Below are positions 1-50,911 of a stretch of 50,911 bases of DNA, piece by piece. The notes under the pieces are model-generated. The model saw only the letters and a program-made list of their open reading frames with translations, ran no database searches and was not told the DNA's origin. This stretch comes from Desulfofustis sp. PB-SRB1. GTDB taxonomy: Bacteria > Desulfobacterota > Desulfobulbia > Desulfobulbales > Desulfocapsaceae. The stretch covers positions 1-50,911 of the forward strand of contig JAEQMT010000055.1 in assembly GCA_016722945.1 (NCBI GenBank), written 5' to 3'. A program made the translations under genes and the position numbers. Every line of letters begins with the position of its first letter. The first letter of the stretch is position 1.

Positions 1-2
1 TG

Positions 3-338
3 TGGCGCCACACCCCCAGCAAATGGCGCAAAAAACAGTGCGCCCCGGGCCAGTGGCGCAAAGTGGAGCGGGTTGTTGAAATACTGGCCATGCACCATGA
101 AGATATTGTCCGGATCAGTGAACCCGAACAAGCGCGTATTGCCCAGATAGAATCGCTGGAAGATTGGGGCCAATGGCAAAGCGCCGGTATCACGATAGCC
201 GCTCTGACCCTGCCGGCGGCGCGGATTGTTGAAAAAAAATTCAGGAAATGGGGGTGTGATATGAAAAAGGCAAAACCCGCCAAAAAGAAGGCCTTTAAAG
301 AACTCCGCAAACACCTCAGCACCCTCCAGCGCAGCTGA
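3..338 (+). CDS. Unidentified protein, 3' end (5' end off the window)
   Basis: The reading frame is open from the first bases of the window to a TGA at 336-338, so this is probably the C-terminal part of a longer gene; a GTG at 63 and an ATG at 90 are possible internal starts but neither has a good ribosome-binding site. The visible tail has about 110 residues and ends in a lysine-rich stretch (KKAKPAKKKAFKELRKH). I do not recognise the family. It runs in the same direction as the Csx20-like gene that begins 44 bp later, so it may belong to the same CRISPR-accessory operon. That role is inferred from position only. Confidence 0.4.
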   Translation, partial: WRHTPSKWRKKQCAPGQWRKVERVVEILAMHHEDIVRISEPEQARIAQIESLEDWGQWQSAGITIAALTLPAARIVEKKFRKWGCDMKKAKPAKKKAFKELRKHLSTLQRS

Positions 339-382
339 GTGCCGGTTGCCGCCCGGTGCTATTTTGATACCTGCGTGAAACC

Positions 383-790
383 GTGCCCGCACCGCTGCCC
401 ACACCGGCGCTGTACCTTTTGTTCAATCACCGTCTAACTGTTGCCCAAGATCGTGATGCCCGGCAGACCCTAGGAGTTGAGAAAATTGTTGCGCCGCCCG
501 ACCATATCCGGCGCCTCTGGGCGCAGATTCCACCAGAGGTGGACGACCCGGCCACTTTTTTGGCGCCGGTTCTGCAGTGGCTGACGGACGCCCCCCGACG
601 CGGCGACTACCTATTGGTCCAAGGGGATTTCGGCGCAACCTGTTTGGTGGTCAAGAGGGCGTTATTGCGGGGCATTATCCCGGTGTATTCTACCACCAGA
701 CGGGAGGCGGTCGAACACCGATATCCTGATGGCCGCATTGAGCTTCAACATACATTCTGTCATGTGCGCTATCGCCGTTACTCACAGTAA
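383..790 (+). CDS. csx20: Csx20-like CRISPR-associated protein (predicted ring nuclease)
   Basis: A 135-residue protein starting at a GTG; the first nine codons may not be translated, because the family pattern begins at LYLLFNH. It shows the features I associate with Csx20: an N-terminal LFNHxLT strand-turn, a conserved 'LGV..I..PP......W..IPP' stretch, and the motif GDYLLVQGDFGAT followed by PVYSTTRREAVE. Csx20 belongs to the CARF-related families predicted to degrade cyclic oligoadenylate, the second messenger made by Cas10 in type III CRISPR systems, which would switch off the ancillary nucleases. Its place directly before the CRISPR leader supports that role and points to a type III effector operon upstream of the window. 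The assignment is from remembered motifs, not from a search. Confidence 0.72.
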   Translation: MPAPLPTPALYLLFNHRLTVAQDRDARQTLGVEKIVAPPDHIRRLWAQIPPEVDDPATFLAPVLQWLTDAPRRGDYLLVQGDFGATCLVVKRALLRGIIPVYSTTRREAVEHRYPDGRIELQHTFCHVRYRRYSQ

Positions 791-1044
791 AAAGAGCAGC
801 CCGGCAAAGCCGCCGACCACAGCGCATCTCACCTGCATTGAAATAACTATTCGTATCTACTGGTATGTAATGATATTCTTAAGCGCAGGTTGGCAAAATT
901 CAGAAAATCATCTGTTTGCAGACGATTACAAAGTAATCAAAACAAACAAAAGGAGGGACCAACGATGTTTACGCACCCATACCAGCCAGGTCGGCGCTTT
1001 ACCGGCAGGAACCCCTCTGCCGGCGCCGCTGTGCGGGAGCCGCT
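791..1044 (+). promoter_or_regulatory. CRISPR leader region
   Basis: This 254-bp stretch separates the csx20-like gene from the first repeat. Its middle (about 840-955) is A/T-rich, as expected of a leader that carries the array promoter and the integration-recruiting sites; the last 80 bp are GC-rich. Leader identity is inferred from array polarity: repeats at the opposite end are degenerate, so new spacers should enter here. I could not fix a convincing -35/-10 pair. An AGGAGGG sequence at 951-957 precedes a short reading frame that runs into repeat 1. Confidence 0.6.
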
Positions 1045-1060
1045 GAATGAAGAGACCTGA
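965..1060 (+). CDS. Short leader ORF (31 codons) ending inside the first CRISPR repeat
   Basis: An ATG at 965 lies 7 nt after a near-perfect Shine-Dalgarno sequence (AGGAGGG, 951-957). The frame runs 31 codons through the GC-rich end of the leader and stops at a TGA formed by bases 14-16 of repeat 1. The peptide is rich in Arg, Gly and Pro and resembles nothing I know. It may be a translated leader peptide, the stump of a gene that once occupied this site, or chance. The strong ribosome-binding site is the only positive evidence. Confidence 0.25.
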   Translation: MFTHPYQPGRRFTGRNPSAGAAVREPLNEET

Positions 1061-1788
1061 ACTACAAAGGGATTACGACCCCGGTATATCAAAGAACAAC
1101 CTACTTCTACTTAATCTGAGAATGAAGAGACCTGAACTACAAAGGGATTACGACACGATTTTTCTTGCCATGATATCACCTTATTAGGTTTTTAGAATGA
1201 AGAGACCTGAACTACAAAGGGATTACGACGTTACTTCTCATCATGGCATCAACCCACCATTTACAAGAATGAAGAGACCTGAACTACAAAGGGATTACGA
1301 CGTTTCCAGCGGAATCCCCATTTGTTTCGCGAGATTCTCGGCGAATGAAGAGACCTGAACTACAAAGGGATTACGACCGTGTTTGAGTGGATGTTTATTT
1401 TCTATACCTATATAGAATGAAGAGACCTGAACTACAAAGGGATTACGACCCCGAATGTTGGCGGGTATGGTCAAAGCAAGGTCGAATGAAGAGACCTGAA
1501 CTACAAAGGGATTACGACTGATGATTCGCATTATTTCCACCACAATTTGGAGAATGAAGAGACCTGAACTACAAAGGGATTACGACACAAGTAGGCCCGT
1601 TACCTACTTGTCCATTGAGTAGGCCGAATGAAGAGACCTGAACTACAAAGGGATTACGACGCTTATCATTAACGCGCGGTTTACCTTTTGCTACCGGTGA
1701 ATGAAGAGACCTGAACTACAAAGGGATTACGACAGCAACGGTACTAGCTGTTTTCATGGCTTTATTTACTAGAATGAAGAGACCTGAA
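1045..1788 (+). CRISPR. CRISPR array, segment A (leader-proximal; repeats 1-10 plus left part of repeat 11)
   Basis: Repeat unit of 35 nt, beginning GAATGAAGAGACC and ending GGGATTACGAC. Full repeats start at 1045, 1120, 1195, 1267, 1343, 1415, 1484, 1552, 1626 and 1699; the eleventh starts at 1772 and is interrupted after 17 nt by an IS at 1789. Spacers are 33-41 nt. The last 8 nt of the repeat, ATTACGAC, resemble the 8-nt 5' crRNA tag typical of type III systems, which sets the transcription direction as plus. The repeat shows no strong hairpin. This is the only segment still joined to the leader. Confidence 0.97.
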
Positions 1789-3754
1789 CTTGGGTTTGCG
1801 GTCTGTAAGTACATGAATCACCGCAAACCATTGCTGTTGGTGGTTATGCGATGCATAGCAAGATTCGGCGTGTGTCTACAAATTCAAGCTGTTTTTTCCG
1901 CGTGTATGAGCTGCTTTGGTACCTTTATCTTTAATGATTTTAATATGTTTCTTGCCTCTGTTGTCACTTCGTTGCGCATAAGCACACGATACTTTAAATC
2001 AAAAAATTCTGTGATCTGCAGTGTCTCCAAATTTCGCTGGATATGGTGCCACGACATGCCGCAGGTCATTTCAGCGATCCGTTCGATAAGCAAGGCCAGT
2101 ACGCAAATTTTGACATGACTCACAATCCTTCGGGAGGCCCAGTGGTACATCGGCACCATCTTTATCTGGGTACGTTTCAACGAGCGGAAACAACGCTCGA
2201 TCACCATCAGACTCTTGTAACCGCACGCCGCATCCTCGAGACTAATGGTATCGTCGTTGGTTTCAATTACCCATTTTCCATCATACTTTGCCGCCTTACC
2301 AACGGCAGCCCGGTCAATACGAATGAGGCCACCTTTGGTGGTTCGCAGATATTTCTTGAAACGGCGTGATGCCAACAATTCAATAGCCCACTGGGCAGTT
2401 GCTGAGTGATCCTTGTGCGTGGCCAACTCAGCTTCAAGCAGCTCGATTATTAGCTGTCTGTGGCTCCGCTGCCTTTGCGCTTGTTTGGGGTTATAACAGA
2501 GGATGTAACGCCTCCGCCTCTCACCATCGCCGACGATGATCTCCTTGGCATAGAGGTTATCCTTAAATTTGGTGTAGCGGCCACGTTTACTGAGAACCTT
2601 CAAATTGATTTCAGAGATACTGGCCATACGACAGGCCAGAAGATATTTCCCACAAGCTTTGGCCAGTTCAACGCGGTTATCTTCGGAGTTCATCCCCGCA
2701 TCGGCGACAAACATTGCCCGACCCAAGTTCCAGCCTCTGAGATCGGCGCGAACTTTTTCTACCGTTGTGACATCGGCGGTATTACCCGGCAACACCCAAC
2801 TACGCACCGGGATACCATCGCGGGTCACCGCCAGAGCAACGACGACCTGCGGTGCCCAACCGCCTTCTTTACAACGGCCAAATTTACGTAATGTGGCGTT
2901 GGGGTCGGCTTCAGAATGGTCTTCAGCATCGACCTGGAAAGAAGCGGTCGTCGTATCGTAAAAGATCAGATCGACCTCCAGGTTGAAAAGGTTGGCCGTG
3001 TTGAAAAACACGGTTTGTTCAATGGTATCGATATTGGCGTGAAGCAGGTCCATCGCTTCATACATATGCCTGAGCCTGAGGCTTGCACAAGAAGGCAGGT
3101 AGACGGTGGACAGCCAGCGGTCCCATACCCCGAGTTTGGATTCGGGGTCACATAATCGGTTAGCGACCATGGCCAGAATTGCTCGTTCGTAAGGAACTTG
3201 ACTACCGGTTGCCTGTTCAATACTATTGAGCGTCTTTTTCAAACCGAGCCGTTCCCATAGGGTCTCAATGACCAACGGGCACCCCAGAGCAAACGTTTGC
3301 TTGATCTTCAGATCAGGCGGTATACCTATTGCTTCTCCCTCTGGTAGCAACACGTCTTCAGCCAATGGATCAGAGATATGCAACCCACAGACCCTGGCGA
3401 TAGATCGACACAGTCGTACCAGTTCAAGACGGTCAAGTTGGTCGGCTCTACCAAAGTTATGGATGATTTTGGCGACCGGTTTGCGAGTCTTTGGATGGCG
3501 CTCGTTGTGGGCAATCTGAAAGTACTCGACGACCGAGCCATCTTTGTTGGTGCGTTTTGTTGTTCTCAGGTACATGCTTACGTAAATAGCATGTATAGAC
3601 AGCTAATGCAAGGAAATAAATACAATTCGTGTGCCTACATATTTCAGCTCACACCTGACATTTGGCTCGATATATGTTGTTGAAATTTAGCGATTTTGAC
3701 TTATCTAATGGAGTGAATTCGACCGATTTTGTGCCTACTGACCGCAAACCCAAG
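1789..3754. mobile_element. IS1634-like insertion sequence inside CRISPR repeat 11
   Basis: The element is 1,966 bp with perfect 15-bp terminal inverted repeats (CTTGGGTTTGCGGTC at the left end and its complement at the right). It is flanked by a 5-bp direct duplication, CTGAA, at 1784-1788 and 3755-3759, both derived from the CRISPR repeat; removing the IS and one CTGAA restores an intact 35-nt repeat. The 5-bp duplication and the single large DDE transposase fit the IS1634 family. The intact inverted repeats and transposase suggest a recent insertion. Confidence 0.92.
1884..3575 (-). CDS. IS1634-family transposase
   Basis: A 563-residue DDE transposase that appears full length. The N-terminus (MYLRTTKRTNKDGSVVEYFQ) and the core 'DLIFYDTTTASFQV ... 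FVADAGMNSEDN' are typical of IS1634-type enzymes. The catalytic aspartates are probably those in FYDTTT and VADAG, and the glutamate the one in VIERCFRSLKRT near the C-terminus. It acts on the ends of its own element and lies antisense to the CRISPR array. No frameshift or internal stop is seen. Confidence 0.9.
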   Translation of the reverse strand: MYLRTTKRTNKDGSVVEYFQIAHNERHPKTRKPVAKIIHNFGRADQLDRLELVRLCRSIARVCGLHISDPLAEDVLLPEGEAIGIPPDLKIKQTFALGCPLVIETLWERLGLKKTLNSIEQATGSQVPYERAILAMVANRLCDPESKLGVWDRWLSTVYLPSCASLRLRHMYEAMDLLHANIDTIEQTVFFNTANLFNLEVDLIFYDTTTASFQVDAEDHSEADPNATLRKFGRCKEGGWAPQVVVALAVTRDGIPVRSWVLPGNTADVTTVEKVRADLRGWNLGRAMFVADAGMNSEDNRVELAKACGKYLLACRMASISEINLKVLSKRGRYTKFKDNLYAKEIIVGDGERRRRYILCYNPKQAQRQRSHRQLIIELLEAELATHKDHSATAQWAIELLASRRFKKYLRTTKGGLIRIDRAAVGKAAKYDGKWVIETNDDTISLEDAACGYKSLMVIERCFRSLKRTQIKMVPMYHWASRRIVSHVKICVLALLIERIAEMTCGMSWHHIQRNLETLQITEFFDLKYRVLMRNEVTTEARNILKSLKIKVPKQLIHAEKTA

Positions 3755-6700
3755 CTGAACTACAAAGGGATTACGACACGTTACGCTGACGCTGCTACGT
3801 TACGCTGACGCTGCTAGAATGAAGAGACCTGAACTACAAAGGGATTACGACTGTCATAATACACCTCATTTATTGTGCCCTTAATTGGGAATGAAGAGAC
3901 CTGAACTACAAAGGGATTACGACCTTTTCAAGGAACCTAATGAATAGATCATAACCAATCTGAATGAAGAGACCTGAACTACAAAGGGATTACGACCAAG
4001 TTTGGCCCCATCATCATTGAACGTTTCCCATTCGGGAATGAAGAGACCTGAACTACAAAGGGATTACGACGTTCACAGACAACTGTTGTGAGTTGTCTTT
4101 GAGTAGCCTTCGAATGAAGAGACCTGAACTACAAAGGGATTACGACTGTATTCTACAAATGAATGGTTTTCATCTTGCCACAAACGGAATGAAGAGACCT
4201 GAACTACAAAGGGATTACGACCCTTGGACCAAATCTGTATCAAGCGCCCAAGCCGTTGAATGAAGAGACCTGAACTACAAAGGGATTACGACCCGAGGAT
4301 GCTTCTTTATTCTTTTCCCGCCCTAACATGAATGAAGAGACCTGAACTACAAAGGGATTACGACCCCTTAATTGGGCGGTGGCGCATTATTGCACCATAT
4401 ACGAGAATGAAGAGACCTGAACTACAAAGGGATTACGACGTGATATCTTTAACCGGGATGCTTAATCTCATTTTTTTTCTCGAATGAAGAGACCTGAACT
4501 ACAAAGGGATTACGACGGATTCTGGTTCGCTTGTTCTTGGTCATGATGGTAGTGGAATGAAGAGACCTGAACTACAAAGGGATTACGACGCTGCCGCTAC
4601 GCTGCCGCTGTACGCTGCCGCTGTACGCGAATGAAGAGACCTGAACTACAAAGGGATTACGACTTAGTGACGCCGTGTTTTTTAGTTGCGGCAATACTTC
4701 AGGAATGAAGAGACCTGAACTACAAAGGGATTACGACAAGAACTAGGAGGACCACGTGCTATTAAAGTTGATCTTCCGAATGAAGAGACCTGAACTACAA
4801 AGGGATTACGACTTTGTGTTTTTCATTTACCATTCCCCCATGTTTGCACGAGAATGAAGAGACCTGAACTACAAAGGGATTACGACTTGAATAATGCAAT
4901 GACCTTTTCTTCGGTAATACTTTGAATGAAGAGACCTGAACTACAAAGGGATTACGACTATTCATGATGCGGCTTGCCCTTTCTGCCGGAAGATCAGAGA
5001 ATGAAGAGACCTGAACTACAAAGGGATTACGACCTTTGGTTGCCAACATGATTTAATACTTGATATATAGAATGAAGAGACCTGAACTACAAAGGGATTA
5101 CGACTCCCTGCCATGGGTAGCCATTAAACGTCGTAATGTCAGGAATGAAGAGACCTGAACTACAAAGGGATTACGACTAAGTGTCATGCCTTCCCCATTT
5201 CCTGTTTAGTTAGGGAATGAAGAGACCTGAACTACAAAGGGATTACGACTGTATTTTTCCCACGCAGCTTGACGGTCTTTGGGATCGGGAATGAAGAGAC
5301 CTGAACTACAAAGGGATTACGACGTCATATCGCGCCCAGGTATTTGTCCCACGCCTCGTGGTGAATGAAGAGACCTGAACTACAAAGGGATTACGACGTG
5401 CTAAATTCTGTAACCATCAATCACGAGGATCGCCGAATGAAGAGACCTGAACTACAAAGGGATTACGACTTTTAGTTTTGCACTTTTTAGCTCCATCTGC
5501 TGCGGAAGAATGAAGAGACCTGAACTACAAAGGGATTACGACACGACGCCTTTGCAATTTCTTCTGGTGGTATAAGTTCACCGAATGAAGAGACCTGAAC
5601 TACAAAGGGATTACGACGAGACAACTCAGTGTTATCAAGCTGTCGCTAGTATAAAAAGAATGAAGAGACCTGAACTACAAAGGGATTACGACGGGTTTTT
5701 TCGAGGGCTTTATTGCCCTCATCATTTACCTGAATGAAGAGACCTGAACTACAAAGGGATTACGACGCTATGTCAACATCTTCGTCTTCATTGCATCTGA
5801 TTGAATGAAGAGACCTGAACTACAAAGGGATTACGACGAGAGCATTTTATCCTCCCTTAGTTTACCCGGCCCACCAGGAATGAAGAGACCTGAACTACAA
5901 AGGGATTACGACCGTTCGTGATCGATCAGGTGGCGGTCTATCACCAGCGAATGAAGAGACCTGAACTACAAAGGGATTACGACGGGTGTATGGTTAGCGT
6001 AACCAAGATCACGGGCCAGAATGAAGAGACCTGAACTACAAAGGGATTACGACACGGCTTTTCTATCGCCATTTCCATGGATTAACCCCCTGAATGAAGA
6101 GACCTGAACTACAAAGGGATTACGACCCGTGTAACCATCCCATTTTTATCCTCCTTTTTAGTTTAGAATGAAGAGACCTGAACTACAAAGGGATTACGAC
6201 CCGGCAATTCACCTTCTTTATCATCATCAACATAATTGAGGAATGAAGAGACCTGAACTACAAAGGGATTACGACGTAATTATGGAAAAAACTACTTTCC
6301 CGTGTAGGAACTAAGAATGAAGAGACCTGAACTACAAAGGGATTACGACCTCGAGTCTGTGGGGTCGGCATAGCACCGGCACCCGCCAGAATGAAGAGAC
6401 CTGAACTACAAAGGGATTACGACCTTTTGCTGTTGCGCATTCAGCGTTCTGAATTCATAGAATGAAGAGACCTGAACTACAAAGGGATTACGACCTAATG
6501 CATTCATATACTCATGTACTATCTAGCGAATGAAGAGACCTGAACTACAAAGGGATTACGACGTTCTCAGTGTTATCAGTGATAAACTGAGTCACTGAGG
6601 AATGAAGAGACCTGAACTACAAAGGGATTACGACCTACACTCAGAGATAATCTAGCTTCTCTTTGTTTTCGAATGAAGAGACCTGAACTACAAAGGGATT

Positions 6701-6792
6701 ACGACGTTCATGAAAATCATCCCCCCTAAATTTTCATTGTTAACGAATGAAGAGACCTGAACTACAAAGGGATTACGACGGCTTGGTAGCGG
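3755..6792 (+). CRISPR. CRISPR array, segment B (right part of repeat 11, repeats 12-52)
   Basis: The segment begins with the last 23 nt of repeat 11 (including the duplicated CTGAA) and holds 41 complete repeats, from 3817 to the one starting at 6745, with spacers of 33-43 nt. It ends with the first 13 nt of a spacer (6780-6792) that is cut by the next transposon. Repeats are essentially invariant. Two spacers consist of internal tandem repeats: 3778-3816 is a perfect 19-bp duplication, and 4590-4628 repeats a 13-mer. Cut off from the leader by the IS, it can be transcribed only by read-through or from a promoter in the IS. Confidence 0.97.
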
Positions 6793-6916
6793 TGTTGAAT
6801 CCCAGATTATCTAAAATAAAACCAGCCTTTTTTGTCAGAATCTGTTAGCAGTGGGTGGTGACACTGCAGATTATCTTGAATTCTCGTAACGTTATTGTAC
6901 ACCCCTCGTGAGTGGT

Positions 6917-6950
6917 GGCTGCCGGGGCCGTGGACACGGCCCCGGCAGCC
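6917..6950. other. Strong GC-rich hairpin upstream of transposon genes
   Basis: A perfect 15-bp inverted repeat (GGCTGCCGGGGCCGT and its complement) surrounds a 4-nt loop, GGAC. It lies just before the first transposon gene and lacks a T-tract, so it is not a classical terminator. It could block read-through from the CRISPR array into the transposase operon or hide a ribosome-binding site. Confidence 0.6.
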
Positions 6951-6989
6951 CTCCAGGCAGGAAACCTACTTCCTGAAAGGAGTTGCCTT

Positions 6990-7496
6990 GTGGTACTGTT
7001 TGTTGCCGCATCCGTCAAGGAAATTGCTCGTCTCGGCACCGCCTACCCCTGGAATAAACCATCGTGCTGTCCCCGGTGCGGTGGACGGTTGTGGTGGCAT
7101 GGATTTGTTGTCGCCTGGTTTAGCTGCTTTTCTCATTGTGTCTATCTTCGACGTCTGTTCTGTTCGCAGTGCCGCGCCGTTCATCGGTTGAAACCACGGG
7201 GATATTGGCCCCGGTATCGCAGTTCCAGTGCTGAGATCCAGCAGGCAATTACCCACCGACAGAGCACAAAACGCTGGCGGCCCGATCTGCCGCGTTCGCG
7301 CCAACGCCAGTGGTGGCGTCGGCTAGGTCGGATGATTCGGCTGGTCTTCGGGATGTCCGCTCAGCTTACCCACCGGGAAGGATTCACTCGACTCATTGCA
7401 CGAAACATCATCCCGGTTACCCAAGCAATACACCATGACAATCGACACATCCATGACCCACCCTACCGTATTGTAGCTCTGCCCGGCGGCCTCTGA
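6990..7496 (+). CDS. Transposon-associated zinc-ribbon protein (DUF6431-like)
   Basis: I place the start at the GTG at 6990 because AAGGAG ends 7 nt before it; an upstream in-frame ATG at 6912 falls before the hairpin. The 168-residue product has a zinc-ribbon: CCPRCGG, then CSQC about 30 residues later. A basic, tryptophan-rich segment follows (KRWRPDLPRSRQRQWWRR). Small zinc-ribbon proteins of this kind often precede the transposase and ATPase in such elements and may help recognise ends or targets, though their function is unproven. The C-terminal 30 residues look weakly conserved. Confidence 0.6.
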   Translation: MVLFVAASVKEIARLGTAYPWNKPSCCPRCGGRLWWHGFVVAWFSCFSHCVYLRRLFCSQCRAVHRLKPRGYWPRYRSSSAEIQQAITHRQSTKRWRPDLPRSRQRQWWRRLGRMIRLVFGMSAQLTHREGFTRLIARNIIPVTQAIHHDNRHIHDPPYRIVALPGGL

Positions 7497-7560
7497 GCAT
7501 GGTATCGGCAGACAGACTCGGATAACCCGACTCTGATACCCCATACCCAGGAGGACGCCC

Positions 7561-8880
7561 ATGGAAGACGAAGCCTTGCGTACCGAAGTTGCCCTGTTTC
7601 GCTTCGGAGTCATCAGCGAGTTGGTTGCATCACGACTCGAACCCGGTGAGTTGACCGAACTCATCTATCAAAAAAGTGAGCAGCACTGGAACATCCCCGG
7701 CTCTCATCGCACCCGGGTGTCGGCGGCCACCGTCAGGCGCTGGCTGCGACTCTATGAGCGGGGCGGCCGCGAGCTCAGTGCCTTGATGCCGGCCAGGCGG
7801 TGCGACCGGGGATGCTCTCGCACGGTCGATGATGAGACTCGCGGCGCCCTGATCCGGTTGCGCAAAGAACAACCAGGCTGGCCGGTCTGGCGGCTGGTGC
7901 AAGCACTTGCTGAAAAACAAGTAATCACACCCGGCACGACGCTGAGTCTCTCCACCGCCTATCGCATCCTCACCCAGGAAAAGCTTGACAGCGCCGCTCT
8001 GCACAAGCGAGCCCCGGTGGATCGACGGCGTTACGAGGCCGAATTTCCCAACGATATCTGGCAATCAGATATCATGCACGGCCCCTTGGTAAAAGGCACC
8101 GGCAAGCGGCGCAAAGCATATCTGATCGCCATTCTTGACGATCATTCCCGGCTCATTACCCACGGCGAGTTCTTCTGTTCGGAAAAACTCGAATCCTGGC
8201 TCCAGGTCTTTCGCCAGGCCCTGCTTACCAGAGGACTGCCGCGTAAACTCTACGTGGACAACGGCGCCGCCTTTCGCTCACGCCATCTCGAACGAATCTG
8301 TGCCTCGCTCGGCATCGCCCTGATCCACAGCCGCCCCTATACCCCACAGGGGCGCGGCAAAATCGAGCGGTTCTTTCGCACCGTCAGATCCCGGTTTATC
8401 TCGCGCCTCGATGACCAACCCGACACCCTTGCTCAGCTCAATGACCGGTTCCAGCACTGGCTGGAAACGGACTATCTGCATCGGGTTCATTCGGTTACCG
8501 CGATGACCCCGTTCAACCGCTTTGCCGCTCATCTTGAAATGATTCGCGAAGCACCCGCTGAGCTTGCTGATCACTTCCGTAAAGAAGTGCGGCGCCGGGT
8601 CAGCAAAGACCGGGTCGTCACCATCGACGGACGACTCTTCGAAGCCCCGGTTCAATTGATCGGTGAACGGGTCACGCTCTTGTTCAACGATGATCGGCCG
8701 GAACGGGTCGAAATCTTCTGTAAGGGGCAGTCGTGTGGTCTGCTCAGGCCGGTTGATCTGGTGGTCAACACCCTGGTGAAACGAACCAAAAACGGCGGTG
8801 AAGAGATGCTCGCCAAGACCACGACATGCCGGCCGGGACGGCTGCCCTTTGATCCTGGCGCCGACGGAGGTGGATCATGA
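7561..8880 (+). CDS. DDE transposase (rve/Mu-type integrase core)
   Basis: A 439-residue protein with an N-terminal helix-turn-helix region (SAATVRRWLRLYERGG), an integrase core and a Mu-type C-terminal beta-barrel. The likely catalytic triad is the Asp in WQSDIMHG (about residue 169), the Asp in YVDNGAAF (about 232) and the Glu in GRGKIERFFRTV (about 267). A good ribosome-binding site (CAGGAGG) precedes the ATG. Its stop overlaps the start of the ATPase gene (ATGA), so the two are translationally coupled. This is the TnsB/TniA/MuA-like enzyme of the element. Confidence 0.85.
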   Translation: MEDEALRTEVALFRFGVISELVASRLEPGELTELIYQKSEQHWNIPGSHRTRVSAATVRRWLRLYERGGRELSALMPARRCDRGCSRTVDDETRGALIRLRKEQPGWPVWRLVQALAEKQVITPGTTLSLSTAYRILTQEKLDSAALHKRAPVDRRRYEAEFPNDIWQSDIMHGPLVKGTGKRRKAYLIAILDDHSRLITHGEFFCSEKLESWLQVFRQALLTRGLPRKLYVDNGAAFRSRHLERICASLGIALIHSRPYTPQGRGKIERFFRTVRSRFISRLDDQPDTLAQLNDRFQHWLETDYLHRVHSVTAMTPFNRFAAHLEMIREAPAELADHFRKEVRRRVSKDRVVTIDGRLFEAPVQLIGERVTLLFNDDRPERVEIFCKGQSCGLLRPVDLVVNTLVKRTKNGGEEMLAKTTTCRPGRLPFDPGADGGGS

Positions 8881-9680
8881 GCTATCGAAGTTTCTTCGGT
8901 CTCAGTGCGGAGCCCTTCAGGGCTGATCTCGCCCTTGAGCAGGTGCTCACCACCCCGGAATTGCTCGGCGTCCAGCAGCGCCTCGACTATGTCCTGCGCC
9001 TGGGCGCCATCATGCTCGTCACCGGCGAAGTCGGCGCCGGCAAATCAACCGCCGTGCGCTACAGCTGTGGAACGCTTCATCACTCTCGGTACAAGACCCT
9101 GTGGGTCACCGCTTCAGCCGGCTCTATTCTCGAACTCTACCGCCAGCTCCTGGCCGAGCTTGACATCGCTACCGCATCGTCCTCACGGGCCGTATTGACC
9201 CGGCTGATCAGAGCACAGATCGACAGCCTGGTCGCCGGTAAAAAGCAGCAACCCCTGCTGATTATCGATGAGGCCTCACTGCTGCGCCTCGATGTCTTTG
9301 CCGAGCTCCATACCATCACCCAGTTCGAAGCCGACTCCAAACCGTGGCTGCCCATGGTGCTGGCCGGCCAGAATAACCTGGCGGAAAACCTGCTCTACCG
9401 TACCGCCATACCGCTGGCTTCTCGCATTGTTGCCAGAAGTCATCTGCCGGCGGTCACCCGCCAGGCGATGGGTGAGTATCTGGACCATCATCTCACCATT
9501 GTCGGAATAAAAAACTCACCCTTTACCGAACAGGCGGTAACCGCCATTCATCAGGGCTCCGGCGGGCTCTTTCGCAAAGCCAACCATCTTGCCCGCGGCG
9601 CCATGATCGCCGCTGCCGCCGAAAAAACACAAGAGGTAACAGCGGAGCATGTTCGGTGTGCCGACTCGGAGCTGCTGTAA
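8877..9680 (+). CDS. ExeA-like AAA ATPase (TniB/MuB-type transposition helper)
   Basis: A 267-residue AAA+ ATPase starting MSYRSFFGLSAEPF, the hallmark N-terminus of the ExeA-like group. Walker A is GEVGAGKST (about residues 51-59) and Walker B is LLIIDEAS (about 129-136). In Mu/Tn7-type elements such ATPases choose target DNA and activate the transposase. Its start overlaps the transposase stop by 4 nt. Full length, with no lesions. Confidence 0.85.
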   Translation: MSYRSFFGLSAEPFRADLALEQVLTTPELLGVQQRLDYVLRLGAIMLVTGEVGAGKSTAVRYSCGTLHHSRYKTLWVTASAGSILELYRQLLAELDIATASSSRAVLTRLIRAQIDSLVAGKKQQPLLIIDEASLLRLDVFAELHTITQFEADSKPWLPMVLAGQNNLAENLLYRTAIPLASRIVARSHLPAVTRQAMGEYLDHHLTIVGIKNSPFTEQAVTAIHQGSGGLFRKANHLARGAMIAAAAEKTQEVTAEHVRCADSELL

Positions 9681-9708
9681 TTCAACCATCAAACACAAGG
9701 AGCACATC

Positions 9709-9870
9709 ATGAAACCTGAACAGACCATCCAGTTTCTTGCCGAATTGCTTGAACTGGCTGAAGAACTAAACCGTATCGTCAAACAGTATTGCCGACTCGT
9801 AACCACTGATCAATCTGGACACGGACACTACGCAGAGAAGAAGGACTCAGAATATGATGCATTGTTCTGA
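9709..9870 (+). CDS. Small acidic protein of the transposon
   Basis: A 53-residue frame preceded by AAGGAG at good spacing, 28 bp after the ATPase. The product is mostly helix-forming (FLAELLELAEELNRIVKQY) with a charged tail. I do not recognise a family. It is co-oriented with the transposition genes and is probably the last gene of that operon; a regulatory or accessory role would be a guess. Confidence 0.5.
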   Translation: MKPEQTIQFLAELLELAEELNRIVKQYCRLVTTDQSGHGHYAEKKDSEYDALF

Positions 9871-9902
9871 GTAAATCTGTACTCTAGTCGTGCCGAGATG
9901 CT

Positions 9903-9939
9903 CCCCCCGGGCGGCGCTACGCGACGCACGCCCGGGGGG
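9903..9939. terminator. GC-rich hairpin after the transposon operon
   Basis: CCCCCCGGGCG at 9903-9913 pairs perfectly with CGCCCGGGGGG at 9929-9939. It lies 33 bp after the small ORF and may end transposon transcription, mirroring the hairpin at the left end. There is no clear T-tract. Confidence 0.45.
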
Positions 9940-10014
9940 GACGCCTGCAAAATATTCTGATATCACTGGTAAGATATTCAGACAAATGCTGTGCATTTAA
10001 TGTGAGAATCAACA

Positions 10015-10774
10015 AGCGGGCTTGGTAGCGGTGGTGGTGCTAGTGAATGAAGAGACCTGAACTACAAAGGGATTACGACGGGTTAATTTGTTGCTCGACA
10101 TATGCCTCTGCCTGCTCAAGAATGAAGAGACCTGAACTACAAAGGGATTACGACGGTGTGTGGGGGAACTAAATTGATTCTGGTCATCTGAATGAAGAGA
10201 CCTGAACTACAAAGGGATTACGACTGACCCTGGCCGGCCTTGATCAACGAGCCATTCAGTTACGAATGAAGAGACCTGAACTACAAAGGGATTACGACCT
10301 ATATAATCTAGGCCATTGGTGCACACCAACTTCAACGAATGAAGAGACCTGAACTACAAAGGGATTACGACGCCACACGAAGGTCCTGGGAAATTGCTGA
10401 AACAGGGGAATGAAGAGACCTGAACTACAAAGGGATTACGACAGTGCCAAAGAAATTTTTTCAGACATCCCAAAACCAGAATGAAGAGACCTGAACTACA
10501 AAGGGATTACGACTGCTTTTTACCAAGTTTTCCTTATTCATTTTCTCCTCCTGAATGAAGAGACCTGAACTAAAAAGGGATTACGACCATTAAAACCGGC
10601 GGCGGCCAGGGTCACGGCGTTCAAATTGAATGAAGAGACCTGAACTACAAAGGGATTACGACCATCAGGGTTGTGAGCACAAATAGTTTTGTGCTCAACC
10701 TCGAATGAAGAGACCTGAACTACAAAGGGATTACGACTGTCGAGTTGTCGCTAGTTTAGAAATCTCAAAGAGAA
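10015..10774 (+). CRISPR. CRISPR array, segment C (rest of spacer 52, repeats 53-62)
   Basis: After the duplicated AGCGG comes the remaining 25 nt of spacer 52, then ten repeats starting at 10045, 10120, 10190, 10264, 10337, 10408, 10479, 10553, 10628 and 10703. The repeat at 10553 carries a C-to-A change (CTAAAAAGG). The last spacer (10738-10771) and the first 3 nt of the next repeat end at the IS21-like element. With the pieces rejoined, spacer 52 is 38 nt and contains GCTTGGTAGCGG twice. Confidence 0.97.
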
Positions 10775-10890
10775 TGTTACCGGCGCTCCCAAGATGCATA
10801 GAAACGGCGGTTTAAAGATGCAGCTGTTTCACGCCTCCTAATCGTCGCCAGGAAATCTCTTTCCGGCGGCGATCTTTCAGCGTCATCGAG

Positions 10891-11640
10891 TCACCCTTCC
10901 ACCTGTTCTTTCATGCGATAACTTTTTCCTTCAATGACAACGGTATCGGCATGGTGCAACAGCCTGTCCAGGATTGCCGATGTCAGCGTTGCATCATTGT
11001 TGAAGATGGCCGGCCAGTCCTTGTAGGCGCGATTCGAAGTGATCAGTATCGCTCCTTTCTCGTAGCGCTTGCTGATCACCTGGAAGAGTAGATCAGCGCC
11101 GCGTTTATCGATGGGCAGATAGCCGATCTCATCAAGGATTAACAACGCGGGCGTGAGGTACTGCTTCAAGGAGATTTTGAGCTGGCCGGCAGCCTGCGCG
11201 GCGGCCAGGGTGTTGATAACATCCACCGCCGTGGCAAACAACACGGGGAGACCACGCAGACAGGCCTCATAGCCGATGGCGGTGGCAAGGTGGGTCTTGC
11301 CAAGCCCCACCCCGCCAAGCAGTATGGCGTTGGCCTTGTGAGCGATAAATTCGAGGCGAAACAGCTGCTTGAGTTGCATCTCATTGATCTTTTCCGGCCA
11401 ATTGAACTGAAATTGCTCCAGGGTTTTTTTTACCGGAAAACGGGCCATCCTGATCCGGCGTTCAATACCATTGTCCCAGCGCAGATCGGTTTCTCCTTGG
11501 ACAAGCTGTTGAAAGTACTCGTGGTGGCTCCAGCCTTTAGCTGCCGCGGTCTTGGCCAGAGCTTCGTGATTGTGTTGCATGAACCGCAGCTTGAGATAGT
11601 CGAGTTGTTCACTGATGTGGCGTGGTTTGTTATGCATCAT
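10891..11640 (-). CDS. istB: IstB-like transposition ATPase
   Basis: A 249-residue AAA+ ATPase. Walker A is GGVGLGKTH (about residues 108-116) and Walker B is LLILDEIGYLP (about 168-178); the sensor region ILITSNRAYKDWP follows. The length is normal for IstB. It overlaps the end of istA by 11 nt, the usual IS21 arrangement. IstB assembles on target DNA and stimulates the IstA transposase. Confidence 0.93.
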   Translation of the reverse strand: MMHNKPRHISEQLDYLKLRFMQHNHEALAKTAAAKGWSHHEYFQQLVQGETDLRWDNGIERRIRMARFPVKKTLEQFQFNWPEKINEMQLKQLFRLEFIAHKANAILLGGVGLGKTHLATAIGYEACLRGLPVLFATAVDVINTLAAAQAAGQLKISLKQYLTPALLILDEIGYLPIDKRGADLLFQVISKRYEKGAILITSNRAYKDWPAIFNNDATLTSAILDRLLHHADTVVIEGKSYRMKEQVEG

Positions 11641-13099
11641 GGTCCCCCTTTGCGTAGATGCTTATATCCGGTTCACTTATTTCAAGATCAAGCAGATCGG
11701 CGGCCCTGGTAAGATGCAGGGCGCCGGGCGGCCGGTTGAAGTGCTTCCGCTGTTCGATCAGGTTGGCGATATAATCGCAGGAGAAGGCACGGTATTCCAA
11801 CGCATCCTCCATGGCGCGTGCCACCTGCTCAGGGGAATAGATCTCGGTTAAGCCGACAATCTGCCGGATATGGTGCATAATGTTGAGTTTACGTTCGACA
11901 AGCCCCTGGTAGTATCGCTCGGCATGGGGCGATACGGTGAGAAAGCGCATGAGTAATTTCTGGTCTCTGGCTTTTTTGCGCTGCTGCAGTAAGGCCTTGG
12001 GATGATCGGGATGTTCCGTGTCTCTATGGCGGTCGTAACTCCTGGTGTGCCGGGCGATAAGCGTGTGGTCGTGATAGATGCATATCCGGTCCGGATAGGT
12101 CTTCATCAGCAAGGACGTGCCGGCATATTCGGCTGGCACTGAATAGCGGTTGGTATCCAGGCTCACCCGGAACTGCCTGGATGCCCGCACCGGGGTGAGT
12201 GTCGCGATATCGTATAGCTGGGCAGGAAGCGGGGAAAGATATCGTGTCTCGTGCGCGAACATATCGTGTGGCTTTTTATGGGTCTCCCCATGAACCCGCA
12301 CATTTGCAATCGTAGCCAGCCAGTGGGTCGCGGCGGGGTTGATCGTCTTGAAGTCAGCCGGCTCGAGGCCCGCCAGAAAGTTCTTTTTTACGTAGCCGAC
12401 ACCATGTTCAACGATACCTTTTTCGTTGCCCTTGCCGACGCCGCAGGGGACGATGGTAAATCCGTAATGAGTGGCAAAGTCCAGATACTTCGGGTTCAGC
12501 ACGGGCGCCTGTCCGGTGATTCGTTTCAAGACCGCCGATTTGAGATTATCGACCATGATCCGGGAAGGAACACCGCCGAAACAGTGCAATGCATTTTGGT
12601 GGCAGCCAAGAAAGTGCTCCATGGTCTGGGAAACGGTGAACTCAAGATACATCATCCGGCTATAGCAGAGTACCATGACAAAGAAGCTCAAGCGCCGCCG
12701 GGTAGAGCCGACCCTGATTGAACCGTACGAGCCCCAGTCCACCTGGGCGCATTCACCGGGGGCAAAGCGTAGTTTCAGGTATGGCTTGTGCCGTTTCGGC
12801 CTGATGGCGCGTACGTAATCCTTGACGATGGTATAGCCGCCATCGAAGCCTTGTTCTCTGATTTTCTGGTAGATTTGGACGGCGCTGTATGGATATCGTT
12901 CCACCATTGAGACGATATCGCGTTTATACGGATCGAGCTTGCTTGCTCGGTTTGCCGACTGTTTCGGCTGGAAACGTTTTTTCTGTAGCCAAGCGGCGAC
13001 GGTGCGTGCATCGAGTCCGAGCTTTGTGGCGATCTGGCCGGCTTTCAATCCTTCCCGCCGGCATGCCTGTATCCGGCAAAACTGTTCATAATCGATCAT
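11630..13099 (-). CDS. istA: IstA-like transposase (IS21 family)
   Basis: A 489-residue DDE transposase with an N-terminal helix-turn-helix (EGLKAGQIATKLGLDARTVAAWL) and an rve core. Likely catalytic residues are the Asp in AQVDWGSYG, the Asp in RIMVDNLKSAV and the Glu in GIVEHGVGYVKK. Full length. It overlaps the next upstream gene of the element by 4 nt. Confidence 0.93.
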   Translation of the reverse strand: MIDYEQFCRIQACRREGLKAGQIATKLGLDARTVAAWLQKKRFQPKQSANRASKLDPYKRDIVSMVERYPYSAVQIYQKIREQGFDGGYTIVKDYVRAIRPKRHKPYLKLRFAPGECAQVDWGSYGSIRVGSTRRRLSFFVMVLCYSRMMYLEFTVSQTMEHFLGCHQNALHCFGGVPSRIMVDNLKSAVLKRITGQAPVLNPKYLDFATHYGFTIVPCGVGKGNEKGIVEHGVGYVKKNFLAGLEPADFKTINPAATHWLATIANVRVHGETHKKPHDMFAHETRYLSPLPAQLYDIATLTPVRASRQFRVSLDTNRYSVPAEYAGTSLLMKTYPDRICIYHDHTLIARHTRSYDRHRDTEHPDHPKALLQQRKKARDQKLLMRFLTVSPHAERYYQGLVERKLNIMHHIRQIVGLTEIYSPEQVARAMEDALEYRAFSCDYIANLIEQRKHFNRPPGALHLTRAADLLDLEISEPDISIYAKGDHDA

Positions 13100-13482
13100 C
13101 GCGCCCCTCCTCCCAGCTGCTGCAGGATCTGCCCAACTGACGAGATTTCTTGATCAGCTGGTGCCGCTGTGCTTCGACAATCCAGGGCCAGTACCTGGTA
13201 GAGCGGGCATTGATAGGCGATCAGGTGATGGCGGATCAGCGTTTCTCTGGCCTGGGTCAGGACGGCACTATCCATGGTAAGCCGCTTGCCCAGAGTGGTA
13301 TCGCTGTAATAGCTCAGCCCCTGGTGATCACTTACCGTCACCAGGAACAGATACAGGGCTGCTGCCTGGTGGCTGAGATGATCTATGTAGCGTTGTTGTA
13401 CCAGGCGGTGATCGACCCAGCTGAACTGCTCCGGAATCGCTCGGACCAAATGAGTGTGGATGGGGTGTTTGTGTACCGTCAT
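13096..13482 (-). CDS. IS21-associated winged-helix-like protein
   Basis: I choose the ATG at 13482 because AGGAGG ends 5 nt before it; a longer frame to 13584 has no such signal. The 128-residue product starts MTVHKHPIHTHLVRAIPEQFSWVDHR. Its segment 'SHQAAALYLFLVTVSDHQGLSYYSDTTLGKRL' looks like a winged-helix or replication-initiator-type DNA-binding region. It is coupled to istA by a 4-nt overlap. The function within the element is unknown; regulation of transposition is a reasonable guess. Confidence 0.65.
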   Translation of the reverse strand: MTVHKHPIHTHLVRAIPEQFSWVDHRLVQQRYIDHLSHQAAALYLFLVTVSDHQGLSYYSDTTLGKRLTMDSAVLTQARETLIRHHLIAYQCPLYQVLALDCRSTAAPADQEISSVGQILQQLGGGAR

Positions 13483-13966
13483 GACGACCTCCTGTGGTGG
13501 GTGATGATTCTTTGAGAATATCAAACCCCAATTGTTGCAGGCGGAGGCCGGTGTGTGCGATGTCATCTTGTAACAGTGAACCACTTAACTGTGCCAATAA
13601 TCCCACCAGAACAACATGATAGTTGGTTAAGACATCTTGTAACGGTGATTTCGTTACTGGTGAGATATCATCTTGTTTTGATTGGGTATTGTCGCACCAG
13701 TGATCTTGTAACGCAGTCTGCTTTACGGGTGCTTTTTTCCAGTACCCCGGATTGAGCCGGCGCCACTGTTGCACTCGCTGGGTGTTTACCAGGCCGCGGA
13801 AGTAGTTCCGGTTCTCTTTTTTAGCGAGCCATTTTTTCTGGCTGGCAGCCTTGCTCGCTTGTTTGCAGCCGGGGTCCCGGCAGTACCGCTGCTTGTGGGT
13901 ATTGCGGTGGTCGGCACTGAATAATTCCCCGCAGTTCTTGCACGTACGTCGTTGTAGTCGTCCCAT
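13328..13966 (-). CDS. IS21-associated zinc-finger protein
   Basis: The first gene of the IS21-like operon. The N-terminus has a zinc-binding pattern (CKNCGELFSADHRNTHKQRYC, then DPGCK), followed by a basic region (KKWLAKKENRNYFRGL). The frame overlaps the next gene by about 155 nt, and its last 50 residues are Pro/Ser/Gly-rich and look like out-of-frame readout. I infer that the original stop near 13500 was lost by a small indel, so the tail is probably not native. Confidence 0.6.
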   Translation of the reverse strand: MGRLQRRTCKNCGELFSADHRNTHKQRYCRDPGCKQASKAASQKKWLAKKENRNYFRGLVNTQRVQQWRRLNPGYWKKAPVKQTALQDHWCDNTQSKQDDISPVTKSPLQDVLTNYHVVLVGLLAQLSGSLLQDDIAHTGLRLQQLGFDILKESSPTTGGRHDGTQTPHPHSFGPSDSGAVQLGRSPPGTTTLHRSSQPPGSSPVSVPGDGK

Positions 13967-14150
13967 CTCCTGAAGTCCTCCTCAGGAGAAGATGTACCGC
14001 TGATCAACCTAAACAGGGAGTAAAACAGCAAGAACAGAGAAGAAAGAAGAAGAAGATGATTGTATGATAGTGATCAGGAAGAAAAAGAAGAAGACGGAGG
14101 ATGCATTTTCAAATCGCCGCGCTAGGTACAAATTCAGAACGCCGATGACA

Positions 14151-15334
14151 GAGAATGAAGAGACCTGAACTACAAAGGGATTACGACTTCAGATATGACA
14201 GCACCCGCTTATTATTGATGCGCGAATGAAGAGACCTGAACTACAAAGGGATTACGACCTCGAATAGCATTTAACGTATCCTTTGAAGCAAAGGGGAATG
14301 AAGAGACCTGAACTACAAAGGGATTACGACGTTTAGGATGCGGATTGCCTGCCGGGTCATCTTTATCGAATGAAGAGACCTGAACTACAAAGGGATTACG
14401 ACTTGTAAAGTATTCCATTAAATGGCCTATTTGTACCTAGAATGAAGAGACCTGAACTACAAAGGGATTACGACACATTTGAGTACCCGTTGCACAAGCA
14501 ATCACAACGGGAATGAAGAGACCTGAACTACAAAGGGATTACGACGAGGCGTCAGCCAGTCCGATTTCCCGGAGATATTCTACGGAATGAAGAGACCTGA
14601 ACTACAAAGGGATTACGACTTAGAAATCTCAAAGAACGAAGTGTTAGCTCTGCTACCCACGAATGAAGAGACCTGAACTACAAAGGGATTACGACATCAA
14701 TGTGCCACTGTTTAATATCGTTGTTTTTTGAATGAAGAGACCTGAACTACAAAGGGATTACGACAATTCTTCCATTTCATCATAATACCTCCTTTTTCAT
14801 TTGGAATGAAGAGACCTGAACTACAAAGGGATTACGACCCTGTGGTTCGTTCGGGCTTTATTGCCCTCATCATTTGAATGAAGAGACCTGAACTACAAAG
14901 GGATTACGACGCAACGACCACCATGTATCTTCGTTTGACTGAAGAATGAAGAGACCTGAACTACAAAGGGATTACGACGGCCAAGGTCTCTCGTGTTTTC
15001 GGCACCCTTGGCGAATGAAGAGACCTGAACTACAAAGGGATTACGACCAAACCCTTCCGGTATCTCGTCCAGCACCTCAAACGAATGAAGAGACCTGAAC
15101 TACAAAGGGATTACGACCACTGATTTTCCCCTTGACGACAATCGCCGCGTAATCGGGGAATGAAGAGACCTGAACTACAAAGGAATTACGACCAGTACGC
15201 CGCAAACGTCCTTCCCTTCAACTGCCCGAATGAAGAGACCTGAACTACAAAGGGATTACGACCACCCATGATGGCGGCGGGATGATAGTCGAATAGTAGG
15301 AATGAAGAGACCTGAACTACAAAGGAATTATAAC
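14151..15334 (+). CRISPR. CRISPR array, segment D (leader-distal; repeats 63-79)
   Basis: Seventeen repeats from 14153 to 15300, with spacers of 33-41 nt. The repeat at 15158 has one change (AAAGGAATTACGAC), and the final one at 15300 has two (GGAATTATAAC). Such decay is typical of the oldest, leader-distal end and confirms array polarity. Spacers 14620-14660 and 14839-14875 share long stretches with spacers in other segments. The array ends 147 bp before cas1. Confidence 0.97.
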
Positions 15335-15364
15335 AGTTTAGACAGCCAGCTTTGATAGGTTTTT

Positions 15365-15400
<36 letters not shown>

Positions 15401-15481
15401 ACCCTGATCGCAATGTTGCAAAACTGGCTTGGGGGCGCCGCATCCGGTTGAGTATCGGCCAAATCACGATGGAGGCAACCG

Positions 15482-16636
15482 GTGAATATCTATGTAACCA
15501 CGCAAGGCGCCCGCATTATTCGCGAAGGTCGTCATCTTCTGGTGAAAAAGGGTGAGGACACCTACCACACTCTGTTTGTGGAAAAGCTCAAACAAGTGAT
15601 GCTGTTTGGCAGCATCACCATCTCGCCGGCCGCCCGAGCGATGTTATTGAAACATCAGGTCGATACCATTTTTTTTCGCAAAGATGGCCGCTATGTGGGG
15701 CGCTACGCCACCCCCGAACCAAAAAATATCATGCTACGCCGACGTCAATTCACCCTCCTGGACAACCCTGAATTCGGCCTGACTTTCTGTCGGACTGTCG
15801 TGCTCGGCAAGCTAACCAGCATGACGAGCCTGTTGATGCGTATCTCTCGCACCAAAAAACACAAAGAACCGCGCACTAAAGCAAAACAGATTCGTGCCTT
15901 GTATCCCGCCATTGCACAGGCAAAATCGGTGGAGTCGTTGCGCGGTTATGAGGGGCGCGGCAGTGCCGCTTATTTCGGCGTCCTGCGATGGGGTCTCAAC
16001 GACAATTTCGACTTTAACCGCCGAGTCAGGCGGCCGCCCACCGACCCGGTGAACGCGGTTCTTTCCTTGCTCTATACATTTCTGTTCAATCGGGTATATG
16101 CTGCCATTAGAACCGCCAATCTCGACCCATATCCGGCGTTTCTTCATGTGCCCGATTACGGCAGATTTTCCCTGGTGATGGATCTTATGGAGGAGTTCAG
16201 GGTCATCGTTGTTGATACACTGGTATTGTCATTATTTAATCTGAAGATTTTGCAGCACGACGACTTTATCACCGAAGAACCGCCACCACTAAGCGAAGAA
16301 AATCAGGCGCCGACACCGGACGTAACCGGTGATCCGTTTGGATTGATGAGTGGTATTAACGCCGGTGAACTGTTCGACGTGCCGCCACAACGCATGGCCG
16401 ACACAGTCGTGGAGCATGAGCTCGAGGCGGGCCGTGGTAAATGGCCGGTAAAGCTAAAGCCTTCGGCGTTTGGACGAGTGATCGAGAATTTTGAACGCAA
16501 GCTCACCACCGAGTTCCACTACCTGCCTGAGGACCGTAAGATCACCTACAACGAGGCGTTAACCGCCCAAGCTGGCCAGTATAGAAAACTGGTTGAAGGC
16601 GCCACTGCCACCTATGAACCGCTGACTCTGCGATGA
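15482..16636 (+). CDS. cas1: CRISPR-associated endonuclease Cas1
   Basis: Cas1 is the integrase that inserts new spacers together with Cas2. The 384-residue protein starts at a GTG preceded by GGAGG. The conserved metal-binding residues are visible: Glu157 in YEGRGSAAYF, His222 in FLHVPDYGR, and Asp234/Glu237 in MDLMEEFR. It is longer than a typical 320-340-residue Cas1 because of a Pro/Glu-rich insertion at about residues 265-305. There is no reverse-transcriptase or Cas6 fusion. Its stop overlaps the cas2 start (ATGA), so the two are co-translated. It stands at the leader-distal end of the array, in the same direction. Confidence 0.95.
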   Translation: MNIYVTTQGARIIREGRHLLVKKGEDTYHTLFVEKLKQVMLFGSITISPAARAMLLKHQVDTIFFRKDGRYVGRYATPEPKNIMLRRRQFTLLDNPEFGLTFCRTVVLGKLTSMTSLLMRISRTKKHKEPRTKAKQIRALYPAIAQAKSVESLRGYEGRGSAAYFGVLRWGLNDNFDFNRRVRRPPTDPVNAVLSLLYTFLFNRVYAAIRTANLDPYPAFLHVPDYGRFSLVMDLMEEFRVIVVDTLVLSLFNLKILQHDDFITEEPPPLSEENQAPTPDVTGDPFGLMSGINAGELFDVPPQRMADTVVEHELEAGRGKWPVKLKPSAFGRVIENFERKLTTEFHYLPEDRKITYNEALTAQAGQYRKLVEGATATYEPLTLR

Positions 16637-16908
16637 ACACCGTGGTGGTATACGACATCACCGATGATAAACGACGCAACCGGTTGCGAAAATTTTTAAA
16701 AGAGCTTGGCATCCGCTCGCAAAAATCGGTCTTTGAATGTCGCCTCGATACACGAGAGGTTGCTGAAATACGCCACTACTGTGCCGAAAATCTTGACCTT
16801 GTCGAAGACAGCGTTCGTATCTACCGGGTGTGTCGGTTGTGTATGGGCAAAGCGGTGGTGCTGGGAAAAGGAATCACATTTTCGCAACTTGACTGGGTGA
16901 TCGTATAA
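16633..16908 (+). CDS. cas2: CRISPR-associated protein Cas2 (first copy)
   Basis: A 91-residue Cas2 with the ferredoxin-like start NTVVVYDITDDKRRNRLRKFL, the conserved Asp8 after the first strand, and the pattern 'SVFECRLDTREVAEI'. Cas2 bridges the two Cas1 dimers during spacer integration. It overlaps cas1 by 4 nt and abuts the second cas2. It has a C-terminal VCRLCMGKAVVLG segment with a CxxC pair. Confidence 0.95.
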   Translation: MNTVVVYDITDDKRRNRLRKFLKELGIRSQKSVFECRLDTREVAEIRHYCAENLDLVEDSVRIYRVCRLCMGKAVVLGKGITFSQLDWVIV

Positions 16909-17189
16909 TGAAGATGCTGGCCGTCTACGATATCGCTGAAACAAAACGGCTGAACCGGGTTGCAAAAATTCTCAAGGATTATGGTGTACGAGTGCAGTAT
17001 TCTAAATTTGAGATAGACCCCGTACGTAGTTCCGCATTTACCGTTTTACAGGAGAGAATCAACGAGGTGATTGACCCGGAAGTTGACGGTGTCAAATTTA
17101 TTCCTTTGTGCCGCCGATGCCTGGCAACAATCGAGATTATTGGTTGCGGCACCTATGTGGACCCGGATGCAGAATACTATATTTTGTAG
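16908..17189 (+). CDS. cas2: CRISPR-associated protein Cas2 (second, divergent copy)
   Basis: A 93-residue Cas2 starting MKMLAVYDIAETKRLNRVAKIL, with the conserved Asp in VYDI and 'VQYSKFEIDPV' in place of the usual SVFE motif. Its ATG shares one base with the stop of the first cas2. The two copies are clearly different sequences rather than a recent duplication, although both keep a CRRC/CRLC pair near the C-terminus. Two cas2 genes behind one cas1 suggest a heteromeric integration complex or specialised roles. Confidence 0.92.
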   Translation: MKMLAVYDIAETKRLNRVAKILKDYGVRVQYSKFEIDPVRSSAFTVLQERINEVIDPEVDGVKFIPLCRRCLATIEIIGCGTYVDPDAEYYIL

Positions 17190-17338
17190 ATCGAAAAACA
17201 TTACCGCCCGTCGACTACCAGCGCGAGCCGGTAAAGACCGCAACCTTGCAGTTTTTCCGCAAACTGGTCTATCCGGTTACAGTGCAATTCATTTGAAGTT
17301 TTCTCTGAATAGTGCACCCAGTTTGGGAGGTAGTGACC

Positions 17339-17965
17339 ATGAGACTTCATTCGTATGTGGTGGCCCACGACACCGGCTTCGCGCCGAACCCGTTTTGGGG
17401 CTTTTGTACCCTGGCTACTTGCAAACCGGTTATTCGTCGCACCGCAACTATCGGCGACTGGGTTGTCGGCATCAGTCCGAAACGGCGGGGAAATCGAGTT
17501 GTCTTTGCCATGCTCGTTGATGAAATACTCGATTATGTCAGCTATTACCGTGATCATCGCTTTGCCTGCAAAATACCAGTCTATTCCAAAAACGGCGTAA
17601 TCTGGAAGGCTGGGGACAATATCTATAAACCGCTGGCAAACGGTACATTTCGGCAATTACGCTCAATGCATTCCCGTGGTGAACGTGAAAATCCGCAGAC
17701 CAAGGCCCATGATTTAAGCGGTGAAAACATACTTATTGCGAAAAAATTTCATTATTTTGGGGCATCGGGCCCGGAACTGCCCTTGCATCTGACGGCGCTA
17801 AAGGTAGGCCGGGCTCATAAAAACCACTTTACGCCTGAGACAATTGCAAATTTTGTTAATTTTATTGCGAATTTTCCCGCGGGCTTAATCAGCAAGCCAA
17901 CACATTGGCCGGCAACAGATAAATCATGGCAACGTGTTATAAGCGATGAAACTGGTACTCAGTAG
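17339..17965 (+). CDS. Nmad2-like protein (nucleotide-modification-associated domain 2)
   Basis: I start the gene at the ATG at 17339, 8 nt after GGGAGG; a frame from 17312 lacks such a signal. The 208-residue product begins RLHSYVVAHDTGFAPNPFWG and continues 'CTLATCKPVIRRTATIGDWVVGI', which I recognise as the Nmad2 pattern. Nmad families were described by comparative genomics as linked to enzymes that modify DNA bases; their biochemical activity is not known. The gene follows the second cas2 by 150 bp in the same direction and overlaps the Nmad3-like gene by 20 nt, so the pair is translated together. Identification is from memory of the family pattern. Confidence 0.62.
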   Translation: MRLHSYVVAHDTGFAPNPFWGFCTLATCKPVIRRTATIGDWVVGISPKRRGNRVVFAMLVDEILDYVSYYRDHRFACKIPVYSKNGVIWKAGDNIYKPLANGTFRQLRSMHSRGERENPQTKAHDLSGENILIAKKFHYFGASGPELPLHLTALKVGRAHKNHFTPETIANFVNFIANFPAGLISKPTHWPATDKSWQRVISDETGTQ

Positions 17966-18803
17966 GAAAGGCTTTGACTCGTCAACCGGCGGCGTACCCA
18001 GCCCGATCTTTCCAGACGGGTCCATGGTTTCGCTACCGATCCCTGATAAAACATCGGCGATAACCTATGGCGACATTCGCCATAAAGGTGCGCCTCTCGC
18101 CCCGGTGGTTGCACACCTCACTACCGGTCGCATTGCACCTCACTATGGGGCACACCTGGACCCCGACGTCGTTGCCCCGGCGCTGGTTCGACAACCAGGA
18201 TGGCGGCCACTTTTCGGGCAAACCGGGCCAGCCCAGGGGCATTTGAAAAACCACTGCGTCGGGGCCGGAGATTTGTTTCTTTTCTTTGGCCTGTTTCGTC
18301 GCCTAGAAGATCAAGCAAAGAGCCTCTGGTGGGCGGCCGACGCCGCCCCGTGTCATGTACTGTGGGGTTGGTTGCAAGTAGCCGAAGTGATTCAAATCGA
18401 TCAGTTGCCAGCTGAGACAATAAAATGGGCACGATACCATCCGCACTTTCAACGCCGCGGCGGTGCGAACAACACCCTGTATATCGCACGAAAACGGCTG
18501 ATGCTTGCATACCAAAATTGCGCTGATATACTAGGCGCCGGGGTGTTCCCGAACTTTTCGTTAAATCTTCAACTCACAGAGACAGGATCGCGCAGGGCCA
18601 GTCTGTGGAGTCTGCCGCCCTGGTTTAACCCGAGCTCCAGACGGCCACCGCTTACCTATCACGCAAATACTCAACGTTGGAAAAAAATGGCCGGCACCGT
18701 AAAACTATTGGCTGCCTCCCGCGGCCAGGAGTTCATTCTCGATTGCGACCACTACCCGGAAGCGATAAGTTGGGTTTATGAACTCATTTCTACGAATCAA
18801 TAA
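17946..18803 (+). CDS. Nmad3-like protein (nucleotide-modification-associated domain 3)
   Basis: A 285-residue protein starting MKLVLSRKGFDSSTGGVPSPI, an N-terminus I associate with Nmad3; 'FPDGSMVSLPIPD' follows. The middle has GHLKNHCVGAGDLFLFFGLFR, suggesting a compact alpha/beta domain. It overlaps the Nmad2-like gene by 20 nt. Nmad2 and Nmad3 are known to occur as a pair. A role in making or reading modified nucleotides is inferred from the family's reported associations; no modification enzyme (methylase, TET/JBP, glycosyltransferase) lies in this window. Confidence 0.62.
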   Translation: MKLVLSRKGFDSSTGGVPSPIFPDGSMVSLPIPDKTSAITYGDIRHKGAPLAPVVAHLTTGRIAPHYGAHLDPDVVAPALVRQPGWRPLFGQTGPAQGHLKNHCVGAGDLFLFFGLFRRLEDQAKSLWWAADAAPCHVLWGWLQVAEVIQIDQLPAETIKWARYHPHFQRRGGANNTLYIARKRLMLAYQNCADILGAGVFPNFSLNLQLTETGSRRASLWSLPPWFNPSSRRPPLTYHANTQRWKKMAGTVKLLAASRGQEFILDCDHYPEAISWVYELISTNQ

Positions 18804-18902
18804 ATGTCCTCTATAGAGAACGTTGAGAAATGATAATTTTCATACGTTGAGGCATGAAAGAAATCGCCCAAACACTAAAAATTCCTATTCTGGAGCTGTG
18901 AA

Positions 18903-19124
18903 ATGCAGATATATACCTACTCGGAAGACTGTCAAAAGCTGGCTGTTGTGCTTGAACAAGCTGAGTACACTGTAAAAGTCTTGATTCGCGAAAAAGGCCG
19001 CCGGACAGATGCATTAATGCCTGAGAAACCGGCAATATCTCCGCTTAATGTGCCATTAATCAATGCCACGATCACAACAACGGAAATCGCCGATATGGCG
19101 GACGGCACCTCGGCCTGCGTTTGA
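18903..19124 (+). CDS. Phd/YefM-like antitoxin, probably decayed
   Basis: A 73-residue frame with GGAG before its ATG. The start MQIYTYSEDCQKLAVVLEQA and the later 'PEKPAISPLNVP' resemble Phd/YefM-type antitoxins that repress their own promoter and neutralise a partner toxin. The last 12 residues do not fit the family, which suggests a frameshift near 19090, and no toxin gene follows. Probably a solitary remnant. Confidence 0.45.
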   Translation: MQIYTYSEDCQKLAVVLEQAEYTVKVLIREKGRRTDALMPEKPAISPLNVPLINATITTTEIADMADGTSACV

Positions 19125-19194
19125 AGGCTATCGCAGCAAACCAAAATCAACGGCCGCTCAGTGATTAACCGGCAAAAATGACTACTGGAAAGAT

Positions 19195-19401
19195 ATGGAT
19201 GATTTTGACGAAGACCCTTTAGATCTCTTTGAAGATGATGGCGATGGTGTTATCGAGATGTGCCTGCTCTTGGATGACGAAGAGGCAAATAACTCCGGCA
19301 GACAGCAGCCGTCCGGCAGCGGGGGCTGCTGTATCATACTCATGGCACTGGGCTCTTCCGTGGTGGCGGCTGGGTGGGGTATCTATACAATCATTACTTG
19401 A
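19195..19401 (+). CDS. Small acidic protein with one C-terminal membrane segment
   Basis: A 68-residue protein. The first half is very acidic (MDDFDEDPLDLFEDDGDG) and the second half is a single predicted membrane helix (CCIILMALGSSVVAAGWGIY) entered through two cysteines. GGAAAG lies just before the ATG. I recall similar acidic-plus-anchor proteins in related bacteria but no assigned function. Confidence 0.5.
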   Translation: MDDFDEDPLDLFEDDGDGVIEMCLLLDDEEANNSGRQQPSGSGGCCIILMALGSSVVAAGWGIYTIIT

Positions 19402-19557
19402 TTGACTACAGGTGGTTCCTCATCGGCGCGCGTAAAGTGCTGCCCACTCCTGCCATGGACATCTGCCGCCCAGCGAAGTATCTTTGTCGTCCCTCGCAAA
19501 GCTCTTTTTGGGTGTGGCTATCCTGCGTCTTTTACAGCGCCGCTTGTCTTGATTTCT

Positions 19558-20556
19558 TCATGACATTTCGCCAATGCCCGCGCCCGCGGCAATCTTCTTC
19601 GCCATCTCTTTAAAGTCATGGTAGGCATCGGTAACCGCATAGGTATGCGCACCGAGTGCACCATCAGCGGCTTTGAGCAAAAACATCGGCTTGCGCGCCT
19701 CCTGGGCAAGCGGCATCAGCGCTCGATAATCCTTCAGCCGGGCTATACAGTGCGGGTCATTGGCCGGCTGGATTTCATCGGTGGGGCGAACATCGAGCAC
19801 TACCTCTCGATAGGTGCCCGGGATTGTGGCGATCCACCGTTCAAAAGCCTTCACCGGTCGATCCAGACGAATAGAGTGGCGTAAAACAACGTAACCCAGC
19901 GGCTCGATTCTGCCCGCCGGCAACCTGAGATCGGCAACGGGATTGCGCTCGACACGCTCCTGCCATTCACGTCGCCACTGGTGCAGAGCGGGGCCGAGAT
20001 TGCGCAACCCTTGAATGGAGAAGAGATCAGGTCCCAGAGGGATGACGACAAAATCGGAAGAGATGAGGGCGGCGCGGTTAATAGCACCCAGGTTCGGGCC
20101 AAGGTCCACCAGGATAATTGCGGCGTTGCGAGTGTCGGCGGCCTGCTGTACAACCCGCCAGAACGCCGACATGACGCGAAAGGAGCGCTCATCACGATCC
20201 AGACATTTGGGCCAGACTTCAGACAATTGATCCTCAAAAGTCGACAGAGCCATGTCACCGGGAACAACGCCGAGGTAGTCTGATATTTCTTCAACATGGG
20301 GGGCTTTAATATCGCCGGTTCCACGCTTGAGCGGCTGCACCGCCCCAAAAATGGTTTTGGGGTGACCATCACGAAGCACTATTTCTTCGAGACGTTCATC
20401 ATCCAGAAACCACGCGGTGAGATTGGCCTGCGGATCAAGATCGGCGGCCACAACACCGATATCGTGATCGGCGAACATCCAGGCCAGATGATAGACCATC
20501 GAGGTCTTGCCGACTCCGCCTTTGTTGTTGAAAAAGGCAACGACGGGAATACTCAT
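19558..20556 (-). CDS. ParA-family ATPase
   Basis: A 332-residue P-loop ATPase with the deviant Walker A motif of ParA/MinD proteins (NNKGGVGKTS, residues 10-19), the switch region DLDPQANLT and 'ILVDLGPNLGAINRA'. Such ATPases position DNA or protein complexes. There is no ParB or parS nearby. Instead the start overlaps the stop of the upstream AlbA_2-domain ATPase gene by 4 nt, so the two are translationally coupled and likely act together. Confidence 0.85.
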   Translation of the reverse strand: MSIPVVAFFNNKGGVGKTSMVYHLAWMFADHDIGVVAADLDPQANLTAWFLDDERLEEIVLRDGHPKTIFGAVQPLKRGTGDIKAPHVEEISDYLGVVPGDMALSTFEDQLSEVWPKCLDRDERSFRVMSAFWRVVQQAADTRNAAIILVDLGPNLGAINRAALISSDFVVIPLGPDLFSIQGLRNLGPALHQWRREWQERVERNPVADLRLPAGRIEPLGYVVLRHSIRLDRPVKAFERWIATIPGTYREVVLDVRPTDEIQPANDPHCIARLKDYRALMPLAQEARKPMFLLKAADGALGAHTYAVTDAYHDFKEMAKKIAAGAGIGEMS

Positions 20557-21749
20557 TGACGGCTCCTGAGAATAATCAGGACGTGATTGGGTTGTACCTG
20601 GAATTCAGGCGGCGGATTGCCGTTTTCCGCCATGCTGTGGCGTGTTGTGGAGATACCTCTGCCAAACTGCTGCACATAGCCGAGCACTTTCATACCCTCT
20701 GCCAGATAGGGATTGCGATAATCGGTGATACCCGGCTCACCGAAGTTCTCAACCGTACAGTTGCCGTAAGGGCCGCCTGGATTCTGGATCTCGACCCGGT
20801 CATCATACCAGGAAATTCGGACGGGAGCATTTGATGTGTCATAGTCGCGATGGAGAATGGCATTACGCACAATCTGCTGCAAGGCAACAATCGGGTAGTC
20901 AGGGGTTTTGACCTCCGTGGGCGCCGAGGTAAAGTCCACGGCGGTATTGATATTGATTTCGATCAACTCTTCCAGGCGCCGTAATAAGCCCGCAACAGGT
21001 CCGCTCAGCGAGTGTTCACTTTTGATGGGATCATCATACTTAGTGCCGTCAACGCGTAAAAACTGGACATAAGCTCCAGGGATAAAATCCCGCGGACTCT
21101 TGCCACAGACAAGTATGCCGGTGACAGTTGGTGTGAGGGGCTCCACCGTGCTCAGCATCCGACAGGCCATCAATTGCTGTTCGACCGTACGGGTATTTTC
21201 TTCGAGCACTTCGGGAGATACGCAGGCCGGCAAATAGGTTCGGGTGAACAATTCCACATCCAGATCATCCACACTGGCTGTAGCAACGGGACGGAGATCG
21301 TGGGTAACATCTCTGAAACGACGCTTTTCGGTAAGTCTTCGTTCTTCCTCCCTGGTTGCGGTGCCTCTCCGAGAGCCCACCCGTATCCACCTTCGGCCAT
21401 TATAGCGAACCGGCGGCGCGTCGGATGGAAACACCGTTATTACCGCCATATCACCGCCATGGAGATGGCGCTTTTCAACACTCATGGTGGGGAACGGAAT
21501 GATGTTGCCATCCGATCGCATGTCTGCTAGCGTCCTCAGCATTTGATCGGAAACGGTAATGCCGGCGGACGTTCCGTCGTCATTGGCGCCGACGAAAACG
21601 ACCCCTGGCTGACGGTGGTCTGGAAGGTCATTTGCAAAGGCGCACACTGCCTGCCTGATTTTGCCCCGTTCCGACAGCGATTTTTTGCGCTCGCAGAGAT
21701 CTGATTCCAGATTACTTAGCAAATGCTCAAGGTCGGCATGCGTCAGCAT
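20553..21749 (-). CDS. AlbA_2 (Schlafen-like) domain protein with GHKL-type ATPase domain
   Basis: I place the start at the ATG at 21749, which has CAGGAG 7 nt upstream; the longer frame to 21821 does not. The 398-residue protein has an N-terminal AlbA_2 domain (ERKKSLSERGKIRQAVCAFAND ... VVFVGANDDG) and a C-terminal HATPase_c_4 domain, with the N-box in VRNAILHRDY, then VEIQNPGGP and QQFGRGI. Proteins with this architecture are often mis-annotated as RecG-like helicases. They are seen as regulators and in defence loci. The tight pairing with a ParA ATPase is the notable point; the function is unknown. Confidence 0.8.
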   Translation of the reverse strand: MLTHADLEHLLSNLESDLCERKKSLSERGKIRQAVCAFANDLPDHRQPGVVFVGANDDGTSAGITVSDQMLRTLADMRSDGNIIPFPTMSVEKRHLHGGDMAVITVFPSDAPPVRYNGRRWIRVGSRRGTATREEERRLTEKRRFRDVTHDLRPVATASVDDLDVELFTRTYLPACVSPEVLEENTRTVEQQLMACRMLSTVEPLTPTVTGILVCGKSPRDFIPGAYVQFLRVDGTKYDDPIKSEHSLSGPVAGLLRRLEELIEININTAVDFTSAPTEVKTPDYPIVALQQIVRNAILHRDYDTSNAPVRISWYDDRVEIQNPGGPYGNCTVENFGEPGITDYRNPYLAEGMKVLGYVQQFGRGISTTRHSMAENGNPPPEFQVQPNHVLIILRSRQ

Positions 21750-22204
21750 CCGCACTCTCCTGACAAACAAATATAATAAATTTGCAAAGCCCCAATTACG
21801 GTCATTGTGGAGTTGAACCAAAATCCATAATCAATCGAAATTACTGGATTCCCGCTGTAGCCTGCCCTTGAGTGTTGTTATCGAGGGCGAGAATGACGTT
21901 AGCAAGCAAACTCAAGGTTTATACGAGTTCATCAAATAATTAGCTTCGAAAAAACTTTGCTCAGTGTTTTCGTGGTGAATTCTCTGATCTTCAGCCTTGT
22001 CCGTGCAGCTTCGACCCAGAAAATACCCTACTACCTCGTAAAATGCCCTTTGTCTAACCATCTCAGATAACAAAAGCGACTTTCTGAAAACTATTAAACC
22101 TCTCACTCGATACTTTTATTGCATCCAGCTGCAACGCGCAATAGCGCAGAACGCTCTCTGATTGCCTCATATGACTGCTTCGGGGAAAAATGGTGAAACC
22201 GCAA
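21750..22204. other. Intergenic stretch without a supported gene
   Basis: About 450 bp. It holds a hairpin near 21866-21892 (GCCCTTGA pairing with TCGAGGGC), set between GGATTCCCGC and AGAATGACG, a layout typical of dispersed intergenic repeats. A 64-codon frame at 21912-22106 on the minus strand has no ribosome-binding site or recognisable content. Confidence 0.4.
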
Positions 22205-22233
22205 ACCGGGGGTAAGGACATCGTACCCCCGGT
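22205..22233 (-). terminator. Hairpin after the alpha-2-macroglobulin gene
   Basis: A perfect 10-bp inverted repeat (ACCGGGGGTA and its complement) around a 9-nt loop lies 15 bp beyond the macroglobulin stop. It is a likely transcription terminator, although no strong T-run follows. Confidence 0.5.
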
Positions 22234-22247
22234 GGTACGGCTGCCTG

Positions 22248-25200
22248 CTATCTTGCCGGTTCATCTACAATACCAAGACGTATCTCATCTGAGTTGCCGC
22301 GCAGTTCCGGGGCGTACATGGCAGAGATGGTGGCGGGCAGGGCGCTGAAGACGCCGGGGGTCTCGGCCCGCAGCCGGTAGCTGACGCTGTGCGTTCCCCG
22401 TGCCAGCATACGGGTGAAAAAGGCCACCTTTTCATCGCGGAATTCCACGTAGGCGCCCAGCTCGTTGCCGGTATAGCCGCTTTGCACCTCGACGGGCTCA
22501 AAGCCGGCCGCCTTCATGTCTTCGATGACGATATATTCGTAATCGTTTTTGGAGTGTACCAGCAGCTCCACCTCCACCAGATCGCCGCTGCTGATGGTGT
22601 CACCGTGGGCCAGCGGGACGCGAGTGTATGCGAGGTTTTTCTGTGCCGTTGCCTGGCCCCGGGCGCCCGGCGCCATGGTGGTTGCCTGCGCGTCCTGCTC
22701 CAGTTTGAAGGCGCGGCGATCGACGCGCACCTCGAGGCCGGCGGCGGTGATGAAGTCCTCCAGGCTGAAATAGCTGAAATAGCCGTTGAAATAAAGCGGC
22801 CCGACACCTTCTCTAATCAACTCCACCCGGTGGGTGCCGGTGGCGATGGCGTCGCCCTCAACCAGGTAGGTGGCGTTGAAGGTAAAGAGGTTGTCGGGGG
22901 TAATGCGCACCTTTTGGACGGTTTCACCGTCGATGACGATGCGCAGGTTCATATCCGGTGTGTCTTCGCCGGCGGCCCGCATGTATTCGGCCAGGGCCTC
23001 GATGGCATAGGCGGTGTCGCGGGTGGAACCCCAGTAGGAACCGTGCTTGCGGTTGTTGAGCAGGTACTTGACCAGCCCGGCCGCCACTGTACCATGCGGT
23101 TCGGTGCGGGCCAGCAGCTTGAGGTAAAAGGCGTGGGCCTCCACATCGCCGCCGTACCAGTACCACCAGTACCCGCGGTTGGGCAGGTTGAGATAGGCGG
23201 TTTGGTTTTCATCATCCACCACCAGATACTGTTTGATATTGCGCAGCACCATGGCCAGTTTTTCGGTATCGCCCACCTGGCGCAGGGCAAGGCCCAGGGT
23301 GGCCATAGCGTAGAGTGAGAGACTGGTGCGATCGCGGTAGAGGTAACGGCGCATGTCTGGATTGTCGATACCGTTTTCGGTAAGGATCATATGGATCAGG
23401 GCGTCAAGATTGTCGGCCAGGTAGTGATGCCGCTCACCTTCGGCCTGGCGCTCGTCCTCCTGCAGCTCGCGTACCCGGCGATCCTGGTAGTCGCGGAGCC
23501 AGTTTACCCCGCCCTGAAAGACCTCCGGAACAACGGCGACACCGCTTTGCCGCGCCGTGCTCAGGCCATGCACCACCACCGCCGTGGTGTGCGGGTAGGA
23601 GCGCTCGCCCCAGCCGGAAAACCAGCCCCAGCCGCCGTCATCATTCTGCATGGCAGCAAGCCGCTTGAGCCCCTCCTTGGTCATCCGGGCAACTTCTTGC
23701 TCATCAAACACCGGGTTCTCGGTAAGCCGCCCCCACTGTTTGGCCCGGGTGTGGGGGTCACCTATTTCCTGGGCGTTGAGATTGGTGCGTGATGCCCTGA
23801 TAGCAGACAGATCGAGCCCCATGTCGCGCAGAATCTTATGGGTGATGACGGTGGGCACGAACCGGTTCAGAGTCTGCTCCGTGCAGCCGTAGGGATAGCT
23901 TGCCAGATAGGGCAATGCCGCCGTCATGGCGCCGGCCAGCGATGGTGAATAGTTGATCTGCAAGCGGCTCTGTTGAACCCGGCGCTGTTCGGGGACGATG
24001 AAGTCAAAACCGGAGCGCTCCTGCTCGGGCCTGATGACCCCACTGTAGCTCTCCATCTTGTCCATGCCGTGCACGTATACCGGAAACCGCTGCTCCATGC
24101 CGTCCGACTCATCGGCGCCGAGAGCAAGCATACGCACCATCGCCTCCCCTTCGGACGCGGCCTTGACGCGCCAGTCCACCCGCATCTCACCGCCTGCTTC
24201 CACTTCAACGACCTGTTCCACCCGCAGCTTTGGATGCTCTGTTTCACCGGACAACAGGGTAACCGTATCGACTCCTAACGCCGTGAGCGTCTGGCGCATT
24301 GTATCAATGGTGTCTGGGTCGGCAGCCCGACCACTGGTTACTTGCACCGCACCCGTCATGGGCAGCAGCTCGGCGCCGTCCAGTTCGAGCACGGCGGTGA
24401 TGCGCTGATCGGTATCGAGATAGTTGTGGATATTGGCCGACAGGACAACCTCGTCTTTTTCCACGAAAAAGCGCGGCGCCTGCTGACGGAGAATGAGGTT
24501 TTTGCGGGTCACCGTATCGCCACTGCCCTGGCCCACCTGGGTGCCGTGGCCCATGGCCCAGGCCCTGATCTTCCAGCCGGTAAGGTTTTCGGGCATGGTA
24601 AAGTTCACCTCGGCCATGCCCTTTGCATCGGTGATAATGGATCCATCCCAGAAGGCGGTGTCGGCAAAGGTGGTGCGCACCGATACCGGCGAGGCGGGCG
24701 CCATGGCGGGGGTATCAGCACGCCTGGATTCTTCCCCGGCAAGCCGTTCCCGACTGGCTACGGCAGGTTCCGGGAGTGGTGCGGATGAGGGGAGTATTTC
24801 TTCTTGAACACTCAGATCATCTTTTGCCATAAATGCCGATTTTTGCCTGACACTGCCGACAGCTCCGGTACCGCCTCCCGATTCATCTAAAACGCCTCCA
24901 AAATCGACAAGCCTATTGGGCTCCATCACGCCGCCAAAGGCGCCGACCCCCTGCATGGTGGTTTCATGCTCTTTATAGAGCGGGTAGGAAAAAGCCTGCT
25001 GATTATGGCGCAGATAGGGGTAGTGGTGGCGGCGCCAGCCCCAGAAAAAGCTCTTGATGTCGGCCACGTTCGAGCCGCCGCTGATATACTCAAGTGATGC
25101 ATCGTAGACGCTCAGGGCAACGGCGCCGACAACCGGGTTGCCGAAAAAATCACGCACCTGCACCTGCACCCTTGCCGTCTCGCCGGGCAGGTAGGCGCCC

Positions 25201-28200
25201 TTGACGGGCTGTACATCCACCTCGAGGACCCGCTTTTCCGGGGGCACGACGATCTCACGGACAAGGCTGTGAACCTTGCCATCGCTGACGGTGAGCGCTT
25301 CCACGAAAAAATTGGGCATATCCGCCCTGGTTACGGCGATGCGGGCAAGACTGGTTTTGCCGTCGACCCGGATGACTTCCGGCACCGGATTTACCCCGTT
25401 TTCCGATCTGACAAAGAGCAGCACGGTGGAGTCGGCCCGCTCGGTGCTGATCCGCAGATTTACCTGATCGCCGGGAGCATACTCAGGTCGCTCGGGGGTC
25501 AGTTCCAGCTGGTTAAAACGAAATTCACGACCGTCAAACCCCTCGCCGCCCACCATGAAGATATAGCCGCCCTCGATTTCATGGCCTGCCTCATCTTCCA
25601 CCATGTAGGAAAGCCGATACTGGCCCGGACGCGAGGCGACAAATTGCATGGTGGCGCCGCCGTTTTCGTTGGGGTCGAGGCGCCAGGTCTGGACGGGAGT
25701 TTCCCGGGGTGTGCCGTTATTATCATAGCCGATGGCTAAAAGGGTCAGTTCTCCACTGCCAGGCACCGGCTGGTTATCGATGGTGCGGGCGCTGAATTCG
25801 GCCCGCACCGTATCACCCTGACGATAATGGCCCCGATCCACCCAGGCGTAGACCTCAAAGGGCTTTCGTGCCACCAGGATATCGCCGGTGCCGACAATGG
25901 TGCGGCGCGAGGCGTCGCGCACCTCGGCGGTGATCTGATAGCGATGATCACTATTTCCGTAAAGCTCCTTGGCCAGGGCTGTGTCGATCGCAAATGCAAC
26001 GGTACCGTCCGGGCCAATCTCACGGGTGAGGTCGACCACCAGCTCAGGCGGGACCGAGGCCACCGGATATCCCCACCCACGTGGCGCGGCGATGCACCAG
26101 TCGCGCCAGCCGGGATACCACTCATAGTCGGCGCCAAACCACCAGTATCCGGGGCCGTAAAGCCAATCCCACGGGGCGATGGGATACCAGGCTCCGCTAT
26201 GGGGGGTGCGCTGCACGGTGATTTTGACGGTGCCGCTTTCAACCGGGCTGCCGAAATAGTAATCGGCCCGTACCGTGGCCCGCACCGTCTCACCGAGCAT
26301 GACCGGGGTCTCGGGGGCGTCGATAGTGACCTCAAATTCCGGTTTTTTGTACTCTTCGACGCGAAAGGTACCACCGCCGTCGACGTTTTCGATAGAGCAG
26401 CGGTATGTTCCCAATGGGGCGTCTGCGGGGATATCATAGGTTCCCTCGATGCCACCATACTCATCGGCAATGAGAGATGTTTCCATTACCTTGATTCCCT
26501 GAGGATCGGTAACTTTCACCCTAAATTGGCGTCCGCCGAACGCTGATGTGGCCTCGGCATCATAGCGGGGATGGCGCACCCAAAGCTTGAAGCGCACCTG
26601 CTGATCAGGTCGGTAGACGGGCCGATCGGTAATGGAAAAAGCCTTGGCCTCATCGAGACCGGTACGATCGAGATAGTCCAACCATACACCGGAAAAACCA
26701 AGATATGCCAACCGTCCGGAGCTCGTGGTGGCAGTAATCAGCCATTGAAAATCGGTGTGCAGGTCCTCCGGCTCCGGCATAACGATGCCGTTTTCATCGC
26801 TGAATTCGGCAAACCGGCTGGTAATCATCTGGGGGATGGGGCCGCCGATTATCCGATCTTGATACTCCTGGCGAAAGCCGAAAAAATCGACGGTAGCATC
26901 GGCGATGGGATCACCGGTTGCACCATCGGCCACGAAATAGAAATAGCCGCCGTCAAGACGCTTTTCCACCAGTACCGTGTCGCTTACCCACACCACGATA
27001 CGGGAGGCATTGCCGCCCTTCATGCGGGCGGTGACCAGATACGCACCCGGCTTCTTGACGGGGATGGGGATGGTGACCCGGGAGTCGGCATGACCCGGCG
27101 CCGGATCAAGCGTCATCGACCAGGTAGCCGCGGTGGCGCCGAGGTAATGGCGCTGGTTATGGTGGATAAGGCGACGACCGATATCCTCCACCTCGTTCTT
27201 CTGCCATTGAATCCGGCGCGGGCTGCTTTCGAGATATCGTTTGACGTCGGCAAGCAGCCTCTCCACCTTTATTTCACGGGCGGTGAATTCCATCGCCTCA
27301 CCATTGCGAAACACCATATCCACATCCGGCGTTACCCCCGGCGCAAAACGGCCCACCGGTTCAAACCGGGCCCAGTTACCGACGATCTGATCCAGGGCCT
27401 TGCGGCGCTGCCCCTTGTATCCCTCACCATATTCCTCGATGGCGAGGCGCCAGCACTCAGCCGCCGTTTGAAACTGTCTGCGATCGGAGAAGATGCGGGC
27501 AAGCGCATCCCAGGGTTGATACCCCTGGGCCGCGGCCATGGTCGTCATCTTCCGGTAAAGGCTGATGAAGTTGAATTCTTCGGGCAGTGGAAAACGCCGC
27601 ACACCGGTGGCCAGCTTGGCGATGGTTTCATCCTCGCCCAAAGTGTGCAGGGAAAAGATGGAATCATGGGCATCGACTTCCTGCATAGGCCGGTTGTACA
27701 GGGCGGGATAGTCACGCAGGGTCTGCACTCCGAATTGCCCACGCAGAAACTCGGCAAATACGTTAAGGGTAGCTCCTTCCAGCCGCGGCGCATGAACCGC
27801 CGCCTGGCGCAGCAACCATCGCCACCGCTCGCCATCGTTCGCCGCTCTCTCAAATGTTACGGGGACATGATATAGAACAACCGCGCCGGCCGCATCCACC
27901 GGCGCCCCGCTACTGCCAAGGGAGGTATGACCATCGTCATAGTCGGGCAGGGTGGTGAGATCGCTCAGATATTGCAAGCGCCACGCCTCATGGGCGCCTC
28001 TCTGCCCCATAATGGTATTGGCATAATCGAAGAAAAAAGAGCCACGCTCCTGGTCTTCAATCCCGGCATCATTGATCACCAGCATACGGGCCTGCTCCAT
28101 GAGCTGCAGAGCCCGGACCCGGTCGCGCTCGATACTGTTTACCCACCTGCCGCCGCCACGATGGTGCCCCCGCCGGAACTCACCGCCGATAAGAAACCCG

Positions 28201-28544
28201 TAATGGTTGGTATAGGTGTATTGATGCGCTGCCGCCACCAGGATGCGCCAGTTTCCCTGGTGTTGCGCGATGGCGGATTCGAGAAATTCATCAATTTCAT
28301 CCTGGCGGCCGAGATTGTTGAGGCAACCCACCGCGTAGCCGATATCGGCCGGTTCAGCAGCCCCTGCATCGATTGCTAATTGCCGGTACAGGTCGTACGC
28401 CTCGGTAAAGTTGCCCTGGGTCTGCAACTCGGCGGCGCGTTCACGCCGGGAGCTTGCCTGATCAGCGGCGGCGCCGGCATCAGCCTGACAGAGAAAAAGC
28501 GACAGAACAAGCCCTGAAAAAAAACAAAGAATCTCGCGATACAT
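22248..28544 (-). CDS. Bacterial alpha-2-macroglobulin (thioester-containing)
   Basis: I place the start at 28544 (GGAGAG just before), giving 2,098 residues with a signal peptide (CFFSGLVLSLFLC, cleavage near AGAA). These periplasmic proteins trap proteases with a reactive thioester. Order: a helical N-terminal region (30-450) that is TPR-like; an MG2 domain near 630 (DRPVYRPDQQVRFKL); a Trp/Tyr-rich insertion near 790-810; bait-region and A2M domains near 1290 (WDGSIITD...ENLTGWKIRAWAMG); the thioester motif CTEQ in YPYGCTEQTLNRF near 1554; an alpha/alpha toroid to about 1800; and a C-terminal beta domain. It is longer than the ~1,650-residue E. coli YfhM. No pbpC (PBP1c) gene is adjacent, unlike the usual pairing. 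Confidence 0.92.
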   Translation of the reverse strand: MYREILCFFSGLVLSLFLCQADAGAAADQASSRRERAAELQTQGNFTEAYDLYRQLAIDAGAAEPADIGYAVGCLNNLGRQDEIDEFLESAIAQHQGNWRILVAAAHQYTYTNHYGFLIGGEFRRGHHRGGGRWVNSIERDRVRALQLMEQARMLVINDAGIEDQERGSFFFDYANTIMGQRGAHEAWRLQYLSDLTTLPDYDDGHTSLGSSGAPVDAAGAVVLYHVPVTFERAANDGERWRWLLRQAAVHAPRLEGATLNVFAEFLRGQFGVQTLRDYPALYNRPMQEVDAHDSIFSLHTLGEDETIAKLATGVRRFPLPEEFNFISLYRKMTTMAAAQGYQPWDALARIFSDRRQFQTAAECWRLAIEEYGEGYKGQRRKALDQIVGNWARFEPVGRFAPGVTPDVDMVFRNGEAMEFTAREIKVERLLADVKRYLESSPRRIQWQKNEVEDIGRRLIHHNQRHYLGATAATWSMTLDPAPGHADSRVTIPIPVKKPGAYLVTARMKGGNASRIVVWVSDTVLVEKRLDGGYFYFVADGATGDPIADATVDFFGFRQEYQDRIIGGPIPQMITSRFAEFSDENGIVMPEPEDLHTDFQWLITATTSSGRLAYLGFSGVWLDYLDRTGLDEAKAFSITDRPVYRPDQQVRFKLWVRHPRYDAEATSAFGGRQFRVKVTDPQGIKVMETSLIADEYGGIEGTYDIPADAPLGTYRCSIENVDGGGTFRVEEYKKPEFEVTIDAPETPVMLGETVRATVRADYYFGSPVESGTVKITVQRTPHSGAWYPIAPWDWLYGPGYWWFGADYEWYPGWRDWCIAAPRGWGYPVASVPPELVVDLTREIGPDGTVAFAIDTALAKELYGNSDHRYQITAEVRDASRRTIVGTGDILVARKPFEVYAWVDRGHYRQGDTVRAEFSARTIDNQPVPGSGELTLLAIGYDNNGTPRETPVQTWRLDPNENGGATMQFVASRPGQYRLSYMVEDEAGHEIEGGYIFMVGGEGFDGREFRFNQLELTPERPEYAPGDQVNLRISTERADSTVLLFVRSENGVNPVPEVIRVDGKTSLARIAVTRADMPNFFVEALTVSDGKVHSLVREIVVPPEKRVLEVDVQPVKGAYLPGETARVQVQVRDFFGNPVVGAVALSVYDASLEYISGGSNVADIKSFFWGWRRHHYPYLRHNQQAFSYPLYKEHETTMQGVGAFGGVMEPNRLVDFGGVLDESGGGTGAVGSVRQKSAFMAKDDLSVQEEILPSSAPLPEPAVASRERLAGEESRRADTPAMAPASPVSVRTTFADTAFWDGSIITDAKGMAEVNFTMPENLTGWKIRAWAMGHGTQVGQGSGDTVTRKNLILRQQAPRFFVEKDEVVLSANIHNYLDTDQRITAVLELDGAELLPMTGAVQVTSGRAADPDTIDTMRQTLTALGVDTVTLLSGETEHPKLRVEQVVEVEAGGEMRVDWRVKAASEGEAMVRMLALGADESDGMEQRFPVYVHGMDKMESYSGVIRPEQERSGFDFIVPEQRRVQQSRLQINYSPSLAGAMTAALPYLASYPYGCTEQTLNRFVPTVITHKILRDMGLDLSAIRASRTNLNAQEIGDPHTRAKQWGRLTENPVFDEQEVARMTKEGLKRLAAMQNDDGGWGWFSGWGERSYPHTTAVVVHGLSTARQSGVAVVPEVFQGGVNWLRDYQDRRVRELQEDERQAEGERHHYLADNLDALIHMILTENGIDNPDMRRYLYRDRTSLSLYAMATLGLALRQVGDTEKLAMVLRNIKQYLVVDDENQTAYLNLPNRGYWWYWYGGDVEAHAFYLKLLARTEPHGTVAAGLVKYLLNNRKHGSYWGSTRDTAYAIEALAEYMRAAGEDTPDMNLRIVIDGETVQKVRITPDNLFTFNATYLVEGDAIATGTHRVELIREGVGPLYFNGYFSYFSLEDFITAAGLEVRVDRRAFKLEQDAQATTMAPGARGQATAQKNLAYTRVPLAHGDTISSGDLVEVELLVHSKNDYEYIVIEDMKAAGFEPVEVQSGYTGNELGAYVEFRDEKVAFFTRMLARGTHSVSYRLRAETPGVFSALPATISAMYAPELRGNSDEIRLGIVDEPAR

Positions 28545-28692
28545 GGCATCTCTCCACACAAACAAAAATCTCTTGAATCAGATGATAACCCAGCCAAGGC
28601 TGAGCGCCGCACCGTTTTATCCAGAGACGGACGAGGCGCAATAATGTGTCGCCGGCGACACATTTTTTTGGTGAACTGCTGAGAGTGGTGAA

Positions 28693-29274
28693 TCAGGTAA
28701 TGAACTTGTCCAAATGCTCTTTTTCCATCTGGGCCAGACGGGCTGCCTCTTTTAGCTTTTCTTTGGCAGCCTCTTTACTGACCGCGTCGTCGGCGATCAC
28801 CTTTTCCAGTAAATCAATTATGGTGGTGTTACAATTTTTAATCTCGTCAATGTCGTTTCCGCAGGTTTCCAGGCTACTGTTGAAGGTATCCGCGATTGGC
28901 TTGATAAAATCGTGTTTGCGCAGGGTAATTCTCGTGTCGAGTCTTTTTTCGCTAAACCGTCTTATCGCTTTTTCCAGAGGAACCATAGGCCCGCAAAATC
29001 GATGTGAGAACCAGATCTGATACACGGAAAAAATAACGAAGATGACCAGAATACTGGGAATAATCAGGTTGAAAGTTTCGATGAACACCTGCGCGGATCG
29101 TTGCTGGACTTCCTGATCCGGGGCAAACATACCCTTGATGAAGGGCATCATTACCATAATTTCAGCGGTGAGAACGATAAGCACCGTGTATGCGAAGGTG
29201 ATGACAATAAGCGGAATTTGAACCTCTTTATTGATCAGGTAATTTTTGATCTTTCGTCTGTGTTCATGCACCAT
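28693..29274 (-). CDS. Membrane protein with two TM helices and a HAMP domain
   Basis: A 193-residue protein. Helix 1 is about residues 19-45 (IPLIVITFAYTVLIVL), followed by a short periplasmic loop; helix 2 is about 68-90 (LIIPSILVIFVIFSVY). A HAMP-like segment then starts at FCGPMVPLEKAIRRF, and a helical, probably coiled tail follows. It lacks a kinase, cyclase or methyl-accepting domain, so it may transmit a signal to a separate partner. It follows the next gene by 11 bp, so the two form an operon. Confidence 0.7.
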   Translation of the reverse strand: MVHEHRRKIKNYLINKEVQIPLIVITFAYTVLIVLTAEIMVMMPFIKGMFAPDQEVQQRSAQVFIETFNLIIPSILVIFVIFSVYQIWFSHRFCGPMVPLEKAIRRFSEKRLDTRITLRKHDFIKPIADTFNSSLETCGNDIDEIKNCNTTIIDLLEKVIADDAVSKEAAKEKLKEAARLAQMEKEHLDKFIT

Positions 29275-29285
29275 CGGTATCTCCC

Positions 29286-29681
29286 TTATTGTTTCTCCGT
29301 CAGCGTATGGGTCGCGAAATTGTACTCGATTATCTTGTCCAATTTATTGTGGGTTATCTCAACGACATAGGGGCTGTTTTCGTCAAACGGCTGGCCGGGG
29401 TTGCCCGAAACCACGGTGATCACCAACCCCTCGCTGGGCGCCCAGTCAGCAAAATGAAAATCAGAGGAGGCAACATCGGCGCTGAGTTGTTCACCCTGAT
29501 AACCGATAAACGTGCCGGCAAGCATCCAATTGTTATGTTGGGATTTTTTAAAGTTCTCGAGATCGGATTTTACCACGATTTCGTACGCGGTATTCTGGAA
29601 AATGGCGGAAGCGGCGGCATAGCAGATAACAAAGAAACAGACAACGCCCAGAGCGATGATTATTTCTGATTTCCTTAACAT
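29286..29681 (-). CDS. Membrane-anchored protein of unknown function
   Basis: A 131-residue protein with one N-terminal hydrophobic helix (IIIALGVVCFFVICYAAASAIF), then a soluble domain expected to lie outside the membrane. The shape recalls pilin-like or small sensor proteins, but there is no prepilin cleavage motif. It is the first gene of a pair with the HAMP protein and may be its partner. I do not recognise the family. Confidence 0.6.
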   Translation of the reverse strand: MLRKSEIIIALGVVCFFVICYAAASAIFQNTAYEIVVKSDLENFKKSQHNNWMLAGTFIGYQGEQLSADVASSDFHFADWAPSEGLVITVVSGNPGQPFDENSPYVVEITHNKLDKIIEYNFATHTLTEKQ

Positions 29682-29952
29682 AGCAAAGAGAAGAGAATGC
29701 CTCTTGTTGAGATGCTATGAAATCTTGACCACATTCGCCAGCCACCGGGAATTTCGTGGGTATTGCCGGCCACTATGCCTGACTAAACATGAAAATACAA
29801 GCAAAGAATCCGGCGGCTGCCAACAGGCGATTTCGGAAATGAGCACACGCTTTTATGGTAGAACAAAGTGCGCTGATACGTGTTGCCTGGCCCGATTTTA
29901 TGGTTATCCCAGTTCGGCAATGGCAATGAAAAACTGAAAAAAAGGAGCAAAC

Positions 29953-30744
29953 ATGCAGCCCGAAACCGTACCCGGAAAAACAGCCCTTATCACCGGTTCC
30001 ACCTCCGGAATCGGTCTGGCCATCGCCAGGGGATTTGCCAGAGCCGGCATCAATATCGTCTTAAACGGCTCCCGCCCCCCGGAGGCGGTGGAGAGCGAGC
30101 GTGAAAAACTTGGTAAAATGGGCGTGGAGGTCATCTACCGGCAGGCCGATATGGGCGACGCGGACCATATCACGGCAATGGTAGAAGCGGTTCTTGGTCA
30201 TTTCGGCGGAATCGACATCGTGGTCAACAACGCCGGTATTCAGCATGTGGAACATATTGAAGATTTTCCCCGAGAAAAATGGGACGCCATCATTTCCATC
30301 AACCTCAGCGCGGCCTTTCATACCGTGCGTGCCGCCCTGCCGGCAATGAGGCAGCGCGGCTGGGGACGCATCATCAACATCGCTTCGGCCCACTCACTGG
30401 TGGCCTCCCCCTACAAGAGCGCCTACGTTGCCGCCAAGCATGGCCTGGCCGGTTTCACCAAGACGGTTGCCCTGGAGGCGGCGCGGGACGGGATCACCTG
30501 CAATGCCATCTGCCCCGGCTACGTGCTTACCCCGCTGGTGCAAAACCAGATAACCGACACTGCCGAGGCACGTGGCATTTCAGAACAGGAGGTGATCGAA
30601 GATGTTATCCTGGCGGCCCAGTGGACGAAAAAGTTTGTCACCGTTGAGCAGATTGCCGGCGTAGCATTGTTTCTGTGCTCTGCCGCGGCCGACAACATCA
30701 CCGGCATTGCCTTGCCGGTTGATGGCGGCTGGACGGCGGCGTGA
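29953..30744 (+). CDS. bdhA: 3-hydroxybutyrate dehydrogenase (SDR family)
   Basis: A 263-residue short-chain dehydrogenase that interconverts (R)-3-hydroxybutyrate and acetoacetate with NAD. It shows the cofactor motif TGSTSGIG (residues 15-22), NNAG near 94, and the catalytic Ser-Tyr-Lys in IASAHSLVASPYKSAYVAAKHG (Tyr158, Lys162). The end 'NITGIALPVDGGWTAA' and the 'QHVEHIEDFP' segment are typical of this subfamily. AAGGAG precedes the ATG. It is convergent with the flavoprotein gene. The likely role is ketone-body or polyhydroxybutyrate metabolism. Confidence 0.88.
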   Translation: MQPETVPGKTALITGSTSGIGLAIARGFARAGINIVLNGSRPPEAVESEREKLGKMGVEVIYRQADMGDADHITAMVEAVLGHFGGIDIVVNNAGIQHVEHIEDFPREKWDAIISINLSAAFHTVRAALPAMRQRGWGRIINIASAHSLVASPYKSAYVAAKHGLAGFTKTVALEAARDGITCNAICPGYVLTPLVQNQITDTAEARGISEQEVIEDVILAAQWTKKFVTVEQIAGVALFLCSAAADNITGIALPVDGGWTAA

Positions 30745-30800
30745 TTCAGAAATCAGAAGTCAGAAGTCAGAAGTCAGAAGGTCAGAAATTCAGAAATCGG
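30745..30800 (+). repeat. TCAGAAG-type short tandem repeat
   Basis: Imperfect tandem copies of an 8-mer, TCAGAAGT/TCAGAAAT, lie between the convergent bdhA and flavoprotein genes. A related 7-mer array lies at 15366-15400 in the opposite sense. Confidence 0.75.
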
Positions 30801-30853
30801 AAAGTAAGTAGGCAGAGGAGAGGATTTGGATGATGGCCGGCGGGGGTGATTCA

Positions 30854-32290
30854 TCAGCCGCCGGGCCCGCAGTCGATGCATCTGAGGGGCGGGGCGGGCG
30901 CCATGTTCATGGCGGCAAGCAATGTGCGCAGGCCGCTGCGCAGCCCCTCCTCGATCACCGGGTGGTAAAAGGGCATCTGCACTATGTCCTGGGCATTCAT
31001 CCTGGCCTGAATAGACCAGGCGATCAGGTGGGCCAGGTGTTCATGGTGCGGGCCGATCATTTCAGCCCCCAGTACCTCGCCGGTGTGGGGGTCGCCGTAG
31101 ATATGCAAGAGGCCTTTGTTTACCAGCATCACCCGTGATCTGCCCTGATCCTCGAAATCCACCGTGCCGGTGGCAAATTCGATGCCTGATTCGGTGAGTT
31201 CCCGATAGGTTTTGCCCGCCAGCCCAATCTGCGGATCGGAAAAGACGATGGAAAGCGGCGTCTTTCTCGCCCGTCTGTATACCTCCGGATAGCGCCCACC
31301 GTTTTCCCCGGCCAGCCGCCCTTCGTCACTGGCTTCATGGAGCAAAGCGAGATCACCATCGGCATCACCGGCTATGAATATATGGGAGTCACCGCACTGC
31401 ATGGTGTCGGGGTTGTAGAGCGGAATCCCGCGCTCATCGAGTTGCAGTGAGGTATGCTCCAGGCCGAGCCCATCAACGTTTGAGCGGCGCCCGGTGGCGG
31501 CCAGTACCATGTCGAAATACTCGGTAACGCGCCCGCCGCCTGCCATAAAATCCACCCGCACCTGATCGCCTTCGCGCATCACCCCTTCCACCTGAGCATC
31601 GGGCAGAATCGGGTACTCTTGCGCAAAGGTTTCCGCGGCATAGGCAATAATTGCCGGGTCAGTAAGCGGGCCGATGGAGCCGCCGCGTCCAAACAGCCGC
31701 ATCCGCACCCCCAGCCGGTGCAGGGCCTGGCCAAGTTCCAGGCCGATAATGCCGGCGCCGAACACGGCAATACTCGATGGCAGCTCGTGCAGATAGAAAA
31801 GCTCATCGGATGTGATTACCCGATCACCAAGCGGGGCCAGTTGATCACCGATAAAAGGACGCGACCCCACCGTGACGATGATGCGCTCGGCCCTGAGCAT
31901 CCGCCCGTCGGAGAGCTGCAATCGATGATCATCCACAAAGGTGGCGTGTGCCCTGATCCGGTGGGCTTCATCAAATCCTTCCACCGCCTTGACGACGAAC
32001 CCCACAAACCGATCACGCTCGTCGCGCACCCGCTTCATCACCGCGGCCCCGTCTACCGCGGGCACCGCGCCGACCAGTCCGAACCGTTCAAAATAATTCG
32101 CCCGGTATCTCGCTTCGGCCGGTGCAATCAACAGCTTGGACGGCATACAGCCCACCCTGGCGCAGGTGGTGCCGTACTGATCGCCTTCGATAAGGGCGAT
32201 GCTGTCGGTGAATTTTTTCGCTTCACGATAGGCACCCATGCCGCTGGTGCCGGTGCCGATTATTGCGATATCTAAACGTATCTCTTCCAT
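30854..32290 (-). CDS. Dihydrolipoamide-dehydrogenase-like flavoprotein
   Basis: A 478-residue pyridine-nucleotide disulfide oxidoreductase. The FAD motif is GTGTSG (residues 12-17), the redox disulfide is Cys43-Cys48 (TTCARVGCMPSK), the NAD motif is in FGAGIIGLELGQ, the second FAD motif is in IFIAGDADGD, and the C-terminal active-site region is FYHPVIEEG. The last is HPVxEE, not the canonical HPTxSE of true Lpd. No 2-oxoacid dehydrogenase genes are adjacent. It may therefore be a stand-alone disulfide or quinone reductase. Its start (AGGTG before ATG) lies about 300 bp from the divergent dioxygenase gene. Confidence 0.82.
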   Translation of the reverse strand: MEEIRLDIAIIGTGTSGMGAYREAKKFTDSIALIEGDQYGTTCARVGCMPSKLLIAPAEARYRANYFERFGLVGAVPAVDGAAVMKRVRDERDRFVGFVVKAVEGFDEAHRIRAHATFVDDHRLQLSDGRMLRAERIIVTVGSRPFIGDQLAPLGDRVITSDELFYLHELPSSIAVFGAGIIGLELGQALHRLGVRMRLFGRGGSIGPLTDPAIIAYAAETFAQEYPILPDAQVEGVMREGDQVRVDFMAGGGRVTEYFDMVLAATGRRSNVDGLGLEHTSLQLDERGIPLYNPDTMQCGDSHIFIAGDADGDLALLHEASDEGRLAGENGGRYPEVYRRARKTPLSIVFSDPQIGLAGKTYRELTESGIEFATGTVDFEDQGRSRVMLVNKGLLHIYGDPHTGEVLGAEMIGPHHEHLAHLIAWSIQARMNAQDIVQMPFYHPVIEEGLRSGLRTLLAAMNMAPAPPLRCIDCGPGG

Positions 32291-32475
32291 GGAAACACCT
32301 GTGTGGTCAGCTGGGCAACATCTTTGTTTTGCACCTATGATACCTGTTCAATGGTAAATTTCAATCGGCGTGACTCTTATCTGCTCATCCGATCACCTGA
32401 AACAGATTACTCCCGGCGTAAAAAAGAGATTCTCTCGCACCATGAAGCATCAGACTGGCCGAACCTGCACTAATT

Positions 32476-32493
32476 TATCTTGACATAAAGATA
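32476..32493. promoter_or_regulatory. Probable MarR/MhqR-type operator 1
   Basis: TATCTTGACATAAAGATA has perfect 6-bp arms (TATCTT/AAGATA) around a 6-bp centre. It contains a TTGACA at 32480-32485 that could serve as the -35 of the downstream gene. A second copy of the same palindrome lies 67 bp further on. Both precede a quinone-stress gene followed by a MarR regulator, so autoregulated repression is likely. Confidence 0.65.
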
Positions 32494-32559
32494 AAAATGA
32501 GAATTTTTCTACTATCGGTCGAACATCGACATTGATTTGAGCACATTAACTCGTCAGAA

Positions 32560-32575
32560 ATCTTTAAATCAAGAT
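32560..32575. promoter_or_regulatory. Probable MarR/MhqR-type operator 2
   Basis: ATCTTTAAATCAAGAT, with arms ATCTT/AAGAT and a 6-bp centre, matches operator 1 in arm sequence and spacing. It lies immediately before the ribosome-binding site (CGGAG) of the dioxygenase-hydrolase gene, so a bound repressor would also block elongation or initiation. Confidence 0.65.
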
Positions 32576-32589
32576 AACGGAGACATGTC

Positions 32590-34143
32590 GTGAACAACTC
32601 CCATGCCATTACCGGCATTCATCATATCACCTCTATTGTTGGATCACCTTCCGAAAATCTCTCATTTTACGAGGGTTTCCTGGGTCTCAGGCTGGTGAAA
32701 CAGACCGTCAACTTCGACGACCCCTTCACTTATCATCTCTACTACGGTGACCGGCACGGCGCCCCCGGCACCATTTTCACCTTCTTCCCCTGGCCGAGGG
32801 CCGGTCGGGGCGCCCAAGGCGCCGGCATGATAGCCGCCACCACCTTCGCCGTTCCATCCGGTTCTCTGGCACTATGGCGCCAATGGTTGCACGATAATGA
32901 TATCAATACGGAGACTGAGACCCGCTTCGGCGAGGAGGTGCTGCGCTTTGCCGACCCGCACGGGCTGCCTCTGGAACTCGCCGAATCAACCGCCGTCACT
33001 TCCGGTGATGATGACTCTGTGCCCCACAGGTTTCCCATTGGTGCCATTCACGCGGCAACCTCGCTGGTACAGGTGGATCACGGCACCGTGGAATTACTGC
33101 GTGATATCATGGGACTGGTACCAGGCGGCCACGATGGAAACAGACACCGATTCATCGCGGGCAGCCAATTTCTCGATGTGGTTGTCGATGACACCAAACG
33201 CCCCGGCGTCCAGGGAGCAGGCACCGTGCACCATATTGCCTTTCGGGCCGAAAATGAGACCATGCTCACACAGTGGCAGGCAACCCTGCGGGCAAACGGC
33301 TACCCGGTAACCGAGGTGCGGGACAGAAAGTATTTTAAATCCATCTATTTTCATGAACCCGGCGGGGTGCTTTTTGAGATTGCCACTGATCCGCCCGGTT
33401 TCGCCATCGATGAGCCGGCGGAAACACTGGGTGAAAGGCTGATGCTGCCTGATCAGTACGAACCCATGCGCTCGGCAATCACCAACCGGCTCCCGGAGTT
33501 GCGAAAACCGGGTTTTGTGTACCGATTCGTTGCCGGCGACAACAACGACCACGCAAACACCATCATTGCCCTGCACGGTACCGGTGGTGATGAGTCCGAT
33601 CTCATTGATCTGGTCCGCGATATTGACCGCCACGCCGCCATTATCAGCCCCCGCGGCCGGGTCAAGGAAAACGGCATGAATCGCTTCTTCAAGAGGCTTG
33701 CCATGGGAGTTCTCGATGAGGAAGATATCGTCCGGCAAGGCAATGATCTGGCCAAATTTCTCACCTTCACCGCCCAACGCTACCAGCGCGGCCAAGACAA
33801 TCTGAGCGCACTGGGGTATTCCAACGGCGCCAATATGGGGGCGGCGCTGCTCTTTCTTCATCCTGGATTGCTGGCACGGGCCATTCTTCTGCGTCCCATG
33901 GCGCCGTTTACCACCCCGCCCCCGGCGGATCTGAGCAGGACCAGCGTGTTGATTCTGCGCGGCACCCGTGACACGGTCATTAACTCGGGCAGTACCGATC
34001 AGCTGGTGCATAATCTGCGCGATTGTGGCGCGCGGGTGGAGGTCGAAACCATCGATGCGGGCCATGAACTGACGGCGGACGATATCAGTCGGGCACGGCA
34101 GTGGCTGGCACATCAGACGGCAACTTCGGCGGTGGCGCCCTGA
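32590..34143 (+). CDS. Ring-cleaving dioxygenase fused to a carboxylesterase-type hydrolase (MhqO-MhqD fusion)
   Basis: A 517-residue two-part protein starting at a GTG after CGGAG. Residues 1-300 form two VOC/glyoxalase modules like MhqO; likely metal ligands are the His in GIHHITS (about 11), the His in VHHIAF (about 216) and the Glu in VLFEIATDPPG. Residues about 310-517 form an alpha/beta hydrolase like MhqD, with LHGTGGDESDL, the nucleophile Ser in GYSNGAN (about 411), the acid in RGTRDTVI and the His in GHELT. In Bacillus, MhqO and MhqD are separate proteins induced by quinones. Fusion would couple ring cleavage to hydrolysis of the product. The MarR gene follows by 33 bp. Confidence 0.85.
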   Translation: MNNSHAITGIHHITSIVGSPSENLSFYEGFLGLRLVKQTVNFDDPFTYHLYYGDRHGAPGTIFTFFPWPRAGRGAQGAGMIAATTFAVPSGSLALWRQWLHDNDINTETETRFGEEVLRFADPHGLPLELAESTAVTSGDDDSVPHRFPIGAIHAATSLVQVDHGTVELLRDIMGLVPGGHDGNRHRFIAGSQFLDVVVDDTKRPGVQGAGTVHHIAFRAENETMLTQWQATLRANGYPVTEVRDRKYFKSIYFHEPGGVLFEIATDPPGFAIDEPAETLGERLMLPDQYEPMRSAITNRLPELRKPGFVYRFVAGDNNDHANTIIALHGTGGDESDLIDLVRDIDRHAAIISPRGRVKENGMNRFFKRLAMGVLDEEDIVRQGNDLAKFLTFTAQRYQRGQDNLSALGYSNGANMGAALLFLHPGLLARAILLRPMAPFTTPPPADLSRTSVLILRGTRDTVINSGSTDQLVHNLRDCGARVEVETIDAGHELTADDISRARQWLAHQTATSAVAP

Positions 34144-34176
34144 AGCGCCGCTGTCGGCAAAAGGCAAGGTGGACAG

Positions 34177-34641
34177 ATGGTAACGGGTACCTACCTCAGG
34201 CTGATCCTCGGCAAGGCGACAAGTGCGGTAGAGCAGTTTGACCGTCTCAGCATCGATGGCACCGGGCTCCATATCACCGATTTTATGATCCTGGAGGCGC
34301 TGCTTAACAAAGGCTCCATGAATATCAGCACGGTGGGTGAAAAAGTACTGCTCACCAGCGGGTCGATGACCGCCGCAGCCAATCGCCTGAAAAAAAAAGG
34401 ATTCATTGAGCGAGTTCGAGACCCGCTCGATGGGCGCAGCTATTATCTTCATCTCACCCAAACGGGACTGAGGCTGATCAGCGGCGCCTATCAACGGCAT
34501 AGTAAAAACCTGGACAGGCTCGCGGATTGTTTAACCTTAGAGGAGCGCCACACCTTGATCACCCTGCTGAAAAAACTCGGCAGACAAGCCGCGGAACTTA
34601 ATGAATACTTAAAAGAACAGCTCCCAAAGCCACCGTCCTAA
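34177..34641 (+). CDS. MarR-family regulator, MhqR-like
   Basis: A 154-residue winged-helix repressor: an N-terminal dimer helix, recognition region NISTVGEKVLLTSGSMTAAANRLKKKGF, and wing RVRDPLDGRSYYLHLT. AAGGTGG precedes the ATG. Position directly after the MhqO-MhqD fusion and sequence style point to MhqR, which releases DNA when quinones modify it. The paired palindromes at 32476 and 32560 are the likely binding sites. The protein contains a single Cys (DCLTLEE), so thiol sensing would rely on that residue. Confidence 0.82.
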   Translation: MVTGTYLRLILGKATSAVEQFDRLSIDGTGLHITDFMILEALLNKGSMNISTVGEKVLLTSGSMTAAANRLKKKGFIERVRDPLDGRSYYLHLTQTGLRLISGAYQRHSKNLDRLADCLTLEERHTLITLLKKLGRQAAELNEYLKEQLPKPPS

Positions 34642-34780
34642 CCCCGACCACGCTTCAAATCCCCAACTGCCTTATGCTGTCTCAGTCTTCCGATTGCTGC
34701 CCGCTGCCTTCTATCATCTGACTTCTAAGCTTTCATGACTACAATGTAGTATGTCATGCATCTCAACCACGGAGCACTCC

Positions 34781-36280
34781 ATGAACCGTCGCCATTTTCT
34801 CTCCAGATCCGCCCAGGCCGCGGCCATTGCCGCACTTTCCTCAACACCTTTTGCCGCCGTGCTAAAGGCGCAGGCCAACCCCGCGTTCGCACCCTTCAGC
34901 CGGCCGCTTTACATCCCGCCCATCCTTGAACCAATCGCCGGCAACGGGGGGGCACCCATCCGCACCTTGACGGCCGTGACCGGCGCTCATTCATTCTTCC
35001 CCGGTCTGCAAACACCTACCATGGCCTTTAATGGCCCGTTTCTGGGGCCCACCATCAGGGTACGCAATGGCGAGGAGGTGGCCTTTGACGTGCACAACGA
35101 GCTGGATCAGGTGACCACCGTGCACTGGCATGGCCTGCACGTACCGGCCCGCTGGGACGGCGGACCACACCAGCCGATTCAGCCGGGCGACATCTGGCGG
35201 CCGCGCTTTACCATCAAGCAGCAGGCCGCCACCCTCTGGTATCATCCCCACGCCATGGGCTTGACCGGCGAGCACGTCTATAACGGCATGGCCGGTCTGT
35301 TTATCATCGACGACGATACAGCCGACGCATTACCGCTGCCCCAGGAATACGGGGTGGATGATATTCCACTCATCATCCAGGATCGACGCTTTTATGAGGA
35401 TGGCAGCTTCGCCTACGTCCGCGCCATGCACGACGTCATGCACGGGGTTATCGGCAACAATCTGATCATTAACGGCATGATCAAGCCGTATATCGAGCTT
35501 ACCAGACCGCTGGTGCGGTTTCGCATCCTCAACGGTTCCAACTCTTCTATCTACCGGCTGCGCCTCTCCTCCGGTAACCGGATGCAGGTGATTGCCTCCG
35601 ACGGCGGCCTGCTGGCGGCGCCGGTGCCACTCACCGAGCTCATCATGACCGCCGGAGAGCGATACGAGATACTTGTCGATTGCACCGCCCAGCCAAAAGA
35701 CACCTCCCTGCACCTGCTGGTGGATCAGTACAGCGGCAACTCATATGAAGCGCTGGAGATTCGCTACACCGGCAACATCAACAAACGGCCGGCCATGCCC
35801 GGCAAACTTCGCCCGCACACGCCGCCTGCTGAATCATCGGCGGACAACACCCGCACTATTGTCATGGAGACCATGTCACGGGGAAACGGCGGGGGAATGG
35901 AAAGAGGCATGATGGGCGGCAACCGGCTGACCATCAACGGCAGACACATGGACATGGCCCGTATCGATGAGCGGATCAAGCTCGGCTCCACCGAGATATG
36001 GGAAATCGTCAATGATTCAGCTTCCCGGATGCAGCTTCCCCACTCCATGCATCTGCATGACGTGCAGTTTCACATCCTCGATCGCAACGGCGAACCACCG
36101 GAGCCATTTGAGGCCGGTCGCAAGGATACAGTTCTGCTCTGGCCCGGTGAGCGGGTACGCATCATCGCCTCATTTCTCGACTACACCGGCATATATATGT
36201 TCCACTGCCACATGCTGGAACACGAAGACGCCGGCATGATGGGCCAATTCGAGGTTTATCGCGACTCCGACACGATTTAA
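34781..36280 (+). CDS. Multicopper oxidase (CueO/laccase-like), Tat-exported
   Basis: I start at the ATG at 34781 (GGAG 7 nt upstream), giving 499 residues with a twin-arginine signal (NRRHFLSRSAQAAAIAA). All four copper-binding clusters are present: HWHGLH, WYHPHAMG, LPHSMHLHDVQFH and FHCHMLEHEDAGMM, the last with the type-1 Cys and an axial Met. A Met/Gly-rich insert (MSRGNGGGMERGMMGG) before the last domain recalls CueO's cuprous-oxidase loop. It oxidises Cu(I) or phenols in the periplasm. Position beside quinone-detoxifying genes suggests linked phenol/quinone or copper stress. Confidence 0.9.
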   Translation: MNRRHFLSRSAQAAAIAALSSTPFAAVLKAQANPAFAPFSRPLYIPPILEPIAGNGGAPIRTLTAVTGAHSFFPGLQTPTMAFNGPFLGPTIRVRNGEEVAFDVHNELDQVTTVHWHGLHVPARWDGGPHQPIQPGDIWRPRFTIKQQAATLWYHPHAMGLTGEHVYNGMAGLFIIDDDTADALPLPQEYGVDDIPLIIQDRRFYEDGSFAYVRAMHDVMHGVIGNNLIINGMIKPYIELTRPLVRFRILNGSNSSIYRLRLSSGNRMQVIASDGGLLAAPVPLTELIMTAGERYEILVDCTAQPKDTSLHLLVDQYSGNSYEALEIRYTGNINKRPAMPGKLRPHTPPAESSADNTRTIVMETMSRGNGGGMERGMMGGNRLTINGRHMDMARIDERIKLGSTEIWEIVNDSASRMQLPHSMHLHDVQFHILDRNGEPPEPFEAGRKDTVLLWPGERVRIIASFLDYTGIYMFHCHMLEHEDAGMMGQFEVYRDSDTI

Positions 36281-36304
36281 TTCCGACAGCACCTCGTGCC
36301 TGGT

Positions 36305-36533
36305 CTAAAGCTTCTGTTCCAGCGCCGCTATTTTCTTGGATTGCTGGTCTTGGCCATCTTTTCTCGTCTTCTCAAAAGCGGCCGCCCCGTTTTCAAAAAA
36401 CGCTTTTTGCCGGCGGTAAAAAAACCGCCGGCTGCAACGCATACTGATCGCACAGATCAGATACCGGCACCCGGTCAACAAGGTATCGCTTGAGGATGGC
36501 TATCTTCTCATCGGATCGATAATTATATCGCTT
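36305..36533 (-). pseudogene. IS3-family orfA remnant (split, frameshifted)
   Basis: Read on the minus strand, the gene starts at a GTG at 40918 (AAGGA upstream) beyond the IS4-family element and continues here: KKKRYNYRSDEKIAILKRY, then VDRVPVSDLCDQY, a typical IS3-type OrfA helix-turn-helix. An extra T in a T-run near 36420 shifts the frame. After correction it continues FFENGAAAFEKTRKDGQ and reaches an early TAG at 36305-36307, where homologues have Gln. No orfB remains. It was already present when the IS4-family element inserted, because the 9-bp duplication lies inside it. Confidence 0.75.
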
Positions 36534-36552
36534 CACTAGTGTCCGGTTAATA

Positions 36553-36958
36553 TTAGAATAATTTCAGTTGCTTATAGCCAGACTGGTCTGGGTTTTTGTA
36601 GTTCATCTCTGTAACAAGTTGATAAAAGGGTACTTTTTCGAAAGAGGTAACACTTAAAATCTGTAAAATTGTGTAGAGGCTCTCGGTGAGGTTGAGCCGT
36701 TTTTTCATAATGGCTACCAGGACATAAACGCAGACTGCTATCCAGACCTGAGTCTTCACCGCATTCTCTGAGGTGCCAAAAAAGCGTTTTATCCTCAAAT
36801 GTTGCTTGATCCATTTGAAAAACAGCTCGACCTGCCATCGGCTTCGATACAGCTGAGCTATTGTTAATGCGGGTAGAAAGAAATTGTTGGTGAGAAAAAC
36901 AAGTGTCTGTGTGGTGGCCGCATCGTGAAATTTCACGCGACGCAGAATGTCTGGATAA
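36553..36958 (-). pseudogene. IS4-family transposase, C-terminal fragment
   Basis: It encodes YPDILRRVKFHDAATTQTLVF and the conserved IS4 signature ALTIAQLYRSRWQVELFFKWIKQHLRIK, which includes the catalytic Glu (YREK region), to the native C-terminus. It is separated from the rest of the gene by the IS at 36959. Confidence 0.88.
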
Positions 36959-38598
36959 CTAAAGTTTCCCATTTTTGAAGCGAGGACGACACAATCCTGA
37001 CAATATCAGAGCATTAATATGGTTTGGAAGATCCCAGGAAGGACATATTTATGTTTTAATATCAATAACTTATGAGGAGAAATTTTGAGACCGCTAACTA
37101 CTTGATATTACTCGATAAAAATTAACAAAATTTTCACCTGAATGTCAGAATAATAAACGATAACAGCAAGTTAGTAGTGAATGCGAGGCCCACTCATGGT
37201 ATACTATGTTTTATCACCAACAAGAAACCGGAGGGACCCCGCATGTCTATACTACACCGCCTGCTCACCGAACTCAAAGACCAATTTATTCAATCAGAAA
37301 AAGGCAAAGAACGCGGCGCCTGGTTTGTCTATACCCTGCTCGCCATTATCCTGCCCGGCACCTCGGCAAAAACCTCACATCTGTTTCGGGTACTCCACGT
37401 GATCTTTGGTCTCACAACAATTGGCAAGAAACCATTCTATAGCTTTATCGCCTCGCCGAAGATTCCCTGGGGCAGGCTGTGGCCCACGCTCTGGAACATG
37501 ATCCCGGATCCGTGCACCGACGGCCGCCTGCTGGTTGCCCTGGACGATTATGTCAATCCCAAGACCGGTAAGAATATCTTTGGCTGCGCGAAGGTCTTCG
37601 ATAATGCCGCCAAGAAAAACCAGTCACGCTATCCATGGGCGCAACTGGTTGTTGCCATCGGTCTGATTACGGTGATCAAGGGACGATGGGCCTGTCTTCC
37701 CCTCAGCCAGCGTTACTATTTCAGCACAAAACACATCACCAACAGTAAGCCAACGTTCAAGGGCGAGCGCATCGTGTTTCAAAACAAATACCAGCAGGCG
37801 GTAGAGATGCTCGATGAGGTGGGAAGACATTTTCCCGAGCACCCGATCCTGGTGGTGGCCGACTCTTGGTTTGGTAATCAGGGGCTCTTCAAACCGCTAC
37901 GTCAATCGCTTGGTTCACGAGGCCATCTGTTGTCTCGCCTGCGCTCCAACAACAATCTGTATGCCATGCCTGAACAGCCACAAGGCAGGCGGGTTGGCCG
38001 GCCAAAAAAGTATGGTGATTACCTCGGTACGACAACCTCGCTTGCCATTGCTCACCAAGAGCATGCCACGGAGATAGCAGTGAATCTTTACGGCACAACG
38101 CGCACGGTACTGTTCGCTACATCCATTGTCATGCAGAAAACGCTCAAATGCCCTATTCGGGTGGTGTGGGTATATCGCCGGACACGGTGGGTTGCTCTGT
38201 TTACTACCGATCTCAGCTTGTCTGTTGCCCAGATCATTGAGTATTATGGCGCCAGGTGGAAGATCGAGGCAAGCTTCAAAGAGCTCAAACAGGATATCGG
38301 CAGTGCCGAGGCCCAGAATCGGAAACCGGTGGCGGTTTACAATCATCTGAACTTATGCATGATGGCCGTCTCACTTGCGTGGGTGTATGCCATCCATCTA
38401 GACAAAACTCCCCACCGCCGACATGCGGTAAAAGGACGTGCCCATTATGCCTTTTCCGATGTCCGCAGAGTGATTGCGCAACAGGTAGTGGATAAGGATT
38501 TTCATATGGGTTGCTCACCTCCACCCAAACCACGGAAAAATATCGTTGCCGCTCTGTTTATGAGGCTTGCGGCTTGAGGACTTTTCGGGAAACTTCAG
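36959..38598. mobile_element. IS4-superfamily insertion sequence nested in the IS4 element
   Basis: A 1,640-bp element. The left end CTAAAGTTTCCC and the right end, read inward, CTGAAGTTTCCC match at 11 of 12 positions. Flanking 7-bp duplications TGGATAA lie at 36952-36958 and 38599-38605. Removing the element and one duplication rejoins the interrupted transposase exactly between ...KYYP and DILRR. A 7-bp duplication is unusual for classical IS4 but occurs in some IS4-related groups. Unusually, about 280 bp precede the transposase gene. Confidence 0.85.
37243..38577 (+). CDS. DDE transposase (IS4/IS701-like superfamily)
   Basis: I start at the ATG at 37243, preceded by GGAGGG, giving 444 residues. 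The core shows LLVALDDYVNPKTGKNIFGC and ILVVADSWFGNQGLF, the likely DDE aspartates, and a C-terminal YGARWKIEASFKELKQDIGSAEAQ with the catalytic Glu, as in the IS4 YREK motif. It appears intact and is probably the most recently active enzyme in this cluster. The family assignment within the IS4/IS701 group is uncertain. Confidence 0.82.
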   Translation: MSILHRLLTELKDQFIQSEKGKERGAWFVYTLLAIILPGTSAKTSHLFRVLHVIFGLTTIGKKPFYSFIASPKIPWGRLWPTLWNMIPDPCTDGRLLVALDDYVNPKTGKNIFGCAKVFDNAAKKNQSRYPWAQLVVAIGLITVIKGRWACLPLSQRYYFSTKHITNSKPTFKGERIVFQNKYQQAVEMLDEVGRHFPEHPILVVADSWFGNQGLFKPLRQSLGSRGHLLSRLRSNNNLYAMPEQPQGRRVGRPKKYGDYLGTTTSLAIAHQEHATEIAVNLYGTTRTVLFATSIVMQKTLKCPIRVVWVYRRTRWVALFTTDLSLSVAQIIEYYGARWKIEASFKELKQDIGSAEAQNRKPVAVYNHLNLCMMAVSLAWVYAIHLDKTPHRRHAVKGRAHYAFSDVRRVIAQQVVDKDFHMGCSPPPKPRKNIVAALFMRLAA

Positions 38599-38787
38599 TG
38601 GATAATACTTGCTGGTATAATAACCACTCAGCGTGATTGTTTGATCGCAACGGAGGCCTGTCGTTTTGTCGACCGTATGTGAATATCGCCTTTTGTATTG
38701 CGTATTTGCTTTGGCGCGAGTCACGAAAAAAGCAGGCACTCGGTTGAAGGTGTAGAGTCGTTGGAAATCCAGGTAACCCCGGTCCAT
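38599..38787 (-). pseudogene. IS4-family transposase, middle fragment
   Basis: It encodes MDRGYLDFQRLYTFNRVPAF and YTSKYYP, the stretch that follows the second catalytic Asp in IS4-type enzymes. It lies between the IS3-family and IS4-superfamily insertions and joins in frame to the fragments on either side once those are removed. Confidence 0.85.
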
Positions 38788-38855
38788 TATAGTGGACCCC
38801 AAAAATGGGACAGCAAATTAAGTTATTTTCCTCACCATAACGGGGATACTGAAAA

Positions 38856-39149
38856 ATGACAGAAAAAAGGCGCAGGACCTACACCGCGGCATTCAAGGCA
38901 AAGGTTGGCTTGGAGGCGATCCGTGGGGTACAGACTACTAACGAAATTGCCCAGGCATACGGTGTCCATCCGGTGCAAGTCGGCCACTGGAAAAAGGCGA
39001 TCACCGAACAAGCCGGGACACTGTTTGAAACCAAGCGGGGACGCAAAAAACGCGACGAAGCCACTGAGCCGGATAGATTATACACGGAAATCGGCCGGTT
39101 GAACATGGAGCTGGACTGGTTGAAAAAAAAGTCCGGACTGAGCCGGTGA
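38856..39149 (+). CDS. IS3-family OrfA
   Basis: A 97-residue DNA-binding protein with helix-turn-helix TNEIAQAYGVHPVQVGHWKKAI and a leucine-rich C-terminus (LYTEIGRLNMELDWLKKK). Translation of the A8-G run in its last codons allows a -1 shift into orfB. Confidence 0.9.
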   Translation: MTEKRRRTYTAAFKAKVGLEAIRGVQTTNEIAQAYGVHPVQVGHWKKAITEQAGTLFETKRGRKKRDEATEPDRLYTEIGRLNMELDWLKKKSGLSR

Positions 39150-40120
39150 GCGTTCGACAAACCTGGATAGAGCCTGCTCCAGCAGGCCAATCCTCAGCTC
39201 CATCGCTGAGTCGCCAGTGTGAACTGGCCGGAGTAACCCGCTCAGGGGTCTATCGGTGCTGGAAGGGTGACACTCCGGTCAGCGAGCTGGATCTGAAACT
39301 GCTGAGGTTAATTGATGCCGAGTACACTCGCCGTCCCTTTTACGGCAGCAGGAGAATGGTCTTATCGTTACGTGATGCTGGGTATCAGGTCAACCGAAAA
39401 CGGGTACAGCGTTTGATGAAGGTACTCGGACTTGCCGGCATGCTGCCCGGACCTCATACCAGTAAACCGCATCCCACCCATAAGATCTATCCTTACCTGC
39501 TGCGTGGTGTGGCCATTACGCGACCAGACCAGGTGTGGAGCGCCGATATCACCTATATCCGGTTGGCCCACGGGTTTGCCTATCTGGTGGCGATCATGGA
39601 CTGGTATTCTCGTCGTGTCTTGGCCTGGCGTTTGTCCAATACGCTTGATTCAGGCTTCTGTATCGACTGCCTGGAAGAAGCACTCCGTACGTATGGTGCG
39701 CCTGAGATATTCAACACTGACCAGGGGGCTCAATTTACCAGTACGGCTTTTACGAAGGTACTCACGGATGCAAAGATTGCGATCAGCATGGATGGACGGG
39801 GCAGGGCATTGGATAATATTTTCGTCGAGCGGTTGTGGCGTAGCGTCAAATATGAGGATATTTACCTTAAGGGGTACGAGTTCTTTGCCGAGTTGTACCG
39901 TGGCCTCCGAGCGTATTTCACCTTTTATAACGATGAGCGGCCCCATCAGGCGTTGGGCTACCTTACGCCCGCATCAGTCTATCGAGCGGGCACGGGCGGG
40001 GGTGCGGAAATAAAGGATCATTTCAACACGGATAGCTCCGGTACCATTTCGGCTCCGCTTCGCTCCACCGAAATGGTACCGGAAAGAGGAACTGGGGCAG
40101 CGCTAATCCGCTGCGAATAA
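39146..40120 (+). CDS. IS3-family OrfB (integrase-core transposase)
   Basis: A 324-residue rve-domain protein starting at a GTG and overlapping orfA by 4 nt. The DDE residues are the Asp in VWSADITYIRL, the Asp in IFNTDQGAQFTS and the Glu in NIFVERLWRSVKYEDIYL. It is probably produced mainly as an OrfAB fusion through the upstream slippery run. The C-terminal 45 residues after GYLTPASVY are longer than usual and read into the IS end. Confidence 0.9.
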   Translation: MSVRQTWIEPAPAGQSSAPSLSRQCELAGVTRSGVYRCWKGDTPVSELDLKLLRLIDAEYTRRPFYGSRRMVLSLRDAGYQVNRKRVQRLMKVLGLAGMLPGPHTSKPHPTHKIYPYLLRGVAITRPDQVWSADITYIRLAHGFAYLVAIMDWYSRRVLAWRLSNTLDSGFCIDCLEEALRTYGAPEIFNTDQGAQFTSTAFTKVLTDAKIAISMDGRGRALDNIFVERLWRSVKYEDIYLKGYEFFAELYRGLRAYFTFYNDERPHQALGYLTPASVYRAGTGGGAEIKDHFNTDSSGTISAPLRSTEMVPERGTGAALIRCE

Positions 40121-40179
40121 AGGAAAGGGAAATAACTTAAATTCAGGGGAAAATTGTCCTTGACTTGGGGTCCACCTCA

Positions 40180-40757
40180 CATGACATAATATGCGCCTGT
40201 TTCCAACGGTAACAAATCGAGCGCGTTGACATCGTGCAGTTTGCCGTCGGAAATATGGATAAATGTGGGTATGTTTCCCCGTAGATCCAACAACGTGTGC
40301 AGTTTGACAGCACCTTTTTTCTTGCGGAAAACCGCCCAGGGAAACACTGACAAGCACAGATCGATGGTGGTTGAATCCAGAGCATATACCGTTTCGTCTA
40401 ACTCTTCGAGAAACTGATCTTCCGGTAGAGGTCTCTGGCAATAGCGATGAGGTGTTGAGCAAGCTCGGCATAGATGCGCCAATCGCGCTTTTCGTTGGCA
40501 TCGGCGAGCGTTGATCTGGAGACTCGTCCGCGGATACCCATGTGGTAGAGTTTCTTGTTTTGGGAGCGAAGGCAAATCTCGATATCTCGCAGACTTTCCC
40601 GGTGGGCGATCTGGGCAAACGCCATGCAGAGAAACTGATCGAGACACGTAAATGTTTTTACGTTGGAGTTGCCCTGGTACTTTGTAACGCAACGATGAAA
40701 GGTTGACAGCGGTATGAAGTCCATAACCTGCTTGAAAATCAATCGACCGGTAAACAT
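40180..40757 (-). pseudogene. IS4-family transposase, N-terminal fragment (frameshifted)
   Basis: It begins MFTGRLIFKQVMDFIPLSTF and continues to the IS4 pattern RESLRDIEICL and STLADANEKRDWRIY, then loses one base near 40425 so that the next part, ELDETVYALDSTTIDLCLS (first catalytic Asp) to AYYVM, is in another frame. The IS3-family insertion cuts it at 40180. Confidence 0.88.
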
Positions 40758-41011
40758 CTGTGTCCCCCCCCCAGGGTTTTACCGGGGATCATCCTCAGAA
40801 AAGGATGTGATTTCAAGTCGATTATGGCCATTTTGACGCGTATAGCATGTAATATTAAAAGGTTATACTGTGCTCAGAGAAAAACACCCGGACAGTAGTG
40901 ATATCGCTTCTTTTTCACAGAATCCTTCTTTGTTCGTGTATACTAACTCGAACTTCAGAACTCTTTACTTCTGGGAAGTTTAGGTGACACTCAAGTTAGC
41001 TTTTTAACAAA

Positions 41012-43204
41012 CTAATTTCCCCTTTCATAGACAAGCCGCATTCCGGTTCCGGGATAAATCATCTCAGAATCGTTGAGCTGATCAAAGAGACCTTGCAATG
41101 ATCTATTAGCTGCTGGTCTAGACGCGGAGTGAACCCGTATTCGAAGTATTTTATTATCAACATCAGGAAAGATATCCGCTTCGGTCATAAACAAATCCTG
41201 GAGCAATCGTCTGGCTGCCGGTGTATCTACGGTAGGCCCTTTCAACATAGTAGCCATTGCAGTCTCCGCTCGGTATGCGATCATTTTAACCGTATCCAGC
41301 AGCCGCTTACGGCCGGGAACTAATTGCTGGAATGCTTCAGTCCCTTCAAGGGCATCCCAGGTGATATAGTGTGGTGTTTTTTTGAGTTTGGCTTTGCGTT
41401 CCCCAATCTCATGCTCAAGATGCTGAATTTGCTCCAACAGATCAGCTTTTTTTCGTATCCAATTGCGGTATCTTTTGGTGTCTTCTGCAGCCTTTGGATG
41501 TATCGTCATTTCGGCAAAACGAGCCTGACGGTATCGAAGTTTACTTACCAGAGAATGTTTCTGTTTCGTCAAATCCCTCCAGGTCGGATTGATCACTTTT
41601 TCATCAGTGGGTAAATCGTCGACGCCATATTCCGCAAGCAGGTCTATGGCAAAGTGACGCATCATGTAACCGAAGAAGTTTTCCTGACACCACCGGCTAA
41701 ACATCTGCGCCGCTAGCTGTATATGTGGTAAGGCATAGGCCGTACTGATCAGGCTGGTTTGGTGACCGGAATCGGTCAACTTTCGAACCTCACGCATCCA
41801 AACGGCATCTTTGCCGGAGCCGACCAGGCTTCCCATTTCTGCAAGACGCATAGTGAGTGTTTCTCCTTGCGGCATGGTAACCTCTTGCTCATCAAACCAT
41901 TCTTCCGGCCATGCACCGCCGGGGAATTTGTGATAGGTAATGCAGCTGATCCTGTATTCTCGCCACATGCGCTTAAAAAAGGCGGGACTGTATCCTTCAC
42001 GGTCAAAAACAATGGTGATCCTGCCGAGGTGGGGATCTGCTTCTCGTTCCTCCGGGCTGGGCTGCCCAGGAACATCCCGCAACAGGCGGGGGATAATATC
42101 GCTTTCCAAAGTCGTGAGCATCCCCGGGTCGACAGTCTTTTCCACAACAAAGAAAGGATTGCCGACGGCATCGTTGACCCAGTAATCACAAACACCGCGA
42201 AGACAAAGACGGTCTCGGGATACGTATTTTCTCGGTAATTTTGTTTTGTTGCCATGATATACCCGCACATGGCCGTCAATATAAAGTGTGCCGGCAGCTT
42301 CGGGGTCGGCCTCCATCCACTGCCGGCTGAGATGTGCACCCCATTTTTCAGCCGAATCATCCAGACTGAGTTGGTCCAATTTCTCTCGTAGACAGCGAAC
42401 CTCCGGTACACGATCCAGCCCGACCAACTTGCCGAACTCCCCGGGAGAATATCCACGCAGTTGCTCAACTGTTTTGATCCGGCACAACGACATAAAAGCG
42501 AGTAACAAAAGAATATGTACGCTGCGATAATATCCTTTTACCTCACCCAGCAGGGATTGAGCACCTTGAAGCAGACCGTTTGCAAGCAGTGCGGGAAGGC
42601 CGCAAAGAACTCCACCTTTAGGCACATCCAGGCAGGGCTCAAAACGGATAATTGCTCCGCTACTTTCCCCAAAGGCAGCAGCGAGACGATCATCTACTCT
42701 GGTACAGGCTGTCCCCAATTGCTCCGCGGCTTTGGTATCTAACGTATCACGGGATGATTTGGTTGAAACTGCAGGTGCGGGGGTGGGTTCTTTGAGCCGC
42801 CCGTCATTTATTGCTTTTCGGAGAGTGTCATATTTCACCCCAAGTTCTTTGGCGACTTCTGATCTGCTGTGGTGTTCGTCTAGTAACGATTGTGCCTTCG
42901 CAAGAACAGGCGGAGTGAGTACTGTCCCGCCTTGGCGGGCTGGACGAGGCTTGAAAAAACCTTCCACTCCTTCTTGACGAAGTTTGTTGACGGCTCGGAT
43001 TACGTTTCTTTTAGGTACTCCGAAGGTTCGTATGATATCGACTTGCCGGCATCCTCCTGATTCAATAAGCTGGGCAGTAACGAGCCTGAACATACGTCGG
43101 TCATCAGCTCGATGTGAATAAACAGGGTGACCTCCCAAAAAATAGGTCCACTGCTGATCATCACGCCAAACTCCGACACGGCTGTTGATTTCTGTAGCGC
43201 CCAT
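41012..43204 (-). CDS. Large transposase-like protein of unassigned family
   Basis: A 730-residue protein from an ATG at 43204. Residues 40-140 hold two helix-turn-helix segments (RQVDIIRTFGVPKRNVIRAVNKL and SEVAKELGVKYDTLRKAI). The middle has LYIDGHVRVYHG and ITIVFDREGYSPAFFKRMW, plausible DDE-type aspartates, followed by a coiled region (LLEQIQHLEHEIGERKAKLKK). I recall homologues called putative transposases. The frame stays open 11 codons upstream through 'KQQIILPCIP', which looks conserved, to an ACG at 43237-43235 placed after AGGAAGG. The native ATG may have mutated. Terminal repeats are not resolved. Confidence 0.65.
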   Translation of the reverse strand: MGATEINSRVGVWRDDQQWTYFLGGHPVYSHRADDRRMFRLVTAQLIESGGCRQVDIIRTFGVPKRNVIRAVNKLRQEGVEGFFKPRPARQGGTVLTPPVLAKAQSLLDEHHSRSEVAKELGVKYDTLRKAINDGRLKEPTPAPAVSTKSSRDTLDTKAAEQLGTACTRVDDRLAAAFGESSGAIIRFEPCLDVPKGGVLCGLPALLANGLLQGAQSLLGEVKGYYRSVHILLLLAFMSLCRIKTVEQLRGYSPGEFGKLVGLDRVPEVRCLREKLDQLSLDDSAEKWGAHLSRQWMEADPEAAGTLYIDGHVRVYHGNKTKLPRKYVSRDRLCLRGVCDYWVNDAVGNPFFVVEKTVDPGMLTTLESDIIPRLLRDVPGQPSPEEREADPHLGRITIVFDREGYSPAFFKRMWREYRISCITYHKFPGGAWPEEWFDEQEVTMPQGETLTMRLAEMGSLVGSGKDAVWMREVRKLTDSGHQTSLISTAYALPHIQLAAQMFSRWCQENFFGYMMRHFAIDLLAEYGVDDLPTDEKVINPTWRDLTKQKHSLVSKLRYRQARFAEMTIHPKAAEDTKRYRNWIRKKADLLEQIQHLEHEIGERKAKLKKTPHYITWDALEGTEAFQQLVPGRKRLLDTVKMIAYRAETAMATMLKGPTVDTPAARRLLQDLFMTEADIFPDVDNKILRIRVHSASRPAANRSLQGLFDQLNDSEMIYPGTGMRLVYERGN

Positions 43205-43410
43205 CGGAATACATGGTAAAATAATTTGCTGTTTCGTGGCACCTTCCTCCTCTTTGTTTTTTGGTAATTTCTATGAGAAAGGTGCCATTTTTCTTTTCCT
43301 TGGGCAAGTGTTTAGGTTCTGAGATTGTTCGGTGTTTTTCCCTTTGCATTTAAGGCAGTTGAGTCATAAACCCTGATATTAGGTTCAGAGCCCAGATCAA
43401 GAGTCCTGAA

Positions 43411-43428
43411 TGTACATTTTTATGTACA
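43411..43428. promoter_or_regulatory. Operator palindrome of the Phd-PIN toxin-antitoxin pair
   Basis: TGTACAT-TTTT-ATGTACA, with perfect 7-bp arms, lies 16 bp before the antitoxin ATG. Phd-type antitoxins bind such palindromes to repress their own operon. Confidence 0.65.
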
Positions 43429-43444
43429 ATTATAGAGGCGTGAC

Positions 43445-43678
43445 ATGAAAACCATCACATTCACTGATTTTCGTAAAAGGGCTTCGAGTTTTATCACCGA
43501 GGTTGAACATGGCGAGACACTTGTTCTTCTTCGACATGGAAAACCTGTAGCCGAAATTGCTCCCTTTTCAGATAACGGCCCCAGCCTGCCCTCATGGAAA
43601 CAAGCCGGAATCTGTTTACGCATAAAAGGAAGCAATCTGTCATCCGCTATTTTAGATGAGCGGGAGACTGCTCCATGA
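43445..43678 (+). CDS. Phd/YefM-family antitoxin
   Basis: A 77-residue antitoxin with the typical N-terminal fold (KTITFTDFRKRASSFITEVEHGETLVLLRHGKPVAEI in outline) and a variable C-terminus that would bind the toxin. It overlaps the toxin gene by 4 nt (ATGA), so both are co-translated. A palindrome precedes it, fitting autoregulation. Confidence 0.88.
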   Translation: MKTITFTDFRKRASSFITEVEHGETLVLLRHGKPVAEIAPFSDNGPSLPSWKQAGICLRIKGSNLSSAILDERETAP

Positions 43679-44103
43679 AACTGGCAATAGATTCATCATC
43701 ATTGGCCAAAAGGTATGTGCGGGAAGCTGGCAGCGACGAACTGGATGTTTTTTTGAAAAGCGCTTCGAAGTTGGCTTTTTGCGTCATTTTAGTGCCTGAG
43801 ATCGTTTCCGCCCTCAACCTCCGACTGCGAGAACAGTGCATAACCAGTGCGGACTATCGTGCCGCCAAGAAGCAATTGTTGGATGATGTTGGTGACGCAA
43901 CGGTCTTGCAAATCACCCCTTCGGCGATCTCTCGGACCGTAAAACTTTTGGAGAGCAACGTTTTGCGTGCTATGGACGCCCTTCATGTTGCGTGTGCACT
44001 TGAGTGGCAGGCTGATATCTTTCTTACTTCAGACAAGAGGCAATTAGCAGCTTCCACGAATGCCGGCCTTCGCTCTGAATACATCGGCACATCGATGCGT
44101 TGA
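43675..44103 (+). CDS. PIN-domain toxin (VapC-like ribonuclease)
   Basis: A 142-residue PIN-domain protein. Acidic active-site residues are the Asp in LAIDSSSLAKRYV (residue 6), the Glu in VPEIVSALNL, the Asp in RAMDALHVACAL and the Asp in FLTSDKRQLAAS. PIN toxins cleave RNA, often tRNA or rRNA. Full length, paired with the upstream Phd-type antitoxin. Confidence 0.88.
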   Translation: MKLAIDSSSLAKRYVREAGSDELDVFLKSASKLAFCVILVPEIVSALNLRLREQCITSADYRAAKKQLLDDVGDATVLQITPSAISRTVKLLESNVLRAMDALHVACALEWQADIFLTSDKRQLAASTNAGLRSEYIGTSMR

Positions 44104-44201
44104 AATGACGGTCCTAAGCACGTCATTTTACCATCGTTGGCCTTCGACCATGAACGTATTCTGGCCGATTATTTCTCCAGCGCCTACCGCCTTGAGCAGT
44201 C

Positions 44202-44363
44202 CTAGAAAATACTTGTCAGGGTAAAATAGGTAATCAACCCGGTTCCCACCGAACCGTACAGCATCACTCAGGGGATGCAATCGGCCCCGAACCGCTTGGC
44301 TATAAAAGCGAAGGCGCCGACGCCGGCGAGTATGGAAATGATGATGACGAAAGTTGTATTCAC
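44202..44363 (-). pseudogene. Small two-helix membrane protein with an in-frame TGA
   Basis: On the minus strand a GTG at 44363 opens a frame encoding NTTFVIIISILAGVGAFAF and then KRFGADCIP, stop (TGA), and in the same frame VMLYGSVGTGLITYFTLTSIF, stop. Both halves look like membrane helices. The TGA could replace a TGG (Trp). There is no clear ribosome-binding site. Most likely a decayed small membrane gene. Confidence 0.35.
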
Positions 44364-44484
44364 GGTTTCAAAACAGGTTCAAAAGTAATTATCGCACGAA
44401 AACAGGAAAACACTTCCACCAAGACGAAAGGGCGCCCTGAAAAACAAGAACGTTCGTCCACCATCAAGGCGTGAGAAAAATTCT

Positions 44485-45651
44485 ATGCTTGATAAGAACA
44501 CATTGAAGAAAAACAAAAACCGGTTCGAAATCCGTGCTAACACACCGACAATGAAAGCGGTGGTAACGACAGGCAACGGCGGCTATGACAAACTTGAGTA
44601 TCGCGATGTTCCCATTCCCACACCGGAGCGGGGAGAGGTTCTCATCCACGTGTTAGCGGCGGGAGTCAACAATACGGAAATCAATACCCGTCTCGGCTGG
44701 TACTCTTCCAGTGTGAAAACCGGCACCGAAGAACTCGGTGGTGATGATAATGAGCGCGCCAGACACAAAGCAGATGGGGGGTGGAATGAGGCGACACCGT
44801 TTCCCCTTATCCAGGGGACGGACTGTTGCGGGAGAATCGTCTCGGTGGCACCCGGAGTAGATAAACGTACCATCGGCTCAAGAGTGCTGATTCGACCCTG
44901 CTGCCGTACAAAGGGGTGGGATAATCTGGAACATGTCTGGTTTGCCTCCGATTTTGATGGCGCATTTGCCCAGTTTGTAAAGATAGCGGCTGATGAGGTC
45001 TTTCCGGTTAGGTGCGATTGGACGGATGCGGAACTCGGGACAATTCCCTGTGCCTACGGCACGGCGGAAAACATGATTTATCGCGCCCAGGTTACTGCTT
45101 CCGACCATGTACTCATAGCCGGCGCATCAGGCGGTGTCGGCTCTGCCGCGGTGCAGCTGGCAAAGCTTCGAGAGGCAACAGTTACCGCGATTGCCGGCCA
45201 AGAGAAACTGGCAGCGGTACGGGAAATAGGCGCCGACCGGGTCATCCCGCGCGGTGACGATGTTGTTGATACTCTTGGGGAAAAATCGGTGGATGTGGTT
45301 ATCGACAACGTTGCTGGGCCGCCATTTCACACCATGATGCAGGTACTGAAAGCGGGTGGCCGCTATGTTTCGTCCGGAGCCATTGCCGGCCCTCTGGTCT
45401 CTCTCGACATGCGGCTCATGTACCTCAAAGATATAACGCTTATCGGATGCACCGCATGGGACGAGCCGGTTTTTCCCAACCTTATTTCCTCTATCGAAAA
45501 AGGTAAAATTAAGCCCCTGCTGGCCACAACATTTGCACTTGAAAACATTGCCGAGGCCCAGCAGGAATTCACGAAAAAAAACCATATCGGCAAATTTGTA
45601 CTGATCCCGCCTCCTCTTTCAAGGCAACAGCGGCAACTTTTCGATAAATAG
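44485..45651 (+). CDS. MDR-superfamily alcohol dehydrogenase / quinone oxidoreductase
   Basis: A 388-residue medium-chain dehydrogenase. The N-terminal GroES-like part runs from MKAVVTTGNGGYDKLEYRDVP, and the Rossmann motif is AGASGGVGSAAVQLA (about residues 212-226). The start is uncertain: the ATG at 44485 adds 22 residues before the family's usual start, the ATG at 44551, and neither has a strong ribosome-binding site. The substrate is unknown; the family reduces quinones, aldehydes or enones with NAD(P)H. Confidence 0.8.
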   Translation: MLDKNTLKKNKNRFEIRANTPTMKAVVTTGNGGYDKLEYRDVPIPTPERGEVLIHVLAAGVNNTEINTRLGWYSSSVKTGTEELGGDDNERARHKADGGWNEATPFPLIQGTDCCGRIVSVAPGVDKRTIGSRVLIRPCCRTKGWDNLEHVWFASDFDGAFAQFVKIAADEVFPVRCDWTDAELGTIPCAYGTAENMIYRAQVTASDHVLIAGASGGVGSAAVQLAKLREATVTAIAGQEKLAAVREIGADRVIPRGDDVVDTLGEKSVDVVIDNVAGPPFHTMMQVLKAGGRYVSSGAIAGPLVSLDMRLMYLKDITLIGCTAWDEPVFPNLISSIEKGKIKPLLATTFALENIAEAQQEFTKKNHIGKFVLIPPPLSRQQRQLFDK

Positions 45652-45734
45652 AAGAACTCGAGTGTTGATGTTCGGGCAGTGAAAAAGAGGCGTATGGCGA
45701 TGTGGTTCCGGAAAACCTGAGAAATTTCAGATTG

Positions 45735-45764
45735 AAAAAACCTATGGTTGTACATAGGGTTTTT
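45735..45764 (+). terminator. Rho-independent-like terminator after the MDR gene
   Basis: AAAAAACCTATG and CATAGGGTTTTT form a stem with a 6-nt loop and one bulged G, ending in a T-run. The A-run on the left side would let it work in both directions. Confidence 0.55.
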
Positions 45765-45936
45765 ATCACAGAAAAAACGTCCTTCCGCTGAAAAAGCTTG
45801 AATTTCGAACAGCGGTCAGCAGGTCACTATCACTGGTGAAGCAGTTTCTCGGACAGCAGACGCGCTGTTGAAGCACGCTGTACAAGAGCTTGTTTATCTC
45901 CGAACTCAGATATCACGTATGTAAAGGAGGTGCGCG

Positions 45937-47829
45937 ATGTCGATCCAGCCAAAGAACAAAGAACCCGCAACGCAAACCTGGCACACGCGTCTCGACAAGA
46001 CCACTTTCATTGGTGCACTTATACTCCTCGTGGCGGTGACGGTGCCGCTACTTCTATTTCCGACGGCTGGAGCCGCTTTTGTGGCAGAAGCGAAGATCTG
46101 GATGACCGATACATTAGGCGGCGTCTACCTGACGATCGGCCTCACCTCCTTTTTCTTTATGATCTATCTTATTTTCAGTGATGTCGGCAGCATAAAGCTT
46201 GGTGAGCCGGAAGAGGCGCCGGAATTTTCCACGGCGTCGTGGGCCGCGATGCTCTTTTGTGGTGGAATCGGCGCGTCCATTCTGTACTGGGCGCCCATCG
46301 AGTGGGCCTATTACTACCAGAACCCGCCCTTTAATGTGGCAGGCGGCAGTCAAGCCGCCGTACTCTGGTCCACCGTGTACGGACCGTTTCACTGGGGCCC
46401 CATCGCCTGGTCGATCTATCTGGTTCCGGCAATCCCGATTTCCTACTTCTTTTATGTACGCCGGCAGCCCGTACTGAAGGTTTCCACGGCGCTGGCGCCC
46501 GCCATCGGCGAACGCCGTGCCGCGGGCGGGCTCGGTAAAATCGTTGACATCCTCTTCGTATTTGGGCTGCTCGGCGGCGGTGCCACGACCCTTGGTCTTG
46601 CCGCACCACTGATCAATGAAGGCCTCGCCGTCTTGTTCGGGGTGGATAAATCAACGACCATGCAGATCCTCGTTTTATTGATCTGCACCTTCATTTTCGG
46701 CTATTCCGCCTACGCCGGCTTGGATAAGGGCATAAAAGTGCTCTCAAATATTAATTTCTGGACGGTGATGGCGCTGTTGGCATTCATATTTATGGTGGGG
46801 CCGACCATATTCATGTTTGATACCGGTGTTGACGCACTTGGCCGCATGCTATCCAATTTTTTCGATATGGCCACGTGGACGGAGCCGTTTGCCGGCCTCA
46901 TGGGCTTTTTAGACACCCGTTTCCCGCAACAATGGACCGTCTTTTACTGGGCCTGGTGGCTCGTCTTTTCACCGGCGATGGGACTTTTCATCGCCCGTAT
47001 TTCACGGGGACGCACGATCAAAGAAGTAGTGGTGGGCTCGCTCCTCTTTGGTTCCATGGGATGCTTCTTGTTTTTCATGGTTCTTGGCAACTACGCTCTC
47101 TATCTTCAGTTAACCGGTACGGTTGATGTCATTGCCATCCTCGGCTCAGGTGGCCCCACGGCAGTGTACGCCGTGCTTCAAAGTCTGCCTTTGGCCAACC
47201 TCGTTATTTTGGCCTTTACCCTTCTGGCAATTATCTTTACCGCGACCACCTTCGACAGCATTTCCTACATCCTTGCCGCCGTCGTGCAATCGGACGTCAC
47301 CGAGGAGCCGATGCGATGGAACAGGCTGTTCTGGGCCTTCGCACTTTCCGTCATGCCGATCACACTGCTGCTGCTCGGCGGGCTGGAGACCTTGCAAACA
47401 GCGGCGATTGTCGGAGGCATCCCGCTGATCGTCATTTCCGTGCTGCTCGGCGGCTCTGCAATCCGCGCGGCGATGGTCGATCTGCGCCGGCACCCCGAGT
47501 ACCAGTTCCCAATCATCAATATCGAAGACGTCACCGGCATCGATCCGTGGTCAGATGCGGGTATCGCCCAGAAGCGCTTTGAACGCGCCATAAAAGTGGC
47601 GCAGCAGGCGAAAAATCAGCAACAGGAAATTCTCGCGGAGCTATACAAGGTTCCGCGTGAGTCCCAATACGACGAGGAGAGGCAGCGCCGGCGGGCGGAG
47701 CTGGAAGAGAAGCTCATGGAGGCCAACGAACGACGGGCGCAGGCATCCGAAGCAGCCCGCAGAGCACGCGAAGAGTTTACCGTCGAGATGCGCTACCGGG
47801 AACAGCAACAAAAAACCACCACGGCGTAA
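45937..47829 (+). CDS. BCCT-family transporter (betaine/carnitine/choline)
   Basis: A 630-residue secondary transporter with about 12 membrane helices, preceded by AAAGGAGGTG. The substrate-site helix GGIGASILYWAPIEWAYYYQ resembles CaiT's 'GIMTWGPIEWYYY' more than the MGIGLVFWGVAEP of sodium-driven BetP-type carriers, and WWLVFSPAMGLFIARISRGRT is the family signature. After about residue 540 comes a charged coiled-coil tail (EERQRRRAELEEKLMEANERR). The tail could sense osmolality. Substrate is not certain; a CaiT-like exchange mode is possible. Confidence 0.88.
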   Translation: MSIQPKNKEPATQTWHTRLDKTTFIGALILLVAVTVPLLLFPTAGAAFVAEAKIWMTDTLGGVYLTIGLTSFFFMIYLIFSDVGSIKLGEPEEAPEFSTASWAAMLFCGGIGASILYWAPIEWAYYYQNPPFNVAGGSQAAVLWSTVYGPFHWGPIAWSIYLVPAIPISYFFYVRRQPVLKVSTALAPAIGERRAAGGLGKIVDILFVFGLLGGGATTLGLAAPLINEGLAVLFGVDKSTTMQILVLLICTFIFGYSAYAGLDKGIKVLSNINFWTVMALLAFIFMVGPTIFMFDTGVDALGRMLSNFFDMATWTEPFAGLMGFLDTRFPQQWTVFYWAWWLVFSPAMGLFIARISRGRTIKEVVVGSLLFGSMGCFLFFMVLGNYALYLQLTGTVDVIAILGSGGPTAVYAVLQSLPLANLVILAFTLLAIIFTATTFDSISYILAAVVQSDVTEEPMRWNRLFWAFALSVMPITLLLLGGLETLQTAAIVGGIPLIVISVLLGGSAIRAAMVDLRRHPEYQFPIINIEDVTGIDPWSDAGIAQKRFERAIKVAQQAKNQQQEILAELYKVPRESQYDEERQRRRAELEEKLMEANERRAQASEAARRAREEFTVEMRYREQQQKTTTA

Positions 47830-48446
47830 GCTGCTCCGTATCCGGCTTCACACATGTTCAACTCCCGCCGCAACAGCGGCCCAGCCACAGCCAAACAATT
47901 GGTGTTATATAGCAGGGTGGCCAGGGATTGTGGCGTTGCCACAGACCAGATTGACAAGATTGGTACGGTGCACCGCCTGGAAATCGGTCTTGGCACGATG
48001 GGCTGCGGTTCCGTCAACAAGGAGATGGGCCAGAGCTGTAAAGCGTGAGGGATATGTAGGCTATTAACCGCGCAATCTGATATCCACCTGACAATCCGGC
48101 CGGCTTGATCACAAAAACAAGTATGAGCCGCGGGGCAGCGTTGCCAATCTCACCGCCCTCACCAGGCTGGTGAGTTTGATGCTGCGCCATGTGTTCCTGG
48201 GTGAGCGGATCACCCTTGCCAAGATACAAAAGCAGCTGCAACGATCCTCACGCCAGAAGCGCGATCTACCCAACCTGGTATATCGAGTACTCTCCGAGAA
48301 AAAACTCCCGGGCAATGTGGTGGAGCGCCCCGCGGATTGAACACGGATTGCACTCAGCGATACCAACCCCCAAGGGAACGTGTGGGTAACCTGTCGGGCG
48401 CATTTTTTTGCCTGGTCAAGTTCGCCCGGTGGTTCTCCCCTGGTTA
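47830..48446. other. Intergenic region with an unidentified open frame (48092-48340)
   Basis: About 600 bp between the transporter and vapBC. On the plus strand, 48092-48340 is open for 82 codons without an ATG near its left edge; it encodes SVANLTALTRLVSLMLRHVF and RDLPNLVYRVLSEKKLPGN, basic and helix-prone. It looks like the C-terminal piece of a lost gene that I cannot name. Nothing convincing lies at 47830-48090. Confidence 0.35.
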
Positions 48447-48477
48447 TTGACATTTCAGCCATTACGATATATATCGT
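48447..48477 (+). promoter_or_regulatory. vapBC promoter with overlapping operator
   Basis: TTGACA at 48447-48452 and TATATC at 48470-48475 are spaced 17 bp apart. The -10 is inside a perfect 14-bp palindrome, ACGATATATATCGT (48464-48477), a likely VapB(C) binding site. VapB starts 30 bp downstream. Confidence 0.65.
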
Positions 48478-48507
48478 GGTATCTACCAAATAAATTTGGA
48501 GGCCAAC

Positions 48508-48735
48508 ATGCAAACCGCAAAACTATTCATTAATGGACGAAGCCAAGCCGTAAGGTTGCCAAAAAATTTAAGATTTTCCGGCACTGATGTTTTTATCGGA
48601 AAAATCGGCAAGATGGTTGTCCTGATTCCAAAAGATGACCCGTGGTCATCACTCATCAATAGCCTTGATCAATTTACCGATGATTTTATGGATAGCAGAA
48701 ATCAACCTGGCCAGGATTCTCGGGAAAGATTCTAG
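48508..48735 (+). CDS. vapB: VapB-type antitoxin (AbrB-like)
   Basis: I start at the ATG at 48508, preceded by GGAGG. The 75-residue protein opens with QTAKLFINGRSQAVRLPKNLRF, the swapped-hairpin AbrB motif of VapB antitoxins, and has an acidic C-terminus that would bind the toxin. Its stop shares one base with the vapC start. Confidence 0.9.
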   Translation: MQTAKLFINGRSQAVRLPKNLRFSGTDVFIGKIGKMVVLIPKDDPWSSLINSLDQFTDDFMDSRNQPGQDSRERF

Positions 48736-49136
48736 TGCAATTCATGCTCGATACAAACATCTGTATTTATATAATCAAGAGAAAACCTCCCAATGTTATT
48801 AACCGTTTCCAACAAGCCGAAATCTCGCACATAGGTATTTCGTCGATTACGCTGAGTGAACTACTATATGGTATCTCAAAAAGTTCAAAGCCCGAACAGA
48901 ACAGAATCGCTTTGACACAGTTTTTGGCACCATTAGAAATTTTGCCCTATGACGATGAAGCATCTCACTATTACGGCGATCTAAGAGCCCATTTGGAAAA
49001 ACAAGGAACGCCTCTTGGTTCACTTGATATGCTTATCGCCGCCCATGCGCTTTCAATTGACTGTACTCTGATTACCAACAACGAAAAAGAATTTATTCGA
49101 GTACCGAAATTAAAAATCGCTAACTGGGTTAACTAG
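48735..49136 (+). CDS. vapC: VapC toxin (PIN-domain ribonuclease)
   Basis: A 133-residue PIN protein from a GTG. Key acidic residues are Asp6 in MLDTNICIYIIK, the Glu in TLSELLYGI (about 42), the Asp in GSLDMLIAAHA (about 98) and the Asn/Glu of LITNNEKEF. VapC enzymes cleave initiator tRNA or 23S rRNA. It appears intact, with its antitoxin and operator. Confidence 0.9.
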   Translation: MQFMLDTNICIYIIKRKPPNVINRFQQAEISHIGISSITLSELLYGISKSSKPEQNRIALTQFLAPLEILPYDDEASHYYGDLRAHLEKQGTPLGSLDMLIAAHALSIDCTLITNNEKEFIRVPKLKIANWVN

Positions 49137-49395
49137 TTATTCTCACTATCAAAATTGATTCTCACTTCATAGTTTGACGAAGCCGCTTCGCGGCAGGTCT
49201 TTGATTGACGCTCTGTTGAAATTAATACCCTCCTGGTATTTTCTTACTCAAGTCACGCCGGCAGTGCAACACCGCGGTGCCGGACCGATCAATGTTACCT
49301 AAATATTGCAAAAAGGTAGCCATAGAAACATGAAAAAGGTAATATCCTTAGGAAGTTAACCATGACGAAAACAACCTGGAGGAATCACCTTTTTC

Positions 49396-50745
49396 ATGAA
49401 AGCAAACAATAGCAGGCGTAGTGCCCGAGTGTCATCAAAAAAAGTCACCATGACCAACACCGCTAAGGGTCTCACCAGTCAGGCAGGGCTTCTTCCCGTA
49501 GTCAAATTCCTGCGTCACAACGGTGCCGTTTCCCTCATCAAAGACACGATTGAGCATGAGCGCGGCAACAATGCCCTCTATGACTGCGTTGATGCACTGT
49601 TTCTCACCATTATCGGTACGATCGGAGGAGCCCGATCAGTAAGCGGTGTGGTCACTTTATGGGCGGATGGTATCCTCAGAAAAGTGGCGGGGTGGGTGTC
49701 AATTCCTGATCCAACCACGTTAGGACGTATCTTCCGAACATTTGCGGAGCGCCAGGTCTATCAGTTGGAAGTGTTGAATCATCGACTGCGGGGGAGATTC
49801 TGGAGAAAAGCATTGAGAAACGGCACCTCCACAATTGCCATGCGGCCGTGCCGCGTCATTGATGTCGATTCAACGGAAAAAACCGCCTATGGCACCCAAC
49901 AAGGGGTGAAAAAAGGCTACAATCCGTTTCGCAGAGGAAAAGCATCGTATCATCCACTGCTTGCTTTTTGTGCCGAGACAAAGGAGATTTTACAGGGATG
50001 GCTGAGAAGCGGTGATGCGTATACCGGCAATGGGGTGGTTGAATTTACCAAACAATTACTTGCTCACCTGCCGAACACGCAGACGATTCTGTTTCGTGGA
50101 GACAGCGGTTTTTTCAACGGCGCCCTGTTCGATCTGCTTGATCAGTATGGGCACGGCTACCTGGTCAAAGTAAAGCTGAAAGGACTCAATGAGCTTCTCT
50201 ATGCCCAGAGCTGGGAGCCGGTTTCTGGACACCCCCGGGTGGGGAACAGTGCAGCTTTTGGCATCGCTGCTCCACGTGGTCTGTCTCGCGTCGTTTTGTT
50301 GCGGTGCGGCGGGAGCGGACATGCGCGCGGAAAATCCCCCTGCAAAAGCCTGTTTGAGATCAAGGAGTATGACTTTTTCTGTTATGTGACAAGTGAAGAT
50401 ATGAGCTGCCGGCGGGCACATACCCAGTATGGTCGGCGGCGACGTGTGAGACGTGGATAGATGAGGCCAAAAATCAGATGAGTCTGGCCCACCTGAAGAT
50501 GGATGATTTCTGGGAAGCAGCGCTCTGTTCCAGTGTGCCGTAATGGCCTACAATACCATTCGTTGGATGGCACTGTGTAGCGGTAACAGAGAGCTGCGCC
50601 GCTGGGAGCCGGCGACGATTCGGACGATGCTTGTCAGAGTAGCCGGCAAGCTCCTGACAGGCTCCAGGCAATTTACGCTGCTCACCCCTTCCCATCATTT
50701 GTTCCCAGCCCAATGGGATGCCTGGGTTGATGTTGGATTACACTG
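49396..50745 (+). pseudogene. IS1380-family transposase, frameshifted
   Basis: The first frame (49396-50460) encodes the IS1380 start and core: DALFLTIIGTIGGARSV, CRVIDVDSTEKTAYGTQQG and ILFRGDSGFFNGALFDLLD. A missing G near 50432 shifts the frame. Protein resumes as CETWIDEAKNQMSLAHLK, and a second single-base loss near 50510 moves it again, to ALFQCAVMAYNTIRWMAL through to VDVGLH at 50745. Restored, the protein would be a normal ~450 residues. It cannot be active as it stands. Terminal repeats were not resolved. Confidence 0.82.
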
Positions 50746-50911
50746 AATCTCGTCTGTTCCCACAGAGCTGTAAGATACTGACAAAGGGGCAGGTACGCCC
50801 TGTATATGGTAGATTGCCCGTAAAATTGATTTATTGAGCGCTCCACCAGCTTGTGGTAGCCATATAAGGGCTATTTGTGAGATAGGGAAAGGCGGGGGAG
50901 GGAGTAAACAA

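Follow-up and report, generated by a model that had tools for sequence, protein, structure and literature searches.

The window analysed in this study is a 50,911-bp stretch of DNA from Desulfofustis sp. PB-SRB1, and it makes up one entire contig of a genome assembled into 71 contigs (4.69 Mb). Two open reading frames follow a cas1-cas2-cas2 cassette on the same strand; they overlap by 20 bp and together span positions 17339–18803 (Table 1). An earlier note on this DNA had described same-strand overlapping frames located 150 bp 3' of the second cas2, and the gap measured here was 149 bp. The note set the beginning of the pair at 16908, which proved to be the first base of the second cas2 and not of the pair.

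The assignment of the two products to the Nmad2 and Nmad3 families, for which the note had proposed an HMM search, was confirmed by that search. Both proteins were nearly full-length matches far above the Pfam cut-offs: Nmad2 scored 200.4 bits against a gathering threshold of 26.1 and covered profile positions 3–197 of 200, and Nmad3 scored 265.3 bits against a threshold of 27 and covered positions 1–247 of 247. One match to each family was present in the whole genome. The Pfam descriptions (nucleotide modification associated domains) name an association and not an activity, and the family names, which derive from gene context, reportedly go back to a paper of 2013. A program-made list of open reading frames offered an alternative GTG start for Nmad2 at 17312, but the ATG at 17339 was favored because of the GGAGG motif shortly upstream and the conserved N-terminus.

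Table 1. Features of the window around the Nmad2–Nmad3 pair.
Feature	Position	Strand	Description
Csx20 gene	383–790		part of the CRISPR setting
CRISPR repeats	1045–15352	+	one repeat, 77–78 copies arranged as four blocks
cas1	15482–16636	+	PF01867, E value 5.2e-82; neighbor, judged to lie outside the system of the pair
First cas2	16633–16908	+	PF09827, E value 8e-21; neighbor
Second cas2	16908–17189	+	PF09827, E value 2.3e-19; neighbor, inside the coordinates of the earlier note
Gap between second cas2 and Nmad2	17190–17338	+	149 bp; Shine-Dalgarno-like GGAGG near the 3' end
Nmad2 gene	17339–17965	+	208 aa; PF18753, E value 3e-59
Nmad3 gene	17946–18803	+	285 aa; PF18754, E value 7.5e-79

The gene neighbors flanking Nmad2 are cas2 and Nmad3, and no TIR, MazG, or UDG gene stands beside the pair. 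No nuclease, effector, or toxin gene was seen to accompany it in the window, and no PADLOC family matched Nmad2 or Nmad3 at an E value of 0.1 or below. Rfam and tRNA scans of the window found nothing, and a promoter and terminator scan gave no clear excess over shuffled sequences (4 vs. 4.9 and 8 vs. 6.9). Genes for a ParA-like and an AlbA_2 protein are located further along in the window.

The calls of cas1 and two cas2 genes in the earlier note were right, as the profile matches show, and the CRISPR setting of the window is ordinary. The repeat blocks lie at approximately 1045–1733, 3755–6779, 10042–10755, and 14150–15352, separated by three stretches with transposase-like open reading frames. 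A second, related locus was found on another contig of the genome, where Cmr1, Cas10, Cmr3, Cmr4, Cmr5, Cmr6, Csx20, and a CARF-HEPN protein are followed by cas1, cas2, cas2, and then an array. Its cas1 is 65% identical to that of the window, and with these genes the locus is assigned to type III-B. Another relative, L155, carries Csm3, a type III-A protein. No remnant of the CRISPR repeat exceeding the shuffles was detected beside the pair (17190–20600), where the best match to the 35-bp repeat was 18/35 on the forward and 17/35 on the reverse strand, compared with a mean of 18.6 for single-base shuffles.

Search for recurrence of the CRISPR neighborhood and of the pair

The proximity of the pair to the cassette was examined from both sides. 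Among 385 genomes, 17 places besides the window's own were at least 52% identical to the window cas1, and 15 of these were fetched, the second locus of the window's genome among them (the places in G083 and G108 were omitted). The order cas1-cas2-cas2 was present in all 15, and in none of them did Nmad2 or Nmad3 follow within the stretch fetched; three (L153, L163, and L164) end less than 400 bp past the second cas2, and the clean test is therefore 12 of 12 without the pair. Because the tandem cas2 is common to the window and all 15 relatives and the Nmad pair accompanies the cassette in the window alone, the former is a normal trait of this type III adaptation cassette and the latter is not.

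From the side of Nmad3, 41 loci including that of the window were examined over up to approximately 10 kb on each side, many over less at contig ends. They cover 33 of the 34 Nmad3 genomes (G583 was left out) and five loci from other searches; one of them, L076, gave no Nmad3 match with a profile built for this analysis and was kept in the count. In the DNA examined, the other 40 loci were all free of cas1, cas2, and CRISPR arrays; cas1 and cas2 were searched with profiles from this cassette at an E value of 0.01 or below, so that a very distant cas1 could escape. A CRISPR-like repeat flagged in L102 was rejected, as it consists of short tandem repeats. A Pfam search for Cas1 in 18 other Nmad3-bearing genomes, eight from the sample of the window's phylum and ten chosen for having the pair, found Cas1 above the cut-off in eight, in seven of these only on contigs other than that of Nmad3; in G699 it lies on the same contig at a distance of approximately 580 kb. 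The remaining 10 genomes, several of which are drafts, gave no Cas1 match.

These counts bear on the proposal that the pair assists CRISPR adaptation by sorting DNA for Cas1-Cas2 according to whether it is modified, or by marking self DNA. The pair is indeed on the same strand at a short distance from the second cas2, and it occupies the position where the other locus of the genome has its array. However, the same-cassette relatives, the genome's own second type III locus among them, lack the pair, the other Nmad3 loci lack cas genes and arrays, more than half of the other Nmad3-bearing genomes searched lack a Cas1 match, and the pair is equipped with a ribosome-binding-site-like sequence of its own. 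We consider this proposal very improbable, and a role of the pair in spacer adaptation is unlikely. The earlier note had suggested that, next to an adaptation module, the pair could mark self DNA or sense modified phage DNA, and it had named Nmad pairs that elsewhere never neighbor CRISPR loci as refuting evidence; a scan for recurrent cas-Nmad2-Nmad3 neighborhoods found none, and this is the situation throughout the present sample. A CRISPR partnership was thus rejected as the main reading, as recurrence with cas genes was seen from neither side, although the pair might still serve CRISPR in this single strain. The CRISPR adjacency looks like a one-off among everything examined, and it should not serve to infer the function of the pair.

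The pair itself does recur. In 14 of the 41 loci, Nmad3 is immediately preceded by an Nmad2 whose frame overlaps its own by 4–23 nt, measured up to where the profile match of Nmad3 begins. The order of the two genes is reversed on a Burkholderia plasmid, and an ATPase-like gene lies between them in G198. Both genes occur together in 14 of the 34 sampled Nmad3 genomes (G198 included). The other 20 genomes have no adjacent Nmad2 in the DNA examined, fragments and contig ends included, which suggests that Nmad3 may also work alone. In the sample of the window's phylum (395 genomes), Nmad2 was found in nine genomes, Nmad3 in nine, and both in five. The probability of such a co-occurrence by chance, with kinship ignored, is 2e-7, or 5e-6 without the window's genome. 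Nmad2–Nmad3 is a genuine, recurrent module; of the options in the earlier note, that of an independent unit is favored, since the pair recurs and its cas neighborhood does not.

The spread of the module is patchy, as is that of an accessory module. By phylum sample, Nmad3 was found in 9/395, 13/294 (one below the cut-off), 7/299, and 5/199 genomes, a total of 34/1187, and the true rate must be lower because the centers of the samples were chosen for having the gene. Both families were absent from all three sampled genomes of the window's taxonomic family. Of the pairs collected, the one most similar to the window's belongs to G310, a member of another family of the phylum, with 64% and 55% identity, and its genome gave no Cas1 match. 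In a tree of 24 of the 37 matched Nmad2 segments from 32 loci (13 short segments were dropped), the window's Nmad2 is placed next to that of G310, with 6 of 20 inner branches well supported.

The families also occur on plasmids and viral contigs. The single window Nmad2 matched no viral contig, and an alignment-based search of viral contigs found five for Nmad2 and nine for Nmad3. Named phage records gave no tblastn match with Nmad2 and Nmad3 of the window, nor with Nmad3 and Nmad2 of viral contigs as queries; when a thymidylate-synthase-like protein served as a control query, 1566 records matched. None of seven proteins matched PHROGs.

Predicted folds and conserved residues

The AlphaFold model of Nmad2 reached a pLDDT of 87.8 and a pTM of 0.86 from a shallow alignment of 10 sequences, and that of Nmad3 reached 82.2 and 0.85 from nine sequences, the other four Nmad3 models averaging 79 to 65. 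YTH domains account for 49 of the 50 structural entries listed for Nmad2, and many of these entries belong to a single protein (4r3h and 4r3i were assigned to YTH by chain numbering); the remaining entry is MJECL36, and the Z scores run from 7.7 to 6.5. MJECL36 is also the best solved match of Nmad3 (Z, 7.1; rmsd, 4.6; 137 residues aligned), followed by PH1033 (6.9), the McrB N-domain (6.8, or 6.4 with m5C DNA), VcaM4I (6.0), a YTH domain (5.7), and THYN1 and an ASCH protein (both 5.6). We take MJECL36, PH1033, and the McrB domain to be EVE-like. The structures matched include YTH domains with m6A in the Nmad2 list and THYN1 with 5-methylcytosine DNA in the Nmad3 list.

The best VIA Z scores, 7.1 for Nmad3 and 7.7 for Nmad2, fall inside the range of 7–8 that the tool describes as usual when a model has no clear match. 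Foldseek returned nothing at an E value of 0.001 or below for either model; for Nmad2 it listed ASCH, EVE-like, and DrmAB structures without significance, and an ASCH protein stood at the top of its matches to viral models (E value, 0.008). Because Z scores stay below 8 and the Foldseek matches lack significance, the case for the fold is built on how uniform the match lists are and on the agreement of two separate proteins. A search of solved structures by sequence found no convincing relative of either protein (best E values, 0.57 and 0.11). When 10 Nmad2 and nine Nmad3 sequences were scanned against Pfam, no family other than Nmad2 and Nmad3 scored meaningfully, in a search where HMMER filters drop most matches above 0.1. 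Kinship between the two families was also considered and was unsupported by profile comparison (hhalign probability, 0.6%).

On this basis, we consider it likely that both models represent a PUA-like (YTH/EVE/ASCH) fold, with Nmad3 predicted to be EVE/YTH/ASCH-like with extra segments. The best solved-structure matches of both predicted folds are readers of the EVE/YTH/ASCH/PUA-like type, such as the McrB N-domain, VcaM4I, THYN1, YTHDC1, and ZmASCH. Nmad2 and Nmad3 differ in that they have no fused nuclease and share no detectable sequence similarity with these readers; Nmad3 is also approximately twice as long as EVE/YTH/ASCH domains and possesses a set of invariant residues of its own. For EVE domains, the accepted view is that a flipped-out modified base is accommodated in a pocket (as described in part of PMC7641849). 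Sensing of modified DNA by the pair would fit the predicted folds.

Several residues are strongly conserved. In Nmad3, R7, D11, H70, D72, D109, H167, Q261, and E262 were retained across 36–43 sequences with at most one exception each; in Nmad2, C28, K29, R33, and D125 were shared by 17 of 17 sequences. Such invariance hints at chemistry besides binding.

Taken together, our preferred reading, to which we give somewhat better than even odds (roughly 55%), is that of a self-standing, scattered two-gene accessory module that binds, and perhaps processes, a modified nucleobase and that landed beside a CRISPR locus. Nmad2 would bind a modified nucleobase or nucleotide in a PUA-like pocket, and Nmad3, with its unusually invariant polar residues, would bind or chemically process the same modified base. 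Two PUA-like proteins encoded in overlapping frames suggest a reader complex, and the two products probably act as partners. The pair would have been inserted beside the type III adaptation cassette without being a working part of CRISPR.

Gene neighborhoods elsewhere and the possible role of the pair

Chromosomal pairs and lone Nmad3 genes stand among unrelated genes, for example, pdxJ, enolase, and tatD. In a census of gene neighbors, 131 of 140 proteins were scanned (one from L029, four from L073, and four from L075 were omitted) and the best 25 of 87 PADLOC and the best 25 of 92 Pfam families were considered, as raw counts without a background set. No PADLOC family matched more than three of the 131 proteins in these counts, and single neighbors of other Nmad3 loci matched AbiE, viperin, NsnC, PDC-S06, and type I methyltransferase models. 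DNA-modification genes are not beside the window pair, nor are they a leading family among the 131 neighbors of other loci.

Nmad2 without Nmad3 was found on plasmids and viral contigs, where its company is different. ThsB-type TIR proteins were four of the eight scanned proteins just upstream of lone Nmad2 (L059, L063, L111, and L112), and the other four (L060, L062, L110, and L113) had no TIR match; the Nmad2 of L061 is the same as that of L111. MazG_C and UDG-superfamily proteins are encoded downstream of Nmad2 in L059, L110, and L112. These neighborhoods have an Nmad2 that is 34–41% identical to that of the window, and no Nmad3 was seen in them, whereas the window pair has no adjacent TIR, MazG, or UDG gene. 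Their rows cluster in the Nmad2 tree, with three changes against a shuffle mean of 8.0 (0 of 500 shuffles as low), on a tree in which 6 of 20 branches are firm. In the viral contig L109, Nmad2 lies in the vicinity of genes for a thymidylate-synthase-like protein, a dCMP deaminase, and a DNA methylase; the first of these resembles phage genes that carry the annotation thymidylate synthase or deoxyuridylate hydroxymethyltransferase. A ParB-DNA methylase gene adjoins Nmad3 in the viral contig L114 and lies approximately 2 kb from it in the viral contig L118.

A defense role of the pair is plausible. In its specific form, the pair would sense or restrict phage DNA with modified bases from within a defense island that also holds the CRISPR locus. 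The adjoining CRISPR array, the AlbA_2 protein encoded nearby, the TIR, MazG_C, and UDG-type genes around lone Nmad2, the single defense-type neighbors of Nmad3, and the patchy presence across genomes point in this direction. A 2026 defense-prediction paper (PMC13092281) also refers to an NMAD domain, both where it discusses predicted systems and in the legends to Figures 3C and 6F, without specifying the Nmad family in those parts. On the other hand, many pairs and single Nmad3 genes lie among ordinary genes, the PADLOC census has no leading family and PADLOC no model for either protein, the window pair comes with neither nuclease nor toxin, and the neighborhoods with TIR, MazG, and UDG genes showed no Nmad3, half of the upstream proteins there being without a TIR match. 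Anti-phage defense in this form is possible, but we hold it to be clearly less probable than the general reading of an accessory module.

The same housekeeping locations could instead reflect cellular metabolism or repair, in which the pair would recognize or hydrolyze the cell's own modified nucleoside or damaged base, whether in DNA, in RNA, or in the nucleotide pool, and phages would play no part. The strongly invariant polar residues suggest an enzyme, and ASCH-fold proteins include the ribonuclease ZmASCH (in part of PMC5615036) and amidohydrolases of the YqfB type (in part of PMC9599836). However, Nmad3 is rare even in samples centered on its carriers, which is not expected of core metabolism, neither family occurs in the sampled genomes of the same taxonomic family, and both reach plasmids and viral contigs. 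This explanation appears doubtful. It differs from the defense explanation in the target, and both are compatible with the statement of an accessory module.

A bolder proposal combines three elements: a minimal, all-PUA-like two-protein system whose members divide between them the reading of a modified base and the action on it, immunity to phages that evade CRISPR and restriction through their modified DNA, and complementation of the adjoining CRISPR locus by the pair in this strain. Taken jointly, these elements make an improbable reading.

Among the matches listed in a literature search, judged by title and the start of the abstract, no paper was found to deal with the pair, with its fold, or with a CRISPR link. 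Nmad5, a different family, has papers of its own, and phage papers mention such a domain. The pairing, the predicted fold, and the non-recurrence of the CRISPR neighborhood are therefore new in the sense that they were not found in the literature searched. For two families named after their gene context, the predicted relation to YTH, EVE, and ASCH domains gives a testable base-binding hypothesis. A reader-like fold, if true, would make sense of Nmad genes near DNA-modification genes in viral contigs and of Nmad2 near TIR, MazG, and UDG genes on plasmids.

CRISPR array and flanking genes in the window

The CRISPR repeats of the window are separated into four blocks by three ORF-containing stretches (see table). 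In L150, the second, related CRISPR locus of this genome (type III-B), the gene order was determined to be Csx20, a CARF-HEPN gene, and cas1, indicating that the window array occupies the expected place of the CARF-HEPN gene. Beyond the Nmad2–Nmad3 pair, the ParA-like ATPase gene and the AlbA_2/HATPase_c_4 gene overlap by 4 bp; this couple lies approximately 0.75 kb from the pair.

Coordinates of features in the window and in other loci
Locus	Position	Feature	Remark
Window	383–790	Csx20 gene	close to extreme end of contig
Window	1045–15352	CRISPR repeats	77–78 copies, four blocks
Window	1884–3575	563-aa transposase-like ORF	between blocks; named by eye
Window	7561–9680	integrase-like and ATPase-like ORFs	between blocks; named by eye
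Window	10891–13099	IS21-like istA/istB ORFs	between blocks; named by eye
Window	19558–21821	ParA-like ATPase gene; AlbA_2 + HATPase_c_4 gene	minus strand
L109	5558–11061	thymidylate-synthase-like, dCMP-deaminase, Nmad2, polymerase-like (named by eye), DNA-methylase genes	all same strand
L114	2870–5136	Nmad3 adjoining ParB-like/DNA-methylase gene	Pfam-checked
L115	3320–5585	Nmad3 adjoining ParB-like/DNA-methylase gene	by resemblance
L118	4836–8951	Nmad3 ~2 kb from ParB-like/DNA-methylase gene	Pfam-checked
L059	3621–8434	Nmad2 neighbourhood	ThsB-type TIR directly upstream; MazG_C and UDG-superfamily downstream
L112	6584–9476	Nmad2 neighbourhood	ThsB-type TIR directly upstream; MazG_C and UDG-superfamily downstream
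L063	3527–4660	Nmad2 neighbourhood	ThsB-type TIR protein directly upstream
L111	7514–8642	Nmad2 neighbourhood	ThsB-type TIR protein directly upstream
L110	1619–4007	Nmad2 neighbourhood	MazG_C and UDG-superfamily proteins downstream

Nmad genes on viral contigs and plasmids

A ParB-like/DNA-methylase gene was located beside or near Nmad3 in three viral contigs. In viral contig L109, two further ORFs are interspersed among the five same-strand genes of the table, and this gene set might be expected for a virus with modified DNA. The grouping of TIR, Nmad2, MazG_C, and UDG-superfamily genes on plasmids and viral contigs is a possible defence operon.
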